From positions 1 to 48,997 of the forward strand of contig NZ_JACJPY010000031.1 of the NCBI RefSeq assembly GCF_014696345.1: 48,997 bases of DNA, written 5' to 3'. The notes under the pieces are model-generated. The model was not told the origin of the DNA. It saw nothing but the letters and a program-made list of their open reading frames with translations, and ran no database searches. The DNA comes from Pseudanabaena cinerea FACHB-1277 (GTDB lineage: Bacteria; Cyanobacteriota; Cyanobacteriia; Pseudanabaenales; Pseudanabaenaceae). Positions 1 to 48,997 of this stretch are shown here, in pieces (within the stretch, counting starts at the first letter, position 1; each line of letters begins with the position of its first letter). The translations under genes were made by a program, and so were the position numbers.

Positions 1-102
1 TATTGAAACTAGCTCCCAATAAGTTAACCTACTATCAACGAGGTAAGAGGGCTATGCAGCTTGTCACGGCTACGTTTTAGATGTCTTTGTCACCCCCTCA
101 GA
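1..102 (+). repeat. Contig-end repeat, left copy (inverse of right end)
   Basis: The first 102 bases are the exact reverse complement of bases 48896-48997. Identity stops abruptly at 102/103, so this is a sharp element edge. The inner edge reads, going into the element, CTGAGGGGGTGACAAAGACA. A minus-strand ORF enters the repeat and stops inside it at position 70. The likeliest explanation is one end of a multi-copy insertion sequence or similar repeat at which the assembly ended. I do not recognise the family. Confidence 0.9.
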
Positions 103-294
103 AACTATCCACTCTTGCAATATTTCGTGAAATGGATCGCTATCAAATAAATCACTTAAATAGCTATCTAAATAAGAATAGTCTTGATGTAATAGTAATT
201 TAGATGATTTATCATTAGGATTTATCGTAGGAGCATCGGGTAAATTTTGAATAAAGTCATTGATTAGCTCTTTTGATTTTTGCGAATTATTCAT
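70..294 (-). CDS. Small unknown protein, C-terminus replaced by repeat
   Basis: This 74-residue ORF lies 25 bases downstream of the glycosyltransferase gene and on the same strand, so the two could be cotranscribed. The protein is acidic and rich in Asp, Ser and Leu, with no membrane segment or motif that I recognise. Its last eight residues (GVTKTSKT) and its stop codon lie inside the contig-end repeat. The native C-terminus has therefore probably been cut off by the element, and what remains may be a truncated gene. It could also be a genuine small gene whose end coincides with the repeat, but the abrupt repeat border in the coding frame makes truncation more likely. Function unknown. Confidence 0.4.
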   Translation of the reverse strand: MNNSQKSKELINDFIQNLPDAPTINPNDKSSKLLLHQDYSYLDSYLSDLFDSDPFHEILQEWIVSEGVTKTSKT

Positions 295-319
295 AAAATC
301 TGTTTACAAATTATTTAAT

Positions 320-1405
320 TTATAGATCATTCAAACTGGTTAGATCAATTAGCAATTCGGCTATGACCGCTCGCAAAGGTTCCGCGATCGCGTGAATTAA
401 AACTTCTTTAAATAATAGATTTACTACTGATGGTTCACTAGAAGTTTTAAGCCCTTCTCGGATTTCGACTAACCCTGCATCAAAATTATTAGCCTCAAAA
501 TAGCTCAATGCTCTTTTAAATGCCAATAAAGCATAGTTACGCTTGGCGATCGCAGTCAAATCATCTCGGATATCTAGAGGCAAATAATCATAGGAAATTT
601 CAATGTTAGTTCGTAAATCGGCAGTACGCAATCCCAACTTTGCATTTTGATTGGTAATGCTCTGGGAATGTTGACGGTAACAGGCTAAGACCTGCGGCTC
701 AAACCACCAATCATAAAATGAGGCGATCCGCTTGTACATATCCCAATCTTCACTATTGGAACTAATAAATCCACAGTAAAAACCTCCCAAATACTCATAG
801 GCTTTTCGCCTAACGATGACCGCAGGCGGGGCGATCGGGTTATTGGTCGCTACCGTATAGAGCCAATTTGGTAAGATTCCTGCTTTGTGCAAATGCAATT
901 GAGACATCCCTAGCCAATTATTGTCACAGTCAGCCGTAACATAGCGACAAAAAATCGCGCCAATTTCAATTTCAGTAGCTTCAATGGACAAATTTACTTG
1001 ATTGGAATGACTTTCGATAATTTTTTGAATGGTGGAATAAAATTGCGGCAGTACCCAATCATCATCATGAAGTATATGAATCCATTCACCATGTGCTAGA
1101 TTAATTCCGACATTAAAGGTCGCAGCGTTACCTAAGTTTTGCGAATTTCGATAAAACTCAATTCTGCCATCCCCAACTTTCTCAATAATTGATTGAATGT
1201 CCATTTGCTTATTCAATGAGCTACAGTCATCAACTACGATGATCTGCATTTGCTCCTTTGGCAAAGCCTGAGACAATACGCTATTTAAGCAATTACTAAG
1301 ATAATCTACACGATTGTATGTTGGAATAATTACACTAATTTGCGATCGCGCTGTATGAGCAGCAACAGGTGATATAACTGGAAATAGCTCTGGATTAATA
1401 CTCAT
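320..1405 (-). CDS. Family 2 glycosyltransferase
   Basis: The 361-residue protein begins, after about 22 residues, with the GT-A strand SVIIPTYNRVDYLSNCLNSV, followed by IIVVDDCSS. These are typical of family 2 inverting glycosyltransferases, which move a sugar from a nucleotide-sugar donor to a lipid, glycan or protein acceptor. The metal-binding DXD-like motif is HDDDW, near residue 107. A later SEDWDMYKR segment gives the ED motif expected for the catalytic base region. The last 100 residues are helical and outside the core fold. No membrane helix is evident, so it is probably cytoplasmic or peripheral. The acceptor cannot be predicted. It is followed on the same strand by the small ORF at 70-294 and preceded by a Uma2 gene 22 bases upstream. 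Confidence 0.85.
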   Translation of the reverse strand: MSINPELFPVISPVAAHTARSQISVIIPTYNRVDYLSNCLNSVLSQALPKEQMQIIVVDDCSSLNKQMDIQSIIEKVGDGRIEFYRNSQNLGNAATFNVGINLAHGEWIHILHDDDWVLPQFYSTIQKIIESHSNQVNLSIEATEIEIGAIFCRYVTADCDNNWLGMSQLHLHKAGILPNWLYTVATNNPIAPPAVIVRRKAYEYLGGFYCGFISSNSEDWDMYKRIASFYDWWFEPQVLACYRQHSQSITNQNAKLGLRTADLRTNIEISYDYLPLDIRDDLTAIAKRNYALLAFKRALSYFEANNFDAGLVEIREGLKTSSEPSVVNLLFKEVLIHAIAEPLRAVIAELLIDLTSLNDL

Positions 1406-1427
1406 ACAAATATGTCGTCATATTTTT

Positions 1428-2048
1428 TCAAGGTAATTTTTTAAGCCCATTCCGAAAAGTGTTAGCCGCTTCTAGTCTTGAAGTTTGGGCGATTAACACA
1501 CAACGAGTCAGTAAATCAATATCTAAATCTTTTAGTTGGAGAATTTCACTTGAAGCGATCGCTTCATAAGCATCTTCGCGTAAATGGTAAAGACTAAATA
1601 TGCCATCTTGCCAAAACCATACTTCAGGAATCGCTAAAGCTTGATAACGTTGTAATTTTTTGAGACCTCCACTAGTAAAAATAACTTCGATCGCTAAATC
1701 AGGTATCGGTTTTGATGTTCCAAAACAATAGGATTCATCTGGTTCAATTGATACTTCCCCTTCTCGTTGTTGAGTCATGGAGCCTCTTGGCTCAAATTCA
1801 ATATTGCTTTCTAGGCAAAATAGTTCTATCAAAAATCCAATGATTGTCTTATTGAATTCGTGGGCGCGACTTGGCATGATTATTTCAATGGTTTCTTCAT
1901 AATAAAAAAAGCGCACTCCCTTGGAATTGGCGAAACCTGTTCGGATTAGCTTAAATTGTTCCCAACTAATGCCAGAACAAATGAGATGTTGATCTTGATC
2001 TGGTTGTTTTTCGCTAGAGATAACCGAGCGAATTGGTGCTTGGATCAT
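1428..2048 (-). CDS. Uma2-family (DUF820) endonuclease-fold protein
   Basis: The 206-residue protein matches the Uma2/DUF820 family, which has a PD-(D/E)XK nuclease-like fold and is hugely expanded in cyanobacteria; its cellular role is not established. Family hallmarks are the early FYYEETIEIIMPSRAHEF segment, PIPDLAIEVIFTSGG near residue 115 (the D and the E of the presumed active site), and the PEVWFWQDG strand near the end. In most members a Lys follows the AIEV strand a little later, and here LKKLQRY supplies it. It lies 22 bases upstream of the glycosyltransferase gene on the same strand, perhaps by chance. A second, divergent family member lies at 48103-48711. Confidence 0.8.
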   Translation of the reverse strand: MIQAPIRSVISSEKQPDQDQHLICSGISWEQFKLIRTGFANSKGVRFFYYEETIEIIMPSRAHEFNKTIIGFLIELFCLESNIEFEPRGSMTQQREGEVSIEPDESYCFGTSKPIPDLAIEVIFTSGGLKKLQRYQALAIPEVWFWQDGIFSLYHLREDAYEAIASSEILQLKDLDIDLLTRCVLIAQTSRLEAANTFRNGLKKLP

Positions 2049-2442
2049 GGCGACACCCGTAAATTTGAGGTCAGTATAACATTACAGCACTTTGCGCTGT
2101 GATAGTTTACTAGGGCTGTTGCATTCTAATATGTCACATCTTTAACCTCATAGCAGCAATTGCTCAAACCCGCTACAAGTAGGGCTGATTGACTGGCAAA
2201 TCTCCCTCAAAGTGGGAATCCTGCCCCCGCTATAGAGAATTTAAGTTCGATCGCACCGTCTCCCAAATCAGTGCAAATACCTACCAACGCAAAGAAATTG
2301 TTAAATCCCCCCGCCATTTCGAGAACTGCTCTTAATATAGTCACTAATTAAAGTAGCAACTATATATAGTGAATCCTCAATCGAGTCATCAGTTTAAGCG
2401 AATTTGTTAAGCGCACTTGTTAAGCGCACTTGTTAAGCGCAT
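2049..2442. other. Intergenic region, divergent between Uma2 and ctaA
   Basis: These 394 bases lie between two divergent genes and should contain both promoters. I see no convincing gene. An open plus-strand frame without a credible start covers roughly 2200-2340, with no recognisable similarity. A small hairpin (ACAGC...GCTGT) lies at about 2085-2100, and the 3' part holds the tandem repeat listed separately. Confidence 0.5.
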
Positions 2443-2450
2443 TTGAGCGC
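2391..2450 (+). repeat. 13-bp tandem repeat upstream of and into ctaA
   Basis: The unit ACTTGTTAAGCGC is present in two exact copies (2415-2427 and 2428-2440). A third near-copy precedes them (2401-2414), with degenerate half copies on both sides. The rightmost degenerate copy contains the TTG codon at 2443 that opens the longest ctaA frame. Confidence 0.85.
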
Positions 2451-3522
2451 CACCTATCACCAAGATTTTTCTACCAAAGCATCTGCATACCTGTCCATGA
2501 CTGAATCTTTATTCCATAAATCAACTGAATCGGCTGACTTTTTAACCCTAGATTCCCAATCAGCTCAATCTACTGATAAATCTATGGAGTCAGTTGTCCT
2601 AATTCGCCGTATTGCCTTCGGGATCGCGATCGCAACTTGGATGGTGATGGCGATCGGTAGTGCTACCCGCGTGATGAATGCTGGGTTAGCCTGCCCTGAC
2701 TGGCCTCTGTGCTATGGCACGGTTTTACCCGCCGAGCAGATGAACCTACAGGTATTTTTAGAGTGGTTTCATCGTCTTGTCGCCTCCAGTGTTGGTTTTG
2801 CAACTATTGTTCTAGCTGGTGCAAGTTGGTTCTTTCGCAAGGGTTTACCTAAGTGGACACCTTGGGCGGCTCTAGGATCTCTGTCTCTGGTCATCTTTCA
2901 GGGAATCTTAGGCGGCTTAACGGTTACTCAACTGCTACGCTTTGACATTGTGACTGCCCATTTGGGGACGGGTTTATTATTCTTTTCGAGTTTATTGGCG
3001 ATCGCGATGGGATTGAGAGAGCATCAAATCCCTCCTAATCAATTTGCTAATCAATTTGCTAATCAAGGAACGCAGAAATTGGCTTGGGTTGGCATTGTTG
3101 CGGCTGCCTTAGTGTATTTACAAAGTATTCTGGGGGCGTTAGTTGCTTCACAATGGGCGCTGCATCAATGTTTTGCCACTCAAGATATGTGTATTGTCCT
3201 GAACGTACATTTGATCGGTGTGGCTCCTGCCACGATCGCTAGTCTTGCTGTTGTAGTGATGACTTGGCGCAATCGGGAGATCGCTCTAAATGCGCCCATT
3301 CTTAGAAATGTCGCCTCCCTTGTGGGGCTGTTGGTATTGGTGCAGGTGGCGATTGGCTATGCCACTTACAAGTTGCATTTGCAGGTTGAACCCCTTACCG
3401 TTGCCCATCAAGCCACAGGCTCAGCCCTACTAGGCACCTTGGTTTGTTTTGCAGTGTTAGCATGGCGATCGCTACGCCCTCAAACTACATTATCCGAACC
3501 TGTCCAGACCTCAATTCGCTAG
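2443..3522 (+). CDS. ctaA: Heme A synthase (CtaA/COX15 family)
   Basis: Heme A synthase oxidises the C8 methyl of heme O to a formyl group, giving heme A for cytochrome c oxidase. The protein has about eight hydrophobic segments and the conserved first block GSATRVMNAGLACPDWPLCYG, with the CPDWPLC cysteine pair. This is followed by FHRLVAS (heme-ligand His), a second His in TAHLGTG, LQSILGALVASQWALHQCF, and late NVHLIGV and VAHQATGS histidines, as expected for the two-fold repeated fold. The longest frame begins at a TTG (2443) inside a tandem repeat and gives a disordered 45-residue extension. ATG codons at 2497 or 2584 are more credible starts, with 2584 fitting the family best. ctaB follows 30 bases downstream. 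A 12-base in-frame duplication (QFANQFAN) sits in a loop near residue 205. Confidence 0.9.
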   Translation: MSATYHQDFSTKASAYLSMTESLFHKSTESADFLTLDSQSAQSTDKSMESVVLIRRIAFGIAIATWMVMAIGSATRVMNAGLACPDWPLCYGTVLPAEQMNLQVFLEWFHRLVASSVGFATIVLAGASWFFRKGLPKWTPWAALGSLSLVIFQGILGGLTVTQLLRFDIVTAHLGTGLLFFSSLLAIAMGLREHQIPPNQFANQFANQGTQKLAWVGIVAAALVYLQSILGALVASQWALHQCFATQDMCIVLNVHLIGVAPATIASLAVVVMTWRNREIALNAPILRNVASLVGLLVLVQVAIGYATYKLHLQVEPLTVAHQATGSALLGTLVCFAVLAWRSLRPQTTLSEPVQTSIR

Positions 3523-3552
3523 ATCTGCGAAATATTTTAGGAGTTAAGCTTA

Positions 3553-4590
3553 ATGCCAGAAACTGCAATCTATGAGAATCTAACGCAGGATCTCACCCCA
3601 GATCTAACCCAAGATTTATTGCCAAAAACATCTCACCCCATATCCAGCAATTTGCCAAGCTCACGTGGCTGGCGTGAAATCGTCCAAGACTATACTGAAC
3701 TCACCAAGCCCCGTATTATTACTTTGCTACTGATCACCACCGCAGGGGCGATGTGGATCGCTTCTGCGGGCAATGTGGATTTATTTTTGATGCTGGTCAC
3801 AGTGACTGGTGGGGCGATCGCGGCGGCTTCGGCAAATACCATCAATTGTTTATATGATCGCGATATTGATGCAAAAATGGAGCGCACTAGCTGGAGACCT
3901 CTCCCATCGGGTAGGATTCAGCCCATCAATGCTCTAATTTTTGCGATCGCTTTAGCCTGTATCTCTTTCGCGATGTTAGCGCTCTATGCCAACCTGTTAG
4001 CTGCTTGCCTCGCCATGTCAGGGATTGCCACCTATGTGGGTGTGTACACCATTTGGCTAAAGCGTTCTAGCACCCAAAATATTGTGATTGGTGGTGCAGC
4101 AGGGGCGATTCCGCCGTTAGTGGGTTGGGCAGCCGTGACGGGCGATCTCAGTTGGTCAGCTTGGGTCTTGTTTGCAATTATTTTTGTGTGGACACCACCA
4201 CATTTTTGGGCTTTAGCGCTCATGATTCGTGACGAATATGCCAAGGTTGGTGTGCCGATGTTGCCTGTGGTTAAGGGGGTTGAGGCAACTGCCCATCAGA
4301 TCTTGCTATATACATTACTAATGGTTCCTGTCTCATTGCTTTTAGTTTTTCCTTGCAATGTGATGGGTCTAGTCTATGGTTTGTCGGCGATTGCCCTTGG
4401 GGTTGCCTTTATTTACAAAGCGCTGCAATTGCTCAAAGAGCCAAGCGATCGCCAAGTTGCGCGTTCTGTGTTTAAATATTCGATTTTATATTTAGCATTG
4501 CTTTGTGTGGCGATGGGTGTAGATAGCTTGCCCATTGCTCATATTTCTAGCCAACAAGTGATCGCCATGCTTCCCACATTCTCAAGTTAG
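3553..4590 (+). CDS. ctaB: Protoheme IX farnesyltransferase (heme O synthase)
   Basis: This UbiA-superfamily prenyltransferase adds a farnesyl group to heme b to make heme O, the substrate of the upstream ctaA product. The first Asp-rich prenyl-diphosphate motif is visible in [18 protein letters not shown] (about residues 96-113), preceded by [20 protein letters not shown]. The second conserved loop follows [24 protein letters not shown]. About nine membrane helices are expected in the inner or thylakoid membrane. The N-terminal 35 residues are polar with a [12 protein letters not shown] repetition and are unlikely to be part of the fold. The gene follows ctaA with a 30-base gap and an AGGAG-like site before the ATG, consistent with a ctaAB operon. 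A strong hairpin closes it at 4643-4669. Confidence 0.95.
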
Positions 4591-4642
4591 CGGCGCAGAA
4601 TCACAATAGTTTTCGTGAGTTTCTTATAAAATCTTATAAAAT

Positions 4643-4669
4643 AAGGGGCAGTGCAAAGCACTGCCCCTT
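4643..4669. terminator. Bidirectional terminator hairpin
   Basis: A perfect 12-bp stem (AAGGGGCAGTGC, loop AAA, complement) lies between the convergent ends of ctaB and the polysaccharide deacetylase gene. It has the GCAAAGC apex shared by several other hairpins in this window. Confidence 0.8.
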
Positions 4670-4687
4670 GGTGTTTATTTGTGGTGT

Positions 4688-6538
4688 TTATTTGAGACTA
4701 ACTGGACAATTGGGCTTTTCGGTAGTGGCAGTAGGGGCGGGATCGGGCGGCAGCAGAGCCACAATATGCGGCACTGGACGTGGCTCATATGCCATTACCG
4801 ACTTACCGCGATAGGCGAGGGCAGCGCTTGCGCCAGAGTCCAGCATCACCACATCGCGCAAACCAGCCTTGGCTAATATTTTGCCCAAACCAACGGAATC
4901 AATCATTTCCATGGTCACGCCCACAACGGGACGACCTGCGCGATCGATGCCCCAAAAGGCGCGATCGCGATGGGCATCGTAGCCATAGAGCTTACCAAAG
5001 GACTCGGCGGGTTGTGGCTTGCCATCGCGCACTAGCCATCCTGCCCCCACAAAGGCATCGGTCACATCCGCCAGTTCTGCCCTAATTGCTTCTAGAGAAT
5101 TATGCTTAGCGGCATTATAGGGAATAAATTTAACATTGGTAGGACTGATTAAGACCAATGGACGACCGTTTAGAAGCGGATTTTCACCCTTATTGCCATT
5201 GATGAAAACCCCTGCCTTACTAGAAAACTGACTCAGCACAGGTCCAATCATCTTATTGCTGTCTAGATGCTCTAGGGAGAAGAACGTCCCATCAACGGCG
5301 GCGATCGCGTTGGGAGTCATGGTCATGATTTCAGCAACCTGATAGCGACTATCGGCATGGGTAGTGACAACGCGACCACCATGCACAAGTGTGAGCGGTA
5401 AGCCATCAACGGTGACTTTGCGCTTTTCCACGGGGGTAGTAAAGTCAATTCCGTCATTGCTCACCATTGGCATAAACAGGTCAGTACTAGCGGCCTTGCC
5501 GTTAGAAGCAAGCTGAATCGCCTCATCAAATCGGGACTGTCCAAAGCGCATAATTGTCATTAAATCTTCGGAATCATTGGCGGTCTTTTCTGCGGATGGG
5601 TCAAGGCTCATGGTCAGCGCCGCCTTATAACCCGCCTTTTGAATCTTTTCCCTAGCGCTATCGGTAAAGTCACCTTCGGGATAGGTGAAATAGTCGATCG
5701 CCACCTTGAGTTCCTTTTCCAGTACTTTTTTCGACTCCGTTAATTCCTTGTCGATCTGGGCATCACTCAAATCCCTGAAATTTATATGATTAACGGTATG
5801 GGAAGCCACTGTAATTAAGCCACTCGCTTGCATTTCTCGTAGTTGATCCCATGTGGCCTTGGGCTTTTGACCACCAGTACCGACAAAGCGCGTATGCACT
5901 GACCAAACCGCAGGATAGTTATATTGTTTGAGCAAAGGAAAAGCGTATTTATATTGACCGACATAGTTATCATCGAAGGTTAACAACACTGGCTTGGAGG
6001 GCAGTGCTGCACCTGTGCGTAAGTGATTGACCATCTGATCCATGGAAATTGGCGTATAGCCGCCATCCTGTAATGCTTGGAAATGTCGCTCTAGTTCCTC
6101 TGGTGTAACATCCCAACTCACATCTTTTTTAGTGGTGATGTCGTGATACATGATGATCGGAATCTTGGCGGCACGGGCGCGATCGCTAATTTTGGGAAAT
6201 GGTGCAGGGTTGAATGTGGCGATTAGGTCAGCATTAATGGTGCTGCTTAAGCTCGATAGGGTGGGCAATGGATCGTTGGCGATCGCATTGATTGCCCTCA
6301 CTTGATAGAGCGAGGCAGTCACAGATTCAAGGGCGTTGTAATTACAAAAAGTCTGACTATCGCCAACACCAGCATTAAAATTCTTGAGAGTTTCCTCATT
6401 TGCGGCAATGCTCGCTGAAGACGGACGATAAGCAACCATGCGCGAGGCGATCGCTGCCCCCAGCCCCGTACTAACTACCGCTAGCCCCAGCACCAGCCAA
6501 ATCGCATTGGAGTTATTGTTGCTTCTGCCCTTGCTCAT
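4688..6538 (-). CDS. Polysaccharide deacetylase fused to phosphodiester glycosidase domain
   Basis: The 616-residue protein starts with a single membrane anchor or signal (AIWLVLGLAVVSTGLGAAI). A NodB-type polysaccharide deacetylase domain runs from about 125 to 310: PIIMYHDI, LTFDD (metal-binding Asp pair near 188), SHTVNH (metal-binding His pair near 242), and YFTYPEGDF. Such domains remove N-acetyl groups from peptidoglycan or chitin-like glycans. The C-terminal part (about 370-600) matches the phosphodiester glycosidase family of human uncovering enzyme (NAGPA): TFFS, RDRAFWGIDRAGRPVVGV and the final LDSGASAALAYRG. It therefore probably acts on envelope glycans outside the plasma membrane. 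The family's usual DGGGS is DSGAS here, so activity of that half is less certain. The gene stands alone between hairpins. Confidence 0.85.
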   Translation of the reverse strand: MSKGRSNNNSNAIWLVLGLAVVSTGLGAAIASRMVAYRPSSASIAANEETLKNFNAGVGDSQTFCNYNALESVTASLYQVRAINAIANDPLPTLSSLSSTINADLIATFNPAPFPKISDRARAAKIPIIMYHDITTKKDVSWDVTPEELERHFQALQDGGYTPISMDQMVNHLRTGAALPSKPVLLTFDDNYVGQYKYAFPLLKQYNYPAVWSVHTRFVGTGGQKPKATWDQLREMQASGLITVASHTVNHINFRDLSDAQIDKELTESKKVLEKELKVAIDYFTYPEGDFTDSAREKIQKAGYKAALTMSLDPSAEKTANDSEDLMTIMRFGQSRFDEAIQLASNGKAASTDLFMPMVSNDGIDFTTPVEKRKVTVDGLPLTLVHGGRVVTTHADSRYQVAEIMTMTPNAIAAVDGTFFSLEHLDSNKMIGPVLSQFSSKAGVFINGNKGENPLLNGRPLVLISPTNVKFIPYNAAKHNSLEAIRAELADVTDAFVGAGWLVRDGKPQPAESFGKLYGYDAHRDRAFWGIDRAGRPVVGVTMEMIDSVGLGKILAKAGLRDVVMLDSGASAALAYRGKSVMAYEPRPVPHIVALLPPDPAPTATTEKPNCPVSLK

Positions 6539-6731
6539 AATTGATGATTGGTGGTTGATTTGAAAAGTTTTTTAAGGTTTAGTCTTGCTAGGGCTTATTT
6601 AATCAGAGAGCCTCAGGATATACAAGTACCTAACTTGAATCAATAACCTGTGCAGGCTAACATATCCATACAATTCTCGCCGCCTAAATTTTATGCCTTG
6701 GTGTGAATTAACTCAAACCCAGCAACTAAGC

Positions 6732-7565
6732 CTAGTCCGCAAGCTGATTGACAAATAAGCCGATATATTCTTTGATGGCGCTAGTAGTATTTTTAAGCGC
6801 ATCAGCATTGGGTAATAGGTCTAATAACATTCCCCAACCCTTACTATTACTATTTTGTACTGTCAAAAAGTCCGTGGGAGCCGCGATCGCTTCTATATCA
6901 AGCTTCCGAAAAATTTCCATTGATCGCGGCATATGTAACGCCGATGTCACCAGTAATATTTTGTTGATCCCCCGTTTTACTAAGATTTGGCGCGTATTGA
7001 CAGCATTATCACGGGTATTAAAGGAATTTGGCTCCTGCACGATCGCTGACGCTGGCACACCTACAAACTGAGCGATCACCGCCATATCCTCTGATTCGGG
7101 ATTGCCACCCTCCCCATACCAATCGGCACGCCCACCCGTCACAATTATTAATGGTGCTTTGCCCTGTTTATAAAGCCATGAACCATATAAAACGCGATCG
7201 CCCGCTTCATTCACCTCATACCAAGGACGCGGCGCGATGCGGGGGCGCGTGCCACCCCCCAAAACCACGATCGCTTCCGCTTGGGGGATATTTTCACTGG
7301 GTAAATATTGCCACTCCAGCGATCGCAATAGCCAATTAGAAACCAAACTATTGCTGCTCAAGATCAAAATCCCTAATGCCACACTCAAGCAAATCACCGC
7401 CAGCCGCTTTTTTCTATACAAGGTGATTGCTTGCTTAGCGGCGCTAGGTTTTGGCGATCGTTTTTTGTTCCATGCCAATACAATCAGCGCTACCACCATC
7501 AATAAGCTGGACAGCCCAAGGGGATAGACAAAAATTGGCAATAGTTTTGATAAAAATAATGACAT
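6732..7565 (-). CDS. YdcF/SanA-like DUF218 membrane protein
   Basis: The DUF218 domain begins at AEAIVVLGGGTRPR and contains LIIVTGGRADW, SEDMAVIAQFVGVP, NTRDNAVNTRQIL and LLVTSALHMPRSMEIFRK. This order is diagnostic of the YdcF/SanA/ElyC family, implicated in envelope integrity and peptidoglycan precursor metabolism in enterobacteria. Two membrane helices precede it. The open frame extends to 7634, but those extra codons run through a terminator-like hairpin (7601-7640). I therefore take the ATG at 7565 (MSLFLSKLL), which gives a 277-residue protein with a normal membrane start. The exact reaction is unknown; the family is thought to act on phosphate- or nucleotide-containing substrates. Confidence 0.85.
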   Translation of the reverse strand: MSLFLSKLLPIFVYPLGLSSLLMVVALIVLAWNKKRSPKPSAAKQAITLYRKKRLAVICLSVALGILILSSNSLVSNWLLRSLEWQYLPSENIPQAEAIVVLGGGTRPRIAPRPWYEVNEAGDRVLYGSWLYKQGKAPLIIVTGGRADWYGEGGNPESEDMAVIAQFVGVPASAIVQEPNSFNTRDNAVNTRQILVKRGINKILLVTSALHMPRSMEIFRKLDIEAIAAPTDFLTVQNSNSKGWGMLLDLLPNADALKNTTSAIKEYIGLFVNQLAD

Positions 7566-7600
7566 TGAGATACAGCCTATTGAGGCTTCAATTATTACAG

Positions 7601-7640
7601 AAAAATTGAAAGCGGCGCAAAGCGCCGCTTTCAATTTTTT
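7601..7640. terminator. Terminator hairpin after the exoprotein gene
   Basis: A perfect 14-bp stem (7605-7618 with 7622-7635), loop AAA, is flanked by A and T runs on both sides. It lies just downstream of the 7671-12278 minus-strand gene and before ydcF-like. The apex is again GCAAAGC. Confidence 0.8.
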
Positions 7641-7670
7641 TGGTTCTAGATTAGCGCACAGCGCTCAAAA

Positions 7671-10600
7671 TTAACCAACCTTTACCTTAACGATGATGTC
7701 ATTGTAGTCAAGGTCGCCACCACCAGGGAGATCCTCAAAGCCGAAGGTGTTGTCACCCAACAGGCGAATGTGGTCAACCTTACTAGAATTGGCTCCTAGA
7801 TAGGCGAAGTAAGCGCTAGTTACTTGACCGTTGAGGAACTGATCGGCTGTACCATTGCTGATGATGAATGGAGCAAAGATGCTGCCGCCCGTGAGGGTCT
7901 TGTCATCAAAGCTGGCTGAGCCTTGGTTGCTTACGGCTAGGTCAATGCCGCTAATGCGACTTTGTACCGCCGCCCTTGCATAACCAGCATCACCTGCTTT
8001 CAAGATCGAGCCATTTGCCAACTTGATGTCACCTTTCTCATTTTCCACCTTGTAGAAGCCCACAAAGTTGTTAAATGCTGCCTCACGATTGACGCTAAAG
8101 CCAACCTTGACGTTGCCCGACAGAGAACGGAAGTCTAACACTTCGCCTTCGGTGCGGTCTTGCAAGCCAGTACCGATCGCCTTTGTTGCTGTGGTAGTCG
8201 CAACACCAATGGCAAAGCCCTCAAAGTTGAGGCTAAAGCTGGTAGAGGTGATGCTAGAAATTACGCTCGTGGTTTTTGTCGAGAAGACAACCTCTTTGCT
8301 GCGTCCTGAAATAATGTCATCGGCAGTACCATTTTTGATGATGGCAAAGGCGAGCTTAGATTTGCCCTTAAAGTCAAGGATCTTCGATTCACCGCCAAAT
8401 CCATTGGGACGATTGCTGACAATTGAAGAGATTACGCGACCGCGACCGCTTTCGAGAATCTTCTTCAAGTCTTGGATCGATCCGTTATCATCATCATCGT
8501 CATCATCGTCATCGTCACCATCGTCATCGTTATCAATGGTATAGACCACCAATTCATTGACAGTGGTATTGACATTAATAGTTGTGACATTGAATGAGAG
8601 ATTCAGAATTGAACTGATGGCAGAGATACCAACCACACCAGGGGCAGTGGAGAGGATATTGCTGAAAATGCTGTCTTGACGCTGACTGAGGTTTTGAATG
8701 CGAGTATCCTTATCAGCACCAACGTCAACACCTCTAAACGCAGTGGTGCTGAAGCGATCGCCAAGGTATTCAGCAAAGGCATCCTGTTCTGTACCAGGAG
8801 CGGCAAAGGTAAACTTGCCAGCCGCTAAAGTGAGGGCGGTATCAACCTTGCCATTACCGTTGACATCAACGCTTTCGCCGCGTAAGTCAACCCGATTAGC
8901 GAGAGTTGGATTTTGTTTAACAAAGGTGGGGAAGGGGTAGCTATCACCACCGAGGGCGGCGGTAGTGCTTGTACCTGCCAAGAAATTCAGCGTCACCATT
9001 CTAAAGGTGCGATTGATGTCACCAACTAACACGCCATCTTTGACGATGGTATCTAGGAGTGAGCCATCCTCATTGACGACAGCCAAATTGCGAACCCTTT
9101 CGCCCTGTCTGGTTACTTCACCAGTGGTGCTGTTGAATTGGATCGATGTTTTGGTGGGATCAAAGCTAAAGTTTAGACCCGCAATCTGAGGGAACTGTCC
9201 TGGGGTTGCGCCCGTGGCGGTTGCCGCCACTGCGTGTTCAATAATCCAGCGCAATTGCTGCGCTGTGACCGTTACCAAGGATAGGTCATTGTTAAAGCGG
9301 CGGGAGTTCTCAATGTCTAAACGTGAGATATCACCTTCCTTTTTGTTGGGAGCAAGGGGGTTAGGCTGAGTTGGCAGCTTAACGATGTCATCCTTACCAG
9401 TAGCACCTGCACCTGCGGGAATCACGCCGATATTGTCCCGAATGCCGCCGCCATTTTTGAGGGAGATCACTACAGTGGGATCGATCTGTTTGGCAAGCCA
9501 GAGATTGGCATCGGCGGTCAAGTTACCAAAGTTGGTTTCTTGGGTACGGACATCATCGCGAGTACCGTTCAGGAATACAGTTGCCTTACCAACGATCAAG
9601 TTGTCCTTATCAGAAATGACAGCTTTGATGCCATCAGCGATCGCCACTACATTTTGATTGGCAACGGCACGAGTATCAACATCACTGCCATAGACGCGAT
9701 CGACTCCAGCATCATCGGTGGCATATGCGCCGTTGATAGCGCTGTCCAGCTTGTTAACCTGAATTACACCATCATTATCAAATTCTGTAACCAAACGCCC
9801 GACATACTTGTAATTAGCGTCAGTATTGACCACCAATACAGGCTTGCCATCAGCGCCAGTCTTGACAATGGGATAATCGCCCTTGCTGCTATCGCCATTT
9901 CTGAGGATATCATTGGCATCGGATAGCAAGGTGTGAGAACCACCCGCGATGATAATATCTACATCCTTTAGACGCTTTGCCAATTCATCGCGCTCGATGT
10001 TTAACTGCTGCATATGGGATAACAAGATGATCTTGTTAATGCCCTGCGCCTTGAGGATATCGACAGAAGCTTGGATCTCGGCGGCTAAAGCGTCATAGTC
10101 AATGGGGTTAGACGGCTTGACAATGGTGCTGCCACTTGAAGAAATATTGGCGAGGGTGGGGGTAGTCGCACCGACAATGCCAATTCTTTGATCGTCAGGA
10201 GTACCAACAAGTCCATCAATACCCGCAACGTTAATCACCGTACTCTTGGCAATTTTGCCCTTGATCGTACTGGCAAAGTCGGTATTTTGATTGGCGGCAA
10301 GGTCGGTTGAGCCTAGGTTTCCAGCCGCGATTTCGGGTGCAAAGTCAAGGTTGGTGCTGAGGTATGGGAAGTTTGTCCCAGGGTTGCCGCTTCCTGTACG
10401 CAGGATATCGCGCACTTGCCTTACGCCAAGGTCAAACTCATGGTTGCCTAATGCCGATGCTTGGATACCGATCGCATTGAGAATGCCGATATCACCACGA
10501 CCGATCACTGGCTGGGCGTTATTGGCTGTAGGGGTTACAGGCAGTCCACCAACACCATCAAGGTTACGATCGCTGGAAGCATTGAGAAATGGTCCTGGAA

Positions 10601-12278
10601 TGTAGTTGTCACCAGAGGATAGGATGAGCGTATTGGTTTTGTACCGCGCATCGTCCTTGAGTTTATTAACTACTGCCGAGAAGCCGATCGCATCGGTAAT
10701 CGCAGGAATGCCGCCTTCAAAGTCAGAACCATGCAGCACTTGGAGTGTGAAGTTGCCCGTGGTAGCTGGAGCCGCCGCCGCTTCAAATACGCTCACAGTA
10801 TTGCTAGTTTCATTAGCAGTGATCACTAGGGACTTACCCGTTGGGCTATCCGCAGCCGAGACAAAAGTTAGTCCTTCAACTCCGCGATCTTCGGCAGGAT
10901 TGACATACTGCACAAAGGTGGGGCTAACAGGATTGGTAATGTCATAAACGATGACATCGCCAACGCGCTCTAGACCGATAAAGGCATAGGTGCGTCCATC
11001 AATTGTGCCAACGGTGACACCCTCTGGTTCAGGTCCTTTGTTGTCGCTGCGAGTATCAAAACCTGCATTGGGTACACCATCAGAGTTAAATCCTGTGGGG
11101 TTAAATTGAGCAGTGAGTTTCTCAAGTTGATCGCCACTGTCATAGACCAATGTGCCACTAGAATCCCAAATCGTGAAGGATCTGGCTCCAAAAGCATGGA
11201 TTTGGTCAAAATCGCCATCGCCATCGGTGTCACCTGTTTTGTTGCTAACGGTCAAGCGACCAATGTTTTCAGGTCTTTTGAGGTCAGTAGCATTAGGGAA
11301 CTTGGCAGGATCGAGTACATAGGTAGCAGCGCTAACCCGTGATTCTTCGGTGTAGATGCTGCCCTCATTTCCAAAAGCGTTGTTAGCCGTTGGGCGAACG
11401 CGGGAATCGCCTTCGTTGGCGGTGATGTAGTAGGTTTGACCATTGGCGGTGAAGCTGGCGATCGCGTCGGGTTGATACATTCCGAAGACTGGCACATTTT
11501 TAATGTTGATTCGACCGCCATCTTGATCGCTGGAATCAATGCCATTACCAGCTAGACTATGATCCTTTAACCCTAGAGGTTTGATGCTGGTAATTGTGGC
11601 TGTGGCAATGTCAAGAAATGCGATCGCATTCGCTTCTTGCAGAGTGATCGTGGCAGTCAGACCATCAGAGGCGATCGCAATGTATTCAGGCTCGACATCT
11701 TGAGAAAGAGTCGAAGTATTACCAATTACCCGCAAACCTTGGGATCTAAGGGTTGCCAATTGAGCATCAAAAGCATTGAAATTAGCATTCTGAACTGTGG
11801 CAGTAGCCGCGCCATTGGTGAGGTCAATGATGCTTACCGATCCTTCAGGATCAACGGAATAATTTTCGTTTGGCTCCCCTTCATTTGCCACCAATACCTT
11901 TTTACCATCGGGGGTAAAGGTGAGCATATCGGGCAAGAAGCCAACCTCGACAGAATTGATAAATGTGCCATCAGCAGCATTGAAGAAACTGACACGACCG
12001 CGCTGATGGGTTCCTGTTGCAGTATCTTTGACCTCGTAAGCGACTGCCACGATCCCATTTTTAACAGCAACACTGTTAGGAGCAGCCGTACCAGAAACAG
12101 GTGTAAATCCAGGCGTTAGTTGTCCAACACTAGTTAATGTACCTGTATTGCCGACTGTGTATATATCAACAGTACTAGCGGCAACGACATACAAGCGTTT
12201 ACTAGCAGGATCAAAAGCTGGTATTTCGGAAGCTGTAGCGCTAGTCGCACTACCAACTTTATTTAGAGTAATTGCCAT
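7671..12278 (-). CDS. Large 5'-nucleotidase/phosphatase-like exoprotein with choice-of-anchor I and DUF4114 domains
   Basis: The 1535-residue protein has three parts. Residues 1-505 form a choice-of-anchor I / beta-propeller-like region (PDMLTFTPDGKKVLVANEGEPNE, ITANEGDSRVR). Residues about 509-1190 are a calcineurin-like metallophosphatase plus 5'-nucleotidase C-terminal domain, with LQVLHGSDFEGG, LSSGDN, ALGNHEFDLG near 611 and NGGGIRDNIG near 940. An Asp-only linker near 1244-1265 is followed by two beta-rich repeats and a final DUF4114-like segment (GFEDLPGGGDLDYNDIIV). There is no N-terminal signal peptide, and proteins of this type in cyanobacteria are often exported by type I secretion. 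Likely role: extracellular phosphate release from organic phosphate, with calcium binding by the Asp-rich parts. Single gene with its own terminator at 7601-7640. Confidence 0.85.
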   Translation of the reverse strand: MAITLNKVGSATSATASEIPAFDPASKRLYVVAASTVDIYTVGNTGTLTSVGQLTPGFTPVSGTAAPNSVAVKNGIVAVAYEVKDTATGTHQRGRVSFFNAADGTFINSVEVGFLPDMLTFTPDGKKVLVANEGEPNENYSVDPEGSVSIIDLTNGAATATVQNANFNAFDAQLATLRSQGLRVIGNTSTLSQDVEPEYIAIASDGLTATITLQEANAIAFLDIATATITSIKPLGLKDHSLAGNGIDSSDQDGGRINIKNVPVFGMYQPDAIASFTANGQTYYITANEGDSRVRPTANNAFGNEGSIYTEESRVSAATYVLDPAKFPNATDLKRPENIGRLTVSNKTGDTDGDGDFDQIHAFGARSFTIWDSSGTLVYDSGDQLEKLTAQFNPTGFNSDGVPNAGFDTRSDNKGPEPEGVTVGTIDGRTYAFIGLERVGDVIVYDITNPVSPTFVQYVNPAEDRGVEGLTFVSAADSPTGKSLVITANETSNTVSVFEAAAAPATTGNFTLQVLHGSDFEGGIPAITDAIGFSAVVNKLKDDARYKTNTLILSSGDNYIPGPFLNASSDRNLDGVGGLPVTPTANNAQPVIGRGDIGILNAIGIQASALGNHEFDLGVRQVRDILRTGSGNPGTNFPYLSTNLDFAPEIAAGNLGSTDLAANQNTDFASTIKGKIAKSTVINVAGIDGLVGTPDDQRIGIVGATTPTLANISSSGSTIVKPSNPIDYDALAAEIQASVDILKAQGINKIILLSHMQQLNIERDELAKRLKDVDIIIAGGSHTLLSDANDILRNGDSSKGDYPIVKTGADGKPVLVVNTDANYKYVGRLVTEFDNDGVIQVNKLDSAINGAYATDDAGVDRVYGSDVDTRAVANQNVVAIADGIKAVISDKDNLIVGKATVFLNGTRDDVRTQETNFGNLTADANLWLAKQIDPTVVISLKNGGGIRDNIGVIPAGAGATGKDDIVKLPTQPNPLAPNKKEGDISRLDIENSRRFNNDLSLVTVTAQQLRWIIEHAVAATATGATPGQFPQIAGLNFSFDPTKTSIQFNSTTGEVTRQGERVRNLAVVNEDGSLLDTIVKDGVLVGDINRTFRMVTLNFLAGTSTTAALGGDSYPFPTFVKQNPTLANRVDLRGESVDVNGNGKVDTALTLAAGKFTFAAPGTEQDAFAEYLGDRFSTTAFRGVDVGADKDTRIQNLSQRQDSIFSNILSTAPGVVGISAISSILNLSFNVTTINVNTTVNELVVYTIDNDDDGDDDDDDDDDDNGSIQDLKKILESGRGRVISSIVSNRPNGFGGESKILDFKGKSKLAFAIIKNGTADDIISGRSKEVVFSTKTTSVISSITSTSFSLNFEGFAIGVATTTATKAIGTGLQDRTEGEVLDFRSLSGNVKVGFSVNREAAFNNFVGFYKVENEKGDIKLANGSILKAGDAGYARAAVQSRISGIDLAVSNQGSASFDDKTLTGGSIFAPFIISNGTADQFLNGQVTSAYFAYLGANSSKVDHIRLLGDNTFGFEDLPGGGDLDYNDIIVKVKVG

Positions 12279-12454
12279 GAATGTTATTTGTATTTACTCG
12301 CAACTAGTCAATCTTACGAGTCGTTCATAGGCTTCTGAATAAGATATCAATAAGCTCTAGTTAAGGTTTGGTTAAATAGATGAAATCAAGTTGCGGCGTA
12401 AAATATCACAACTTGATTGTGGAGCTGATATATACGCCATCGATCGCCGAGCGC

Positions 12455-12460
12455 TATAAT
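12455..12460 (+). promoter_or_regulatory. Candidate -10 box of the thioredoxin gene
   Basis: A perfect TATAAT lies 47 bases upstream of the thioredoxin ATG. No convincing -35 box is visible, which is common in cyanobacteria. Confidence 0.4.
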
Positions 12461-12507
12461 CTATAACTAATTATCATTAAGTAACCAATTAGCGGAGCGA
12501 TCGCCCC

Positions 12508-12825
12508 ATGTCAGTCAAAAAGCAGTTTGGTAGTTTCGATGAACTATTAAGCGGATCTCAGTTACCCGTTTTAGTGGATTTTTACGCGCCTTGGTGTGGT
12601 CCTTGCCAACTGATGACAGGCATCTTGGATCGAGTCAGCGAAGAGATGAAGGACAAAGTACAAATCGTCAAGATCAATACGGATAATTATCCAGACCTTG
12701 CCTCCCAATTTAGGGTCTATGCCTTGCCCACATTAGTATTGTTCAAAGACGGCGAACCCGTTGATCGGGTTGAGGGTGTCATTCAGGCAGACAAATTATG
12801 CGATCGCCTTGCGGCTTACGTTTAG
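12508..12825 (+). CDS. trxA: Thioredoxin
   Basis: The 105-residue protein is a single thioredoxin domain with the WCGPC redox site at residues 29-33 (VLVDFYAPWCGPCQL) and the cis-proline loop YALPTLVLFKDGE. It would reduce disulfides of target proteins using ferredoxin- or NADPH-thioredoxin reductase. The length is canonical. Several thioredoxin types occur in cyanobacteria (m, x, y, others), and I cannot assign this copy. The KINTDNYPDLASQFRVYALPT context fits m- or y-like types. The gene is monocistronic: a TATAAT lies 47 bases upstream, and a strong terminator follows, after three direct copies of an AAATAAAAATTAG-type repeat at 12826-12858. Confidence 0.9.
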   Translation: MSVKKQFGSFDELLSGSQLPVLVDFYAPWCGPCQLMTGILDRVSEEMKDKVQIVKINTDNYPDLASQFRVYALPTLVLFKDGEPVDRVEGVIQADKLCDRLAAYV

Positions 12826-12860
12826 AAATAAAAATTAGAAATAAAAATTAGAAATAAAAA

Positions 12861-12886
12861 AAGGTATCGCAACGCGATACCTTTTT
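12861..12886. terminator. Bidirectional terminator between trx and the CobW-type gene
   Basis: The stem GGTATCGC (12863-12870), loop AAC and complement are extended by A:T pairs and followed by a T run on both strands. It lies between convergent genes. Confidence 0.85.
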
Positions 12887-12889
12887 TAT

Positions 12890-13972
12890 TTAGACAAGAC
12901 ATTCATTGAGATTATCAAGAATGGCTTGCTGATCGAGGTTGCGACCGATCATTACTAACTGATTGTTGAGGGGCTTATTGCGATCGTCAGTTTTGAGTTC
13001 GTAGCGTTTACCACTGAGTTGAAACACATAGCGATTATCAATGCCAACAAAATTGAGAATGCCCTTAGCCCTAAATACATCAATGGGCAGTTGCTTATCA
13101 AGGAAATTTTGAAACTTATCCAAAATAAAAGGGCGATCGCTTTGGAAGGAAATCGCGATAAAACCATCATTATCTAGGTGATGAGAGTGGTGATGATCGT
13201 GATCATGCGTGTGATCGTGATGATCGTGATGATCGTGATTATGCGCGTGTTCGTGATCATCATGGTCATCGTGTTTTGCTGCCTGCGCGATCGCTGACTG
13301 ATCGATCCCCACATCCAAAATTAGCGGCAAAGGCACAACCCCCATCTGCGATCGTAGGATTCTCGCCTTGGTCTTAGTTTTGTTGACGTAATCCTCTAAA
13401 GCCTTGAGCTTTTCATCGGTAGCAAGATCGGTTTTATTGAGAATAATGATATCGCCATACATAACTTGGGCATAGGCGGCATCACTTTTAAAATGCTCCT
13501 CGGTAAAAGCCTCCGCATCCACCACCGTCAAAATCGAATCAAGACGGGTAAGGTGTTGTAATTCTGTACCCAAAAAAGTGAGGGCGATCGGCAAAGGATC
13601 GGCGACTCCCGTTGTCTCAACAATCATATAGTCAATGCGATCGCCCCGCTCAAGGACGTTGTAAACAGCATCAACTAAGCCATCATTGATCGTGCAGCAA
13701 ATGCAGCCATTGGTCAGTTCCATCATATTTTCATCAATAGAAACCAACAACTGGCTGTCAATATTGATATCGCCAAACTCATTGACCAAAACTGCCACTT
13801 TTAGCTCTTTTTGATTTTGTAAAATATGATTTAGTAAAGTAGTTTTTCCGCTACCCAAAAAACCTGTAATGATCGTTACGGGCATTCCCCGTTTGGGAGC
13901 ATCAATTTCGATCATAGCTTGGGATGATGCTTGCTTTTGTTGGTCTATAGCGTTGCGATCGGAAGTGAGCAT
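12890..13972 (-). CDS. CobW/COG0523-family metal chaperone GTPase
   Basis: This is a G3E GTPase of 360 residues. The P-loop is GFLGSGKTT (37-45), the metal-binding GCICC motif is at 89-93, and the specificity motif is in IILNKTDL. A C-terminal CobW_C domain is present (FQSDRPFILDKFQNFLDKQL onward). Between the two domains, near residues 235-266, is a striking run of His and Asp residues (more than 15 His). COG0523 proteins deliver Zn, Co or other metals to client enzymes; the His-rich insert suggests zinc storage or sensing, but metal identity cannot be read from sequence. I see no obvious Zur-box in the leader. A second Met at codon 20 is an alternative start. The gene is followed by a terminator shared with trxA. 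Confidence 0.9.
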   Translation of the reverse strand: MLTSDRNAIDQQKQASSQAMIEIDAPKRGMPVTIITGFLGSGKTTLLNHILQNQKELKVAVLVNEFGDINIDSQLLVSIDENMMELTNGCICCTINDGLVDAVYNVLERGDRIDYMIVETTGVADPLPIALTFLGTELQHLTRLDSILTVVDAEAFTEEHFKSDAAYAQVMYGDIIILNKTDLATDEKLKALEDYVNKTKTKARILRSQMGVVPLPLILDVGIDQSAIAQAAKHDDHDDHEHAHNHDHHDHHDHTHDHDHHHSHHLDNDGFIAISFQSDRPFILDKFQNFLDKQLPIDVFRAKGILNFVGIDNRYVFQLSGKRYELKTDDRNKPLNNQLVMIGRNLDQQAILDNLNECLV

Positions 13973-14057
13973 GAACTTTGTGCAAGAATGAACTTTAATT
14001 GCAATTTTAAACCATATCGAAGTACAACCGCATTGGAATCACTTTCCATAAATCATC

Positions 14058-14546
14058 ATGTCAGTCTTAGAACCATGTCAAGAGCCATCTGTCTCACAAT
14101 TATTAGTCGCTTTAGAGGTGCGTCTAGAGGTAGAAGCTGCGATCGAAAAACTACCCCTAACTAGAGCGTTAGAACAATGTCTATTATTTGCCCAAGCTCA
14201 TAATTTGACAGCGCTAATCCAATTTATCAATCAAGAACTATCGGGATATACTGGGCAGCCGCCGACCTATCGCCATGTGCGCTTGAGCTATTTTGATAAT
14301 GGTGGTCAGTATGTTGACGGTTTAGAAGAGTATCGTAGCTACCCCATTGTCACAGGAGTGTGCAAATTAGAAACCCATTTAAAAAATGGTTTAAGTCTAA
14401 TGCTACCCAAACAAATATTAGATTTTTTGTCAGAAGTTGCTAGGCGACAAATTGATATCGGTCATGTTTCACGTTCTGAAATTGAGCAATTATTAGAAGT
14501 GATTCGTAATGAAGTGATCTATCGACTAAAAAATATAACCTATTAA
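14058..14546 (+). CDS. AbiTii-like domain protein
   Basis: The 162-residue protein has the layout of the AbiTii domain: an N-terminal helix with LEQCLLFAQAHN, then LIQFINQELSGYTGQPPTYRH, in which the E-L-x-G-Y followed by P-x-YR is the family hallmark. It ends with a helix containing LLEVIRNEVIYRL. AbiTii was described in an abortive-infection system, but stand-alone members have no established biochemical activity. No membrane helix, nuclease or nucleotide-binding motif is visible. It is transcribed divergently from the CobW-type gene and ends 1 base before a bidirectional terminator. The assignment rests on motif resemblance only. Confidence 0.5.
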   Translation: MSVLEPCQEPSVSQLLVALEVRLEVEAAIEKLPLTRALEQCLLFAQAHNLTALIQFINQELSGYTGQPPTYRHVRLSYFDNGGQYVDGLEEYRSYPIVTGVCKLETHLKNGLSLMLPKQILDFLSEVARRQIDIGHVSRSEIEQLLEVIRNEVIYRLKNITY

Positions 14547-14584
14547 AATATTGAGGGCGTGGCTTTGCCGCTCCCTCAATATTT
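14546..14584. terminator. Bidirectional terminator
   Basis: The outer 12-bp stem (AAATATTGAGGG) and its complement enclose a GGC-TTT-GCC inner hairpin. It is located between convergent gene ends. Confidence 0.75.
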
Positions 14585-14932
14585 TTAACTCTGCCATTCT
14601 AAGACAAGGCTTGACATTAAGCGCTGTAAATTCTTCAGTGATTTACGCTGCCAAGGTATAGCATCAGAACCACAAACGATGATCTTAATCGATTCTTTTT
14701 GTCTGACCTTAATCACAAATTTTGACAATACATTAATACCAGAACTATTCAAGAACTCTAGTTCGCATAGATTTAATGTAAGTTGTTTGGGATTTTCTTG
14801 GATAATATTATCTAACATACCTACAATTGGCGCGTATTCTTCCATGCCTGCTAGTCTTAACGAACCTTGGCAATAAACAATTGAACTTGAGGGTTCATAC
14901 CAAACCCGATATTCATCACCCTTCACTTCCAT
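14585..14932 (-). CDS. STAS-domain protein, Slr1659-like
   Basis: The 115-residue single-domain protein contains LTLNLCELEFLNSSGINVLSKF. This matches the STAS strand-helix in which the Ser of NSSG is the position phosphorylated in SpoIIAA-type anti-sigma antagonists. Its length and its pairing with the gene at 15087-15698 match the conserved cyanobacterial Slr1658/Slr1659 pair (ATPase-like partner plus STAS partner). It probably takes part in a partner-switching regulatory circuit, but the target is unknown. The upstream partner ends 154 bases away, with a hairpin at 15001-15041 between the two, so the pair may be cotranscribed with attenuation or have separate promoters. Confidence 0.75.
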   Translation of the reverse strand: MEVKGDEYRVWYEPSSSIVYCQGSLRLAGMEEYAPIVGMLDNIIQENPKQLTLNLCELEFLNSSGINVLSKFVIKVRQKESIKIIVCGSDAIPWQRKSLKNLQRLMSSLVLEWQS

Positions 14933-15000
14933 AAATTGATTGCTCCTAATTGACGTTTATTGATGATTTTGGCTAATTGAGGCTTTGAGTGGTACATAAA

Positions 15001-15041
15001 CATTTTTGCTTATCGATACTTAGCGCTGACAAGCAAAAATG
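15001..15041. other. Intra-operonic hairpin between the two Slr1658/Slr1659-like genes
   Basis: An 11-bp perfect stem (CATTTTTGCTT and complement) encloses a 19-base loop containing AGCGCT. It could be a partial terminator, attenuator or processing site between the ATPase-like and STAS genes. Confidence 0.5.
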
Positions 15042-15086
15042 CTGCTAGTTTTTTAAATCAGCATGAGCGCTGTAGTCCAAATTTGT

Positions 15087-15698
15087 TTAAAGAGGTAACT
15101 GTACCATTGTTGTTACAACTGTTACTACATCCTGCTCTTGAGGTTCTTGATCTACAAGCGGTTTAAGCAAATTGGGTGATGTTGTAAATTGCCATCCTAG
15201 CAGAGCTTCATAGTCCATTAGCATAGTTAAATAGCCAAGCCCCGACTTACCTGTATCCTCACTAGCACTACTTTTCTCAATCTGTTCAACATACATCTCC
15301 GCAATATCACCAGTCATTATTTTTTGAATATATAACTGAAATTCAGGGATGGTTTCTGGGTATAGACTGTTTTTAGATACAAATATCAGGCGATCGCTAA
15401 ATAAATGTACTTCAAGGTTGATCGGTAGACCTGCGTTGATATCACTATATTTCATTGCATTTTCCAGCAATTCATTGGCAACAAAGCTAACTGCCGCCGC
15501 GATTTCTGTTTGTTTGCTTAACGCCGCACTAGTATCTCCTGGGAAGAAATTTTTGACATAATCGCCTAGAAAGTCGGCGGAAAGACCATTGGTTTTCCAT
15601 CGTTGCTGAATTGGCATTGACGAAGGCGAAAATCCTATTACCAGAAATTCACTTCTTTCAGAAAAGTCTTCTATAAAATCTCCAAAGATTTGCGCCAT
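15087..15698 (-). CDS. Histidine-kinase-like ATPase domain protein, Slr1658-like
   Basis: The 203-residue protein carries a GHKL/anti-sigma-type ATP-binding fold: FVANELLENAMKYSDI is the N-box with its Glu and Asn, and DTGKSGLGYLTMLMDYEA provides the G-box-like glycine loop. There is no dimerisation/phosphoacceptor domain, so it is not a sensor kinase by itself. Together with the downstream STAS gene it matches the Slr1658/Slr1659 pair known from Synechocystis. By analogy with SpoIIAB/RsbW it may be a switch kinase or binding partner. No third receiver-domain gene (as in slr1657) is seen next to it. Monodirectional: both genes are minus, and trpA diverges upstream. Confidence 0.75.
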   Translation of the reverse strand: MAQIFGDFIEDFSERSEFLVIGFSPSSMPIQQRWKTNGLSADFLGDYVKNFFPGDTSAALSKQTEIAAAVSFVANELLENAMKYSDINAGLPINLEVHLFSDRLIFVSKNSLYPETIPEFQLYIQKIMTGDIAEMYVEQIEKSSASEDTGKSGLGYLTMLMDYEALLGWQFTTSPNLLKPLVDQEPQEQDVVTVVTTMVQLPL

Positions 15699-15774
15699 AT
15701 ATCACGAAACTTAATTCTCTAATGTTTTAGCTTGCGGTTTTTATGTCAGTCTACATTAACCATGAGGCGTTACT

Positions 15775-15780
15775 ATAATA
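15775..15780 (+). promoter_or_regulatory. Candidate -10 box of trpA
   Basis: TATAAT lies 35 bases before the trpA ATG. No good -35 box is visible. Confidence 0.4.
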
Positions 15781-15815
15781 CGGGATTACGTTTTGTTTTG
15801 GAAAATTTTTAAGTC

Positions 15816-16610
15816 ATGATATCCGTTTCCGCACGCTTTGAAGAGTTAAGAGCCAGAGGTCAATCCGCCCTGATTCCTTTTATTACGGCTGGTGATCCCA
15901 ATTTAGAGACGACGGCGAAGGCGCTGCGGATATTGGATCAAAATGGTGCGGATCTGATTGAGTTGGGTGTGCCTTACTCTGACCCTTTAGCGGATGGTCC
16001 TGTGATTCAGGCTGCGGCGACTAGGGCTTTGCAAAATGGTACGACCCTTACTCAGGTTTTAGACTTGGTAAGAGTAGTTGCGCCTGAGTTGCGATCGCCG
16101 ATCATTCTATTTACCTATTACAACCCAATTCTGAATATTGGTGTTGAACCGTTTTTAAGCAAGATCTATGAGGCAGGGGTGCGCGGTTTGGTTGTGCCAG
16201 ATCTGCCCCTAGAGGAGTCCCATGTTTTATTAGAGCCTGCAAAAGCCGTGGGTATTGAAGTGATTTTATTGATCGCGCCCACGAGTCCGATGGAACGCTG
16301 TGCGGCGATCGCCGCGCAGTCTCAAGGCTTTATCTATGTGGTCAGCGCTACGGGCGTAACTGGTGTCCGCAGTGAGGTGGCTAAGGGCGTAAAAACCATG
16401 ATTGAGCAGTTGCGGGTAATCACGGATAAACCCATAGCGGTGGGCTTTGGCATCTCGCAGCCTGAGCAAGCAAGGCAGGTGATCGATTGGAATGCGGATG
16501 GGGCAATTGTGGGTAGTGCGATGGTGAAGCGCCTCGCGGAACCCGATGGCGGTCTGCACGCGATCGCTGAATTTACTAAAACTCTTAAACAGTCGATTCG
16601 CAGAGATTAA
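15816..16610 (+). CDS. trpA: Tryptophan synthase alpha subunit
   Basis: TrpA cleaves indole-3-glycerol phosphate to indole and glyceraldehyde 3-phosphate, and passes indole through a tunnel to TrpB. The 264-residue TIM barrel has the catalytic Glu49 ([16 protein letters not shown]) and Asp60 in the same stretch, numbered as in the enteric enzyme. Also present are [32 protein letters not shown] and the phosphate-binding GFGIS and GSAMV loops. Length is canonical. It stands alone, as is usual in cyanobacteria where trp genes are scattered, with a TATAAT at -35 from the start codon and a terminator at 16616-16650. Confidence 0.97.
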
Positions 16611-16615
16611 GTACG

Positions 16616-16650
16616 CGATCAGTAAAGTGGCATAGCCATTTTACTGATCG
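16616..16650 (+). terminator. Terminator after trpA
   Basis: A 16-bp stem with one G:T pair (CGATCAGTAAAGTGGC, loop ATA, complement). The T tract is weak. Confidence 0.6.
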
Positions 16651-16736
16651 CAAAACCATTATTCGGTTTGGTTGTTAATTCACAAAAGTGTTGCCACACT
16701 TTCACGAATTAGTAAAGTAGGGATTAATAGGAATTA

Positions 16737-17918
16737 ATGGCAATGAATATTTTGATTGGTTTAGGCTTGGCGATCGCTGGACTAGTTTTGCTACTATGGC
16801 TACTATTTGAGTGGCAATACAGCACCCGACAGGGCAATTTATTAGAATTTGATAGTGGCATTTGGCAATTTCTCACCTACGAGCCAGAGCATTATCAAAT
16901 TGAGCTAATATTAACCGCCACCAATAAAACCCGTAATCTAGATGTTTTTTTGGTGGAATTGAAGCCTGAAGTGTCGTTGCTGTCGAGTGATAGCCTTGAT
17001 CATGTCCACTCCGAAACCCAATTGCGATCGCGCCACGCCAATATAACTAGTCGCCATGATAACTATTGGGAGTCCTATATTGTTTCTCCTAAAAAAAGCA
17101 CATCAGCCGAGATCCAACTAAACATTACAGGCAAAAATCTCGACCAACTCAAAACTGCATGGGTGAAGATACATTACACAATTTATGGTCCAGGGGGGCG
17201 TGAGGAAAAGGTCAAGCATTGCATTATTCCCTTGCAATTCCCCAATGGCGAACAACGGGAACGCTGGCGACCCACCCCTGATGCTGATGTACTGCCCATT
17301 CGTACCCATATTCTCTCCGCAGGGGATACCCCTGTCGATGTGATGCAGCGCTATGTGATCGGTCATGCCCAAGCGGGGGACATCGTGACGATCGCCGAAA
17401 CGCCGATCGCAATTATGCAGGGCAACTTTTATCATCCCAGTGACATTAAACCGCGCTGGCTGGCAAAGCGTCTCTGCTATTACTTTCAAAGTACTTCTAG
17501 CCTTGCCACTGCTTGCGGATTGCAAACCTTGATCAATGAGTCAGGGGCTTGGCGCGTGGCATTTGCCTTTATTGCGGGGGCGATCGCCAAAGCTTTGTTC
17601 CGAAAACCAGGGGTGTTTTATATGTTGGCGGGTGAACAGGCGCGGCTGATTGATGATGTTACAGGCACTCTGCCGCCCTATGATCAATTCATCGTCCTTG
17701 GCCCCAAAAATCCACAAGCCGTAGTTGATGAAATTAAGGCTGGTACTGGCTTAGAAGCAGCGATCGTGGATGTAAACGATCTGCGTCGGGTCAAGGTTTT
17801 GGCAGCGACTTCTGGCGTGTCCGAGAAGTTATTAAATCAAGCCCTAGTAATGAATCCCGCAGGTAATGCGGCAGAGCAAACCCCCATTGTTTTGATTCGC
17901 CCCAATAGAGCCAATTAA
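16737..17918 (+). CDS. F420-0:gamma-glutamyl-ligase-like (CofE-type) cyanobacterial protein
   Basis: The 393-residue protein starts with one hydrophobic helix (ILIGLGLAIAGLVLLLWLLF) and a beta-rich region of about 150 residues. The C-terminal 200 residues resemble CofE/FbiB F420-0:gamma-glutamyl ligases (VLPIRTHILSAGDT, AGDIVTIAETPIAIMQG, IKPRWLAKRL, IVLGPKNPQ, AAIVDVNDL). Most cyanobacteria are not known to make classical F420 for methanogenesis-type roles, so the true substrate may be another gamma-glutamylated compound. The membrane-anchored N-terminal extension is unlike archaeal CofE. No neighbouring F420 genes are seen. Two tandem terminators follow. Confidence 0.6.
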   Translation: MAMNILIGLGLAIAGLVLLLWLLFEWQYSTRQGNLLEFDSGIWQFLTYEPEHYQIELILTATNKTRNLDVFLVELKPEVSLLSSDSLDHVHSETQLRSRHANITSRHDNYWESYIVSPKKSTSAEIQLNITGKNLDQLKTAWVKIHYTIYGPGGREEKVKHCIIPLQFPNGEQRERWRPTPDADVLPIRTHILSAGDTPVDVMQRYVIGHAQAGDIVTIAETPIAIMQGNFYHPSDIKPRWLAKRLCYYFQSTSSLATACGLQTLINESGAWRVAFAFIAGAIAKALFRKPGVFYMLAGEQARLIDDVTGTLPPYDQFIVLGPKNPQAVVDEIKAGTGLEAAIVDVNDLRRVKVLAATSGVSEKLLNQALVMNPAGNAAEQTPIVLIRPNRAN

Positions 17919-17950
17919 AAAGCAAAGGGCGCTTCGCGCCCTTTGCTTTT
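17918..17950. terminator. Terminator hairpin 1 between F420-ligase-like gene and psaI
   Basis: A perfect 15-bp stem (AAAAGCAAAGGGCGC), loop TTC, ending in TTTT. It begins at the stop codon of the upstream gene. Confidence 0.8.
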
Positions 17951-17953
17951 CCC

Positions 17954-17988
17954 AAAAAAGAGAACTTGCAAAGCAAGTTCTCTTTTTT
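17954..17988. terminator. Terminator hairpin 2, serving psaL-psaI
   Basis: The stem AAAAAAGAGAACTTGC with loop AAA and its complement lies directly beside the first hairpin and 3 bases from the psaI stop. The two probably insulate the convergent transcripts. The apex is GCAAAGC. Confidence 0.8.
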
Positions 17989-17990
17989 AA

Positions 17991-18101
17991 TTATTTCTCG
18001 ATGTAGTTGAGCAATAGACCCATAGAGGCGATCGGTAGAATTACACCAACTAGAGGCACGAAAATGTAGGAGACGTAATAATGGGCGTAGTATCCAGTCA
18101 T
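17991..18101 (-). CDS. psaI: Photosystem I subunit VIII
   Basis: This is a 36-residue ORF, short enough to be missed easily. Reading the minus strand from the ATG at 18101 gives MTGYYAHYYV, then SYIFVPLVGVILPIASMGLL and LNYIEK. The single membrane helix with I-x-VP-x-VG and P-x-x-x-MGLL, followed by the IE end, matches PsaI from other cyanobacteria. PsaI is a one-helix thylakoid subunit that helps PsaL assemble and supports PSI trimers. It lies 64 bases downstream of psaL on the same strand, the expected neighbour, and is followed directly by terminator hairpin 17954-17988. Confidence 0.9.
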   Translation of the reverse strand: MTGYYAHYYVSYIFVPLVGVILPIASMGLLLNYIEK

Positions 18102-18165
18102 GGTTCTAATTTTCCTTGAATAAAATAATGAAGATTGAGGCGATCGAACTTGTGGCAGGATTAAC

Positions 18166-18639
18166 CTAAGACCAGAGCAAACCGAGGAACTTTTGCATTG
18201 GCTCTAGGTAGTTGAGGAAATAGGCAAAAGCTGCACCACCAGCACCACCGATCAAAAAGCTGCTGGCAAATTCACTCCAACCCGAAGAAGTACCCAGTTC
18301 GGCAGGAGCTTCTACAGCCGAGCTAGAGATCACCTTAGTCGCAGTTTCGCCATATAGTGACAGACCAAGGGTGAGCAACACGATCGATGCTACGGTTGCC
18401 AACAGTCCAGCAAGGCTAGAAAGCTCGGTATTTCTGAGGGGACCAAGTAAAGCAAAAGGTCCATAGATGAAGTAACCATGAGCCATGCCAATTTCGAGAC
18501 CGCGACGGCTAGGGGATAGACCAGGGCGATAGGCGGGCAGGTTGCCAATAAAGGCACGAACTAAGGGAGAATCGCTGACGGGAGTAGATAGATTCCCTAG
18601 TTGGGGATCATTCTTGAATGGTTGTACGAAATCTTTCAT
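18166..18639 (-). CDS. psaL: Photosystem I subunit XI
   Basis: The 157-residue protein has the PsaL signature: FVQPFKNDPQLGNLSTPVSDS at the N-terminus, the chlorophyll-binding RGLEIGMAHGYFIYGPFALLGPLR block, and two or three membrane helices (LAGLLATVASIVLLTLGLSLYG and the C-terminal GGAGGAAFAYFLNYL). PsaL sits at the trimer interface of PSI and binds chlorophylls and carotenoids. The length is normal. It is the first gene of psaL-psaI; the promoter would lie in 18640-18760, where I see no sharply recognisable box. The HIP1 density and codon use match the housekeeping genes. Confidence 0.97.
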   Translation of the reverse strand: MKDFVQPFKNDPQLGNLSTPVSDSPLVRAFIGNLPAYRPGLSPSRRGLEIGMAHGYFIYGPFALLGPLRNTELSSLAGLLATVASIVLLTLGLSLYGETATKVISSSAVEAPAELGTSSGWSEFASSFLIGGAGGAAFAYFLNYLEPMQKFLGLLWS

Positions 18640-18769
18640 AGGTGTTTATTAATTAAAAATTGCAGGGAGAATTTTGTCTTCATTTTAGGGAATAAGCGCG
18701 GATGTCACGATATAAAAGATGGGTATCTTTAGAAAACTTCACAACTCATCGCGCTTCGCCCTATATTAA

Positions 18770-18808
18770 CTAGTCGCCAAAAATGGCGTAGCCATTTTTG
18801 GCGACTAG
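18770..18808 (-). terminator. Terminator hairpin at the end of nth
   Basis: A perfect 18-bp stem (CTAGTCGCCAAAAATGGC), loop GTA. It overlaps the last codons and stop of nth, between nth and psaL. No clear T run follows, so it may act as a barrier or mRNA stabiliser. Confidence 0.6.
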
Positions 18809-19464
18809 CTCTCCTTTGGTGCTGAAGGGCATAGATCCGCTAGTTCACAGCGATCGCAGGCAGGTTTGCGGGCATTGCAGACCGCCCGACCATGATAAAT
18901 AATCCGAATCGACCAGTTTTCCCAATCGGGTTGGGGCAGTAGGGACATGAGATCCCGTTCTACCTTAAGGGGTTCATCGAATTTGGTCAGCCCTAATCGC
19001 TTAGTTAAGCGCTTGACATGGGTATCCACCGTCACCCCCGCATTAATGCCGTAAGCATGGGCTAAGACCACATTGGCGGTTTTCCTTGCCACCCCTGGCA
19101 ACCGCAGCAAACTCTCCATCGTATTCGGTACTACCCCATCAAACTCGCGCACGATCATTTCACAAGCGGCACGAATATTTTTAGATTTATTGCGATAAAA
19201 GCCCGTGGAATGCACTAGTTCCATCAGTTCGTCCAAGTCAGCATTTGCCAAGGCGATCGCGTCAGGGAAACGGGCAAACAGCTTGGGCGTGACCATATTT
19301 ACCCGCTCGTCTGTGCATTGCGCCGAAAGAATCACCGCCACCAAAAGCTGTACTGGGGTTTCATAATCTAGCGAGCAGGTCGCGTCAGGATAAAGGCGCT
19401 TTAGGCGGATCAGAATTTCGTTAGCGCGGATTTTTTGGGATGAACGTTTGGTGATGATGCCCAT
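18805..19464 (-). CDS. nth: Endonuclease III
   Basis: Nth removes oxidised pyrimidines and cuts the abasic site. The 219-residue protein has the helix-hairpin-helix LLRLPGVARKTANVV with the catalytic Lys, and the catalytic Asp follows in GVTVDTHVKRL. The C-terminal four-cysteine iron-sulfur loop reads C-x6-C-x2-C-x5-C (CNARKPACDRCELADLC). LSAQCTDERVN is the conserved early helix. Length is typical. It is transcribed alone, and its 3' end merges with a hairpin that separates it from psaL-psaI. Confidence 0.95.
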   Translation of the reverse strand: MGIITKRSSQKIRANEILIRLKRLYPDATCSLDYETPVQLLVAVILSAQCTDERVNMVTPKLFARFPDAIALANADLDELMELVHSTGFYRNKSKNIRAACEMIVREFDGVVPNTMESLLRLPGVARKTANVVLAHAYGINAGVTVDTHVKRLTKRLGLTKFDEPLKVERDLMSLLPQPDWENWSIRIIYHGRAVCNARKPACDRCELADLCPSAPKES

Positions 19465-19807
19465 GGGTGCAATCTGTTTAGGGGATGTGGAGAAACTTTA
19501 GCAGGCGGATGAAACAAAGATCGATCTCAGGCTGTCTCCATACCTGTGATATCGATCACTTTTTATTGATACTAAGGTCACAACTAATGCGTGAAGCGAT
19601 CGCATTGCTTTTGATGAAAGCAAGAGATACTGAACTGGGCTAAAAATATCTGTTAAGAATTTCTTTTAAAACTTGTATGAAATCTCTACCATGCTTAACT
19701 AAATACATTCATAAAATCCTTTTAACAAGCTTCTATTTGCTAATCCTTAAAACCTTAAAGAAACTTCTAATAAAAAATTCTAATAACTTTTTTAATAAAC
19801 TAAGACC
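19465..19807. other. Intergenic leader upstream of the small conserved gene
   Basis: These 343 bases between divergent genes hold no ORF of note. The 3' half is AT-rich, with imperfect direct repeats of TTCTAATAA-type just before the ATG at 19808. I see no riboswitch or small-RNA structure, but cannot exclude one. Confidence 0.4.
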
Positions 19808-20113
19808 ATGATCCTCGACTCTGTAAATGAAACTCAAGCCATTGAAGTGATTACACCCGTGGGACGTGAGAAAGGAATTGTATTTTTAAACAAAACCTTT
19901 GTCGCCGATCGCTGTTATGAAACTTTGGAGCAAGCGATCGGCGCTTGTCGTGGCGATCTCGATTTAGGATTGGGTGTAGTAATTACCCCTGATGCTAATA
20001 AATTTCAAGTTTGGATTTCTGTGCCTAGTCAAATGATTTTACAAACTCAAAAGACTGCCGCACAAAATAGCTCTACTCAGAAAAGTGCTACCCCAAAAAG
20101 TGTTGCCGCTTGA
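19808..20113 (+). CDS. Small conserved-looking protein of unknown function
   Basis: This 101-residue protein begins MILDSVNETQAIEVITPVGR and contains a beta-alpha core (GIVFLNKTFVADRCYETLEQAIGA, then LGVVITPDANKFQVWIS). This is followed by a 25-residue Ser/Thr/Gln-rich tail with near-repeats (SSTQKSATPKS). No cysteine motif, membrane helix or DNA-binding motif is apparent. The globular first 75 residues look like a real folded domain. I do not recognise the family and do not infer a function. It stands alone; a palindromic repeat lies downstream. Confidence 0.6.
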   Translation: MILDSVNETQAIEVITPVGREKGIVFLNKTFVADRCYETLEQAIGACRGDLDLGLGVVITPDANKFQVWISVPSQMILQTQKTAAQNSSTQKSATPKSVAA

Positions 20114-20207
20114 ATGACGGCTGACTAGATGAAGGCATCTTGTCAAAACAACTTGCACAGGCAAAGGGATTCAGCCCCTTGTGAAAGGGGAGGAAGAAAA
20201 ATTCTCA

Positions 20208-20252
20208 AGATCCCCCTCAATCCCCCTTGTAAAGGGGGATTGAGGGGGATCT
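20208..20252. repeat. Large perfect palindrome (dispersed-repeat-like)
   Basis: A perfect 21-bp stem (20208-20228 with 20232-20252), loop GTA, is built from CCCCCT-CAAT-CCCCC blocks. A second smaller hairpin (CCCCTTGTGAAAGGGG) precedes it at 20175-20190. This composition is typical of dispersed intergenic repeats. It lies between convergent ends of the 19808 gene and pdhB and may double as a terminator. Confidence 0.75.
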
Positions 20253-20294
20253 GAACCTTGAAACTTAGCCAAAGTAGCCTTTTCAAGAAGTAAA

Positions 20295-21269
20295 TTAAGC
20301 CAAAAGCTCCTCAACCGCCGCAACCACATCTTCGGGTTGGGGAATAGTGAGATTTTCCAGTGTGCCATTGTAAGGGGTTGGCACATCGAGCGCCGCTAAG
20401 CGCACAATGGGAGCATCAAGCTCATCAAAATAGTTATCATTGACGGAGGCAATAATCTCGGAGCCGATGCTGGCGCAACGCATACCTTCTTCGACAATGA
20501 TGATGCGGTGGGTTTTTCGCAAGGATGTGGCGATCGTTTCCATATCTAAAGGCTTAAGGGAAATGAGATCAATCACTTCAGGGTCATAGCCTTTATCCAC
20601 TAAAGTATCCACAGCCTTGAGAACGTGATAGCGCATTCTCGAATAGGTGAGGATCGTCACATCGCTGCCTTCCCGCACGATTTCGGCTTTGTCTAGGGGC
20701 AGTAAATATTCTTCATCGGGAATATCTTCCTTGAGGTTGTATAGCAAGACGTGCTCAAAGAAAATAATCGGATTATCGTTACGGATTGCAGACTTTAGCA
20801 AACCTTTGGCATTGTAAGGGGTGGAGCAAGCCACCATCTTGATGCCTGGCACAGCTTGGAAGTAGGTTTCGAGACGCTGGGAATGTTCGGCTCCGAGGTT
20901 GCGACCCACGCCACCAGGTCCACGAATGACGATGGGGATTTTAAAGTTGCCGCCAGAGGTATAGCGCAACATCCCTGCATTATTAGAAATTTGGTTAAAG
21001 GCTAATAACAAAAAGCCCATGTTCATGCCTTCGATGATTGGGCGCAGTCCTGTCATTGCTGAGCCGATCGCCATCCCTGTAAAGCTGTTTTCAGCGATTG
21101 GGGTGTCTAGCAAGCGCAAATCACCATATTTTTTGTAAAGGTCTTTGGTTACTTTGTAGGAGCCGCCATAATGCCCCACGTCTTCGCCTAAAACATAAAC
21201 GGCTGGATCGCGCTCCATTTCCTCATCGATCGCTTCTCTGAGTGCGTTAAAAAAAGTAACCTCTGCCAT
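20295..21269 (-). CDS. pdhB: Pyruvate dehydrogenase E1 component, beta subunit
   Basis: With the alpha subunit, this protein decarboxylates pyruvate using thiamine diphosphate in the pyruvate dehydrogenase complex. The 324-residue sequence starts [20 protein letters not shown] and shows [18 protein letters not shown] (the Glu of the cofactor site), [37 protein letters not shown], and the end block [37 protein letters not shown], all E1-beta hallmarks. Length matches other cyanobacterial PdhB. pdhA is not adjacent, as is common in cyanobacteria. A TATAAT on the minus strand lies at 21359-21364, about 90 bases upstream. Confidence 0.95.
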
Positions 21270-21393
21270 GATCTATCTTTCTTGAGTTGGATTAACTATA
21301 TTCTGTAATTTCTGGTGGTTGAGAAAAGCGCCAAGCGCTATATCAGTACTAGCCCGCCATTATAGCAGTCTGGCGATCCACAAGTATCTATGA

Positions 21394-21434
21394 AAAATTT
21401 AAAAAGCGCCGCAAAGCGGCGCTTTTTAAATTTT
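21394..21434. other. Hairpin in the divergent pdhB/spoIID-like promoter region
   Basis: A perfect 19-bp stem (AAAATTTAAAAAGCGCCGC and complement), loop AAA. It looks like an intrinsic terminator but lies between two divergent genes, immediately upstream of a TATAAT at 21443. Apex GCAAAGC. Confidence 0.7.
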
Positions 21435-21442
21435 GCGTAAGC

Positions 21443-21448
21443 TATAAT
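21443..21448 (+). promoter_or_regulatory. Candidate -10 box of the SpoIID-like gene
   Basis: TATAAT overlaps the first in-frame ATG (21447), which argues that translation starts further downstream, at 21462 or 21471. Confidence 0.5.
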
Positions 21449-21470
21449 GCACGGCAGATCTATGGGACTT

Positions 21471-23147
21471 ATGCAAGTGACTTTCGCTATTATCTGCCAA
21501 ACCCTGCGCCAGACTTTCGGGCAAACTTTCGGGCAAACCTGCCAGCGATCGCTGGTTGTGACTGCCTACACATTTACCTGCACATTAACAATGGTGACGG
21601 CTGAAGCAGTGCAGGCACAAAGCGAAACAAACCCGTTACTCAAGATTGGCATTGTGCAGCGCTTTGGTGAAAGGAGTCAGGATCGGCTGACGCTCAAGGC
21701 GGCGGGTGGCGGTAGTCTCGCGGTGACAATCCCCACGGCTGATGGCAAAACCCAAACTGTGACCAGCGATCGCCTAGAGGTGGAGATCTCTTCGCAACCT
21801 TTAGCCTTGCCGATCTTAGATGAAAAAATTGTATTAAGTAATCATCGCAGTTTTGAGAATGCGGCGGCGAGTGCCTTCCATTGGCGAGAGCAGGGCATTG
21901 AAACGGAAATTGCTCAACCAAGGCGTTGGCAGGTATGGGCAAAGCGCGATACCTATGGGTTGATCTTGCTGCGCTATTTATTATTCTATTCGCTGCGATC
22001 GCAGGGGAAATTTACGGTGCAAATGGATCGCCGTATCATTAGCCAAAAGCCGATGCCCTCCTTAATTATGGGTGGTTTTCGCTATAACCGCGATCGGGCT
22101 GACATCAGCAGCAGTACGGGCGTAATTGAGGTGAGCTATCAAAAGGAAAATAAGTCAGAAATTACCAATCGTCCCTATGCTGGCACATTAAGGCTACAAC
22201 CCAACGCCCATCAAAGCTTTACCCTTGTTAATAATGTCCCCCTTGAAACCTATGTGCGGGGTGTGGTTCCCCATGAAATTGGTTATAACGCACCCTATGC
22301 GGCAGTGCAGGCTCAGGCAATTTTGGCGCGTACCTATGTATTAGCCAGTGCCCACCGTTTTAAGGTCGATGATTATGAACTTTGCGCCGATACCCAATGC
22401 CAAGTCTATCGCGGTCTAGAGGATACAACTGAGACGGCAGATCGGGCGATCGCTGATACTAGAGGGCTAGTCCTCACCCACAACAATCGCGTGATTGATG
22501 CCCTGTATTCTTCCACCACAGGCGGCATTACTGCCAACTATAACGATCTATGGGATGGTACGCCGCGCCCCTATTTGCAATCGGTCGTTGATATAGTAAA
22601 CCGTGGCAACCAGCGATCGCTAGACATTTCTAATGATAAAAATCTAAAGGCATTTTTAGCTCGGCAGCAGGGCTTTAATGAAGATGGTTGGCGAAATTTG
22701 CGCTGGCGGCGAGAAGGCACATTAGCGGAATTACAGGCTTCACTCAAGAAATTTTTGAGATTTTCAGGCGATAACACCACTAATTTTAACGCGATCAAAA
22801 ACTTGCAAGTCACTAAACGCGCCACTTCGGGGCGAGTGCTAGAGCTACAGGTAACTACCGATACGGGCAGAATTTTAGTGCATAAAGATGAAATCATCGA
22901 TGCCTTCGATCCGCCCGACAGTACTTTTTTTAGGCTAGAGCCTATCTATGAGAATCAAGGGGGAAATCAGGTCTTAAGCGGCTATGCCTTTATCGGCGGT
23001 GGCTTAGGGCATGGCGTGGGCATGAGCCAAACGGGTTCCTATAACCTTGCCAAGCTGGGGTGGTCTTACGATCGCATTCTCAATTTTTATTACACCGATA
23101 CGCAATTGCAGAGATTACGCACTGAATATTATTTGCCTTTGCAATAG
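21471..23147 (+). CDS. SpoIID/LytB-domain protein
   Basis: SpoIID-type proteins are lytic transglycosylases that cut denuded peptidoglycan. The C-terminal half has the SpoIID signature: VPLETYVRGVVPHEIG, AVQAQAILARTYVLAS, QVYRGLEDTTETADRAI, GLVLTHNNRVIDALYSSTTGG and the closing GHGVGMSQTGSYNLAKLGWSY with the FYYTDTQL end. The catalytic Glu would be in VPHEIG. The N-terminus is a hydrophobic export signal ending at VQAQS, so the protein is probably periplasmic. The frame is open from 21447, but that ATG sits in a TATAAT box, so I choose 21471. A short in-frame duplication, TFGQTFGQT, occurs in the signal region. The Glu is in the usual position; activity is likely but unproven. Confidence 0.85.
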   Translation: MQVTFAIICQTLRQTFGQTFGQTCQRSLVVTAYTFTCTLTMVTAEAVQAQSETNPLLKIGIVQRFGERSQDRLTLKAAGGGSLAVTIPTADGKTQTVTSDRLEVEISSQPLALPILDEKIVLSNHRSFENAAASAFHWREQGIETEIAQPRRWQVWAKRDTYGLILLRYLLFYSLRSQGKFTVQMDRRIISQKPMPSLIMGGFRYNRDRADISSSTGVIEVSYQKENKSEITNRPYAGTLRLQPNAHQSFTLVNNVPLETYVRGVVPHEIGYNAPYAAVQAQAILARTYVLASAHRFKVDDYELCADTQCQVYRGLEDTTETADRAIADTRGLVLTHNNRVIDALYSSTTGGITANYNDLWDGTPRPYLQSVVDIVNRGNQRSLDISNDKNLKAFLARQQGFNEDGWRNLRWRREGTLAELQASLKKFLRFSGDNTTNFNAIKNLQVTKRATSGRVLELQVTTDTGRILVHKDEIIDAFDPPDSTFFRLEPIYENQGGNQVLSGYAFIGGGLGHGVGMSQTGSYNLAKLGWSYDRILNFYYTDTQLQRLRTEYYLPLQ

Positions 23148-23171
23148 TCGCTTTGCGCTCAAATCCAAAAT

Positions 23172-23207
23172 CCTTTGAAAGTGATGCTTTGCATCACTTT
23201 CAAAAGG
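23172..23207. terminator. Bidirectional terminator
   Basis: A 16-bp stem with one bulge (CCTTTGAAAGTGATGC, loop TTT, complement) lies between convergent gene ends. It is preceded by the flank CTTTGCGCTCAAATCCAAA, shared with the element at 26100-26174. Confidence 0.7.
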
Positions 23208-23209
23208 TT

Positions 23210-23896
23210 CTAGCGTTTAGCATCCATGGTGGTAGTGCTGATAATTTCTTGCGATCGCAGGTCAATTTCTGAAGCCTTAAGCTGATTAGCAATAGTATAA
23301 AACACAGATACACGATTGTCTTTGATGCCTGAAGCGCCTTTAAAGCCGTCCATATTTGGCAAGACCATTTTAAATCTCTTACCTGAAGCATCGGCGATCG
23401 CCAAACTCTTTTGATCGCGCTCTGTAATTTTTTGATCGTTATTGGTGTCCCTTTCGACAATTACATATAAATCAGCGATCGGTGTTACTTCAGGATTAAG
23501 GATGTTTAAAGGGGTTGATGACAAAATTAAGCCCTGATTGGTGCTGCGGAGCAGGGTAAAGCTTTTGGCGGCTGGATCGTAAAAAATATAGTTTTGAATT
23601 GAACTAGCTTCCTTTGAGCCATAGCGATATTGATATTCCTGACTCAGATAAACAGGCGCTTTGACAACTGCGCTCCCTTCAATCTTTGAGAAGTCACCAA
23701 TTAGCGACTTATTGCTCACCTCAGTCCCTTGAGTGGGTTCACTAACTACCACATCACTAACTTGAGTCTGACTGGTATGCTGACGGTATATGCTCAAGGC
23801 GGCATAGGCTAGTACAGCGATCGATAATAATCCAGCCCCAAAAATGACCAGCGCGTTTACACGCCATACATACCGAAAGAAATTATTGAATTTCAT
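23210..23896 (-). CDS. Membrane-anchored protein of unknown function
   Basis: The 228-residue protein has one N-terminal membrane helix (ALVIFGAGLLSIAVLAYAAL, about residues 15-34) with basic residues before it, so the rest is predicted outside the cytoplasm. The remaining part is beta-rich: SQEYQYRYGSKEAS, IQNYIFYDPAAKSFTLLRST, and VERDTNNDQKITERD, an acidic loop resembling a calcium-binding EF-hand-like DxNxDxxI pattern. I do not recognise the family and do not propose a function. It may be structurally similar to other periplasmic beta proteins. It is transcribed alone, upstream of the TnpB remnant and cpeZ. Confidence 0.65.
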   Translation of the reverse strand: MKFNNFFRYVWRVNALVIFGAGLLSIAVLAYAALSIYRQHTSQTQVSDVVVSEPTQGTEVSNKSLIGDFSKIEGSAVVKAPVYLSQEYQYRYGSKEASSIQNYIFYDPAAKSFTLLRSTNQGLILSSTPLNILNPEVTPIADLYVIVERDTNNDQKITERDQKSLAIADASGKRFKMVLPNMDGFKGASGIKDNRVSVFYTIANQLKASEIDLRSQEIISTTTMDAKR

Positions 23897-23942
23897 AAAT
23901 AAATAATTGTGTCAAAGAGATATTGCCAAAGCATTTATCAAG

Positions 23943-24038
23943 TCAACAATAATTAACGTCAGTTCGGGTTAAGTTGTTCCCGTCACTGGTAATCGCAAAA
24001 TGGGTTAGTCCCACATCAATACCAATAGCTAAGTTACT
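23943..24038 (-). pseudogene. Remnant of a TnpB (IS200/IS605 OrfB) gene
   Basis: Reading the minus strand from 24038 gives [20 protein letters not shown], then NNLTRTDVNYC and a stop. The G-I-D-x-G-L-x-x-F-x-x-x-SDG pattern is the first RuvC block of TnpB proteins, with its catalytic Asp. Only about 31 codons remain, and neither the zinc finger nor the later catalytic Glu and Asp blocks can be found nearby. The fragment touches the 3' end of cpeZ: its reading frame overlaps the cpeZ stop (24034-24036). Confidence 0.7.
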
Positions 24039-24642
24039 TTCGTTTGAGTCCTGCGGTCATCTCTAATCTGGACAAAGCACTCTTAGCCGTCTCCAGAACA
24101 TAGGAATCAGCCGTTGTATCTTCCGTAATAGCTTGCAGCACAGTGATGCCACTAGGATCGCCAATGGATGCGATCGCATTGACAAGGGAAACTGCCAAAG
24201 CAGGATTTTCGGTTTCCTGCAAAGCCTCAATCAAAATATGGACAACGGGTGCACCAATTTCACCCATCGCCATCACTGCCGCAATGTTTACTACAGGGTT
24301 GAGATCTTGTAGGGCGGCTTTTAGACCTTGCACCCCTTCGTCGGACAAAGGCTGATCGGGGTGGCAAATGACCACCTGTGCTAAAGCCTTAGCGGCACTG
24401 CTCCGCACGGTCATATTGTCGCTATGGAGTAGTGCTGCCACTAGCGGTGAAACCGTGTCATGCCCGATCGCCCCTAAGGTTTTCACCGCAGCACGGCGAT
24501 AGGTCGTATCCTCTTGATCGAGTAGACCCATTAGTTGATTAATTGTATCTGGACTATAGTTATCGGCAATTTCCCACATCGCTTGATTGCGAACATTGGG
24601 ATTGGGGTGTTTTAGTTGTTGAAATAGAAGTTCGGTGGACAT
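24034..24642 (-). CDS. cpeZ: CpeZ-like phycobilin lyase / HEAT-repeat protein
   Basis: The 202-residue HEAT-repeat protein ([22 protein letters not shown], then repeated helical pairs such as [45 protein letters not shown]) belongs to the CpcE/CpcF lyase superfamily. Its size, sequence and position directly after cpeY match CpeZ, which works with CpeY in attaching phycoerythrobilin to Cys82 of CpeA in phycoerythrin; I take this from the family, and substrate specificity is not proven here. CpcF is the alternative. The start codon abuts a G-rich minisatellite with no Shine-Dalgarno site, so translation may depend on the cpeY transcript or another mechanism. A TnpB remnant overlaps its end. Confidence 0.75.
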
Positions 24643-24735
24643 GGGGGTTGGGGGTTGGGGATTGGGGATTGGGGATTGGGGATTGGGGATTGGGGATTGG
24701 GGATTGGGGATTGGGGATTGGGGGTTGGGGATTGG
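24641..24735. repeat. 7-bp G-rich minisatellite between cpeY and cpeZ
   Basis: About 13 units of GGGGATT/GGGGGTT. Eight consecutive ATTGGGG copies are exact (24661-24716). The plus strand meets a four-run G-quadruplex pattern several times over. It is located between the cpeY stop and the cpeZ ATG, starting at the ATG. Confidence 0.95.
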
Positions 24736-24798
24736 CTTTTAGCTTTTAGCTGTTAGCTTTTAGCTGTTAGCTTTTGGCTTTTGGCTTTTGGCTTTTGC
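24736..24798. repeat. TTTTAGC/TTTTGGC tandem repeat reaching into the cpeY 3' end
   Basis: Around nine variants of the unit CTTTTAG or CTTTTGG in tandem. The left half is noncoding and the right half encodes the last codons of cpeY (KAKSQKPKANS). Confidence 0.85.
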
Positions 24799-26052
24799 TT
24801 GAATTAAAGGATCGCTATCGTTGATGAGCAGTTCGTAACCACTGCGATCGCCGAGTTTTTCTAGTGCTAATAGGGATGCGTACTTGAGATCCCAAATTGG
24901 TGAATTGAGACAGGATCTAATGGCGGGAATGGCGCGTGGGTCGCCAATCTCAGCGAGGGCGATCGCTGCCCCAGCGCGGGATTTTTGGAATTGTGGTTGC
25001 TGATTGTGCAGGGCTTCGATAAGGAGGTCATAGGCGGGGGCGTGTTTTAGCCACCCCATCAGTTTGACCACATGGAAATGTGCGCCGTAGTCACTTTTGG
25101 CCTCCTGTTCGTAGGTGGCGAAGAGTGCCGCAGGTGCAGTTTCGCTATAGTTTGCAATAATTGTTTTGATTGCTAAATAGCAGCGTCCAAAGTCGGTTTC
25201 ATATAGTTCCCTTATTAAAAAGTCTAAATCTGGCAAGTTCTCATAGCTATGCACTAGAGATAGGGTTTGCGGATGATCGAGCAATGATTTTTCAAGGTGG
25301 GGTTGCACATCTGCAAAATTTAGTTCTCCTGATGCGATGCCTTCTTCTCCTAATAAACGGATACCGCGTAGCCGAAATACTAGGGATACTGGACATTGAG
25401 CAATGTCTGGAATCGCTGCATAATATTTGGCATCAATGAGATCTTGAATTGATAGGCGGCGGGCGATGACATTACGGCTTTGCAATAGGGTTGCCACTTG
25501 CCACATTTGCGAAAAGTCGCGTTTGAGGCGAGCGATCGCGGTGATGGCGGCACTGGCGATCGGTAGGCTCTCATTGTGGGTAAATTCGGCAATTTTGGCG
25601 ATCGCGGGTTGATAATCTAACTTGGCAAGGGTTTGAATGATTGTGCGATAGCTCTGACCATGCCGATCTAACAAATCCGTAATTTTCGCTAAAATTCCAA
25701 TATCTGTTGTCCCAATTTCGCCGATCGCCCACACTGCATTTTCGACTGTATAACAATCATCGTCTGATAGGCATTCACCCGCAATTTCTAAGAAATCCTT
25801 AGCCTGTAGTCTGCCTAGGGTTTCTACTGCCTTGCGCCTGACAATGCGGCTATCTAAGTCCTGAACCTCTTGCTTGACTACACGCATGAGTGCAGCAATA
25901 GAGTCAGTCGTATTAAAGTTAACTAAATGGGAAGCAGCGATGTAGCGGGAGTCGTCCTCACTTATTTCTGCCTGTGGCGTATCCAGAATGGCGATCGCCT
26001 GTTCTTCGGTTAAATTAAAAAAGCTATAAAAACGTTTATCCATAATTTGCAA
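24760..26052 (-). CDS. cpeY: CpeY-like phycobilin lyase subunit
   Basis: The 430-residue HEAT-repeat protein opens with DKRFYSFFNLTEEQAIAILD and the CpeY-like RYIAASHLVNFNTTDSI. It continues with RKAVETLGRLQAK, CLSDDDCYTVENAVWAIGEIG and SLVFRLRGIRLLGEEGI, blocks I associate with CpeY rather than with the shorter CpcE. CpeY with CpeZ attaches phycoerythrobilin to phycoerythrin alpha subunit Cys82 in other cyanobacteria. A fluorescent antenna role for this strain follows only if CpeA/CpeB are elsewhere in the genome. The gene precedes cpeZ on the same strand, with the minisatellite between. The last 13 residues are low complexity and come from the tandem repeat, so the normal C-terminus has been extended. 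Confidence 0.8.
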   Translation of the reverse strand: MQIMDKRFYSFFNLTEEQAIAILDTPQAEISEDDSRYIAASHLVNFNTTDSIAALMRVVKQEVQDLDSRIVRRKAVETLGRLQAKDFLEIAGECLSDDDCYTVENAVWAIGEIGTTDIGILAKITDLLDRHGQSYRTIIQTLAKLDYQPAIAKIAEFTHNESLPIASAAITAIARLKRDFSQMWQVATLLQSRNVIARRLSIQDLIDAKYYAAIPDIAQCPVSLVFRLRGIRLLGEEGIASGELNFADVQPHLEKSLLDHPQTLSLVHSYENLPDLDFLIRELYETDFGRCYLAIKTIIANYSETAPAALFATYEQEAKSDYGAHFHVVKLMGWLKHAPAYDLLIEALHNQQPQFQKSRAGAAIALAEIGDPRAIPAIRSCLNSPIWDLKYASLLALEKLGDRSGYELLINDSDPLIQAKAKSQKPKANS

Positions 26053-26404
26053 ATTATAGCAATCGATGATTATAGAATTGCATCAGACGTGATTGTTACG
26101 GCGCTTTGCACTCAAATCCAAATCAAGAAAAACTTTGAAAGCGTTGCAAAGCAACGCTTTCAAAGTTTTTCTTGTGGTTCGTAACAGCCATGTCAGACAA
26201 GATGTCTGACCCACAAAATTTAAAATCCCTGTAGCGCAGGCATCTTGCCTGCTGCCTGTCTACTGCCTGTCTACTTTATTCTGTGGGAAGTGACATAATT
26301 ACTTAGATATGTCGGTTTTTATTGTGTCTACGGCAAAATGAAAACTTAAAACCGTAGCAAGCATTGTTTATTGTTTTTACAGAATTTTTATACTTGCCAA
26401 TGCA
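26053..26404. other. Intergenic region upstream of cpeY and the phytol kinase family gene
   Basis: These 352 bases lie between divergent genes. They hold the 24-bp-stem hairpin listed separately, a smaller palindrome (GTCAGACAAGATGTCTGAC at 26192-26210) and a duplicated TGCCTGTCTAC at about 26253-26275. These are typical dispersed cyanobacterial repeats. No ORF is seen. Confidence 0.6.
26124..26174. repeat. 24-bp perfect hairpin in a divergent promoter region
   Basis: The stem 26124-26147 with 26151-26174, loop AAA, is a perfect 24-bp match. Just before it stands CTTTGCACTCAAATCCAAA, almost identical to the flank of the hairpin at 23172-23207. Apex GCAAAGC. Confidence 0.9.
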
Positions 26405-27106
26405 ATGAATTACTTAATTATTCAGACTACTATTTATAATGCTTATAATGACATTTCCCAGAGTGTCTCCCAAATTAGCGCTGTGGTGATTTGGTTGGGG
26501 TTAGTATTCCTGACATCGGCGATCTTGCGGCACTTTGGGCATGAGCCAGAATTAGTGCGAAAGGTGGTGCATATTGGGGCAGGCAATGTTTTGCCGATCG
26601 CTTGGTGGTTGCACGTACCCTTTGGGATTTGTCTTGCCGCAGGAATTTTATTTAGCGCGATCGCCCTTGCTTCTCATTACACCAATATTTTGCCAATGCT
26701 CAATGATGTGGGGCGCAAGACCTATGGTGTGTTTTACTATGCGCTCAGTATCACGATTTTAGTCGCCCTGTTTTGGGAGCAGCACCCGCAATATGTGGCG
26801 ATCGGCGTGATGGTGATGTCTTGGGGCGATGGCATGGCGGCACTAATTGGTAAGAGATTTGGGCGACATACCTTTGTGCATTTGGGCAACCAACGGAGCT
26901 TAGAGGGTTCTTTGGCGATGTTTGTAACGAGCATGGCGGTAATTGTGGCGATTTTGGGATTTAGTCAAGACTTGCAATGGCGAAATGTGATGATGTCTGT
27001 ACCTGTGGCAGCGATCGCGGCATTACTAGAGGCTTATTCCCCAGGGGGAACAGATAATTTGTCGGTTCCTTTGGTGAGTGCGGTTTTGAGTTATTTTCTG
27101 CAATAA
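26405..27106 (+). CDS. Phytol/diacylglycerol-kinase family membrane protein (VTE5-like)
   Basis: The 233-residue protein has about seven membrane segments. It contains the CTP-dependent polyprenol kinase family motifs: RHFGHEPELVRKVVHIGAGN, and SWGDGMAALIGKRFGRH with the Asp and Gly-Lys-Arg of the active-site loop, then QRSLEGSLAMFVTS. This family includes chloroplast phytol kinase (VTE5), which uses CTP to phosphorylate phytol for tocopherol and chlorophyll-tail recycling. It would act in thylakoid or plasma membranes. The alternative is a dolichol- or diacylglycerol-kinase-like role; sequence alone cannot separate them. An ABC-transporter permease gene starts 5 bases downstream and is probably cotranscribed, without an obvious functional link. 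Confidence 0.85.
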   Translation: MNYLIIQTTIYNAYNDISQSVSQISAVVIWLGLVFLTSAILRHFGHEPELVRKVVHIGAGNVLPIAWWLHVPFGICLAAGILFSAIALASHYTNILPMLNDVGRKTYGVFYYALSITILVALFWEQHPQYVAIGVMVMSWGDGMAALIGKRFGRHTFVHLGNQRSLEGSLAMFVTSMAVIVAILGFSQDLQWRNVMMSVPVAAIAALLEAYSPGGTDNLSVPLVSAVLSYFLQ

Positions 27107-27111
27107 ATAAA

Positions 27112-27987
27112 ATGAAACTTTTTAAATCAAAGCCTTACCAATCGAGTCTCACTCCAAACTTAGCTCAAAACCTCGTTCCAAGTATATTGTTTTTTGTTTT
27201 ACTCATTGCGATCGCCATCATCACCGTATTCCCTCTGCTCTGGCTAGTCAGCAACGCCTTCAAATCTCCCAGCGAAAATATATTTCAGTCAGTTCCGCAG
27301 CTATTGCCTAGCCAACCCACGATCGCCAACTTGGTTAAGGTTTGGCAAAACTCACGCTTTGATCTATACCTCTGGAATAGCTTTCTCGTTTCTAGCATTA
27401 CCGTAATTTTAAATTTATTATTCTGCTCTCTGGCGGCTTTTCCGCTTGCAAGAATGGATTTTAAAGGAAGGGAAGTTATCTTTTGGGCGATCGTTGGCAC
27501 AACCATGATTCCCTTTCAGATCACGATGATTCCCTTATATATTTTGGCGGTAAAGCTCAATCTCCAGAATACTTATGCAGGTTTAATCTTTCCCTATATT
27601 ATTTCTGCCTTTGGCATCTTCCTATTACGACAGGCATTTCAAACTGTCCCCAAAGAAATGGAAGAAGCTGCGCGAATTGATGGTTGTTCTAGTATCGGCA
27701 TTTGGTGGCATATCATGCTGCCATCGGCAAACCCAGCTTTGATTACCCTTGCAGTATTTACGTTTGTGGCAATGTGGGGAGACTTTCTCTGGCCATTGGT
27801 AATTGTGGATAAACCAGCACTATATACATTGCCCCGTGGAATAGCCAGTCTAGCCAGTGCCTTTTCAGAAGATTGGCGATTGATTGCCGCAGGTTCTGTT
27901 ATTTCGTTGTTACCTGTATTTATAGTTTTTATTTTTCTCCAACGATACATCATTCCCACAGAGTCAAGCTCAGGGGTAAAAGGATAA
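27112..27987 (+). CDS. Sugar ABC transporter permease (MalG/GgtD-like)
   Basis: The 291-residue inner-membrane permease has six predicted helices, the substrate-translocation region FGIFLLRQAFQTVPKEMEEAARIDG, and the EAA loop EEAARIDGCSSIGIWWHIMLP that contacts the ATPase. WPLVIVDKPALYTLPRGI is typical of the MalG/LacG class. It should import a sugar, perhaps glucosylglycerol/sucrose (GgtD type) or a maltodextrin, with MalF-, MalE- and MalK-type partners that are not in this window. It lies 5 bases behind the phytol kinase family gene, which is unusual since permeases generally sit with their partners. A terminator follows at 28021-28049. Confidence 0.85.
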   Translation: MKLFKSKPYQSSLTPNLAQNLVPSILFFVLLIAIAIITVFPLLWLVSNAFKSPSENIFQSVPQLLPSQPTIANLVKVWQNSRFDLYLWNSFLVSSITVILNLLFCSLAAFPLARMDFKGREVIFWAIVGTTMIPFQITMIPLYILAVKLNLQNTYAGLIFPYIISAFGIFLLRQAFQTVPKEMEEAARIDGCSSIGIWWHIMLPSANPALITLAVFTFVAMWGDFLWPLVIVDKPALYTLPRGIASLASAFSEDWRLIAAGSVISLLPVFIVFIFLQRYIIPTESSSGVKG

Positions 27988-28020
27988 GTAGATCAGCATA
28001 TTAAACCCTAAAACCAGGGA

Positions 28021-28049
28021 TTGTTCCGCCCGCTACGCGGGCGGAACAA
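28021..28049. terminator. Bidirectional terminator
   Basis: A perfect 13-bp stem (TTGTTCCGCCCGC), loop TAC, between convergent genes. Confidence 0.8.
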
Positions 28050-28088
28050 TCTCTTCGGTTTTGAGTTTATTTTTGAATCAACAGACTA

Positions 28089-30782
28089 TTAGCGTTCTAA
28101 TAGCCAAGCTTCGGTGGCAATTCCTAATTTGCTAGCAGTATCAATTAATTGATGCAGTTCCAAATTAGAAATAGCCTCACAGAGATTGACCTCAATGTGA
28201 ATCGGTTGCTTTTGTACCGATTCTAAATCGAGAATCTGTCTCGCTAATACGCATTGGGGGGCAATGCGGTTGGATAGATAATTTAAGAATGCTTCTTGGC
28301 AGAGGCTGAGATTTAGCTTGAGATGGAGGCGATCGCTGATGGCGATCGCTTGCTCAATTTGATTGAGATAATCAAATAAAGACATTTCGCTAATATTGGC
28401 AATTGCCGAAAGACCGTGAATTTGCCTGAGAATAAATCTTTCGAGGATTTGGGCATCTTCAACATGGACAAACTTACAGCCCAGATTGAGCGCTTCGATC
28501 GCCACTGCTTCGAGTCCAACATTGGGTAGCGTGCCGCCCGTTTCCAAGGCTTCTAATGCTTCCGTAAGACGGTTATTTAACACGATATCGGCAGCAACTT
28601 GCAGTTCTGGCGGCACGGGCAGATCATCACGCCTAAAGGAGATCAGAATGCCATAGTTATCGCGATAGACCTGTTCATAAAGCTGATCGAGGCGGGTGAG
28701 GGTCTCATCGGCAAGGATTCGCAAAATCCGATGACGCTCTTCGGCAAAGAGATGATGCAGACCAAACTGCTCGCCACTAAAATTACTTGCCATCGCCAAA
28801 ATTACGGCGGCGGTATTCGCTTGTTTCAGGGTCTTGAATAGGGTTGCTTTGATCTCTTCATATTCGCGCCGCCCTGTGAAGGGCTGAATGCAGCAATGGA
28901 AGTCATCGCCACCAAGGTGCAGCACGGCGAAGATGTAGCTCACGGTTTCTTGGGTAATCCTTGATGTGAGATAGATCTGCCCGATCGCTAAGGACATGGA
29001 GCCAATGCGTTGCAGTTGATAGTCCTGCTGTTGGATTTGATAACAATAAATTTGTTGCGATCGCCCATAGTCGCCCAATGTCGAACTAAGGGCATATTGG
29101 GCAGCAACTTGGGCAAGGCTAATGCGATTAGTGACAACCTGTTCGCGATAGACCCCAGCGCCATCCTTAAATTCGATCAGGTTGCTAGGAGCCTTTGCCA
29201 TGCGTTGAATAAATTCATCCTCAAGCAACACCCCAGCCACATCTGCCGCCAGTTCGATCGCCCTTGCGGCATAGCGCAAAATCTGCACCGTTTCAGGGCG
29301 TGACAATTCTTCAAAAAACCAACCGCAACTAGTAAACATCAGCAATGCATGGCGCTGCATTTCCAATAGCCGCAAAGCATCAACCCTTTGACTAGAGTTG
29401 GTGATTCTGTTGCCCGATTGCTGCTCAAAGAAGCGTTCTAAAGCGGCTTCGAGTTGTCCATCATCATTACGCAACGAATGTTGCAGGACTTCAATATAGC
29501 GATCGCGTGCCTCCCAAGGATCATTAAAATATTTGCGCCCAATATCCACATAGATCGTGGCAAGGCGATCACGCAACCAATTCAAGCTGTCGCGCAATGG
29601 TCGCCGCCATAATTGCTGATACTTAGAGCCTTCGCCGCCACAGCCACAACCACCCTGCCAGCGATCGACACCGTGGGCGCAACTCCAAGCCGTCACCGAC
29701 TTGAGGGATACTTCCCATGTGGGCGGAAATAGGCTGAGGTAATGGGCATAATTGGTCACTGTCCAGCCGCGCTTAGGAAATTCTTCAACAAAGGCATAGG
29801 AAAGCGTCTTTTCAGTGAAATGCTTATGATGCCCGAAGGTTTCGCCATCGGTGGCAACGGATACTAGCTGATGCTGCCGATGATCATGCTTAACGGCTTG
29901 GCTAAGGCGTTTAGCAAAATTATGGGAACTACCCAATAGATCGCCAAAGCCCATATCACGGGAAATGGGACCGTCATAGAAAAACACATCGATGTAAGCA
30001 TCGGTATCTGGCGGCAAATGGAACTGGCTGAGTTCAAGATCCTTACTGAGGCTATGGCGCTCATCTGTGACCGACGGCGATTCTTGACGGCGCAAATAGC
30101 AGCGATAGGCACGATTGGGATCGATTTGTGCGCCACTGACATCCTGCCATGCGGGGTGAGGATTGTCAGCAGTGGCGATCGGGCGACAGCGCCGAGCCTG
30201 TGAAGGAGCAAGAATAATAAATTTAATACCTTCTATCGCCAGCGCCTCAAGGGTTTCATAGTCCACCGCCGTTTCCGCCAGCCACATTCCTTCAGGTTCG
30301 CGTCCAAACCGTGACTTAAAATCTGCCTTGCCCCAACGGATTTGGGTGATTTTGTCGCGCCAGTTGGCGAGGGGCATGATGATGTGGTTGTAGACCTGCG
30401 CGATCGCATTGCCGTGACCATTGAGGCGATCGGCACTACGTTTGTCCGCATCGAGAATTGCTTGATAGGTGTCGCGATCGTGATATTCCATCCATGAGAG
30501 TAGGGTGGGTCCCATGTTGAAACTCATGTACTCATAGTTATTGACAATCTTGACGATTTTGCCATCATGACGCTCAATCCGCGAAAAGGCATTGGGGCGG
30601 TAGCATTCATGGTGAATTCGGGCATTCCAATCATGGAAAGGAGCGGCGCTCTCCTGACGCTCGATCGCATTAAGATATGGATTTTCACGGGGCGGCTGAT
30701 AAAAATGCCCGTGAATGATCATATAAATTCCTGAAGTGGTGGCATTCTTGACGGGCGCAGAAACAGGAGCAGCAACAGTCAC
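28089..30782 (-). CDS. GH57 family glycoside hydrolase with DUF3536
   Basis: The 897-residue protein starts with MIIHGHFYQPPRENPYLNAI, the GH57 first His motif, and contains GMWLAETAVDYETLEALA near residue 170, which carries the catalytic nucleophile Glu of the family. The next blocks include VATDGETFGHHKHFTEKTLSYAFVEEF. The C-terminal 500 residues contain the DUF3536 signature (FSGEQFGLHHLFAEERHRIL). Members of GH57 remodel alpha-glucans (4-alpha-glucanotransferase, amylopullulanase, or branching enzyme activities); the exact one is not clear here. DUF3536 is common in cyanobacteria and not biochemically well described. It acts in the cytoplasm, since no signal peptide is seen. Single gene. 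Confidence 0.85.
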   Translation of the reverse strand: MTVAAPVSAPVKNATTSGIYMIIHGHFYQPPRENPYLNAIERQESAAPFHDWNARIHHECYRPNAFSRIERHDGKIVKIVNNYEYMSFNMGPTLLSWMEYHDRDTYQAILDADKRSADRLNGHGNAIAQVYNHIIMPLANWRDKITQIRWGKADFKSRFGREPEGMWLAETAVDYETLEALAIEGIKFIILAPSQARRCRPIATADNPHPAWQDVSGAQIDPNRAYRCYLRRQESPSVTDERHSLSKDLELSQFHLPPDTDAYIDVFFYDGPISRDMGFGDLLGSSHNFAKRLSQAVKHDHRQHQLVSVATDGETFGHHKHFTEKTLSYAFVEEFPKRGWTVTNYAHYLSLFPPTWEVSLKSVTAWSCAHGVDRWQGGCGCGGEGSKYQQLWRRPLRDSLNWLRDRLATIYVDIGRKYFNDPWEARDRYIEVLQHSLRNDDGQLEAALERFFEQQSGNRITNSSQRVDALRLLEMQRHALLMFTSCGWFFEELSRPETVQILRYAARAIELAADVAGVLLEDEFIQRMAKAPSNLIEFKDGAGVYREQVVTNRISLAQVAAQYALSSTLGDYGRSQQIYCYQIQQQDYQLQRIGSMSLAIGQIYLTSRITQETVSYIFAVLHLGGDDFHCCIQPFTGRREYEEIKATLFKTLKQANTAAVILAMASNFSGEQFGLHHLFAEERHRILRILADETLTRLDQLYEQVYRDNYGILISFRRDDLPVPPELQVAADIVLNNRLTEALEALETGGTLPNVGLEAVAIEALNLGCKFVHVEDAQILERFILRQIHGLSAIANISEMSLFDYLNQIEQAIAISDRLHLKLNLSLCQEAFLNYLSNRIAPQCVLARQILDLESVQKQPIHIEVNLCEAISNLELHQLIDTASKLGIATEAWLLER

Positions 30783-31325
30783 GCGAATTTTCCCTATATA
30801 AGCAAGTGTTAGAACCTATATTGGCAGATCTTTTTAGTGATTCGCAAGTAAATATAGAAAGTTTTAACTGTGTGAGTGGGAAGTCTCGCACCCTATTACA
30901 GTCTGAATTGGGGTCAAAATATTTGACTGTTAAACCTGTTAAAGCCTGTAGTTCAGTTTTCTCATCGCCACTTTGCCCCAAGGCGATCGCCTAGAAAATC
31001 AAAGTGTTATTATCAGGTTAATTGGCTCAGGATATTTGTTATGCGTATTTTATAAACTCTATCGTTCAGCAAGCCAGAATTAGAGTCTTGGGGGATAGCT
31101 GATTGGGATCAAACCCTAGCAAAAGATCCCGACTTTCGCAGTAGATGTAAGGCAATATACCGCCCGTTTTATCAGGCGACTTGACTCTGAGTTAGTTAAA
31201 CAAAAATGCCCAAAATTTCGCAATTTTTTTATTAGTCTGACACGATAAATATTTTATTTCACTTTTGACCTGCTGAATGTAGGATTGAGCGGATACGCTG
31301 GATCTTCGCATATCCTGATAGCGAG
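30783..31325. other. 543-base region between GH57 and iscS-like genes
   Basis: This is the upstream side of the GH57 gene (divergent from it) and the downstream side of the iscS-like gene. No complete gene is found. A plus-strand open stretch near 31067-31190 reads SWGIADWDQTLAKDPDFRSR and onward without a start codon, and looks like a worn gene remnant of unknown kind. The rest includes an AT-rich part near 31200-31260 and no strong hairpin. Confidence 0.4.
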
Positions 31326-32483
31326 TCAACTCCATCGCCAGCTATGCACTGCTGCAATCAAGATATTTGCTGCCCTCTCAATTTCGGCATCGGTTGTGAA
31401 TTTGCCGATGCTAATTCGTAAGGCTCCTTCAATAAGATGTGTGGGTAGGTTAATGGCTTGCAAAACATGAGAAGCAGCCTCAACACCTGATGAACAAGCT
31501 GAACCTGTGGCGATCGCCAGTTGATCGCGAATTCTAGCAATGATTGCCTTATTGGGAATATTGGGGATAGAAATATGGAGGTTTCCCGCCAGTCGGTTCA
31601 GGCGATCGCCATTGATCGTTAGATCAGGAATACTCTCTAGTAACAAAGATTGCAGGCGATCGCGCTTGATGGCAATTTCATGTTCATCTTGTTCCATTTC
31701 TAGCTGACGCAAGCGGCAAGCCTCTCCCAGTCCCGCAATTCCCGCAACATTGAGCGTTCCTGCCCTGATTCCCTTTTGCTGTCCACCTCCATAAATTAAT
31801 GGTTCTAGCCGATAGCCTTTACGCAAAATTAAGGCTCCAATGCCTTTAGGGGCATACATTTTATGTCCTGATAGTGCCAAATAGCTAATGCCCCAATCGC
31901 GAAAGTTAATGGGGATTTTGCCAACGGCTTGGGTGGCATCGCAAAGAAAGGGGATGTTATATTTTTGGGCGATCGTCCCGATTTCTTGAACAGGGTAAAT
32001 AGTGCCGATCTCATTATTGGCTGCCATCACACAAATTAAATCTATGCCTTGAGAGCAATTTGTTTCTAAATGTTCGAGGTCTAGTTTGCCTTGGCGATCG
32101 ATTTTTAAAAGGAGCATCTCGGCAATTCCCTTTTTTACTAGGGCATCACAAGTATCAAGAACAGCTTTGTGTTCTATGGGTAATACTGCAATTTTTAGCT
32201 TATGGGTGCTAGGTGATTTTGGGGTTAATCCTTGCAGCACTAGATTAATGCTTTCGGTCGCACCCGATGTAAAAATTACTTCTCTAGGTACGGCTCCAAT
32301 TAAATCAGCGACTTGTTTGGCGGCTTGTTTGACTGCGCGATCGGCTTTGTCTCCATAGGCATGGTCAATGCTGCTGGCATTGCCAAATTCTGTCAGCATA
32401 TATTCCATGACTACGGAAGCGACACGCGGATCAACGGGGGTGGTGGCATGGTAATCAAGGTAAATGGGGCGATCGCTTTGCAT
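31326..32483 (-). CDS. Cysteine desulfurase (IscS/NifS/DndA family)
   Basis: The 385-residue PLP enzyme removes sulfur from cysteine and carries it as a persulfide on an active-site cysteine. The start IYLDYHATTPVDPRV matches the class. TSGATESINLVLQG, HKAVLDTCDALVKKG and the PLP-lysine segment ALSGHKMYAPKGIGAL are followed by GIRAGTLNVAGIAGLGEAC. The catalytic loop ATGSACSSGVEAASHVL carries the persulfide cysteine. It could serve iron-sulfur biogenesis, thiolation of tRNA, or, as DndA does, DNA phosphorothioation. I cannot assign it. It is the last minus-strand gene beyond the defence operon, and its 5' end is duplicated at 33269-33317, flanking the HEPN/MNT cassette. Confidence 0.9.
   Translation of the reverse strand: MQSDRPIYLDYHATTPVDPRVASVVMEYMLTEFGNASSIDHAYGDKADRAVKQAAKQVADLIGAVPREVIFTSGATESINLVLQGLTPKSPSTHKLKIAVLPIEHKAVLDTCDALVKKGIAEMLLLKIDRQGKLDLEHLETNCSQGIDLICVMAANNEIGTIYPVQEIGTIAQKYNIPFLCDATQAVGKIPINFRDWGISYLALSGHKMYAPKGIGALILRKGYRLEPLIYGGGQQKGIRAGTLNVAGIAGLGEACRLRQLEMEQDEHEIAIKRDRLQSLLLESIPDLTINGDRLNRLAGNLHISIPNIPNKAIIARIRDQLAIATGSACSSGVEAASHVLQAINLPTHLIEGALRISIGKFTTDAEIERAANILIAAVHSWRWS
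32428..32478. repeat. 5' end of iscS-like gene, original copy of the flanking repeat
   Basis: The 51-base stretch, coding for IYLDYHATTPVDP, has a degenerate same-orientation copy at 33269-33317 on the other side of the HEPN/MNT cassette. Confidence 0.75.
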
Positions 32484-32524
32484 ATTTTGAGATTTATTGT
32501 GTCAAGGTTTGAATCTGGCGATCG

Positions 32525-32914
32525 CTAGTCTTGTGCTAAAACTTTCGTGATTGAGTCCAACAGATCCCTCACTTGAGGTAGCAAAGGCGAAATCTCTGAC
32601 TCTTCAAAGTACACAAAGTCGCCATAATCTGCTTCTTGACGACTTTCAAATAAATCGTTGTAAAGTCTTGCTTGATCTTTAGAAATAATGCCAGTCCTTA
32701 CATAGTCTTTGTTAAAAATGCCGCGAACGCCTGTATGTTTTGGAGACGATAGATTGTCTTTGAGTAATAAAGCTGATACTGCATAAAAACAACTATAATA
32801 TAAGCGATTAACGCAACTATTCCATCCTCCTGATTCTGCAAGGGTTAGAGCGTCATGGTAGGCTTCTTCGGCTCGTTCTAGACGATATTGAACTGCTTCA
32901 TTGGGAATGTTCAT
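32525..32914 (-). CDS. HEPN-domain protein (toxin of a HEPN/MNT pair)
   Basis: The 129-residue HEPN-fold protein (RLERAEEAYHDALTLAE, NRLYYSCFYAVSALLLKDN, HTGVRGIFNKDYVRTGIIS, LYNDLFESRQEADYGDF) fits the superfamily found with MNT nucleotidyltransferases in toxin-antitoxin modules. HEPN partners often are ribonucleases or targets of MNT nucleotidylation. The family's usual R-x4-6-H catalytic motif is not obvious; the candidate is the RQEADYGDF region, which lacks the final His, so nuclease activity is doubtful. It starts 5 bases downstream of the MNT gene, its natural partner. The pair lies between the BrxL-like gene and the iscS-like gene. Confidence 0.8.
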   Translation of the reverse strand: MNIPNEAVQYRLERAEEAYHDALTLAESGGWNSCVNRLYYSCFYAVSALLLKDNLSSPKHTGVRGIFNKDYVRTGIISKDQARLYNDLFESRQEADYGDFVYFEESEISPLLPQVRDLLDSITKVLAQD

Positions 32915-32919
32915 GTTAA

Positions 32920-33246
32920 TTACAAGAGGATTGCTTCTTTTTCTATGGATTTAGAGAATGGTGTTTGTTGAAATCTCGGTGTGTTCCATTCTTGACGGCT
33001 GCGGATGATTGAACAAATTACTTCTCCTGTTTCCCATTCAATTTCGTAGATTTGATGGCGTAGGCGATCGCGTCGAGACGGATTGACGACTCCATCAACT
33101 AATATTAAGATATCCCAGTCTGAGTCTGGTCTTGCGTTAGCACGGGCGCGGGAACCATAGAGAAATATTTGGGCGGTTGGCTCGATCTCATACACAATCT
33201 CTTTGATGCGTTGAAGTAATACTTTGCTTTCCATAGTTGTAATCAT
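32920..33246 (-). CDS. MNT nucleotidyltransferase (antitoxin of a HEPN/MNT pair)
   Basis: The core has the minimal nucleotidyltransferase signature IFLYGSRARANARPDSDWDI, that is GSxRxR-x(8)-SDxD, with metal-binding Asp residues. MNTs in such pairs add AMP to the HEPN partner and act as antitoxin. The open frame extends to 33336, but those extra codons read IYLDYHVTIPLDP, a fossil of the iscS start rather than MNT sequence. I choose the ATG at 33246 (MITTMESKVLLQRIKE), with 33234 as an alternative. It is followed 5 bases later by HEPN. The repeat-derived frame shows that the fragment upstream is a duplicated piece. Confidence 0.8.
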   Translation of the reverse strand: MITTMESKVLLQRIKEIVYEIEPTAQIFLYGSRARANARPDSDWDILILVDGVVNPSRRDRLRHQIYEIEWETGEVICSIIRSRQEWNTPRFQQTPFSKSIEKEAILL

Positions 33247-33268
33247 TGTATCAAGGCTTGAAAGTGAC

Positions 33269-33317
33269 GGATCTAGGGGTATGGTGACGTGGTAATCAAG
33301 ATAAATGGCGATCGCTT
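33269..33317. repeat. Degenerate copy of the iscS 5' end (flanks HEPN/MNT)
   Basis: Reading the minus strand gives AIYLDYHVTIPLDPS against PIYLDYHATTPVDPR of the cysteine desulfurase. Over the 39 bases after the HIP1 octamer I count 7 mismatches (about 82 % identity). The two copies are about 840 bases apart in the same orientation. Confidence 0.8.
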
Positions 33318-33336
33318 GTGATGCGTTGGGATGCAT

Positions 33337-34785
33337 TCATTTCACTTCAGCATAAATAATTTTGCCATTTTGCTTGAACTCATCGTCAAGGTGATATAGC
33401 TGATCTCGTACAATTTGCCGTAAACGAATGGCAGGTTCTAGGCAATCTCTCTGGTAATCGATTGGGGTTAATTCTAGATGAGGGTAGAGAATTTTTAAGA
33501 ATCCTGACGCCGATCGCTGAATCGCTTGTTGATCGCGAATGGTTGTATTTTTATCAAAACTAGTATGTTGACTGACGTAAGAGGCAAAGCGATTATCGCG
33601 GCGCAAAGCAAGTAAGGCTTCGCCAAAAAAGTCTGTTTTTAAGCCAACTTGAGTGGCGATCGCCTCAGTTTTAAATTTGGGAATTTCCCACCCTGGCAAA
33701 ATCCCTGCAAAGCGATCGAGTAATGCGGTTTCTGAAAAGAATTTAGGTAAATCTTGCAATAAGTTAAATTCATTGCGAGGGCGTAGCTGCTCATCTAGTT
33801 CGATATTGGCAAGCATTACGAGAGAGCAATCACTGGAAATATCCGCAAAGCCTGAACGATTGTAACGACCACTTGCCAAATAATTTTTGAGTGGACCAAT
33901 GATTTCATCGGGATTCTCAAAAGTCAAGCTCTGGACTTCATCTAGCACCACCACATCATGGCGACCGAGTAATCCAATCTCTTTATTTTTGCCATTGATA
34001 AATAAACGGGCAGGAGTGACTTTACCGCCACTAATGAGCGCGACTTTATTACTAATATTCTCAAATATAAAACTCTTGCCTGTGCCTTTGGGCGCTAATT
34101 CCATGATGTGATAATTCGATTCAACCAGTGGCAATAATCTGGCTAACACCCAATTTTTTGCGGTGGTACTATATGCTGAAATTTCGGGATTAAAGCCCAT
34201 AGAGCAGAACATTAAATCGCGCCATTGCTCGGTTGTAAATTGCGATCGCGCTTTGGCATATTCCGTTAGGTTAATTTCCGAACATTGAAAAGGATCAAAA
34301 TCGATTACTTCGACAATGCCATCGGATTGCATGGATAGAGATATTTTGCCCCATAGTCCTTGTCTCAATAGGTTTTCATAGCGTTCTACTAGGTCAACGC
34401 CGATGCGACATTCTTCGATATTTAACGAAGGAATACTGGCCACGGGTTCGGGAATGCGATCGCCTTTATTTTCTAGTCTCACACGTACTTGCATGAGGGC
34501 AATGATTTTTAAGACTTCACCTTGAGTAAGCTTGAAATTGAGGACATGGCGATCGTCTTTGCGTGGAAAAGCTTTGCGAACGAAGTTATTAACTTTCTCA
34601 ATATCGGCTATACCTAATTCTCCATTCCCTTGAATAATTTTATCGATCAGCCATTCCGCGACAAAGCTAGGCACTCCCGCATTTTTAAGTCCACTAGAAT
34701 TAAAGCGCCGCTTATCAATAGAAAGATCGCCAAATACTTCGCGGACAAGTTCATTTGGATAGTTAGAGTGATTATAGGAATTCAT
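33337..34785 (-). CDS. brxL: BrxL-like ATPase (short form)
   Basis: The 482-residue protein fits BrxL of BREX defence systems. It begins with LVREVFGDLSIDKR and has an AAA+-like P-loop APKGTGKSFIFENIS (residues 231-245, Lys237). The Walker B stretch is VVVLDEVQSL near 278-287, and LVMLANIELDEQLRPRNEF follows. The long-form BrxL of type 1 systems carries a C-terminal Lon-like protease domain, which is not seen here (482 residues, no S16 Ser/Lys pair). This matches the shorter BrxL class. It overlaps the pglW/pglZ fusion gene by 14 bases, so the two are translationally coupled. Structural work in other systems suggests BrxL acts as a DNA-translocating motor; here only its fold class is known. 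Confidence 0.85.
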   Translation of the reverse strand: MNSYNHSNYPNELVREVFGDLSIDKRRFNSSGLKNAGVPSFVAEWLIDKIIQGNGELGIADIEKVNNFVRKAFPRKDDRHVLNFKLTQGEVLKIIALMQVRVRLENKGDRIPEPVASIPSLNIEECRIGVDLVERYENLLRQGLWGKISLSMQSDGIVEVIDFDPFQCSEINLTEYAKARSQFTTEQWRDLMFCSMGFNPEISAYSTTAKNWVLARLLPLVESNYHIMELAPKGTGKSFIFENISNKVALISGGKVTPARLFINGKNKEIGLLGRHDVVVLDEVQSLTFENPDEIIGPLKNYLASGRYNRSGFADISSDCSLVMLANIELDEQLRPRNEFNLLQDLPKFFSETALLDRFAGILPGWEIPKFKTEAIATQVGLKTDFFGEALLALRRDNRFASYVSQHTSFDKNTTIRDQQAIQRSASGFLKILYPHLELTPIDYQRDCLEPAIRLRQIVRDQLYHLDDEFKQNGKIIYAEVK

Positions 34786-37700
34786 CTAGACCTCCTGCAA
34801 ACCCACTGGTATAGATTTGGGAGATCGTAATTGCTGTTTCATCAGGTAAATCTATCAGCATCGTTTCACCATCGGCAAACCGATATCGTAAGTTTCCTGA
34901 AAGACTATACTTAATATCAGCATTGCTTTTAGCACTAAGTGGTAATTGGGGAAAAGCAACCTCGATAGTATAAGTTTCTTTGCGGTTACTGAGTTGGCGG
35001 ATAATTTGTTTGCCATATAGTAATTCTGGTAATTCTTTAATCTCAAGAATCACATCGTAAATCGTGGCGGAGTTGCGGCGATTGTCAATTGTGATGGCTA
35101 GTTTTCCTCTTTGATTTGCCTTGCCTGAGCCTTTGATCGTAATTGATACTGGCTTTCGTTCTACAGATTGCGATAGAACGGAAACGCCGATGATTGCTTC
35201 TTCAGGGAAGAGTCCACCATGTAAACCAATGCCAAGTCCTTGGGATGTTTTTTGGAATGTGCTGAAGCACATACTACTTTTAGGAACACTAATATCTTCA
35301 GGGAGTCCAAAAGCTTTAGATTCTAGAATAAAGCAACGTGGATCGGCTGTGCGTCCGATCGCCATTCTGCCTGAGCCATTAACATCACGTGGTGGATTTG
35401 GCATAAGAGGAACTTCACCCATTAATTGACCGTGATCACTAGCGATAACAACTTTTAGGCTTTCTGGTTGTGGGTGTTGCTGAATGCAGTAATGGATTTG
35501 ATCGGCGAGTTTGCGTAATGTGGCAGGACGATCGCTGTGGTACAGGCTATCCCAATCGCGGGACTCATGGTAAAGATGATCGAGTTGTTCGGTATCCCAA
35601 CAGAAAAGAGAATGTTTTGCGTTTCGCAGATCATCGTAAAGTATACTCATGCGCCCATCGGTATAGCGATCGCCTATACCCATTTGTGGAAAAGCTTTTG
35701 CCATTTCGGGCGACCAATCAGAGCGATCGCATGGTAATTGTGTGTAGAGACTCCATTTTGCATATTCTGTCTTTGTTGGCAAGATACTAATGCGTGGTGA
35801 TAACTCCATCTCTAGCTTTAATTTGTTTTGTGATGAGTTACTTTCAGTTAAATATTGTAGTAATTCCTGATGATCTAGCCATCCTAAACCATCAATTACT
35901 ACCCATAACACAGGATTATTTTTAGCTAATTGAGTAACTAAATGGGCGGTACTATAATTTAATGGCGAATCAGCAACGGCTTGAGTTTTGAGATTGGGAT
36001 ATTGCTGATAGAGCCAATTGGCAAAACTTTCACCGAGGCGATCGCTTTCTCTTTCATTTACAGATTTTTTCGCAACTGTTAACTCCCATTTTCGGAATGG
36101 CAAATATTTTTCGACCGCCCAATTAATTGCTTCATGAACAGATCCATTCACACCCAGTGCTGGCGGTAAATCTGGAGGCAATAGACTTAGCAGCTTATGA
36201 CGTTGTGCAACTGAATAGGGTAAACGATGAATGCGATCGCTAACTACTAATTCGGGATATTTAATTGATAATTCATAGGCTAGATTTGTAATGTGTTGAA
36301 TATTTGGTAAATCAAGGGCGATCGTATCTAAAATCTTGCCTTCAGATGCAAGGATTTTCTGCTGCCAATGATTATTTAGTTCTTTAATAAATTGGACAGG
36401 AAAATCTAAAGGAAATTTGCCTAAGTCATCAATTAAGCTACTAGAAGAATCTAGCCCAATCCAACTACGCAAGAGTTCTTGTTTCTTTTCCACAATATAG
36501 GCTGCTGCCAATTTAGGATTATCAGTTGATTGACTAATAACTTGCTGCCAGTATTTCTCAAAGGGCTGAAAATCTTCATGCACATTGATTAGTAGCCATT
36601 GGGCGAGGTGACTAATGCTAGGTGTGTCAGTCCAAATTTGATGATTTTCTGTAATATTGGCTAGAAGTTCTATAACTGGATTAGCTTTTGGTTTAGCGAT
36701 TTGATAATGGCTGAGGCGATCGCATAGGGAATGTAGATAATTATCGAGTGGTGGCGATTGCCATTGCGTTAGATTGATGGCATCACCGAGGAGTGATTGT
36801 AAATAAACGATTGGTTCCTGTTTCTCAGTGATAATTGTATGGGATAAATCATGCAGTTCTAACCATTTGCGGGTAAAGTTACAGAGATAAGCGCCCGAAA
36901 TCCAATAGTGTTGAGATGTTTCTAGTTCTTGCACATGAAAATATTGTAACCATTCTAGTTCTGTCGCGATCGCTTGATAGCCTTGAGGGACTTGATAGGT
37001 AGCAGTGGGATCGAGGGTAACGGTAAATTTTTCAGGTGTTTGATGGGGAAAAACAACAGGGCTGTGATGACGCGAAAAAAAGGCTTTAGCATCAATGATC
37101 TGATTTGTAGGTAGTATTAGTTGAGGTTTGGGCGTTTCTACCCTAATTGCGACTTTTTCTGGTGAGGTAGCAATGGTTGGTGATTTCTCGAAACATTGTT
37201 TTAAAGCTTCTAGAAATTCATTGGCAGATTTAAAGCGATCGCTTCTGTGCGGTGCAATTGCTTTGTTAAGCAAGATAGTCAATTTTTCAGGAACCTTTAC
37301 GGTTAAGCCTAAGGTGTCGGGATGCACGGGCAAAAGGTTTGGTGCAGGAAAGCCTCCATCAAAAGGATAATGCCCTGTTAAACATTCGTAAAAGGTAATG
37401 CCAAGAGCATAGAGATCCCGATCAATTTTTGCTTCTAGTGATGCTGAGTCCTGAAAGTTAAAGTCAGGAGGCAAATAGCGCTGAGTCCCTGCACTCGTGG
37501 GAGATTCGTTCTGTTCTGATGCGGCAATATTAAAATCAATAATCTTGACGCATATCTCTTGATTCTTAATATTATCAATGTTAGTAATCAAGAGATTAGA
37601 AGGTTTGATGTCTTGGTGATAGATGCCGTTATTGTGTAAATGCTCTAGCCCGATCGCTGTTTGTTTGGCGATCGCGATCGCCTGTTCCTGACTAAGCTTT

Positions 37701-39409
37701 GTCTCTGACAGATAACTAGTTAAATCTTTTCCATCTACATAGTCGAAGACAATAAAAGGCGTTTCATCATCAGCTAGTTGCCCTGCATTACGCACCTTGA
37801 CAATATGGCGATGATCGGGCAGGTTACGCAGGATTTTATATTCTTGCTTCGCACGGTCATATAGAGAAATGCGATCGCGTAGCACAAGTTTCAGCACTTC
37901 ATAGACTTCAGCCGTAGTCTCCCATACTTTGTAAGTCACGCAAAAGCTGCCGACCTTTCCTAACTTCTCTTTGACTAAATATTGATTATTGATTAGATAA
38001 TCTTGAGACAAATTAGCTAAATCAATGGTTTCGCTTGTGGTGATTGGTATTAACTCTTGTCTAGCTGCATCAGCACTGGTAAAACGTTCTTGAGGATCTT
38101 TAGCACAAATTTTTTGCAGCCAATTATCAAAACTAATCGGAAGTTCTGGGTTTAGTTGCGATGGCGGCTCTACATAGCAAAGGGAACGGGATTGTAACTC
38201 TTGGACATTCTCAAATAATTTTCTGCCCGTGAAGACATAGTAAAAGATTGCGCCAATGGAAAATAGATCAGAGGCAATGCTTGCCTTTGTTGGATCTTGT
38301 TGACATTCAGGAGGTTGATATTTGTAGTCGATGCTATCGATGATTTCGGCGGCGATCGTGTGGGTGCGATCGCGATTTCGGGCATACTCAAAACCTGTGA
38401 TCACTGCCTGACCTTTGTTATGGGTAATCATAATATTGTCAGGAGACAGATTGCGATGAATAGTACCATGCTCATGGGCATATTCCATTGCGCCTAAAAC
38501 TTGATTGAGAACATCAAATTTTTGATTGGTAGATAGCAGTCGTATAGCTTGGCTTAATGGGCGACCCTCAATCTCGTCAAGCACAAGAATAAAGCGATCT
38601 TTGTCCTCTGTCTCAAAAAAATCTCTGATTTTTTGAATGTTGGGATGGTCATCAATCTGGCTTAGAGATGCAAATGTTGTAAGAATTCTCTTTTTGTCTG
38701 GGTCTGGATTTTCTGGATCAGGATACGGTTCTGCTAGATATATTTTGAGTCTTGCAGTTCGAGTAGATATTAAACTATGTCTAGCGCGATATTCTTCAAA
38801 GCGATCGCCACTACTCAACTTCTGCTCTAGCTGCCAGTCACGATAGATTACTGGTTTAGATTTAGGTTGAGTTTTGCCTCTAATAGCGATTTCAATAGCA
38901 TTGGAATATGTATAAACATCTTGAAGGCGATGGTCAGGAATTAGATGAGAACTTTTAAAAAATTCTACACTTTCTCTTAAATAAGTAATACTATCTTCAT
39001 CTTTGCCATTATGATCGGTGATTGTTGTTTCTAACGAAGTAATTAGAATTGCAGCCTGAACATGAATTTTTCTAAGTGTATGACTTTGAGCTTTGTTAGA
39101 GTCGCTAATTAAAGACGAAACAACTTTAGCGTGTTGACGTAATTTAGCTAGAGGAGATGTAAAGGGTTCTCTGTTCTCTGGATACCACTTATCATAAATA
39201 TCAATATGTCCAACAATATTTTTGATGTCTACGACAAAGACACATTGCGGCGCAATAATTGCTAGATCAATCTCATAGATTTCTTTACCTTGCTTAAGTT
39301 CAAAATTACTAAAAATAGTAAATGTATCAGGTAATTTACTTTTAAGAAATTTGATCGCATTATCTTCAAATTCATTGGCAGCTTTGCCAATTACGATATG
39401 TTTAGCCAT
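34772..39409 (-). CDS. PglW-PglZ fusion: NERD, pseudokinase, kinase and PglZ domain
   Basis: This is a 1545-residue, multi-domain protein. Residues 1-150 form a NERD (nuclease-related) domain with EIDLAII (46-52) and VVDIK (59-63), the D-x-x-D/E-x-K type site. Residues about 192-455 are a kinase fold whose catalytic loop is HRN (318-320) and whose DFG is replaced by GFE (339-341), so it is probably a pseudokinase. Residues 472-740 are a Ser/Thr kinase-like domain with Lys507, HQDIKPSN (598-605) and DFN (625-627), likely active. After a 400-residue linker, residues 1160-1410 give a PglZ alkaline-phosphatase-superfamily domain: VIDG (1171), PTKTEYAK (1211), ASDHG (1323) and HGG (1397). PglW and PglZ are separate BREX/Pgl proteins elsewhere. 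The gene overlaps brxL and the DUF4058 frame. Confidence 0.85.
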   Translation of the reverse strand: MAKHIVIGKAANEFEDNAIKFLKSKLPDTFTIFSNFELKQGKEIYEIDLAIIAPQCVFVVDIKNIVGHIDIYDKWYPENREPFTSPLAKLRQHAKVVSSLISDSNKAQSHTLRKIHVQAAILITSLETTITDHNGKDEDSITYLRESVEFFKSSHLIPDHRLQDVYTYSNAIEIAIRGKTQPKSKPVIYRDWQLEQKLSSGDRFEEYRARHSLISTRTARLKIYLAEPYPDPENPDPDKKRILTTFASLSQIDDHPNIQKIRDFFETEDKDRFILVLDEIEGRPLSQAIRLLSTNQKFDVLNQVLGAMEYAHEHGTIHRNLSPDNIMITHNKGQAVITGFEYARNRDRTHTIAAEIIDSIDYKYQPPECQQDPTKASIASDLFSIGAIFYYVFTGRKLFENVQELQSRSLCYVEPPSQLNPELPISFDNWLQKICAKDPQERFTSADAARQELIPITTSETIDLANLSQDYLINNQYLVKEKLGKVGSFCVTYKVWETTAEVYEVLKLVLRDRISLYDRAKQEYKILRNLPDHRHIVKVRNAGQLADDETPFIVFDYVDGKDLTSYLSETKLSQEQAIAIAKQTAIGLEHLHNNGIYHQDIKPSNLLITNIDNIKNQEICVKIIDFNIAASEQNESPTSAGTQRYLPPDFNFQDSASLEAKIDRDLYALGITFYECLTGHYPFDGGFPAPNLLPVHPDTLGLTVKVPEKLTILLNKAIAPHRSDRFKSANEFLEALKQCFEKSPTIATSPEKVAIRVETPKPQLILPTNQIIDAKAFFSRHHSPVVFPHQTPEKFTVTLDPTATYQVPQGYQAIATELEWLQYFHVQELETSQHYWISGAYLCNFTRKWLELHDLSHTIITEKQEPIVYLQSLLGDAINLTQWQSPPLDNYLHSLCDRLSHYQIAKPKANPVIELLANITENHQIWTDTPSISHLAQWLLINVHEDFQPFEKYWQQVISQSTDNPKLAAAYIVEKKQELLRSWIGLDSSSSLIDDLGKFPLDFPVQFIKELNNHWQQKILASEGKILDTIALDLPNIQHITNLAYELSIKYPELVVSDRIHRLPYSVAQRHKLLSLLPPDLPPALGVNGSVHEAINWAVEKYLPFRKWELTVAKKSVNERESDRLGESFANWLYQQYPNLKTQAVADSPLNYSTAHLVTQLAKNNPVLWVVIDGLGWLDHQELLQYLTESNSSQNKLKLEMELSPRISILPTKTEYAKWSLYTQLPCDRSDWSPEMAKAFPQMGIGDRYTDGRMSILYDDLRNAKHSLFCWDTEQLDHLYHESRDWDSLYHSDRPATLRKLADQIHYCIQQHPQPESLKVVIASDHGQLMGEVPLMPNPPRDVNGSGRMAIGRTADPRCFILESKAFGLPEDISVPKSSMCFSTFQKTSQGLGIGLHGGLFPEEAIIGVSVLSQSVERKPVSITIKGSGKANQRGKLAITIDNRRNSATIYDVILEIKELPELLYGKQIIRQLSNRKETYTIEVAFPQLPLSAKSNADIKYSLSGNLRYRFADGETMLIDLPDETAITISQIYTSGFAGGLDEFL

Positions 39410-40036
39410 GATTAATTAACTCCTTTACCCAAATTAGATCGACTTCATTTAGCGTTGGCTCAGGTTGTTGAGTGTAATCGATCGCCATGTCATATCGCCC
39501 CCTTTGATAAATTTGCTGAAAAATTGTTTGTATATCTAAAATTGGTTCTGCTTCATTGGGGCGTAAAGGGATAGGGACATCGGGAATGCGTCGCGTACTG
39601 AAAAATTGTACAAATCAGCACTAGGGCGATCGTGACTACGGCTAATGAGAATATGGTAGTCAGATACGGGTGTGTGATGATATAAAAATGTTGAATTTAT
39701 GCGTAGAAGATCGATCTCAATCAGGTGAGTTTGAGTTTGCAGAATCCGTCTGTGTTTCCGTAAATAGGCTTCCTTGCCTTCACCTGTTCTTTTGTTTTTA
39801 GGAGAAAGAATTTCTATGGCTGTAATTACTTTTCCTGTTTTAACTTCCCGAATTTCCAGATAACGTTCAGTAATTTCTTCGTGCCAATAGGTGCGCTTTT
39901 CAATTTCTATCCGATAGTCTTGGCTAAGTATATCTGCTAGGGCATCAGCGATCGCCACGATTAGGCGGCTATGGACAGATGACCAAAGTTCAGGATGTTC
40001 TAGGTAAGGATTCATTCCAAGGAAAGGCGATCGCAT
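39402..40036 (-). pseudogene. DUF4058 gene with a frameshift
   Basis: The first frame (40036 down to about 39590) gives MRSPFLGMNPYLEHPELWSS, AIADALADILSQDYRIEIEK, YWHEEITERYLEIREVKTGK and AIEILSPKNKRTGEG, the DUF4058 family start. It then loses register at the GCGACGCATTCCCG region (39581-39592). In another frame the family continues: IPDVPIPLRPNEAEPILDIQ, then YDMAIDYTQQPEPTLNEVDL, ending at a stop at 39402. The deduced full protein would be about 211 residues, typical for the family. A missing base explains this, either a real mutation or a sequencing error. The stop overlaps the start of the fusion gene by 8 bases. DUF4058 is a cyanobacterial family of unknown function. Confidence 0.85.
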
Positions 40037-40045
40037 ACTTTAACC

Positions 40046-40387
40046 TCACGCTACTGCAAAGTCGGTATAGGGACGCATCTGTGGGCTATGGAAGCCAAGA
40101 ACGATATCTTCTTTAGGCACACCCAAAGCCATCAGTTCATTAGCAATGCCCACTTCTGTCCAATCTTCTTCAATCCAAAATTTTTGATCGCGGATGCGGA
40201 CATAGACAGTGATGTCATTAATGCGATCGCTTTTGCGCCAGCCTACAGACATCCAGATATAATGACGGTTATTTTCGTCAATTACTAGAATATTCTCAAG
40301 ATCATGTTTAGAATATTGATTACATAAGTTGACGTGCTTTGATAATATCTCTCTAATTTGGTTAGAATATTGAGCTAATTTATCCAT
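40046..40387 (-). CDS. xisI: XisI-like protein
   Basis: The 113-residue protein starts MDKLAQYSNQIREILSKHV and ends HSPQMRPYTDFAVA, with DDxWxEVGIANELMALGVPK in between (here EDWTEVGIANELMALGVPKE). This is the XisI family, named after a factor controlling excision of the fdxN element in Nostoc but present in many cyanobacteria without that element. XisI pairs with XisH. It overlaps XisH by 13 bases (40375-40387). It is co-oriented with the BREX-like genes and lies 9 bases upstream of the DUF4058 frame. Role in this operon unknown; it may act as an antitoxin-like or regulatory partner of XisH. Confidence 0.85.
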   Translation of the reverse strand: MDKLAQYSNQIREILSKHVNLCNQYSKHDLENILVIDENNRHYIWMSVGWRKSDRINDITVYVRIRDQKFWIEEDWTEVGIANELMALGVPKEDIVLGFHSPQMRPYTDFAVA

Positions 40388-40791
40388 TTTAATACCTCCT
40401 CTTGGTTGATATCGACAATAATCAGTGGCAGTTGGTGCTTATCTAGGATTAGTTTAATGACTTCTTGACTAAAAAAGTTGCTGTATGCTTCATTGCTAAT
40501 TGCAACATATAGTTTTCTTTCTGGTGCTGTTTCCTCCAACAAGTAGCGATATATATCATATTGACCAAGAGCTTCCTTAAGATCCTGAAATTTTGATGCT
40601 CCTAAAAAGCTCTTAACTTCTATCACGATTTTCTGCTCTCCTCTTTCGGCTGCGATGGCTTTTTCTGCACCCAAATCAGCATATAGTCTGGTTTTCAGGT
40701 ACTCAATGATATATGGATCATCTGTTACTCTCCATCCATCAGCGATAAGAGCGTTTTTAACAGATCTATGTATAAAATCCAACTTAGGCAT
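40375..40791 (-). CDS. xisH: XisH-like protein (PD-(D/E)XK-like fold)
   Basis: I take the ATG at 40791 (MPKLDFIHRSVKNALIADGW), which matches family starts, rather than the ATG at 40809. The 138-residue protein has the XisH pattern: KNALIADGWRVTDDP, YADLGAEKAIAAERGEQKIV and IEVKSFLGASKFQDLKEALGQYDIYR. The EVK within IVIEVKSF is the D/E-x-K core expected of restriction-endonuclease-like folds; structural-genomics XisH structures have such a fold, as I recall it. A nuclease effector is possible. The gene lies 10 bases downstream of the BrxC-like stop, with an upstream alternative start overlapping it. Confidence 0.85.
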   Translation of the reverse strand: MPKLDFIHRSVKNALIADGWRVTDDPYIIEYLKTRLYADLGAEKAIAAERGEQKIVIEVKSFLGASKFQDLKEALGQYDIYRYLLEETAPERKLYVAISNEAYSNFFSQEVIKLILDKHQLPLIIVDINQEEVLKWIN

Positions 40792-40801
40792 AGTTTTGTG
40801 G

Positions 40802-43800
40802 TTAATCATCCTCCGTTTTATCTGTTAAGTAATCTTGAAGCTTTGTATAAAGGCTAGTACGGCGGCTTTGGGTTAGTTGACGGAAGCGTGAGATAATCTG
40901 AATCTCAAGATTTGAGTCGATGATGCTATTACATTTTTGTTCTATTTCTTTAATTGTGTTTTCCAGATCCTCAGTTAGCCCCAAAATATGAATAGGTTTT
41001 TCGTTTTGGATGCGTTGAATGAGTTTATGGGCATCTTCAGCTTGTCTTTCAAGATTACTATCTGTATTAATTCCAGACTCAACCACAGCAACTTGATTTA
41101 CCCATTCGCGGGCATCTTTACGAATTTTATCTAGCAAAGCTTGGCGATTTTTTTCAGTCTCGCGGCGGATGGTAATGTAGCGATCGCCCATCCATTCAGG
41201 GATTTGGCTATCCTCATCATGCCATTGTTGTAGTGTTTGCAGATGTTGATCGTAATCTTCTAGACTTTGACGCTTGGCAGTATCTGCAAGTTTGTATAGC
41301 TCTTGTAAGCGACTGAGTTGGCTTTGGATTAGACGATAACGATCTTCATCGATTTCTGAACCGAGATAATAGTTAGATTTGCGTGATAGTTCTGCTTCTA
41401 GGCTTTGACATTGTTTTAAGCCTGTAATTGTGGTTAGGCGTTGCTCTAGATCGTCTAATTCGTGACGATATTGCTCTAGGCGATCGCTTAGATATTGATT
41501 AATTGCTTGGATTTGTGGTTGAAAGCGATCGGGTACATCTTTACTTTTCTCAGCTAACGTTTGCTGTGATTTTTGACATTCATTTATTGAATTAGACTTT
41601 TGCTTAATTTCTTTTTCTAATACTCGAACTATATCAAGGACATCATCAAGTTCATCGATTTTGGTTTGAAACTGTTGATAGTTGGCATAGTGTGATGAAT
41701 CTTTGAAAATATATTCAATCTTGGCGTAATCAATCTTGAACTTATCTAATTCATTAGGATCAGCGATCGCCTCAATTCGATTTTGTAAGCGCGTTAGTTC
41801 TTCACATTGTTTAGCAATTTGATTATCAAATTCTTTGATTTTTTTATTGATTTCCGAATAATCTATTGTGAGATTGTTATTCTGTTTCGATAGCTCAGTA
41901 AGTTCTGCTGAAAATTTATGAATTTTTTGCAAGTTTTCCTCGCAATTGCGAATAGTGCTATTCATGCTGACAGAAAGATCATTAACTTGCTTGATAATTT
42001 TGTTGATTTTTCCTCTTGTTAAAAATTCTTCGTATCTCTTTTCTAAGTTTTTTGCTGCAACTTCTTTCTCGTGATAAATATCATTAAATTCTTCACTAAT
42101 TGGCATGAAAACTTGTAGCTGTTGTAAGACATTTTTTCTTTGATTATATTCATCTAATTTGTTAATCAATAAGTCACACTTAGCAAGCTCTCGCTTTATT
42201 CTTTCAAGTAAAGTTTTAAATCCACTATTCTGTAATTGAGAGAGTTGAGTTTCTTCTTCTCGCGTATCTAAATCATCATGAGTACCAATATGGAGTCGCT
42301 GTAAATGCTTGTAATTATCAAACATTTGTCCTATTGATTTAGCTTCACCAATTGATTTTACTCGCTCTATAGCTTGATTTATTGATTTTTTATTATCATC
42401 TGCTATCACTTGGCTTGACTGATTATTCTCAATTTTTCTTCCAAGACAACTTAATAGTTCTTTTATTTGTTGTTTATCTTCAGCGAATGTATATCGACTT
42501 TCTTGTTTGACTAGTTCTTCGCGCAATTTTATACATTCCAATGGCGATAAATCATTAAGTGATCGGCTGTCCCAATTTTGTAATTGTAGTTTGAGTTGCT
42601 CTTGGCGTTCGCTAATATTTTCGAGTGTTTCTTGATATTTAGCTTCATGTTGCAATGCTGGTAATGCTTCTGCAAATTGAGCGATCGCTTCTTGAGCATC
42701 CATAAGCTCTTGCTGAGTTGCATTTTGGCTCAAGCCTTCATAGCGACTTTGGACTTCACGCAGCTTTTGGGTGATTTGTTGGCGAGTCTCAATTGTTTTT
42801 TGGCGATGGGCGATCGCACTTTTAGTTTTTTCCAGCGCTTGTATATGAATATCTGGTAATGCTGTCACAGATTGTAATAGCTTGATTGCAGCATCGGTAT
42901 TGCCCAAACTTACACCACAATCTTGAATTGTAGTTAGACTGTCGAGATCTATTTGTAGTTGTTTGACTTTTAATTCAATAAGTTCTTGTAAACGTTTTAA
43001 AGCATTGACCTGTGTAGCTTCTTGGCTTGGAGTTCTGACAATATCAGTTAAAGTATAGTCTCTTAAAACTTGAGGATATAAATTAATTAATGCTTCAAAA
43101 GATGTTGCTAAATTTAGTTCTTCAGTCGCTTTAATTGGTTTGTACCAAGCATCAAAATTTTTGACACTTTGTGTTAATCTCCCTAACCATTCTCTAATCG
43201 TATTGGCTTCTGGAGCATTGCCATTAGAGTCTAAAAAATCTTTTGCTTGTTTGATATAGATAGAAGCTTGATCATGGGTGGTGGGTAAGGTAGGTATTGG
43301 AGGTGCAGTAATTCTTTCACGTCGAATCACTTTGGCATCTAGTTTAATAATCCATTCTTTAACAAGATTATCTAATTTTTCTACAATATTAGTAGTAGCC
43401 CAAAAGCTAAGTTCTTTCTCCTCTACACGAGGATCAGCACTTCGTGAACCTGATTTGATTGCAACAGTTCCTTTTAAAGAAACTTCAGATCGATGTAATG
43501 CTAACCAAGCAAAAGCCAAAACTACAAATGTCAAATCATGATATCCATAAGGAATATCAAATAGTTTTTGTCTGATAGTATTTAAAGATACTACAATAAC
43601 CTTTCCCCCTTTCAGATCACACAATTGATCAAGCATTTCCCAAGCAGCTAAGATGTTATTGTTTGTTGGTTTCTTTACATAATATTCGTTACCTTTTTTC
43701 TCAAAAATTCCCCAAACTTTTTCAAACATATCGATTGCACCTTGATATGCAGCTTTGTTATGTTTCGGCAAGTCAACAATTTCAATTTTTCCTTTCCCTA

Positions 43801-46243
43801 GCATCCAAGTTGCCAATGCAGTTACAATCTGCTTGGATGCAGTGTTATCAAGTCTAATATTAGAAGAATTACCAACAGATGGAACGTAAGGATATAGCTC
43901 TTTTAATAAAACGCTAACATTATTACTGATTTTGGAGTTATCTAGACCATGAATCTTACTAGATCGGATAGACTTAACAACCAAATTCTTTTCTAGTTTT
44001 AAGAGATTAGATGCACCATTTCTTACTTGTTCTTCCCATTCAGATAGAACTTTACTGTATGCAGGAGTTCCCATATCAGATCTAAATACTGTTTTGAGAA
44101 TTGCTAGTTTTTGCAAGATACGACCTAAATTTTCTTCATCTTGACCAATATCTTGTTTAGGTATTGCTACTACTAGTCGATCTCTAAGTTGTGAAGCTGA
44201 TAATAAATTATCAATTTCATCTATAAGCCCTTCTAAATCCCCTTTTCTGCTGTCTACTACATAAGCAACAATACCGTGACATCCTTTGTTTTTGGCATTA
44301 ACAATCGCTTGAGGCTTTTGTAATAATTTTTCAAATTCTTCAATTGTAAAAATTTGATTTTGAAAACACCAATCAGAAGCTATTAAACCATTCTCATTAG
44401 CAAATTGAATTGATTTAGTTACATCTGCCACAAGTATAGTAGATATATTTTCTCGACAATATTCTACAAATACTGTTTCAGTTGAAGGTGAATTAGGTCT
44501 TTGTTTCAATTGCTTTTCAAGCTCTTCAATTACTTTCTCTCTAATTCTATTGGGACTCTGACCAGCAAAGAATTGGTAAATTCCATCTGGACGACGATCT
44601 ATAATTTGACGCTCTTCACATAACTTAACTAGATATTTCTTGAGACTATTCTCTGATAGACCTGTCATATCTATTAGTATTTTTTCATGACTTTCGTGAG
44701 GAGATTTTATTACTAAGTCACTACTGACAGTGTAAAGAAAAATTGATTTTACTACATTAATTTCATTCTGATCTGCATCAGACTTAATTGCATCAATGGC
44801 ATTAAGATAAGTTGTATAAATTTCTGACTTAGTTTTAGATGCTCTAAAGTTAGGTGCAAAAGCATCAACTAAAGATATAGCATAGATATAGTTTAGACTT
44901 TCTTTGACAGGTTGGTCAGTTTCCGCAGCATTATTGAGAAATTCACCAACTTCTTTACGCACAAATTCAATCGCTGTGCGGCCCTGTGTAAATTCTAAAT
45001 TGCAAAGCAAATAGCCTGTGAGGGGATGGAGAGGAAAGCAACCTAAACCCAAATGTTTATGGAAGTCTTGGACATTGAGATTCTGTCCATCCTCATACTT
45101 ACGAGCGCGTTTATAGATTCTTTGGCTATCTCCCCAAAAAACATTGTCCCATTTCTTTCTAAATTTTTGCCATGCCTCATTATCTTGCTGCACGATTACA
45201 TCATCAATCACGCGCTCTAGGCTAGAGATAGGGCTATGAGTATGCTCATGGGGAGCAAGACGAGTGGAAACTTGTTGATAACCTGCGCGATTACTTTTGG
45301 AATTTGGATCAACCTGTGTGAAGCTCATCAAGGTAATTTTGGCTCTATGGTTGGTGCAGGCATTAGTCAGATTTTGAGGGGCGGTATTACCTGCTGCGTG
45401 TTTGTCAGTTAGCCAACTATCGAGATAGTAGTTAAGTTCATCAAAGAGAATGAGAATACCTTGAAATCTGGCATTGCTTCCTGTGCAGAGATTCTTAACT
45501 AAATCATCAAGAACTTCTTCTATTTCAATATTCTTAGTAAAATTTGGAGCAAATCCATCGGTGATTGCATCAGCAACTTGAATCACAAGCGGAATTACCT
45601 CATGATGGTTATTTCGCAAAAGCTCACAAATAGCTGCTATATCTCCATTCTGAGCGTTGATTTGACGCAGAAAGCGATCGCCTTTTACTCGATCGCTATC
45701 GTTAAGCTGCTCCAGATACCGCAATGGTCTTAGGCATAGGTGATGAGCAATGGAGCTTGTTACTCCTGCGTTGTTTAGAGCTTTTAAGACTACATCTAAA
45801 AAGTGTTGGCGCAGATCATCACATTTATCGCCACGCAGACAAAGAACAAGATGGTTACTTCTAGATTTGAAGGATTCTAAATTGTCATAAACTCCTTTAT
45901 TCTTTTCGCCTGTCGTAATTTTGATGCTATTAAAGATGCCTTGAACTTCGGGGCTGTCATAGGGTTTGCTGAAGAAATTGGCGATCGCCAAGGCAAAGTG
46001 GGTTTTCCCCTTGCCATAGTCTTGCACTACGCAATGGATATTAGGAGAGTTGGGGCTGTGATAGCTGCGGCGCAATATGTCGAGTAAGCCAACTGTCGAT
46101 TCTTTGGGGCGATCGCTGTTGTAGTTAAAGACAAAGCCTTCACATAGTTTAAGATTTTTGACAGGATCATTCATCATGTCAAGATTGACCACAGGCTCAA
46201 TCGAACCTGCTTCATTGATAGTGATAAATTCATTTAGGAACAT
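40802..46243 (-). CDS. BrxC/PglY-like giant ATPase with coiled coils
   Basis: The 1813-residue protein starts with an ATP-binding domain: VVQDYGKGKTHFALAIANFF (Walker A, residues 75-82, Lys80) and GILILFDELNYYL (Walker B, residues 262-274). These resemble BrxC/PglY ATPases of BREX and Pgl systems. After a helical middle region, long stretches are strongly Glu/Gln/Lys/Leu-rich and predict long coiled coils from about residue 1130 to near the end, reminiscent of SMC/Rad50-like arms. It lies 30 bases downstream of the small BrxF-like gene and 10 bases upstream of XisH. BrxC and PglY family proteins are usually about 1100-1400 residues, so this one is large. HIP1 octamers are visibly sparse, especially in about 42.85-45.65 kb. 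Confidence 0.75.
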   Translation of the reverse strand: MFLNEFITINEAGSIEPVVNLDMMNDPVKNLKLCEGFVFNYNSDRPKESTVGLLDILRRSYHSPNSPNIHCVVQDYGKGKTHFALAIANFFSKPYDSPEVQGIFNSIKITTGEKNKGVYDNLESFKSRSNHLVLCLRGDKCDDLRQHFLDVVLKALNNAGVTSSIAHHLCLRPLRYLEQLNDSDRVKGDRFLRQINAQNGDIAAICELLRNNHHEVIPLVIQVADAITDGFAPNFTKNIEIEEVLDDLVKNLCTGSNARFQGILILFDELNYYLDSWLTDKHAAGNTAPQNLTNACTNHRAKITLMSFTQVDPNSKSNRAGYQQVSTRLAPHEHTHSPISSLERVIDDVIVQQDNEAWQKFRKKWDNVFWGDSQRIYKRARKYEDGQNLNVQDFHKHLGLGCFPLHPLTGYLLCNLEFTQGRTAIEFVRKEVGEFLNNAAETDQPVKESLNYIYAISLVDAFAPNFRASKTKSEIYTTYLNAIDAIKSDADQNEINVVKSIFLYTVSSDLVIKSPHESHEKILIDMTGLSENSLKKYLVKLCEERQIIDRRPDGIYQFFAGQSPNRIREKVIEELEKQLKQRPNSPSTETVFVEYCRENISTILVADVTKSIQFANENGLIASDWCFQNQIFTIEEFEKLLQKPQAIVNAKNKGCHGIVAYVVDSRKGDLEGLIDEIDNLLSASQLRDRLVVAIPKQDIGQDEENLGRILQKLAILKTVFRSDMGTPAYSKVLSEWEEQVRNGASNLLKLEKNLVVKSIRSSKIHGLDNSKISNNVSVLLKELYPYVPSVGNSSNIRLDNTASKQIVTALATWMLGKGKIEIVDLPKHNKAAYQGAIDMFEKVWGIFEKKGNEYYVKKPTNNNILAAWEMLDQLCDLKGGKVIVVSLNTIRQKLFDIPYGYHDLTFVVLAFAWLALHRSEVSLKGTVAIKSGSRSADPRVEEKELSFWATTNIVEKLDNLVKEWIIKLDAKVIRRERITAPPIPTLPTTHDQASIYIKQAKDFLDSNGNAPEANTIREWLGRLTQSVKNFDAWYKPIKATEELNLATSFEALINLYPQVLRDYTLTDIVRTPSQEATQVNALKRLQELIELKVKQLQIDLDSLTTIQDCGVSLGNTDAAIKLLQSVTALPDIHIQALEKTKSAIAHRQKTIETRQQITQKLREVQSRYEGLSQNATQQELMDAQEAIAQFAEALPALQHEAKYQETLENISERQEQLKLQLQNWDSRSLNDLSPLECIKLREELVKQESRYTFAEDKQQIKELLSCLGRKIENNQSSQVIADDNKKSINQAIERVKSIGEAKSIGQMFDNYKHLQRLHIGTHDDLDTREEETQLSQLQNSGFKTLLERIKRELAKCDLLINKLDEYNQRKNVLQQLQVFMPISEEFNDIYHEKEVAAKNLEKRYEEFLTRGKINKIIKQVNDLSVSMNSTIRNCEENLQKIHKFSAELTELSKQNNNLTIDYSEINKKIKEFDNQIAKQCEELTRLQNRIEAIADPNELDKFKIDYAKIEYIFKDSSHYANYQQFQTKIDELDDVLDIVRVLEKEIKQKSNSINECQKSQQTLAEKSKDVPDRFQPQIQAINQYLSDRLEQYRHELDDLEQRLTTITGLKQCQSLEAELSRKSNYYLGSEIDEDRYRLIQSQLSRLQELYKLADTAKRQSLEDYDQHLQTLQQWHDEDSQIPEWMGDRYITIRRETEKNRQALLDKIRKDAREWVNQVAVVESGINTDSNLERQAEDAHKLIQRIQNEKPIHILGLTEDLENTIKEIEQKCNSIIDSNLEIQIISRFRQLTQSRRTSLYTKLQDYLTDKTEDD

Positions 46244-46273
46244 GACAGAACCCCCAATTTACTAGTCATTATT

Positions 46274-46735
46274 TTACAGGTATTTAACGCGAATATCCCA
46301 CAAATTTTCTTTACTTGCCATTTCAGTTGCCCAAGTTTTGGGTAATAAGATCCAGATGGGGCAGGCAAGCTGACGAGTGGCGGCAAGATTTCGCCAAAAT
46401 TGGTTAAGGGGGCTATTGGGACGGGTGTGGAGATAGGTGAGCAAAACATCTAGATCTTCTAGTAAGACGATTGGTTTGGTTGCGTTCTGGCAAATTTGTT
46501 TGATGGCTTCAACTTCTCGACTGATATGCATTTGCAGATTTAAGTAACCGCTTTTGCTGTTGCTAGTATGGCGTTTAATCAGGTCATCGCGATAGCTAAC
46601 GCGATCGCCAGTATAGCGAAAGGCTAATTGACTCAAGGCGGTTTTACTCAGTTTGTCGGTATAGAGCAGATAGGGGCGATCGCGCAGTTCTACTTTATCT
46701 AGTGCTAGTTGATTGATTGCATCAATTATTGACAT
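46274..46735 (-). CDS. Small BrxF-like protein, possible inactive P-loop
   Basis: The 153-residue protein contains KPIVLLEDLDVLLTYLHTRP, which looks like a Walker B strand (hydrophobic then ED), and CPIWILLPKTW near the end. The expected glycine-rich P-loop at the N-terminus is replaced by YLLYTDKLSKTALSQLAF, so ATP binding is doubtful. Size and its place directly before a BrxC-like ATPase gene resemble BrxF of type 3 BREX systems. The similarity is by size, order and partial motif only. It overlaps DUF4007 by 14 bases and ends 30 bases before the ATPase gene. Confidence 0.55.
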   Translation of the reverse strand: MSIIDAINQLALDKVELRDRPYLLYTDKLSKTALSQLAFRYTGDRVSYRDDLIKRHTSNSKSGYLNLQMHISREVEAIKQICQNATKPIVLLEDLDVLLTYLHTRPNSPLNQFWRNLAATRQLACPIWILLPKTWATEMASKENLWDIRVKYL

Positions 46736-47570
46736 AAGCTTTCTCCAATAAGTCTAAAGGATCATGCCATCGGGGGATGACTTGGAAGGGAGGGACGGTT
46801 TTGTACTGCTCGATGATGCCTTTTCCTGAGAGGCGATCGAGGAGGTCTTGTACTTGGTCGGGGCTAATGCCAAGGATGGGAGCGAGTCCGTAGGGATGGT
46901 TTAACAGGCGATCGCAATTGATCTGCGACAAACCTTGAAAATCTCTTTCACAAATTTTGGCTAGGAAATAAGCAATTAGTTCATCGGGTGGCAGGTTTGC
47001 TTGTCCTGCGATGTATTGATCTTTAGCGGGGGACTTTAAAAAGTTGATTTGGGCGAGTGCGTCCTTTTTGTCAGTATAGGCTTTGAGAACTTTCAAGAGG
47101 TCGTCACTAATGGATTTAGCTTTTTTCTTGTCGGTTTCATAGATTTGGTTTGCAGCATTGTCGAGGGTGCTACGGCTAAAGTTTAGATGATTGGGCAAGA
47201 AGCTATAAACAAACCATGTCCAGCCGCCCCAATCGGCGGGATCGGGTGGTGGGGTGGCTAGTCCTTTGTCGCTGAAGCTGAGATAGAAGTGCATCAGCCA
47301 ATCGGTGATGGGTGATTGGAGATAAGGATCATGTTTGCGAGCGATCGCGCCTTGTGGTGTGAGTTTGCCCGTCTCTCGCTCAACTAATCCTGAACGAATA
47401 GACCAAGCTTTGATTCGTAAAACTTTTTCATTCCCTAGTCCAGTTCTACTCATCAAATTCTGTTTGGTATCATCTGCACCTTTTTCTTCTTCAGCCACTT
47501 TGATCATTCTCAAAATGTCTTCTTTTTTGAGTGCAAAAGAACCGTGAAAGCTAAGATTAAATTCTGACAT
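46722..47570 (-). CDS. DUF4007 protein
   Basis: The 282-residue protein begins FNLSFHGSFALKKEDILRM (compare FSGHETF-type openings) and has NLMSRTGLGNEKVLRIKAWS, IRSGLVERE, LTPQGAIARKHDPYLQ and DWLMHFYLSF, typical of DUF4007. Such proteins are found near DNA phosphorothioation and BREX-type 4-like loci, often beside a PAPS-reductase domain protein; none is seen here. The role is unknown, and a DNA-binding role is plausible from a winged-helix-like first half. It is the first gene of the apparent defence operon on the minus strand, and its stop overlaps the BrxF-like gene. A Uma2 gene end fossil lies just upstream. Confidence 0.8.
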   Translation of the reverse strand: MSEFNLSFHGSFALKKEDILRMIKVAEEEKGADDTKQNLMSRTGLGNEKVLRIKAWSIRSGLVERETGKLTPQGAIARKHDPYLQSPITDWLMHFYLSFSDKGLATPPPDPADWGGWTWFVYSFLPNHLNFSRSTLDNAANQIYETDKKKAKSISDDLLKVLKAYTDKKDALAQINFLKSPAKDQYIAGQANLPPDELIAYFLAKICERDFQGLSQINCDRLLNHPYGLAPILGISPDQVQDLLDRLSGKGIIEQYKTVPPFQVIPRWHDPLDLLEKAYVNN

Positions 47571-47598
47571 AGGTTTAGATAGAAAAAATTGTTTTTGG

Positions 47599-47635
47599 GG
47601 TTAGCTGAAGTTCTGGAAAAGTTGGAGAAATAAGG
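47599..47635. repeat. Degenerate copy of the Uma2 gene 3' end
   Basis: 37 bases with 4 mismatches to 48130-48166 in the same orientation. On the minus strand the copy still reads LISPTFPELQLTPKTIFSI followed by a stop, a fossil of the Uma2 C-terminus ISPTFPELQLTA. It lies between hicA and the DUF4007 gene. Confidence 0.85.
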
Positions 47636-47642
47636 CGATCGC

Positions 47643-47872
47643 TTATTTTTGCAATAGTCTAAAAAATGTTTCTTTGTCTAAGTCGATATCTTGGAGCATC
47701 CCTGATAAAGTGCCTTGTTTGATATCTTTCCCAGAATGGATCGGAACGACAACCCTCTTACCTTCAGCATTTTTATAAATGGCATGACACCTTTTTGGCG
47801 ATCAAAGTAAAATCCTAATTGTTCAATCACTTTGATGAAATCTTTTGCTTTAACGCTTGGATAATTGCTCAT
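47643..47872 (-). pseudogene. hicA: HicA toxin gene with a frameshift
   Basis: The first frame gives MSNYPSVKAKDFIKVIEQLG and FYFDRQKG, the HicA start (mRNA interferase of the HicAB toxin-antitoxin family, dsRBD-like fold). At the A5 run (47792-47796) it loses register. In the next frame the family continues: CHAIYKNAEGKRVVVPIHSG, with the catalytic His, then KDIKQGTLSGMLQDIDLD, ending at 47643. One extra A would restore a 76-residue HicA. Either a real mutation has inactivated the toxin, or the assembly has a homopolymer error. Its first codons overlap hicB by 4 bases. Confidence 0.85.
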
Positions 47873-48099
47873 ACCAACACACTCAAGGGTTTAACGATTA
47901 AATTTTCTTGAGGAATAGGTTTCTGATCGGCAATGAGACTTTCGATATATAACTCAATTGCTTCTGTAATATTTTCGATAGTCTCTTCAAAGGTATCCCC
48001 TTGAGAATGACAGCCTTTTAGCATAGGGCAGAAGGCATGATAGCCACCCTCTTCCTCTTTTTCTAAAAGTACGGTGTAGTTATAGGCTTGTTTTTTCAT
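47869..48099 (-). CDS. hicB: HicB antitoxin
   Basis: The 76-residue protein has the HicB fold: YTVLLEKEEEGGYHAFCPML, then KGCHSQGDTFEETIENITEA and IELYIESL. It should neutralise HicA and repress its own operon. No C-terminal HTH or RHH DNA-binding extension is present in this short form, so regulation may be through another element. The order is hicB then hicA with a 4-base overlap. The gene starts 3 bases downstream of the Uma2 stop. HicB without a functional HicA would be an orphan antitoxin. Confidence 0.9.
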   Translation of the reverse strand: MKKQAYNYTVLLEKEEEGGYHAFCPMLKGCHSQGDTFEETIENITEAIELYIESLIADQKPIPQENLIVKPLSVLV

Positions 48100-48102
48100 G
48101 AT

Positions 48103-48711
48103 CTAGGCTCCTTTTAAGATTATTTGTGCGGTTAATTGAAGTTCGGGAAAAGTTGGAGAAATCAGGAGACCGCTATCAACAAACTCAGTTACGTCATACC
48201 AGCCATCGGAATTGATTAAGACTGAGACTTTCGCCTCTAGCGGATCGATGCTCCAATATTCAGGAATATCACGGGCTGCATATTCAGTGCGTTTGGCGCG
48301 GTAGTCAATGTTTTTGGTGGAAGGGCTGATTACTTCGATGACAAGCAATGGTGCAGATAGATTAAAGTCAATCACGGCTTCACGCTCTTGCAAAGCTTGC
48401 CAATCATCTCGCTGCATCACCACCACATCAGGAATCCTGACGGTATCTAGTCCAATGCCACGAGGACAACGTACTCCGACAATGCCTTGCAATGCAATCC
48501 AAGGTAAGCCAGTGCGCTCAATTTCGCCATCGAGATCTCTTACTAAAAACTTAGTAATTCCGCCATGCTTTCCAGTGGCTAACGACATTGCTACAAGTTC
48601 TCCGTCAACTAATTCATATTTTGTATCAGACCCGTCAAAGTAAGTCAGGTAGTCGGCAAACGTGACTCTAGACTTGGTATTTGGGTTGGTTTTGACGATC
48701 GCGATGGTCAT
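48103..48711 (-). CDS. Uma2-family (DUF820) endonuclease-fold protein
   Basis: The 202-residue protein has the complete Uma2 pattern: KYELVDGELVAMSLATGKHG, RIPDVVVMQRDDW, LSAPLLVIEVISPSTKNIDY and RAKRTEYAARDIPEYWSIDP. The Asp of IPDVVV, Glu of VIEVISP and Lys of RAKR mark the presumed PD-(D/E)XK-like active site. Role unknown. It stands between the truncated PIN gene (4 bases upstream) and hicB (3 bases downstream), so these may form one transcript. Its 3' end is the source or sister of the fossil at 47599-47635. Confidence 0.85.
   Translation of the reverse strand: MTIAIVKTNPNTKSRVTFADYLTYFDGSDTKYELVDGELVAMSLATGKHGGITKFLVRDLDGEIERTGLPWIALQGIVGVRCPRGIGLDTVRIPDVVVMQRDDWQALQEREAVIDFNLSAPLLVIEVISPSTKNIDYRAKRTEYAARDIPEYWSIDPLEAKVSVLINSDGWYDVTEFVDSGLLISPTFPELQLTAQIILKGA
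48130..48166. repeat. Uma2 3'-end segment, original copy of the flanking repeat
   Basis: Part of the intact Uma2 gene that encodes ISPTFPELQLT. It is 89 % identical to 47599-47635 in the same orientation, with hicBA between. Confidence 0.8.
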
Positions 48712-48715
48712 TTAA

Positions 48716-48937
48716 CTATCCTCTAATAATTTGGTAAAACTGTTCAATGGTTAAAATTGGACAGTTAAAATCAGGGGCAAGGCAAAGCAAATCTTGATCT
48801 CCTGTGATTAGGTAATCAGCATTTCCAGCTATAGCCAACTCTAAAAACATTTGATCTTTGGGATCTCGACATTCACAATTTACTACTGGTTTCTCTCTGA
48901 GGGGGTGACAAAGACATCTAAAACGTAGCCGTGACAA
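48716..48937 (-). pseudogene. 5'-truncated PIN-domain toxin gene
   Basis: Reading the minus strand, codons after the repeat border give EKPVVNCECRDPKDQMFLEL, then AIAGNADYLITGDQDLL and a C-terminal PILTIEQFYQII. This is the last third of the PIN-family putative toxin (COG1569 type), where the GNADYLITGD block carries a catalytic Asp. The N-terminal two thirds, with the first Asp and Glu residues, are missing. The apparent start (48937) and the first 13 or so codons lie in the contig-end repeat. The gene was thus cut by the element and should not make an active nuclease. Confidence 0.8.
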
Positions 48938-48997
48938 GCTGCATAGCCCTCTTACCTCGTTGATAGTAGGTTAACTTATTGGGAGCTAGTTTCAATA
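48896..48997 (-). repeat. Contig-end repeat, right copy
   Basis: Perfect reverse complement of bases 1-102. Its inner border interrupts the PIN gene. See the left copy. Confidence 0.9.

Follow-up and report, generated by a model that had tools for sequence, protein, structure and literature searches.

A NERD domain, a pseudokinase, a Hanks-type kinase and a complete PglZ were found in this order on a polypeptide of 1545 amino acids, encoded by a single uninterrupted open reading frame on the minus strand of the window, i.e. the whole analysed contig of 48,997 nucleotides from Pseudanabaena cinerea FACHB-1277. This NERD-kinase-PglZ fusion is a variant of known NERD-kinase and PglZ defence components, and no earlier description of it was found within the accessible literature. 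The fused protein is organized as follows.

34772..39409, minus strand: fused NERD-pseudokinase-kinase-PglZ protein, 1545 aa (open reading frame, Pfam, alignment)
39083..39376, minus strand: NERD nuclease-like domain, residues 12–109 (Pfam, alignment)
38045..38836, minus strand: pseudokinase, residues about 192–455, with HRN and GFE/GFD (Pfam, alignment)
37175..37996, minus strand: Hanks-type kinase, residues about 472–745, with K507, E523, HQD and DFN (Pfam, alignment)
37022..37174, minus strand: variable linker, residues about 746–796 (alignment)
34775..37021, minus strand: PglZ half, residues about 797–1545, comprising an N-domain, a helical middle, the catalytic core and a C-terminal beta-rich domain

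The gene starts with an ATG at 39409 and stops at 34772–34774; an AAAGGAG stretch lies upstream, ending 10 bases before the ATG, and a scan for promoters and terminators gave results no better than those for shuffled sequences. Pfam detected NERD (53.2 bits, residues 12–109) and Pkinase in two stretches (210.2 bits). The original prediction had placed NERD, an HRN pseudokinase, an HQD/DFN kinase and PglZ in one 1545-residue protein, and the open frame, Pfam and alignment all agreed with it, the kinase and PglZ motifs falling within the ranges that it gave. Residue conservation was then evaluated across 10 aligned fused proteins, that of the window included. The PD-(D/E)XK residues of NERD (E15, D48, D61 and K63) were invariant in all 10, as were H318-R319-N320 of the pseudokinase, in which the catalytic D is replaced (N320), and K507, E523, H598-Q599-D600, D625-F626-N627 and D663 of the kinase, so that the HQD/DFN kinase looks active by its motifs. 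In the PglZ half, D1173, T1212, D1325 and H1397 were invariant in 10/10, and H1326 was present in 9/10 (R in L081).

Structure prediction bore out the PglZ fold. The best solved-fold match of the AlphaFold model of the PglZ half was PorX (Z = 25.9), and hybrid models of BREX PglZ were matched at Z = 22.1 (9zn5) and 15.9 (9nv3; next best 12.9), the matches to solved structures spanning at most residues 1018–1416 (model residues 229–627). PorX is a response regulator in secretion signalling with no kinase in its chain, whereas the PglZ of the window is joined to one. With a predicted PglZ/NPP fold and the catalytic D, T, D/H and H, the PglZ half has what characterizes a BREX PglZ, and its N-domain is a putative counterpart of the BrxB-docking domain. 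Family models scored variously: PADLOC PglZ PDLC02549 matched the fused protein at 1.7e-25, NCBIfam PglZ_2 and PglZ_3 stayed below their cut-offs (24.9 bits against 200, and 21.7 against 250), PglZ_4 matched 2 of 7 relatives at E = 0.1, the window protein not among them, and Pfam PF08665 had no match at E = 0.001 across the whole genome.

Regarding the kinase half, the label PglW proposed originally turned out to be imprecise. The kinase half scored 623.7 bits against the NCBIfam MAD6 model, above its equivalog cut-off of 460 bits, and 235 bits over residues 10–751 against PglW (NF033442), below the equivalog cut-off of 990. All 10 fused proteins were matched by the MAD6 model at E up to 0.001, PADLOC PD-T4-6 kinases also matched the kinase of the fused protein, and PLuB, for which no paper was found in the literature search, gave a weak NCBIfam match in 5/10. 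In the kinase tree, 72% of bootstrap replicates united the kinase halves of the fused proteins with that of G116, a weakly supported group (64/87) nested in a 100/100 group of 13 that includes two MAD6. From the kinase tree alone, a single origin of the fusion is weakly suggested.

Among 40 related loci from other cyanobacterial assemblies, 9 carried a single-frame fusion, 3 a decayed one, 25 were without the kinase and 3 were undecidable; the search patterns were derived from cyanobacterial PglZ, and these recurrence counts cover cyanobacteria. Two of the loci, L020 (G207) and L100, are one locus, with contigs of equal length and identical proteins, so that counts are given with and without the duplicate. 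Since the same fusion is present in 9 other assemblies, one of them, Calothrix NIES-4105 (L086), bearing a title that calls the genome nearly complete, an assembly or annotation error joining two genes is a practically negligible explanation, although the window comes from a draft assembly of 179 contigs and ends on the right within a repeated element. Where no kinase trace exists, as in 25/40 loci, PglZ does without the kinase, and no kinase remnant was detected by tblastn beside standalone PglZ in the examined loci. On the other hand, G116, as assembled beside a repeat, has kept the kinase and lost the catalytic core of PglZ. No relatives of the fused protein were found on virus contigs, and 0 of 684 matching plasmid records covered 80% of it.

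On the PglZ tree, changes between fused and standalone states numbered seven by the first labelling and four after relabelling, in which L105 was treated as a decayed fusion and L085 and L097 were left unlabelled. In a second PglZ tree, 6 of 43 rows (L091, L094, L096, L097, L101 and L105) were dropped. A single PglZ clade of all fused proteins did not pass the AU test with the model applied (p = 2.65e-67). For the 10 fused proteins, the kinase tree and the PglZ tree shared four groups and otherwise differed, roughly the picture that a single fusion passed on as a unit would give. The kinase half has the look of a detachable, co-inherited module, and one origin with several losses is favoured.

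The fused gene is surrounded by the following genes.

31326..32483, minus strand: cysteine desulfurase, SspA/DndA-like (PADLOC SspA, 453.9 bits)
32525..32914, minus strand: HEPN protein, partner of the MNT
32920..33336, minus strand: minimal nucleotidyltransferase (MNT), forming a toxin-antitoxin-like pair with HEPN
33337..34785, minus strand: BrxL (TIGR02688, 458.9 bits, cut-off 329.3), overlapping the fused gene by 14 bases
39536..40809, minus strand: XisH, XisI and a DUF4058 fragment, separating BrxC' from the fused gene (Pfam)
40802..46243, minus strand: BrxC/SspC-like ATPase BrxC', 1813 aa, with a Walker-A-like DYGKGKT at residue 75
42032..42406, minus strand: coiled-coil-like segment of 125 residues, BrxC' residues 1280–1404
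46274..46735, minus strand: AAA-like protein of 153 aa without Walker A, an iSTAND/BrxB-BrxF candidate
46722..47570, minus strand: DUF4007, SspB/BrxA-like (Pfam, PADLOC)
48103..48711, minus strand: Uma2-family endonuclease-like gene
48714..48997, minus strand: 3' half of a PIN-like gene ('PIN' assigned by eye), a 9-base direct repeat (48888–48896) and the end of a repeated element

In the other nine fused loci, the BrxC' and fused genes abut or overlap. BrxC' of the window had no Pfam or PADLOC match of its own and is homologous to the ATPase of L020, which matched SspC weakly (72.3 bits). Walker A was absent from the AAA-like protein in all 21 rows; the 50 matches listed for its model were AAA or RecA-like proteins in an unspecific range (Z = 6.7–7.4), with no BrxB or BrxF chain among them. 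The Uma2-family gene shares 90% identity with the gene at the same place in Pseudanabaena galeata, and the repeated element at the right end is read as an insertion sequence.

The setting had been taken as Pgl/type 2 BREX, but the genes correspond instead to a phosphorothioation (PT) locus. SspA lies in the window, and another contig of the genome, C9, which we infer to adjoin the window, carries the 5' half of the PIN-like gene together with SspD, SspC (1443.1 bits) and SspB (398.8 bits); its SspD is 80% identical to a P. galeata protein that scored 380 bits to SspD and 44.9 to BrxP. By these matches, the four components of the Ssp modification module (SspA–D), the enzymes that would label the host's DNA with sulphur, are present, and the locus is probably a PT locus (Ssp/type-4-like) with the restriction module DUF4007-AAA-like-BrxC'-[kinase-]PglZ-BrxL. 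Of 12 searched genomes with the kinase-bearing module, 8 had a full-length SspC along with strong matches to SspD; SspD is interrupted in G116. The genomes of Calothrix L086, L099 and L103, in which the module is present, gave no SspC or SspD match beyond chance level, so that PT may not be obligatory.

Compared with known systems, the locus resembles type-4 BREX, for which the accessible text of Rakesh and Krishnan (2026, PMC12839542) describes a PAPS reductase, DUF4007, a BrxC-like ATPase, PglZ, BrxL and a cysteine desulfurase together, and a PglZ with an extra N-terminal part. The type 4 gene set (PAPS reductase, DUF4007, BrxL, cysteine desulfurase and PglZ) would be complete here with the reductase on the presumably adjoining C9. 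However, that part of the source gives iSTAND fused to PglZ in 292/457 taxa, whereas the N-terminal addition here is NERD-pseudokinase-kinase, the iSTAND fusion is absent and the AAA-like/iSTAND candidate is encoded separately; the reductase belongs to the SspD type and two DUF4007/ATPase sets are present. The likeness to SspABCD-SspE lies in SspA of the window and SspB, SspC and SspD of C9, and the difference in a restriction part based on PglZ/BrxL; the scanned proteins of the window and C9 did not include SspE, which in L020 adjoins the PglZ/BrxL restriction part. PglW of BREX type 2 has the same NERD-pseudokinase-kinase order, but continues, as far as the source consulted describes it, into winged helices and iSTAND with PglZ being separate, and no methyltransferase such as PglX was found among the 20 window proteins scanned.

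MAD6 of MADS shares the 100/100 kinase-tree group and, by the score given above, the kinase family, but in Piscinibacter and G170 the kinase part of MAD6 is followed by a P-loop domain, and in the window protein by PglZ. MAD6 as an already known kinase-PglZ fusion was rejected, its C-terminal part having a P-loop and lacking the PglZ motif set. None of the Piscinibacter candidates for MAD2–5, the C-terminal part of MAD6, MAD7 or MAD8 matched a window ORF at 1e-3. DndF, in the accessible text of Rakesh (2024, PMC10853773), bears the same three-domain module on a restriction component found with PT systems, its core being a P-loop kinase in place of PglZ.

Outside PglZ, the clearest correlate of the kinase may be the coiled-coil-like segment of BrxC', which we treat as a lead only. 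All 9 aligned kinase-bearing loci have segment 1280–1404; of the 20 rows (19 distinct loci) lacking the kinase, 17 (16 distinct loci) are without it, the exceptions being L069, L072 and L076, of which L069 has the PglZ nearest to that of the window in the tree. This association corresponds to at most 3 concordant and 0 discordant independent pairs (p = 0.25). Comparison of Ser/Thr columns gave one weakly fused-biased column in PglZ (T1223, 8/10 fused versus 23% of 26 standalone rows, shuffled mean 0.08) and one in BrxC' (S1517, 90% versus 28%, shuffled mean 0.15), and no fused-specific phosphosites in BrxL, DUF4007 or the AAA-like protein.

The original prediction also held that the kinase and PglZ work in one complex, which stands as far as the conserved fusion places both on one polypeptide, and that phosphorylation directly controls PglZ, which may be so. 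In the available part of PMC4365076, PglW kinase activity was needed for Pgl resistance and a phosphorylated PglZ was proposed by the authors, and that of PMC13326643 describes PglZ residues 1–98 as binding BrxB, which bridges to BrxC. As the best overall explanation, to which we give an even chance, the locus serves PT-based defence, and its BREX-like restriction module bears a kinase that shifts the complex to restricting. PglZ would be the DNA-cutting effector (phosphodiesterase/nuclease). Its N-domain would bind the small AAA-like protein, which would link it to BrxC' in the manner of type I BREX, and recognition of the PT mark or of target DNA would fall to DUF4007 and BrxC'. From this docking point, the kinase half would phosphorylate a member of the complex, the most likely substrates being BrxC', within or close to segment 1280–1404, or PglZ itself in cis, and thereby move the complex from idling to restricting; NERD could serve as a further nuclease or sense DNA. 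The kinase half would be an add-on seemingly shed by several lineages, mostly together with the BrxC' segment. A more specific form is offered tentatively and is rather unlikely as a whole: PT-dependent restriction would be gated by phosphorylation, with the PglZ-borne kinase acting on a dedicated BrxC' 1280–1404, a matched switch mostly lost together, and with a kinase able to outlive the PglZ core (G116), the fused protein would be a control unit more than a nuclease.

In a somewhat unlikely alternative, the NERD-kinase half acts as a backup or suicide effector that responds to failure of PglZ restriction by attacking host DNA (NERD) or host proteins (kinase), and PglZ only brings it into the complex. 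Such a role was proposed for the same three-domain module in PglW (Rakesh and Krishnan, PMC12839542) and for DndF (2024, PMC10853773), PglW seemed toxic in E. coli (PMC4365076), all in the portions of these papers accessible, and the PD-T4-6 match and a module that is detachable and kept in G116 after loss of the PglZ core would fit it. However, the PglW kinase mutant K677A was phage-sensitive, more than weakened, according to the same portion of PMC4365076, and the linked absence of the BrxC' segment, as a lead, suggests a partner within the complex. In an improbable reading, the half is mainly a sensor or scaffold, with NERD binding DNA, the two kinase folds binding nucleotide or a phage protein and phosphotransfer being incidental; loss of the catalytic aspartate from one fold in 10/10 (N320) speaks for it, and the invariance of K507, E523, D600 and D625 in all 10 against it. 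That the kinase phosphorylates a protein from which PglZ removes the phosphate is very improbable: both activities would lie on one chain and PglZ belongs to the alkaline phosphatase/NPP superfamily, but the accessible text of PMC12205998 describes type I BREX PglZ as a metal-dependent nuclease, and PorX, the nearest solved fold, is described in the literature as a phosphodiesterase.

The fusion makes kinase control of BREX-type defence testable: nature has put the kinase on the same chain as PglZ, and close relatives that have or lack the kinase can readily be compared. Occurrence of the same N-terminal module on PglW, DndF (from the literature), MAD6, an SspF-like protein and PglZ argues for a portable control/effector cassette of modification-linked defence. 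By score, the MAD6 model of NCBIfam would name the fused protein MAD6 and hide its PglZ half.

The gene at 34772–39409 on the minus strand is a single uninterrupted frame of 1545 amino acids, in which NERD (residues 12–109) is followed by two Pkinase stretches and the remainder is PglZ, with domain boundaries set by profile matches, the alignment and the model's secondary structure. When ten fused proteins, the window's among them, were aligned, NERD E15, D48, D61 and K63, pseudokinase HRN, kinase K507, E523, H598-Q599-D600 and D625-F626-N627, and PglZ D1173, T1212, D1325 and H1397 were invariant (10/10), and H1326 was conserved in 9/10; the residues named for NERD and the kinase are those taken to form the motifs of these folds. 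T1212 is the first Thr of LPTKTEY, aligned with LPTATQY of PorX, and is probably the catalytic threonine, judging by PorX structure entries whose titles name T271V and T272A.

Pfam PF08665 gave no match anywhere in the genome, NCBIfam PglZ_2, PglZ_3 and PorX matched the PglZ half far under their cut-offs, and PADLOC PDLC02549 matched it (1.7e-25) as well as 7/7 aligned relatives. An AlphaFold2 model of this half (26 sequences, mean pLDDT 84.5) matched PorX (Z 25.9, 322 residues, 3.8 Å) and the hybrid models of BREX PglZ from Acinetobacter (9zn5: Z 22.1, 369 residues, 4.7 Å) and Salmonella (9nv3: Z 15.9, 351 residues, 5.2 Å), all over the middle and catalytic parts and not the N-domain, and other families first appeared at Z 12.9. 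The C-terminal half thus has the fold of PglZ, and its active-site residues are conserved.

To survey the loci, a species-level genome collection was scanned with a PglZ alignment and two peptide patterns, both cyanobacterial, so distant PglZ lay outside its reach; all 40 loci obtained came from records titled cyanobacterial. NERD-kinase and PglZ shared one frame of 1487–1593 amino acids in 9/40 loci (L071, L074, L081, L086, L087, L088, L090, L092 and L103), a decayed kinase lay directly upstream of PglZ in 3/40 (L082, L099 and L105), no kinase was found by tblastn in 25/40, and 3/40 (L085, L107 and L109) were uncallable, their contigs starting too near PglZ or inside it. In a second sample of 386 cyanobacterial genomes, overlapping in part with this survey, eight matched the PglZ half, one being the window: PglZ without a preceding kinase occurred in G382, G245, G207 (a duplicate of L100) and G002 (its PglZ holding one stop), and fragments without kinase in G352 and G328, of which the latter has a 215-aa frame that joins the two terminal domains of PglZ with no catalytic core, ahead of an intact BrxL (L024:1601-2248). 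In G116, a kinase stands at the end of one contig, and another starts with the kinase C-lobe in frame into the PglZ N-domain, followed by an acidic repeat and a stop, the catalytic core missing (L023:9-701). Pseudanabaena galeata and Annamia dubia each have a named plasmid that carries standalone PglZ. The original prediction of a kinase and PglZ in one protein was thus borne out, and because the same fusion, intact or decayed, recurs in other cyanobacterial loci and assemblies, the assembly error joining two genes that it had allowed for is excluded as a general explanation.

Fused and standalone proteins were interleaved in the PglZ tree, and a single clade of fused proteins was rejected (p 2.65e-67). 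Four changes between the two states were required in the PglZ tree (0/500 shuffles as low), and four in the BrxC' tree. The kinase halves, including that of G116, formed one weakly supported group (72% of bootstrap trees, support 64/87), nested in a 100/100 group with two MAD6 proteins. Gene names for the Piscinibacter plasmid MAD genes are presumed from gene order, MAD6 alone being backed by a model. For the ten fused proteins, the kinase and PglZ trees had in common L086+L103, L074+L081, these four together, and L087+L088+L092, and disagreed in how the last group is ordered and in where the window, L071 and L090 fall; the long branches of the window and L090 leave the placement of these two uncertain. 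One fusion followed by several losses of the kinase half is the simplest reading, short of proof.

Full-length BrxC' (1797–1841 aa) was present in all nine aligned kinase-bearing loci, including the decayed fusion L099, and BrxC' of 1325–1574 aa in 17/20 standalone rows (16/19 without the duplicate L100), the exceptions being L069, L072 and L076, which are standalone yet have a long BrxC'. Residues 1280–1404 were absent in all 17 short rows, with further deletions varying among them, and by BLAST spans they appear to be retained in L090, L092 and G116. As correction for kinship left at most three concordant and no discordant pairs (p 0.25), the link between this segment and the kinase half is just a lead.

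The fused gene lies among the following named genes.

31326–48711, all on the minus strand, in order: Uma2, DUF4007, 153-aa protein, 1813-aa ATPase, XisH, XisI, DUF4058, fused gene, BrxL, MNT, HEPN, cysteine desulfurase (SspA/DndA-like)

The MNT-HEPN pair (32525–33336) and XisH-XisI-DUF4058 (39536–40809) sit inside the defence operon, and the Uma2-DUF4007 gap (47680–48100) holds two short frames that by eye resemble a HicB/HicA pair, of which the second seems to be broken. The core order is shared by P. galeata, where the Xis, DUF4058, MNT and HEPN genes are absent and a PAPS reductase immediately precedes Uma2; the homologue of this reductase in the window's genome (80% identical) is near the right end of another contig, C9, behind SspB and SspC. 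An AIPR/AbiU-like gene stands on C9 with SspB on one side and SspC on the other (L029:2775-4532). A PIN-like gene, recognized by eye, is split (window 48888–48997; C9:11945–12141), C9 ending inside it and its other half starting at the window's right end; the breakpoints have the same 9 bases, a direct repeat, beside similar element ends (16/30 bases alike). Many contig edges carry parts of this repeated element's end, which would account for the break, and C9 and the window are probably neighbours separated by an insertion sequence. If C9 adjoins the window, the locus would combine SspA-D with a second DUF4007-ATPase set that is accompanied by PglZ and BrxL. Another locus, L020, has the order DUF4007(SspB-like)-SspC-SspD-SspE-DUF4007-AAA-like-BrxC'-PglZ-BrxL-SspA.

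Twelve genomes whose module bears the kinase (decayed in L082 and L099, lacking the PglZ core in G116) were searched for SspC and SspD; in 8 of them SspC was full-length and SspD strongly matched, with SspD interrupted in G116 and the two genes on different contigs in the genome of L090. The genomes of Calothrix L086, L099 and L103 and Leptolyngbya L092 (4/12), the L092 contig ending near BrxC', gave chance-level matches only. Calothrix NIES-4105 (L113, L086), where SspC/SspD are at chance level, has a helicase of the SNF2 type beside the module, together with an N6 DNA methyltransferase, so the modification may differ or have been swapped there.

The NERD-pseudokinase-kinase module is known on PglW and DndF, and iSTAND on type-4 PglZ, in the parts of PMC12839542 and PMC10853773 consulted; PglW and DndF carry the same module as the fused protein, but there it is not reported on PglZ. 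A kinase-PglZ fusion appeared at no main-text mention of 'kinase' in PMC12839542, in none of the PMC10853773 passages, and in no title or abstract start from full-text literature searches. As far as checked, a recurrent kinase-PglZ fusion in a PT-linked BREX-like module is undescribed so far, priority not being established, and it is worth an experiment.

In type I BREX, PglZ is reported to be a metal-dependent nuclease (PMC12205998) whose first 98 residues bind BrxB, which bridges to the BrxC AAA+ domain (PMC13326643). The kinase half is joined at the PglZ N-terminus, and the N-domain of the fused protein might dock as in type I BREX. This docking frame, together with the precedent of the PglW kinase, which autophosphorylates and is required for resistance, phosphorylated PglZ being proposed by the authors (PMC4365076), leads us to favour a kinase half that would act as a regulator within the complex, on BrxC' or PglZ. 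Alternatively, the NERD-kinase half would be a backup suicide effector, the role suggested for this module where it is part of PglW or DndF (PMC12839542 and PMC10853773). Regarding regulation within the complex, one fused-biased Ser/Thr column was found in PglZ (T1223), too little to name a phosphosite; the original prediction, right on the fusion, was partly off in its family label 'PglW' and in direct control of PglZ.

At a locus of G004 (L064:6769-15443), genes for an SspD-like reductase and a GmrSD_N protein are followed by one for a NERD-kinase protein of 1430 aa, P-loop-like in its C-terminal part, and by SspG; this NERD-kinase protein is SspF-like, named by its position before the SspG match, and places the same kinase module in a PT-type locus. 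The window also encodes, at 7671–12278, a 1535-aa protein with choice-of-anchor I, 5'-nucleotidase C-terminal and DUF4114 domains, unrelated to the kinase-PglZ fusion.
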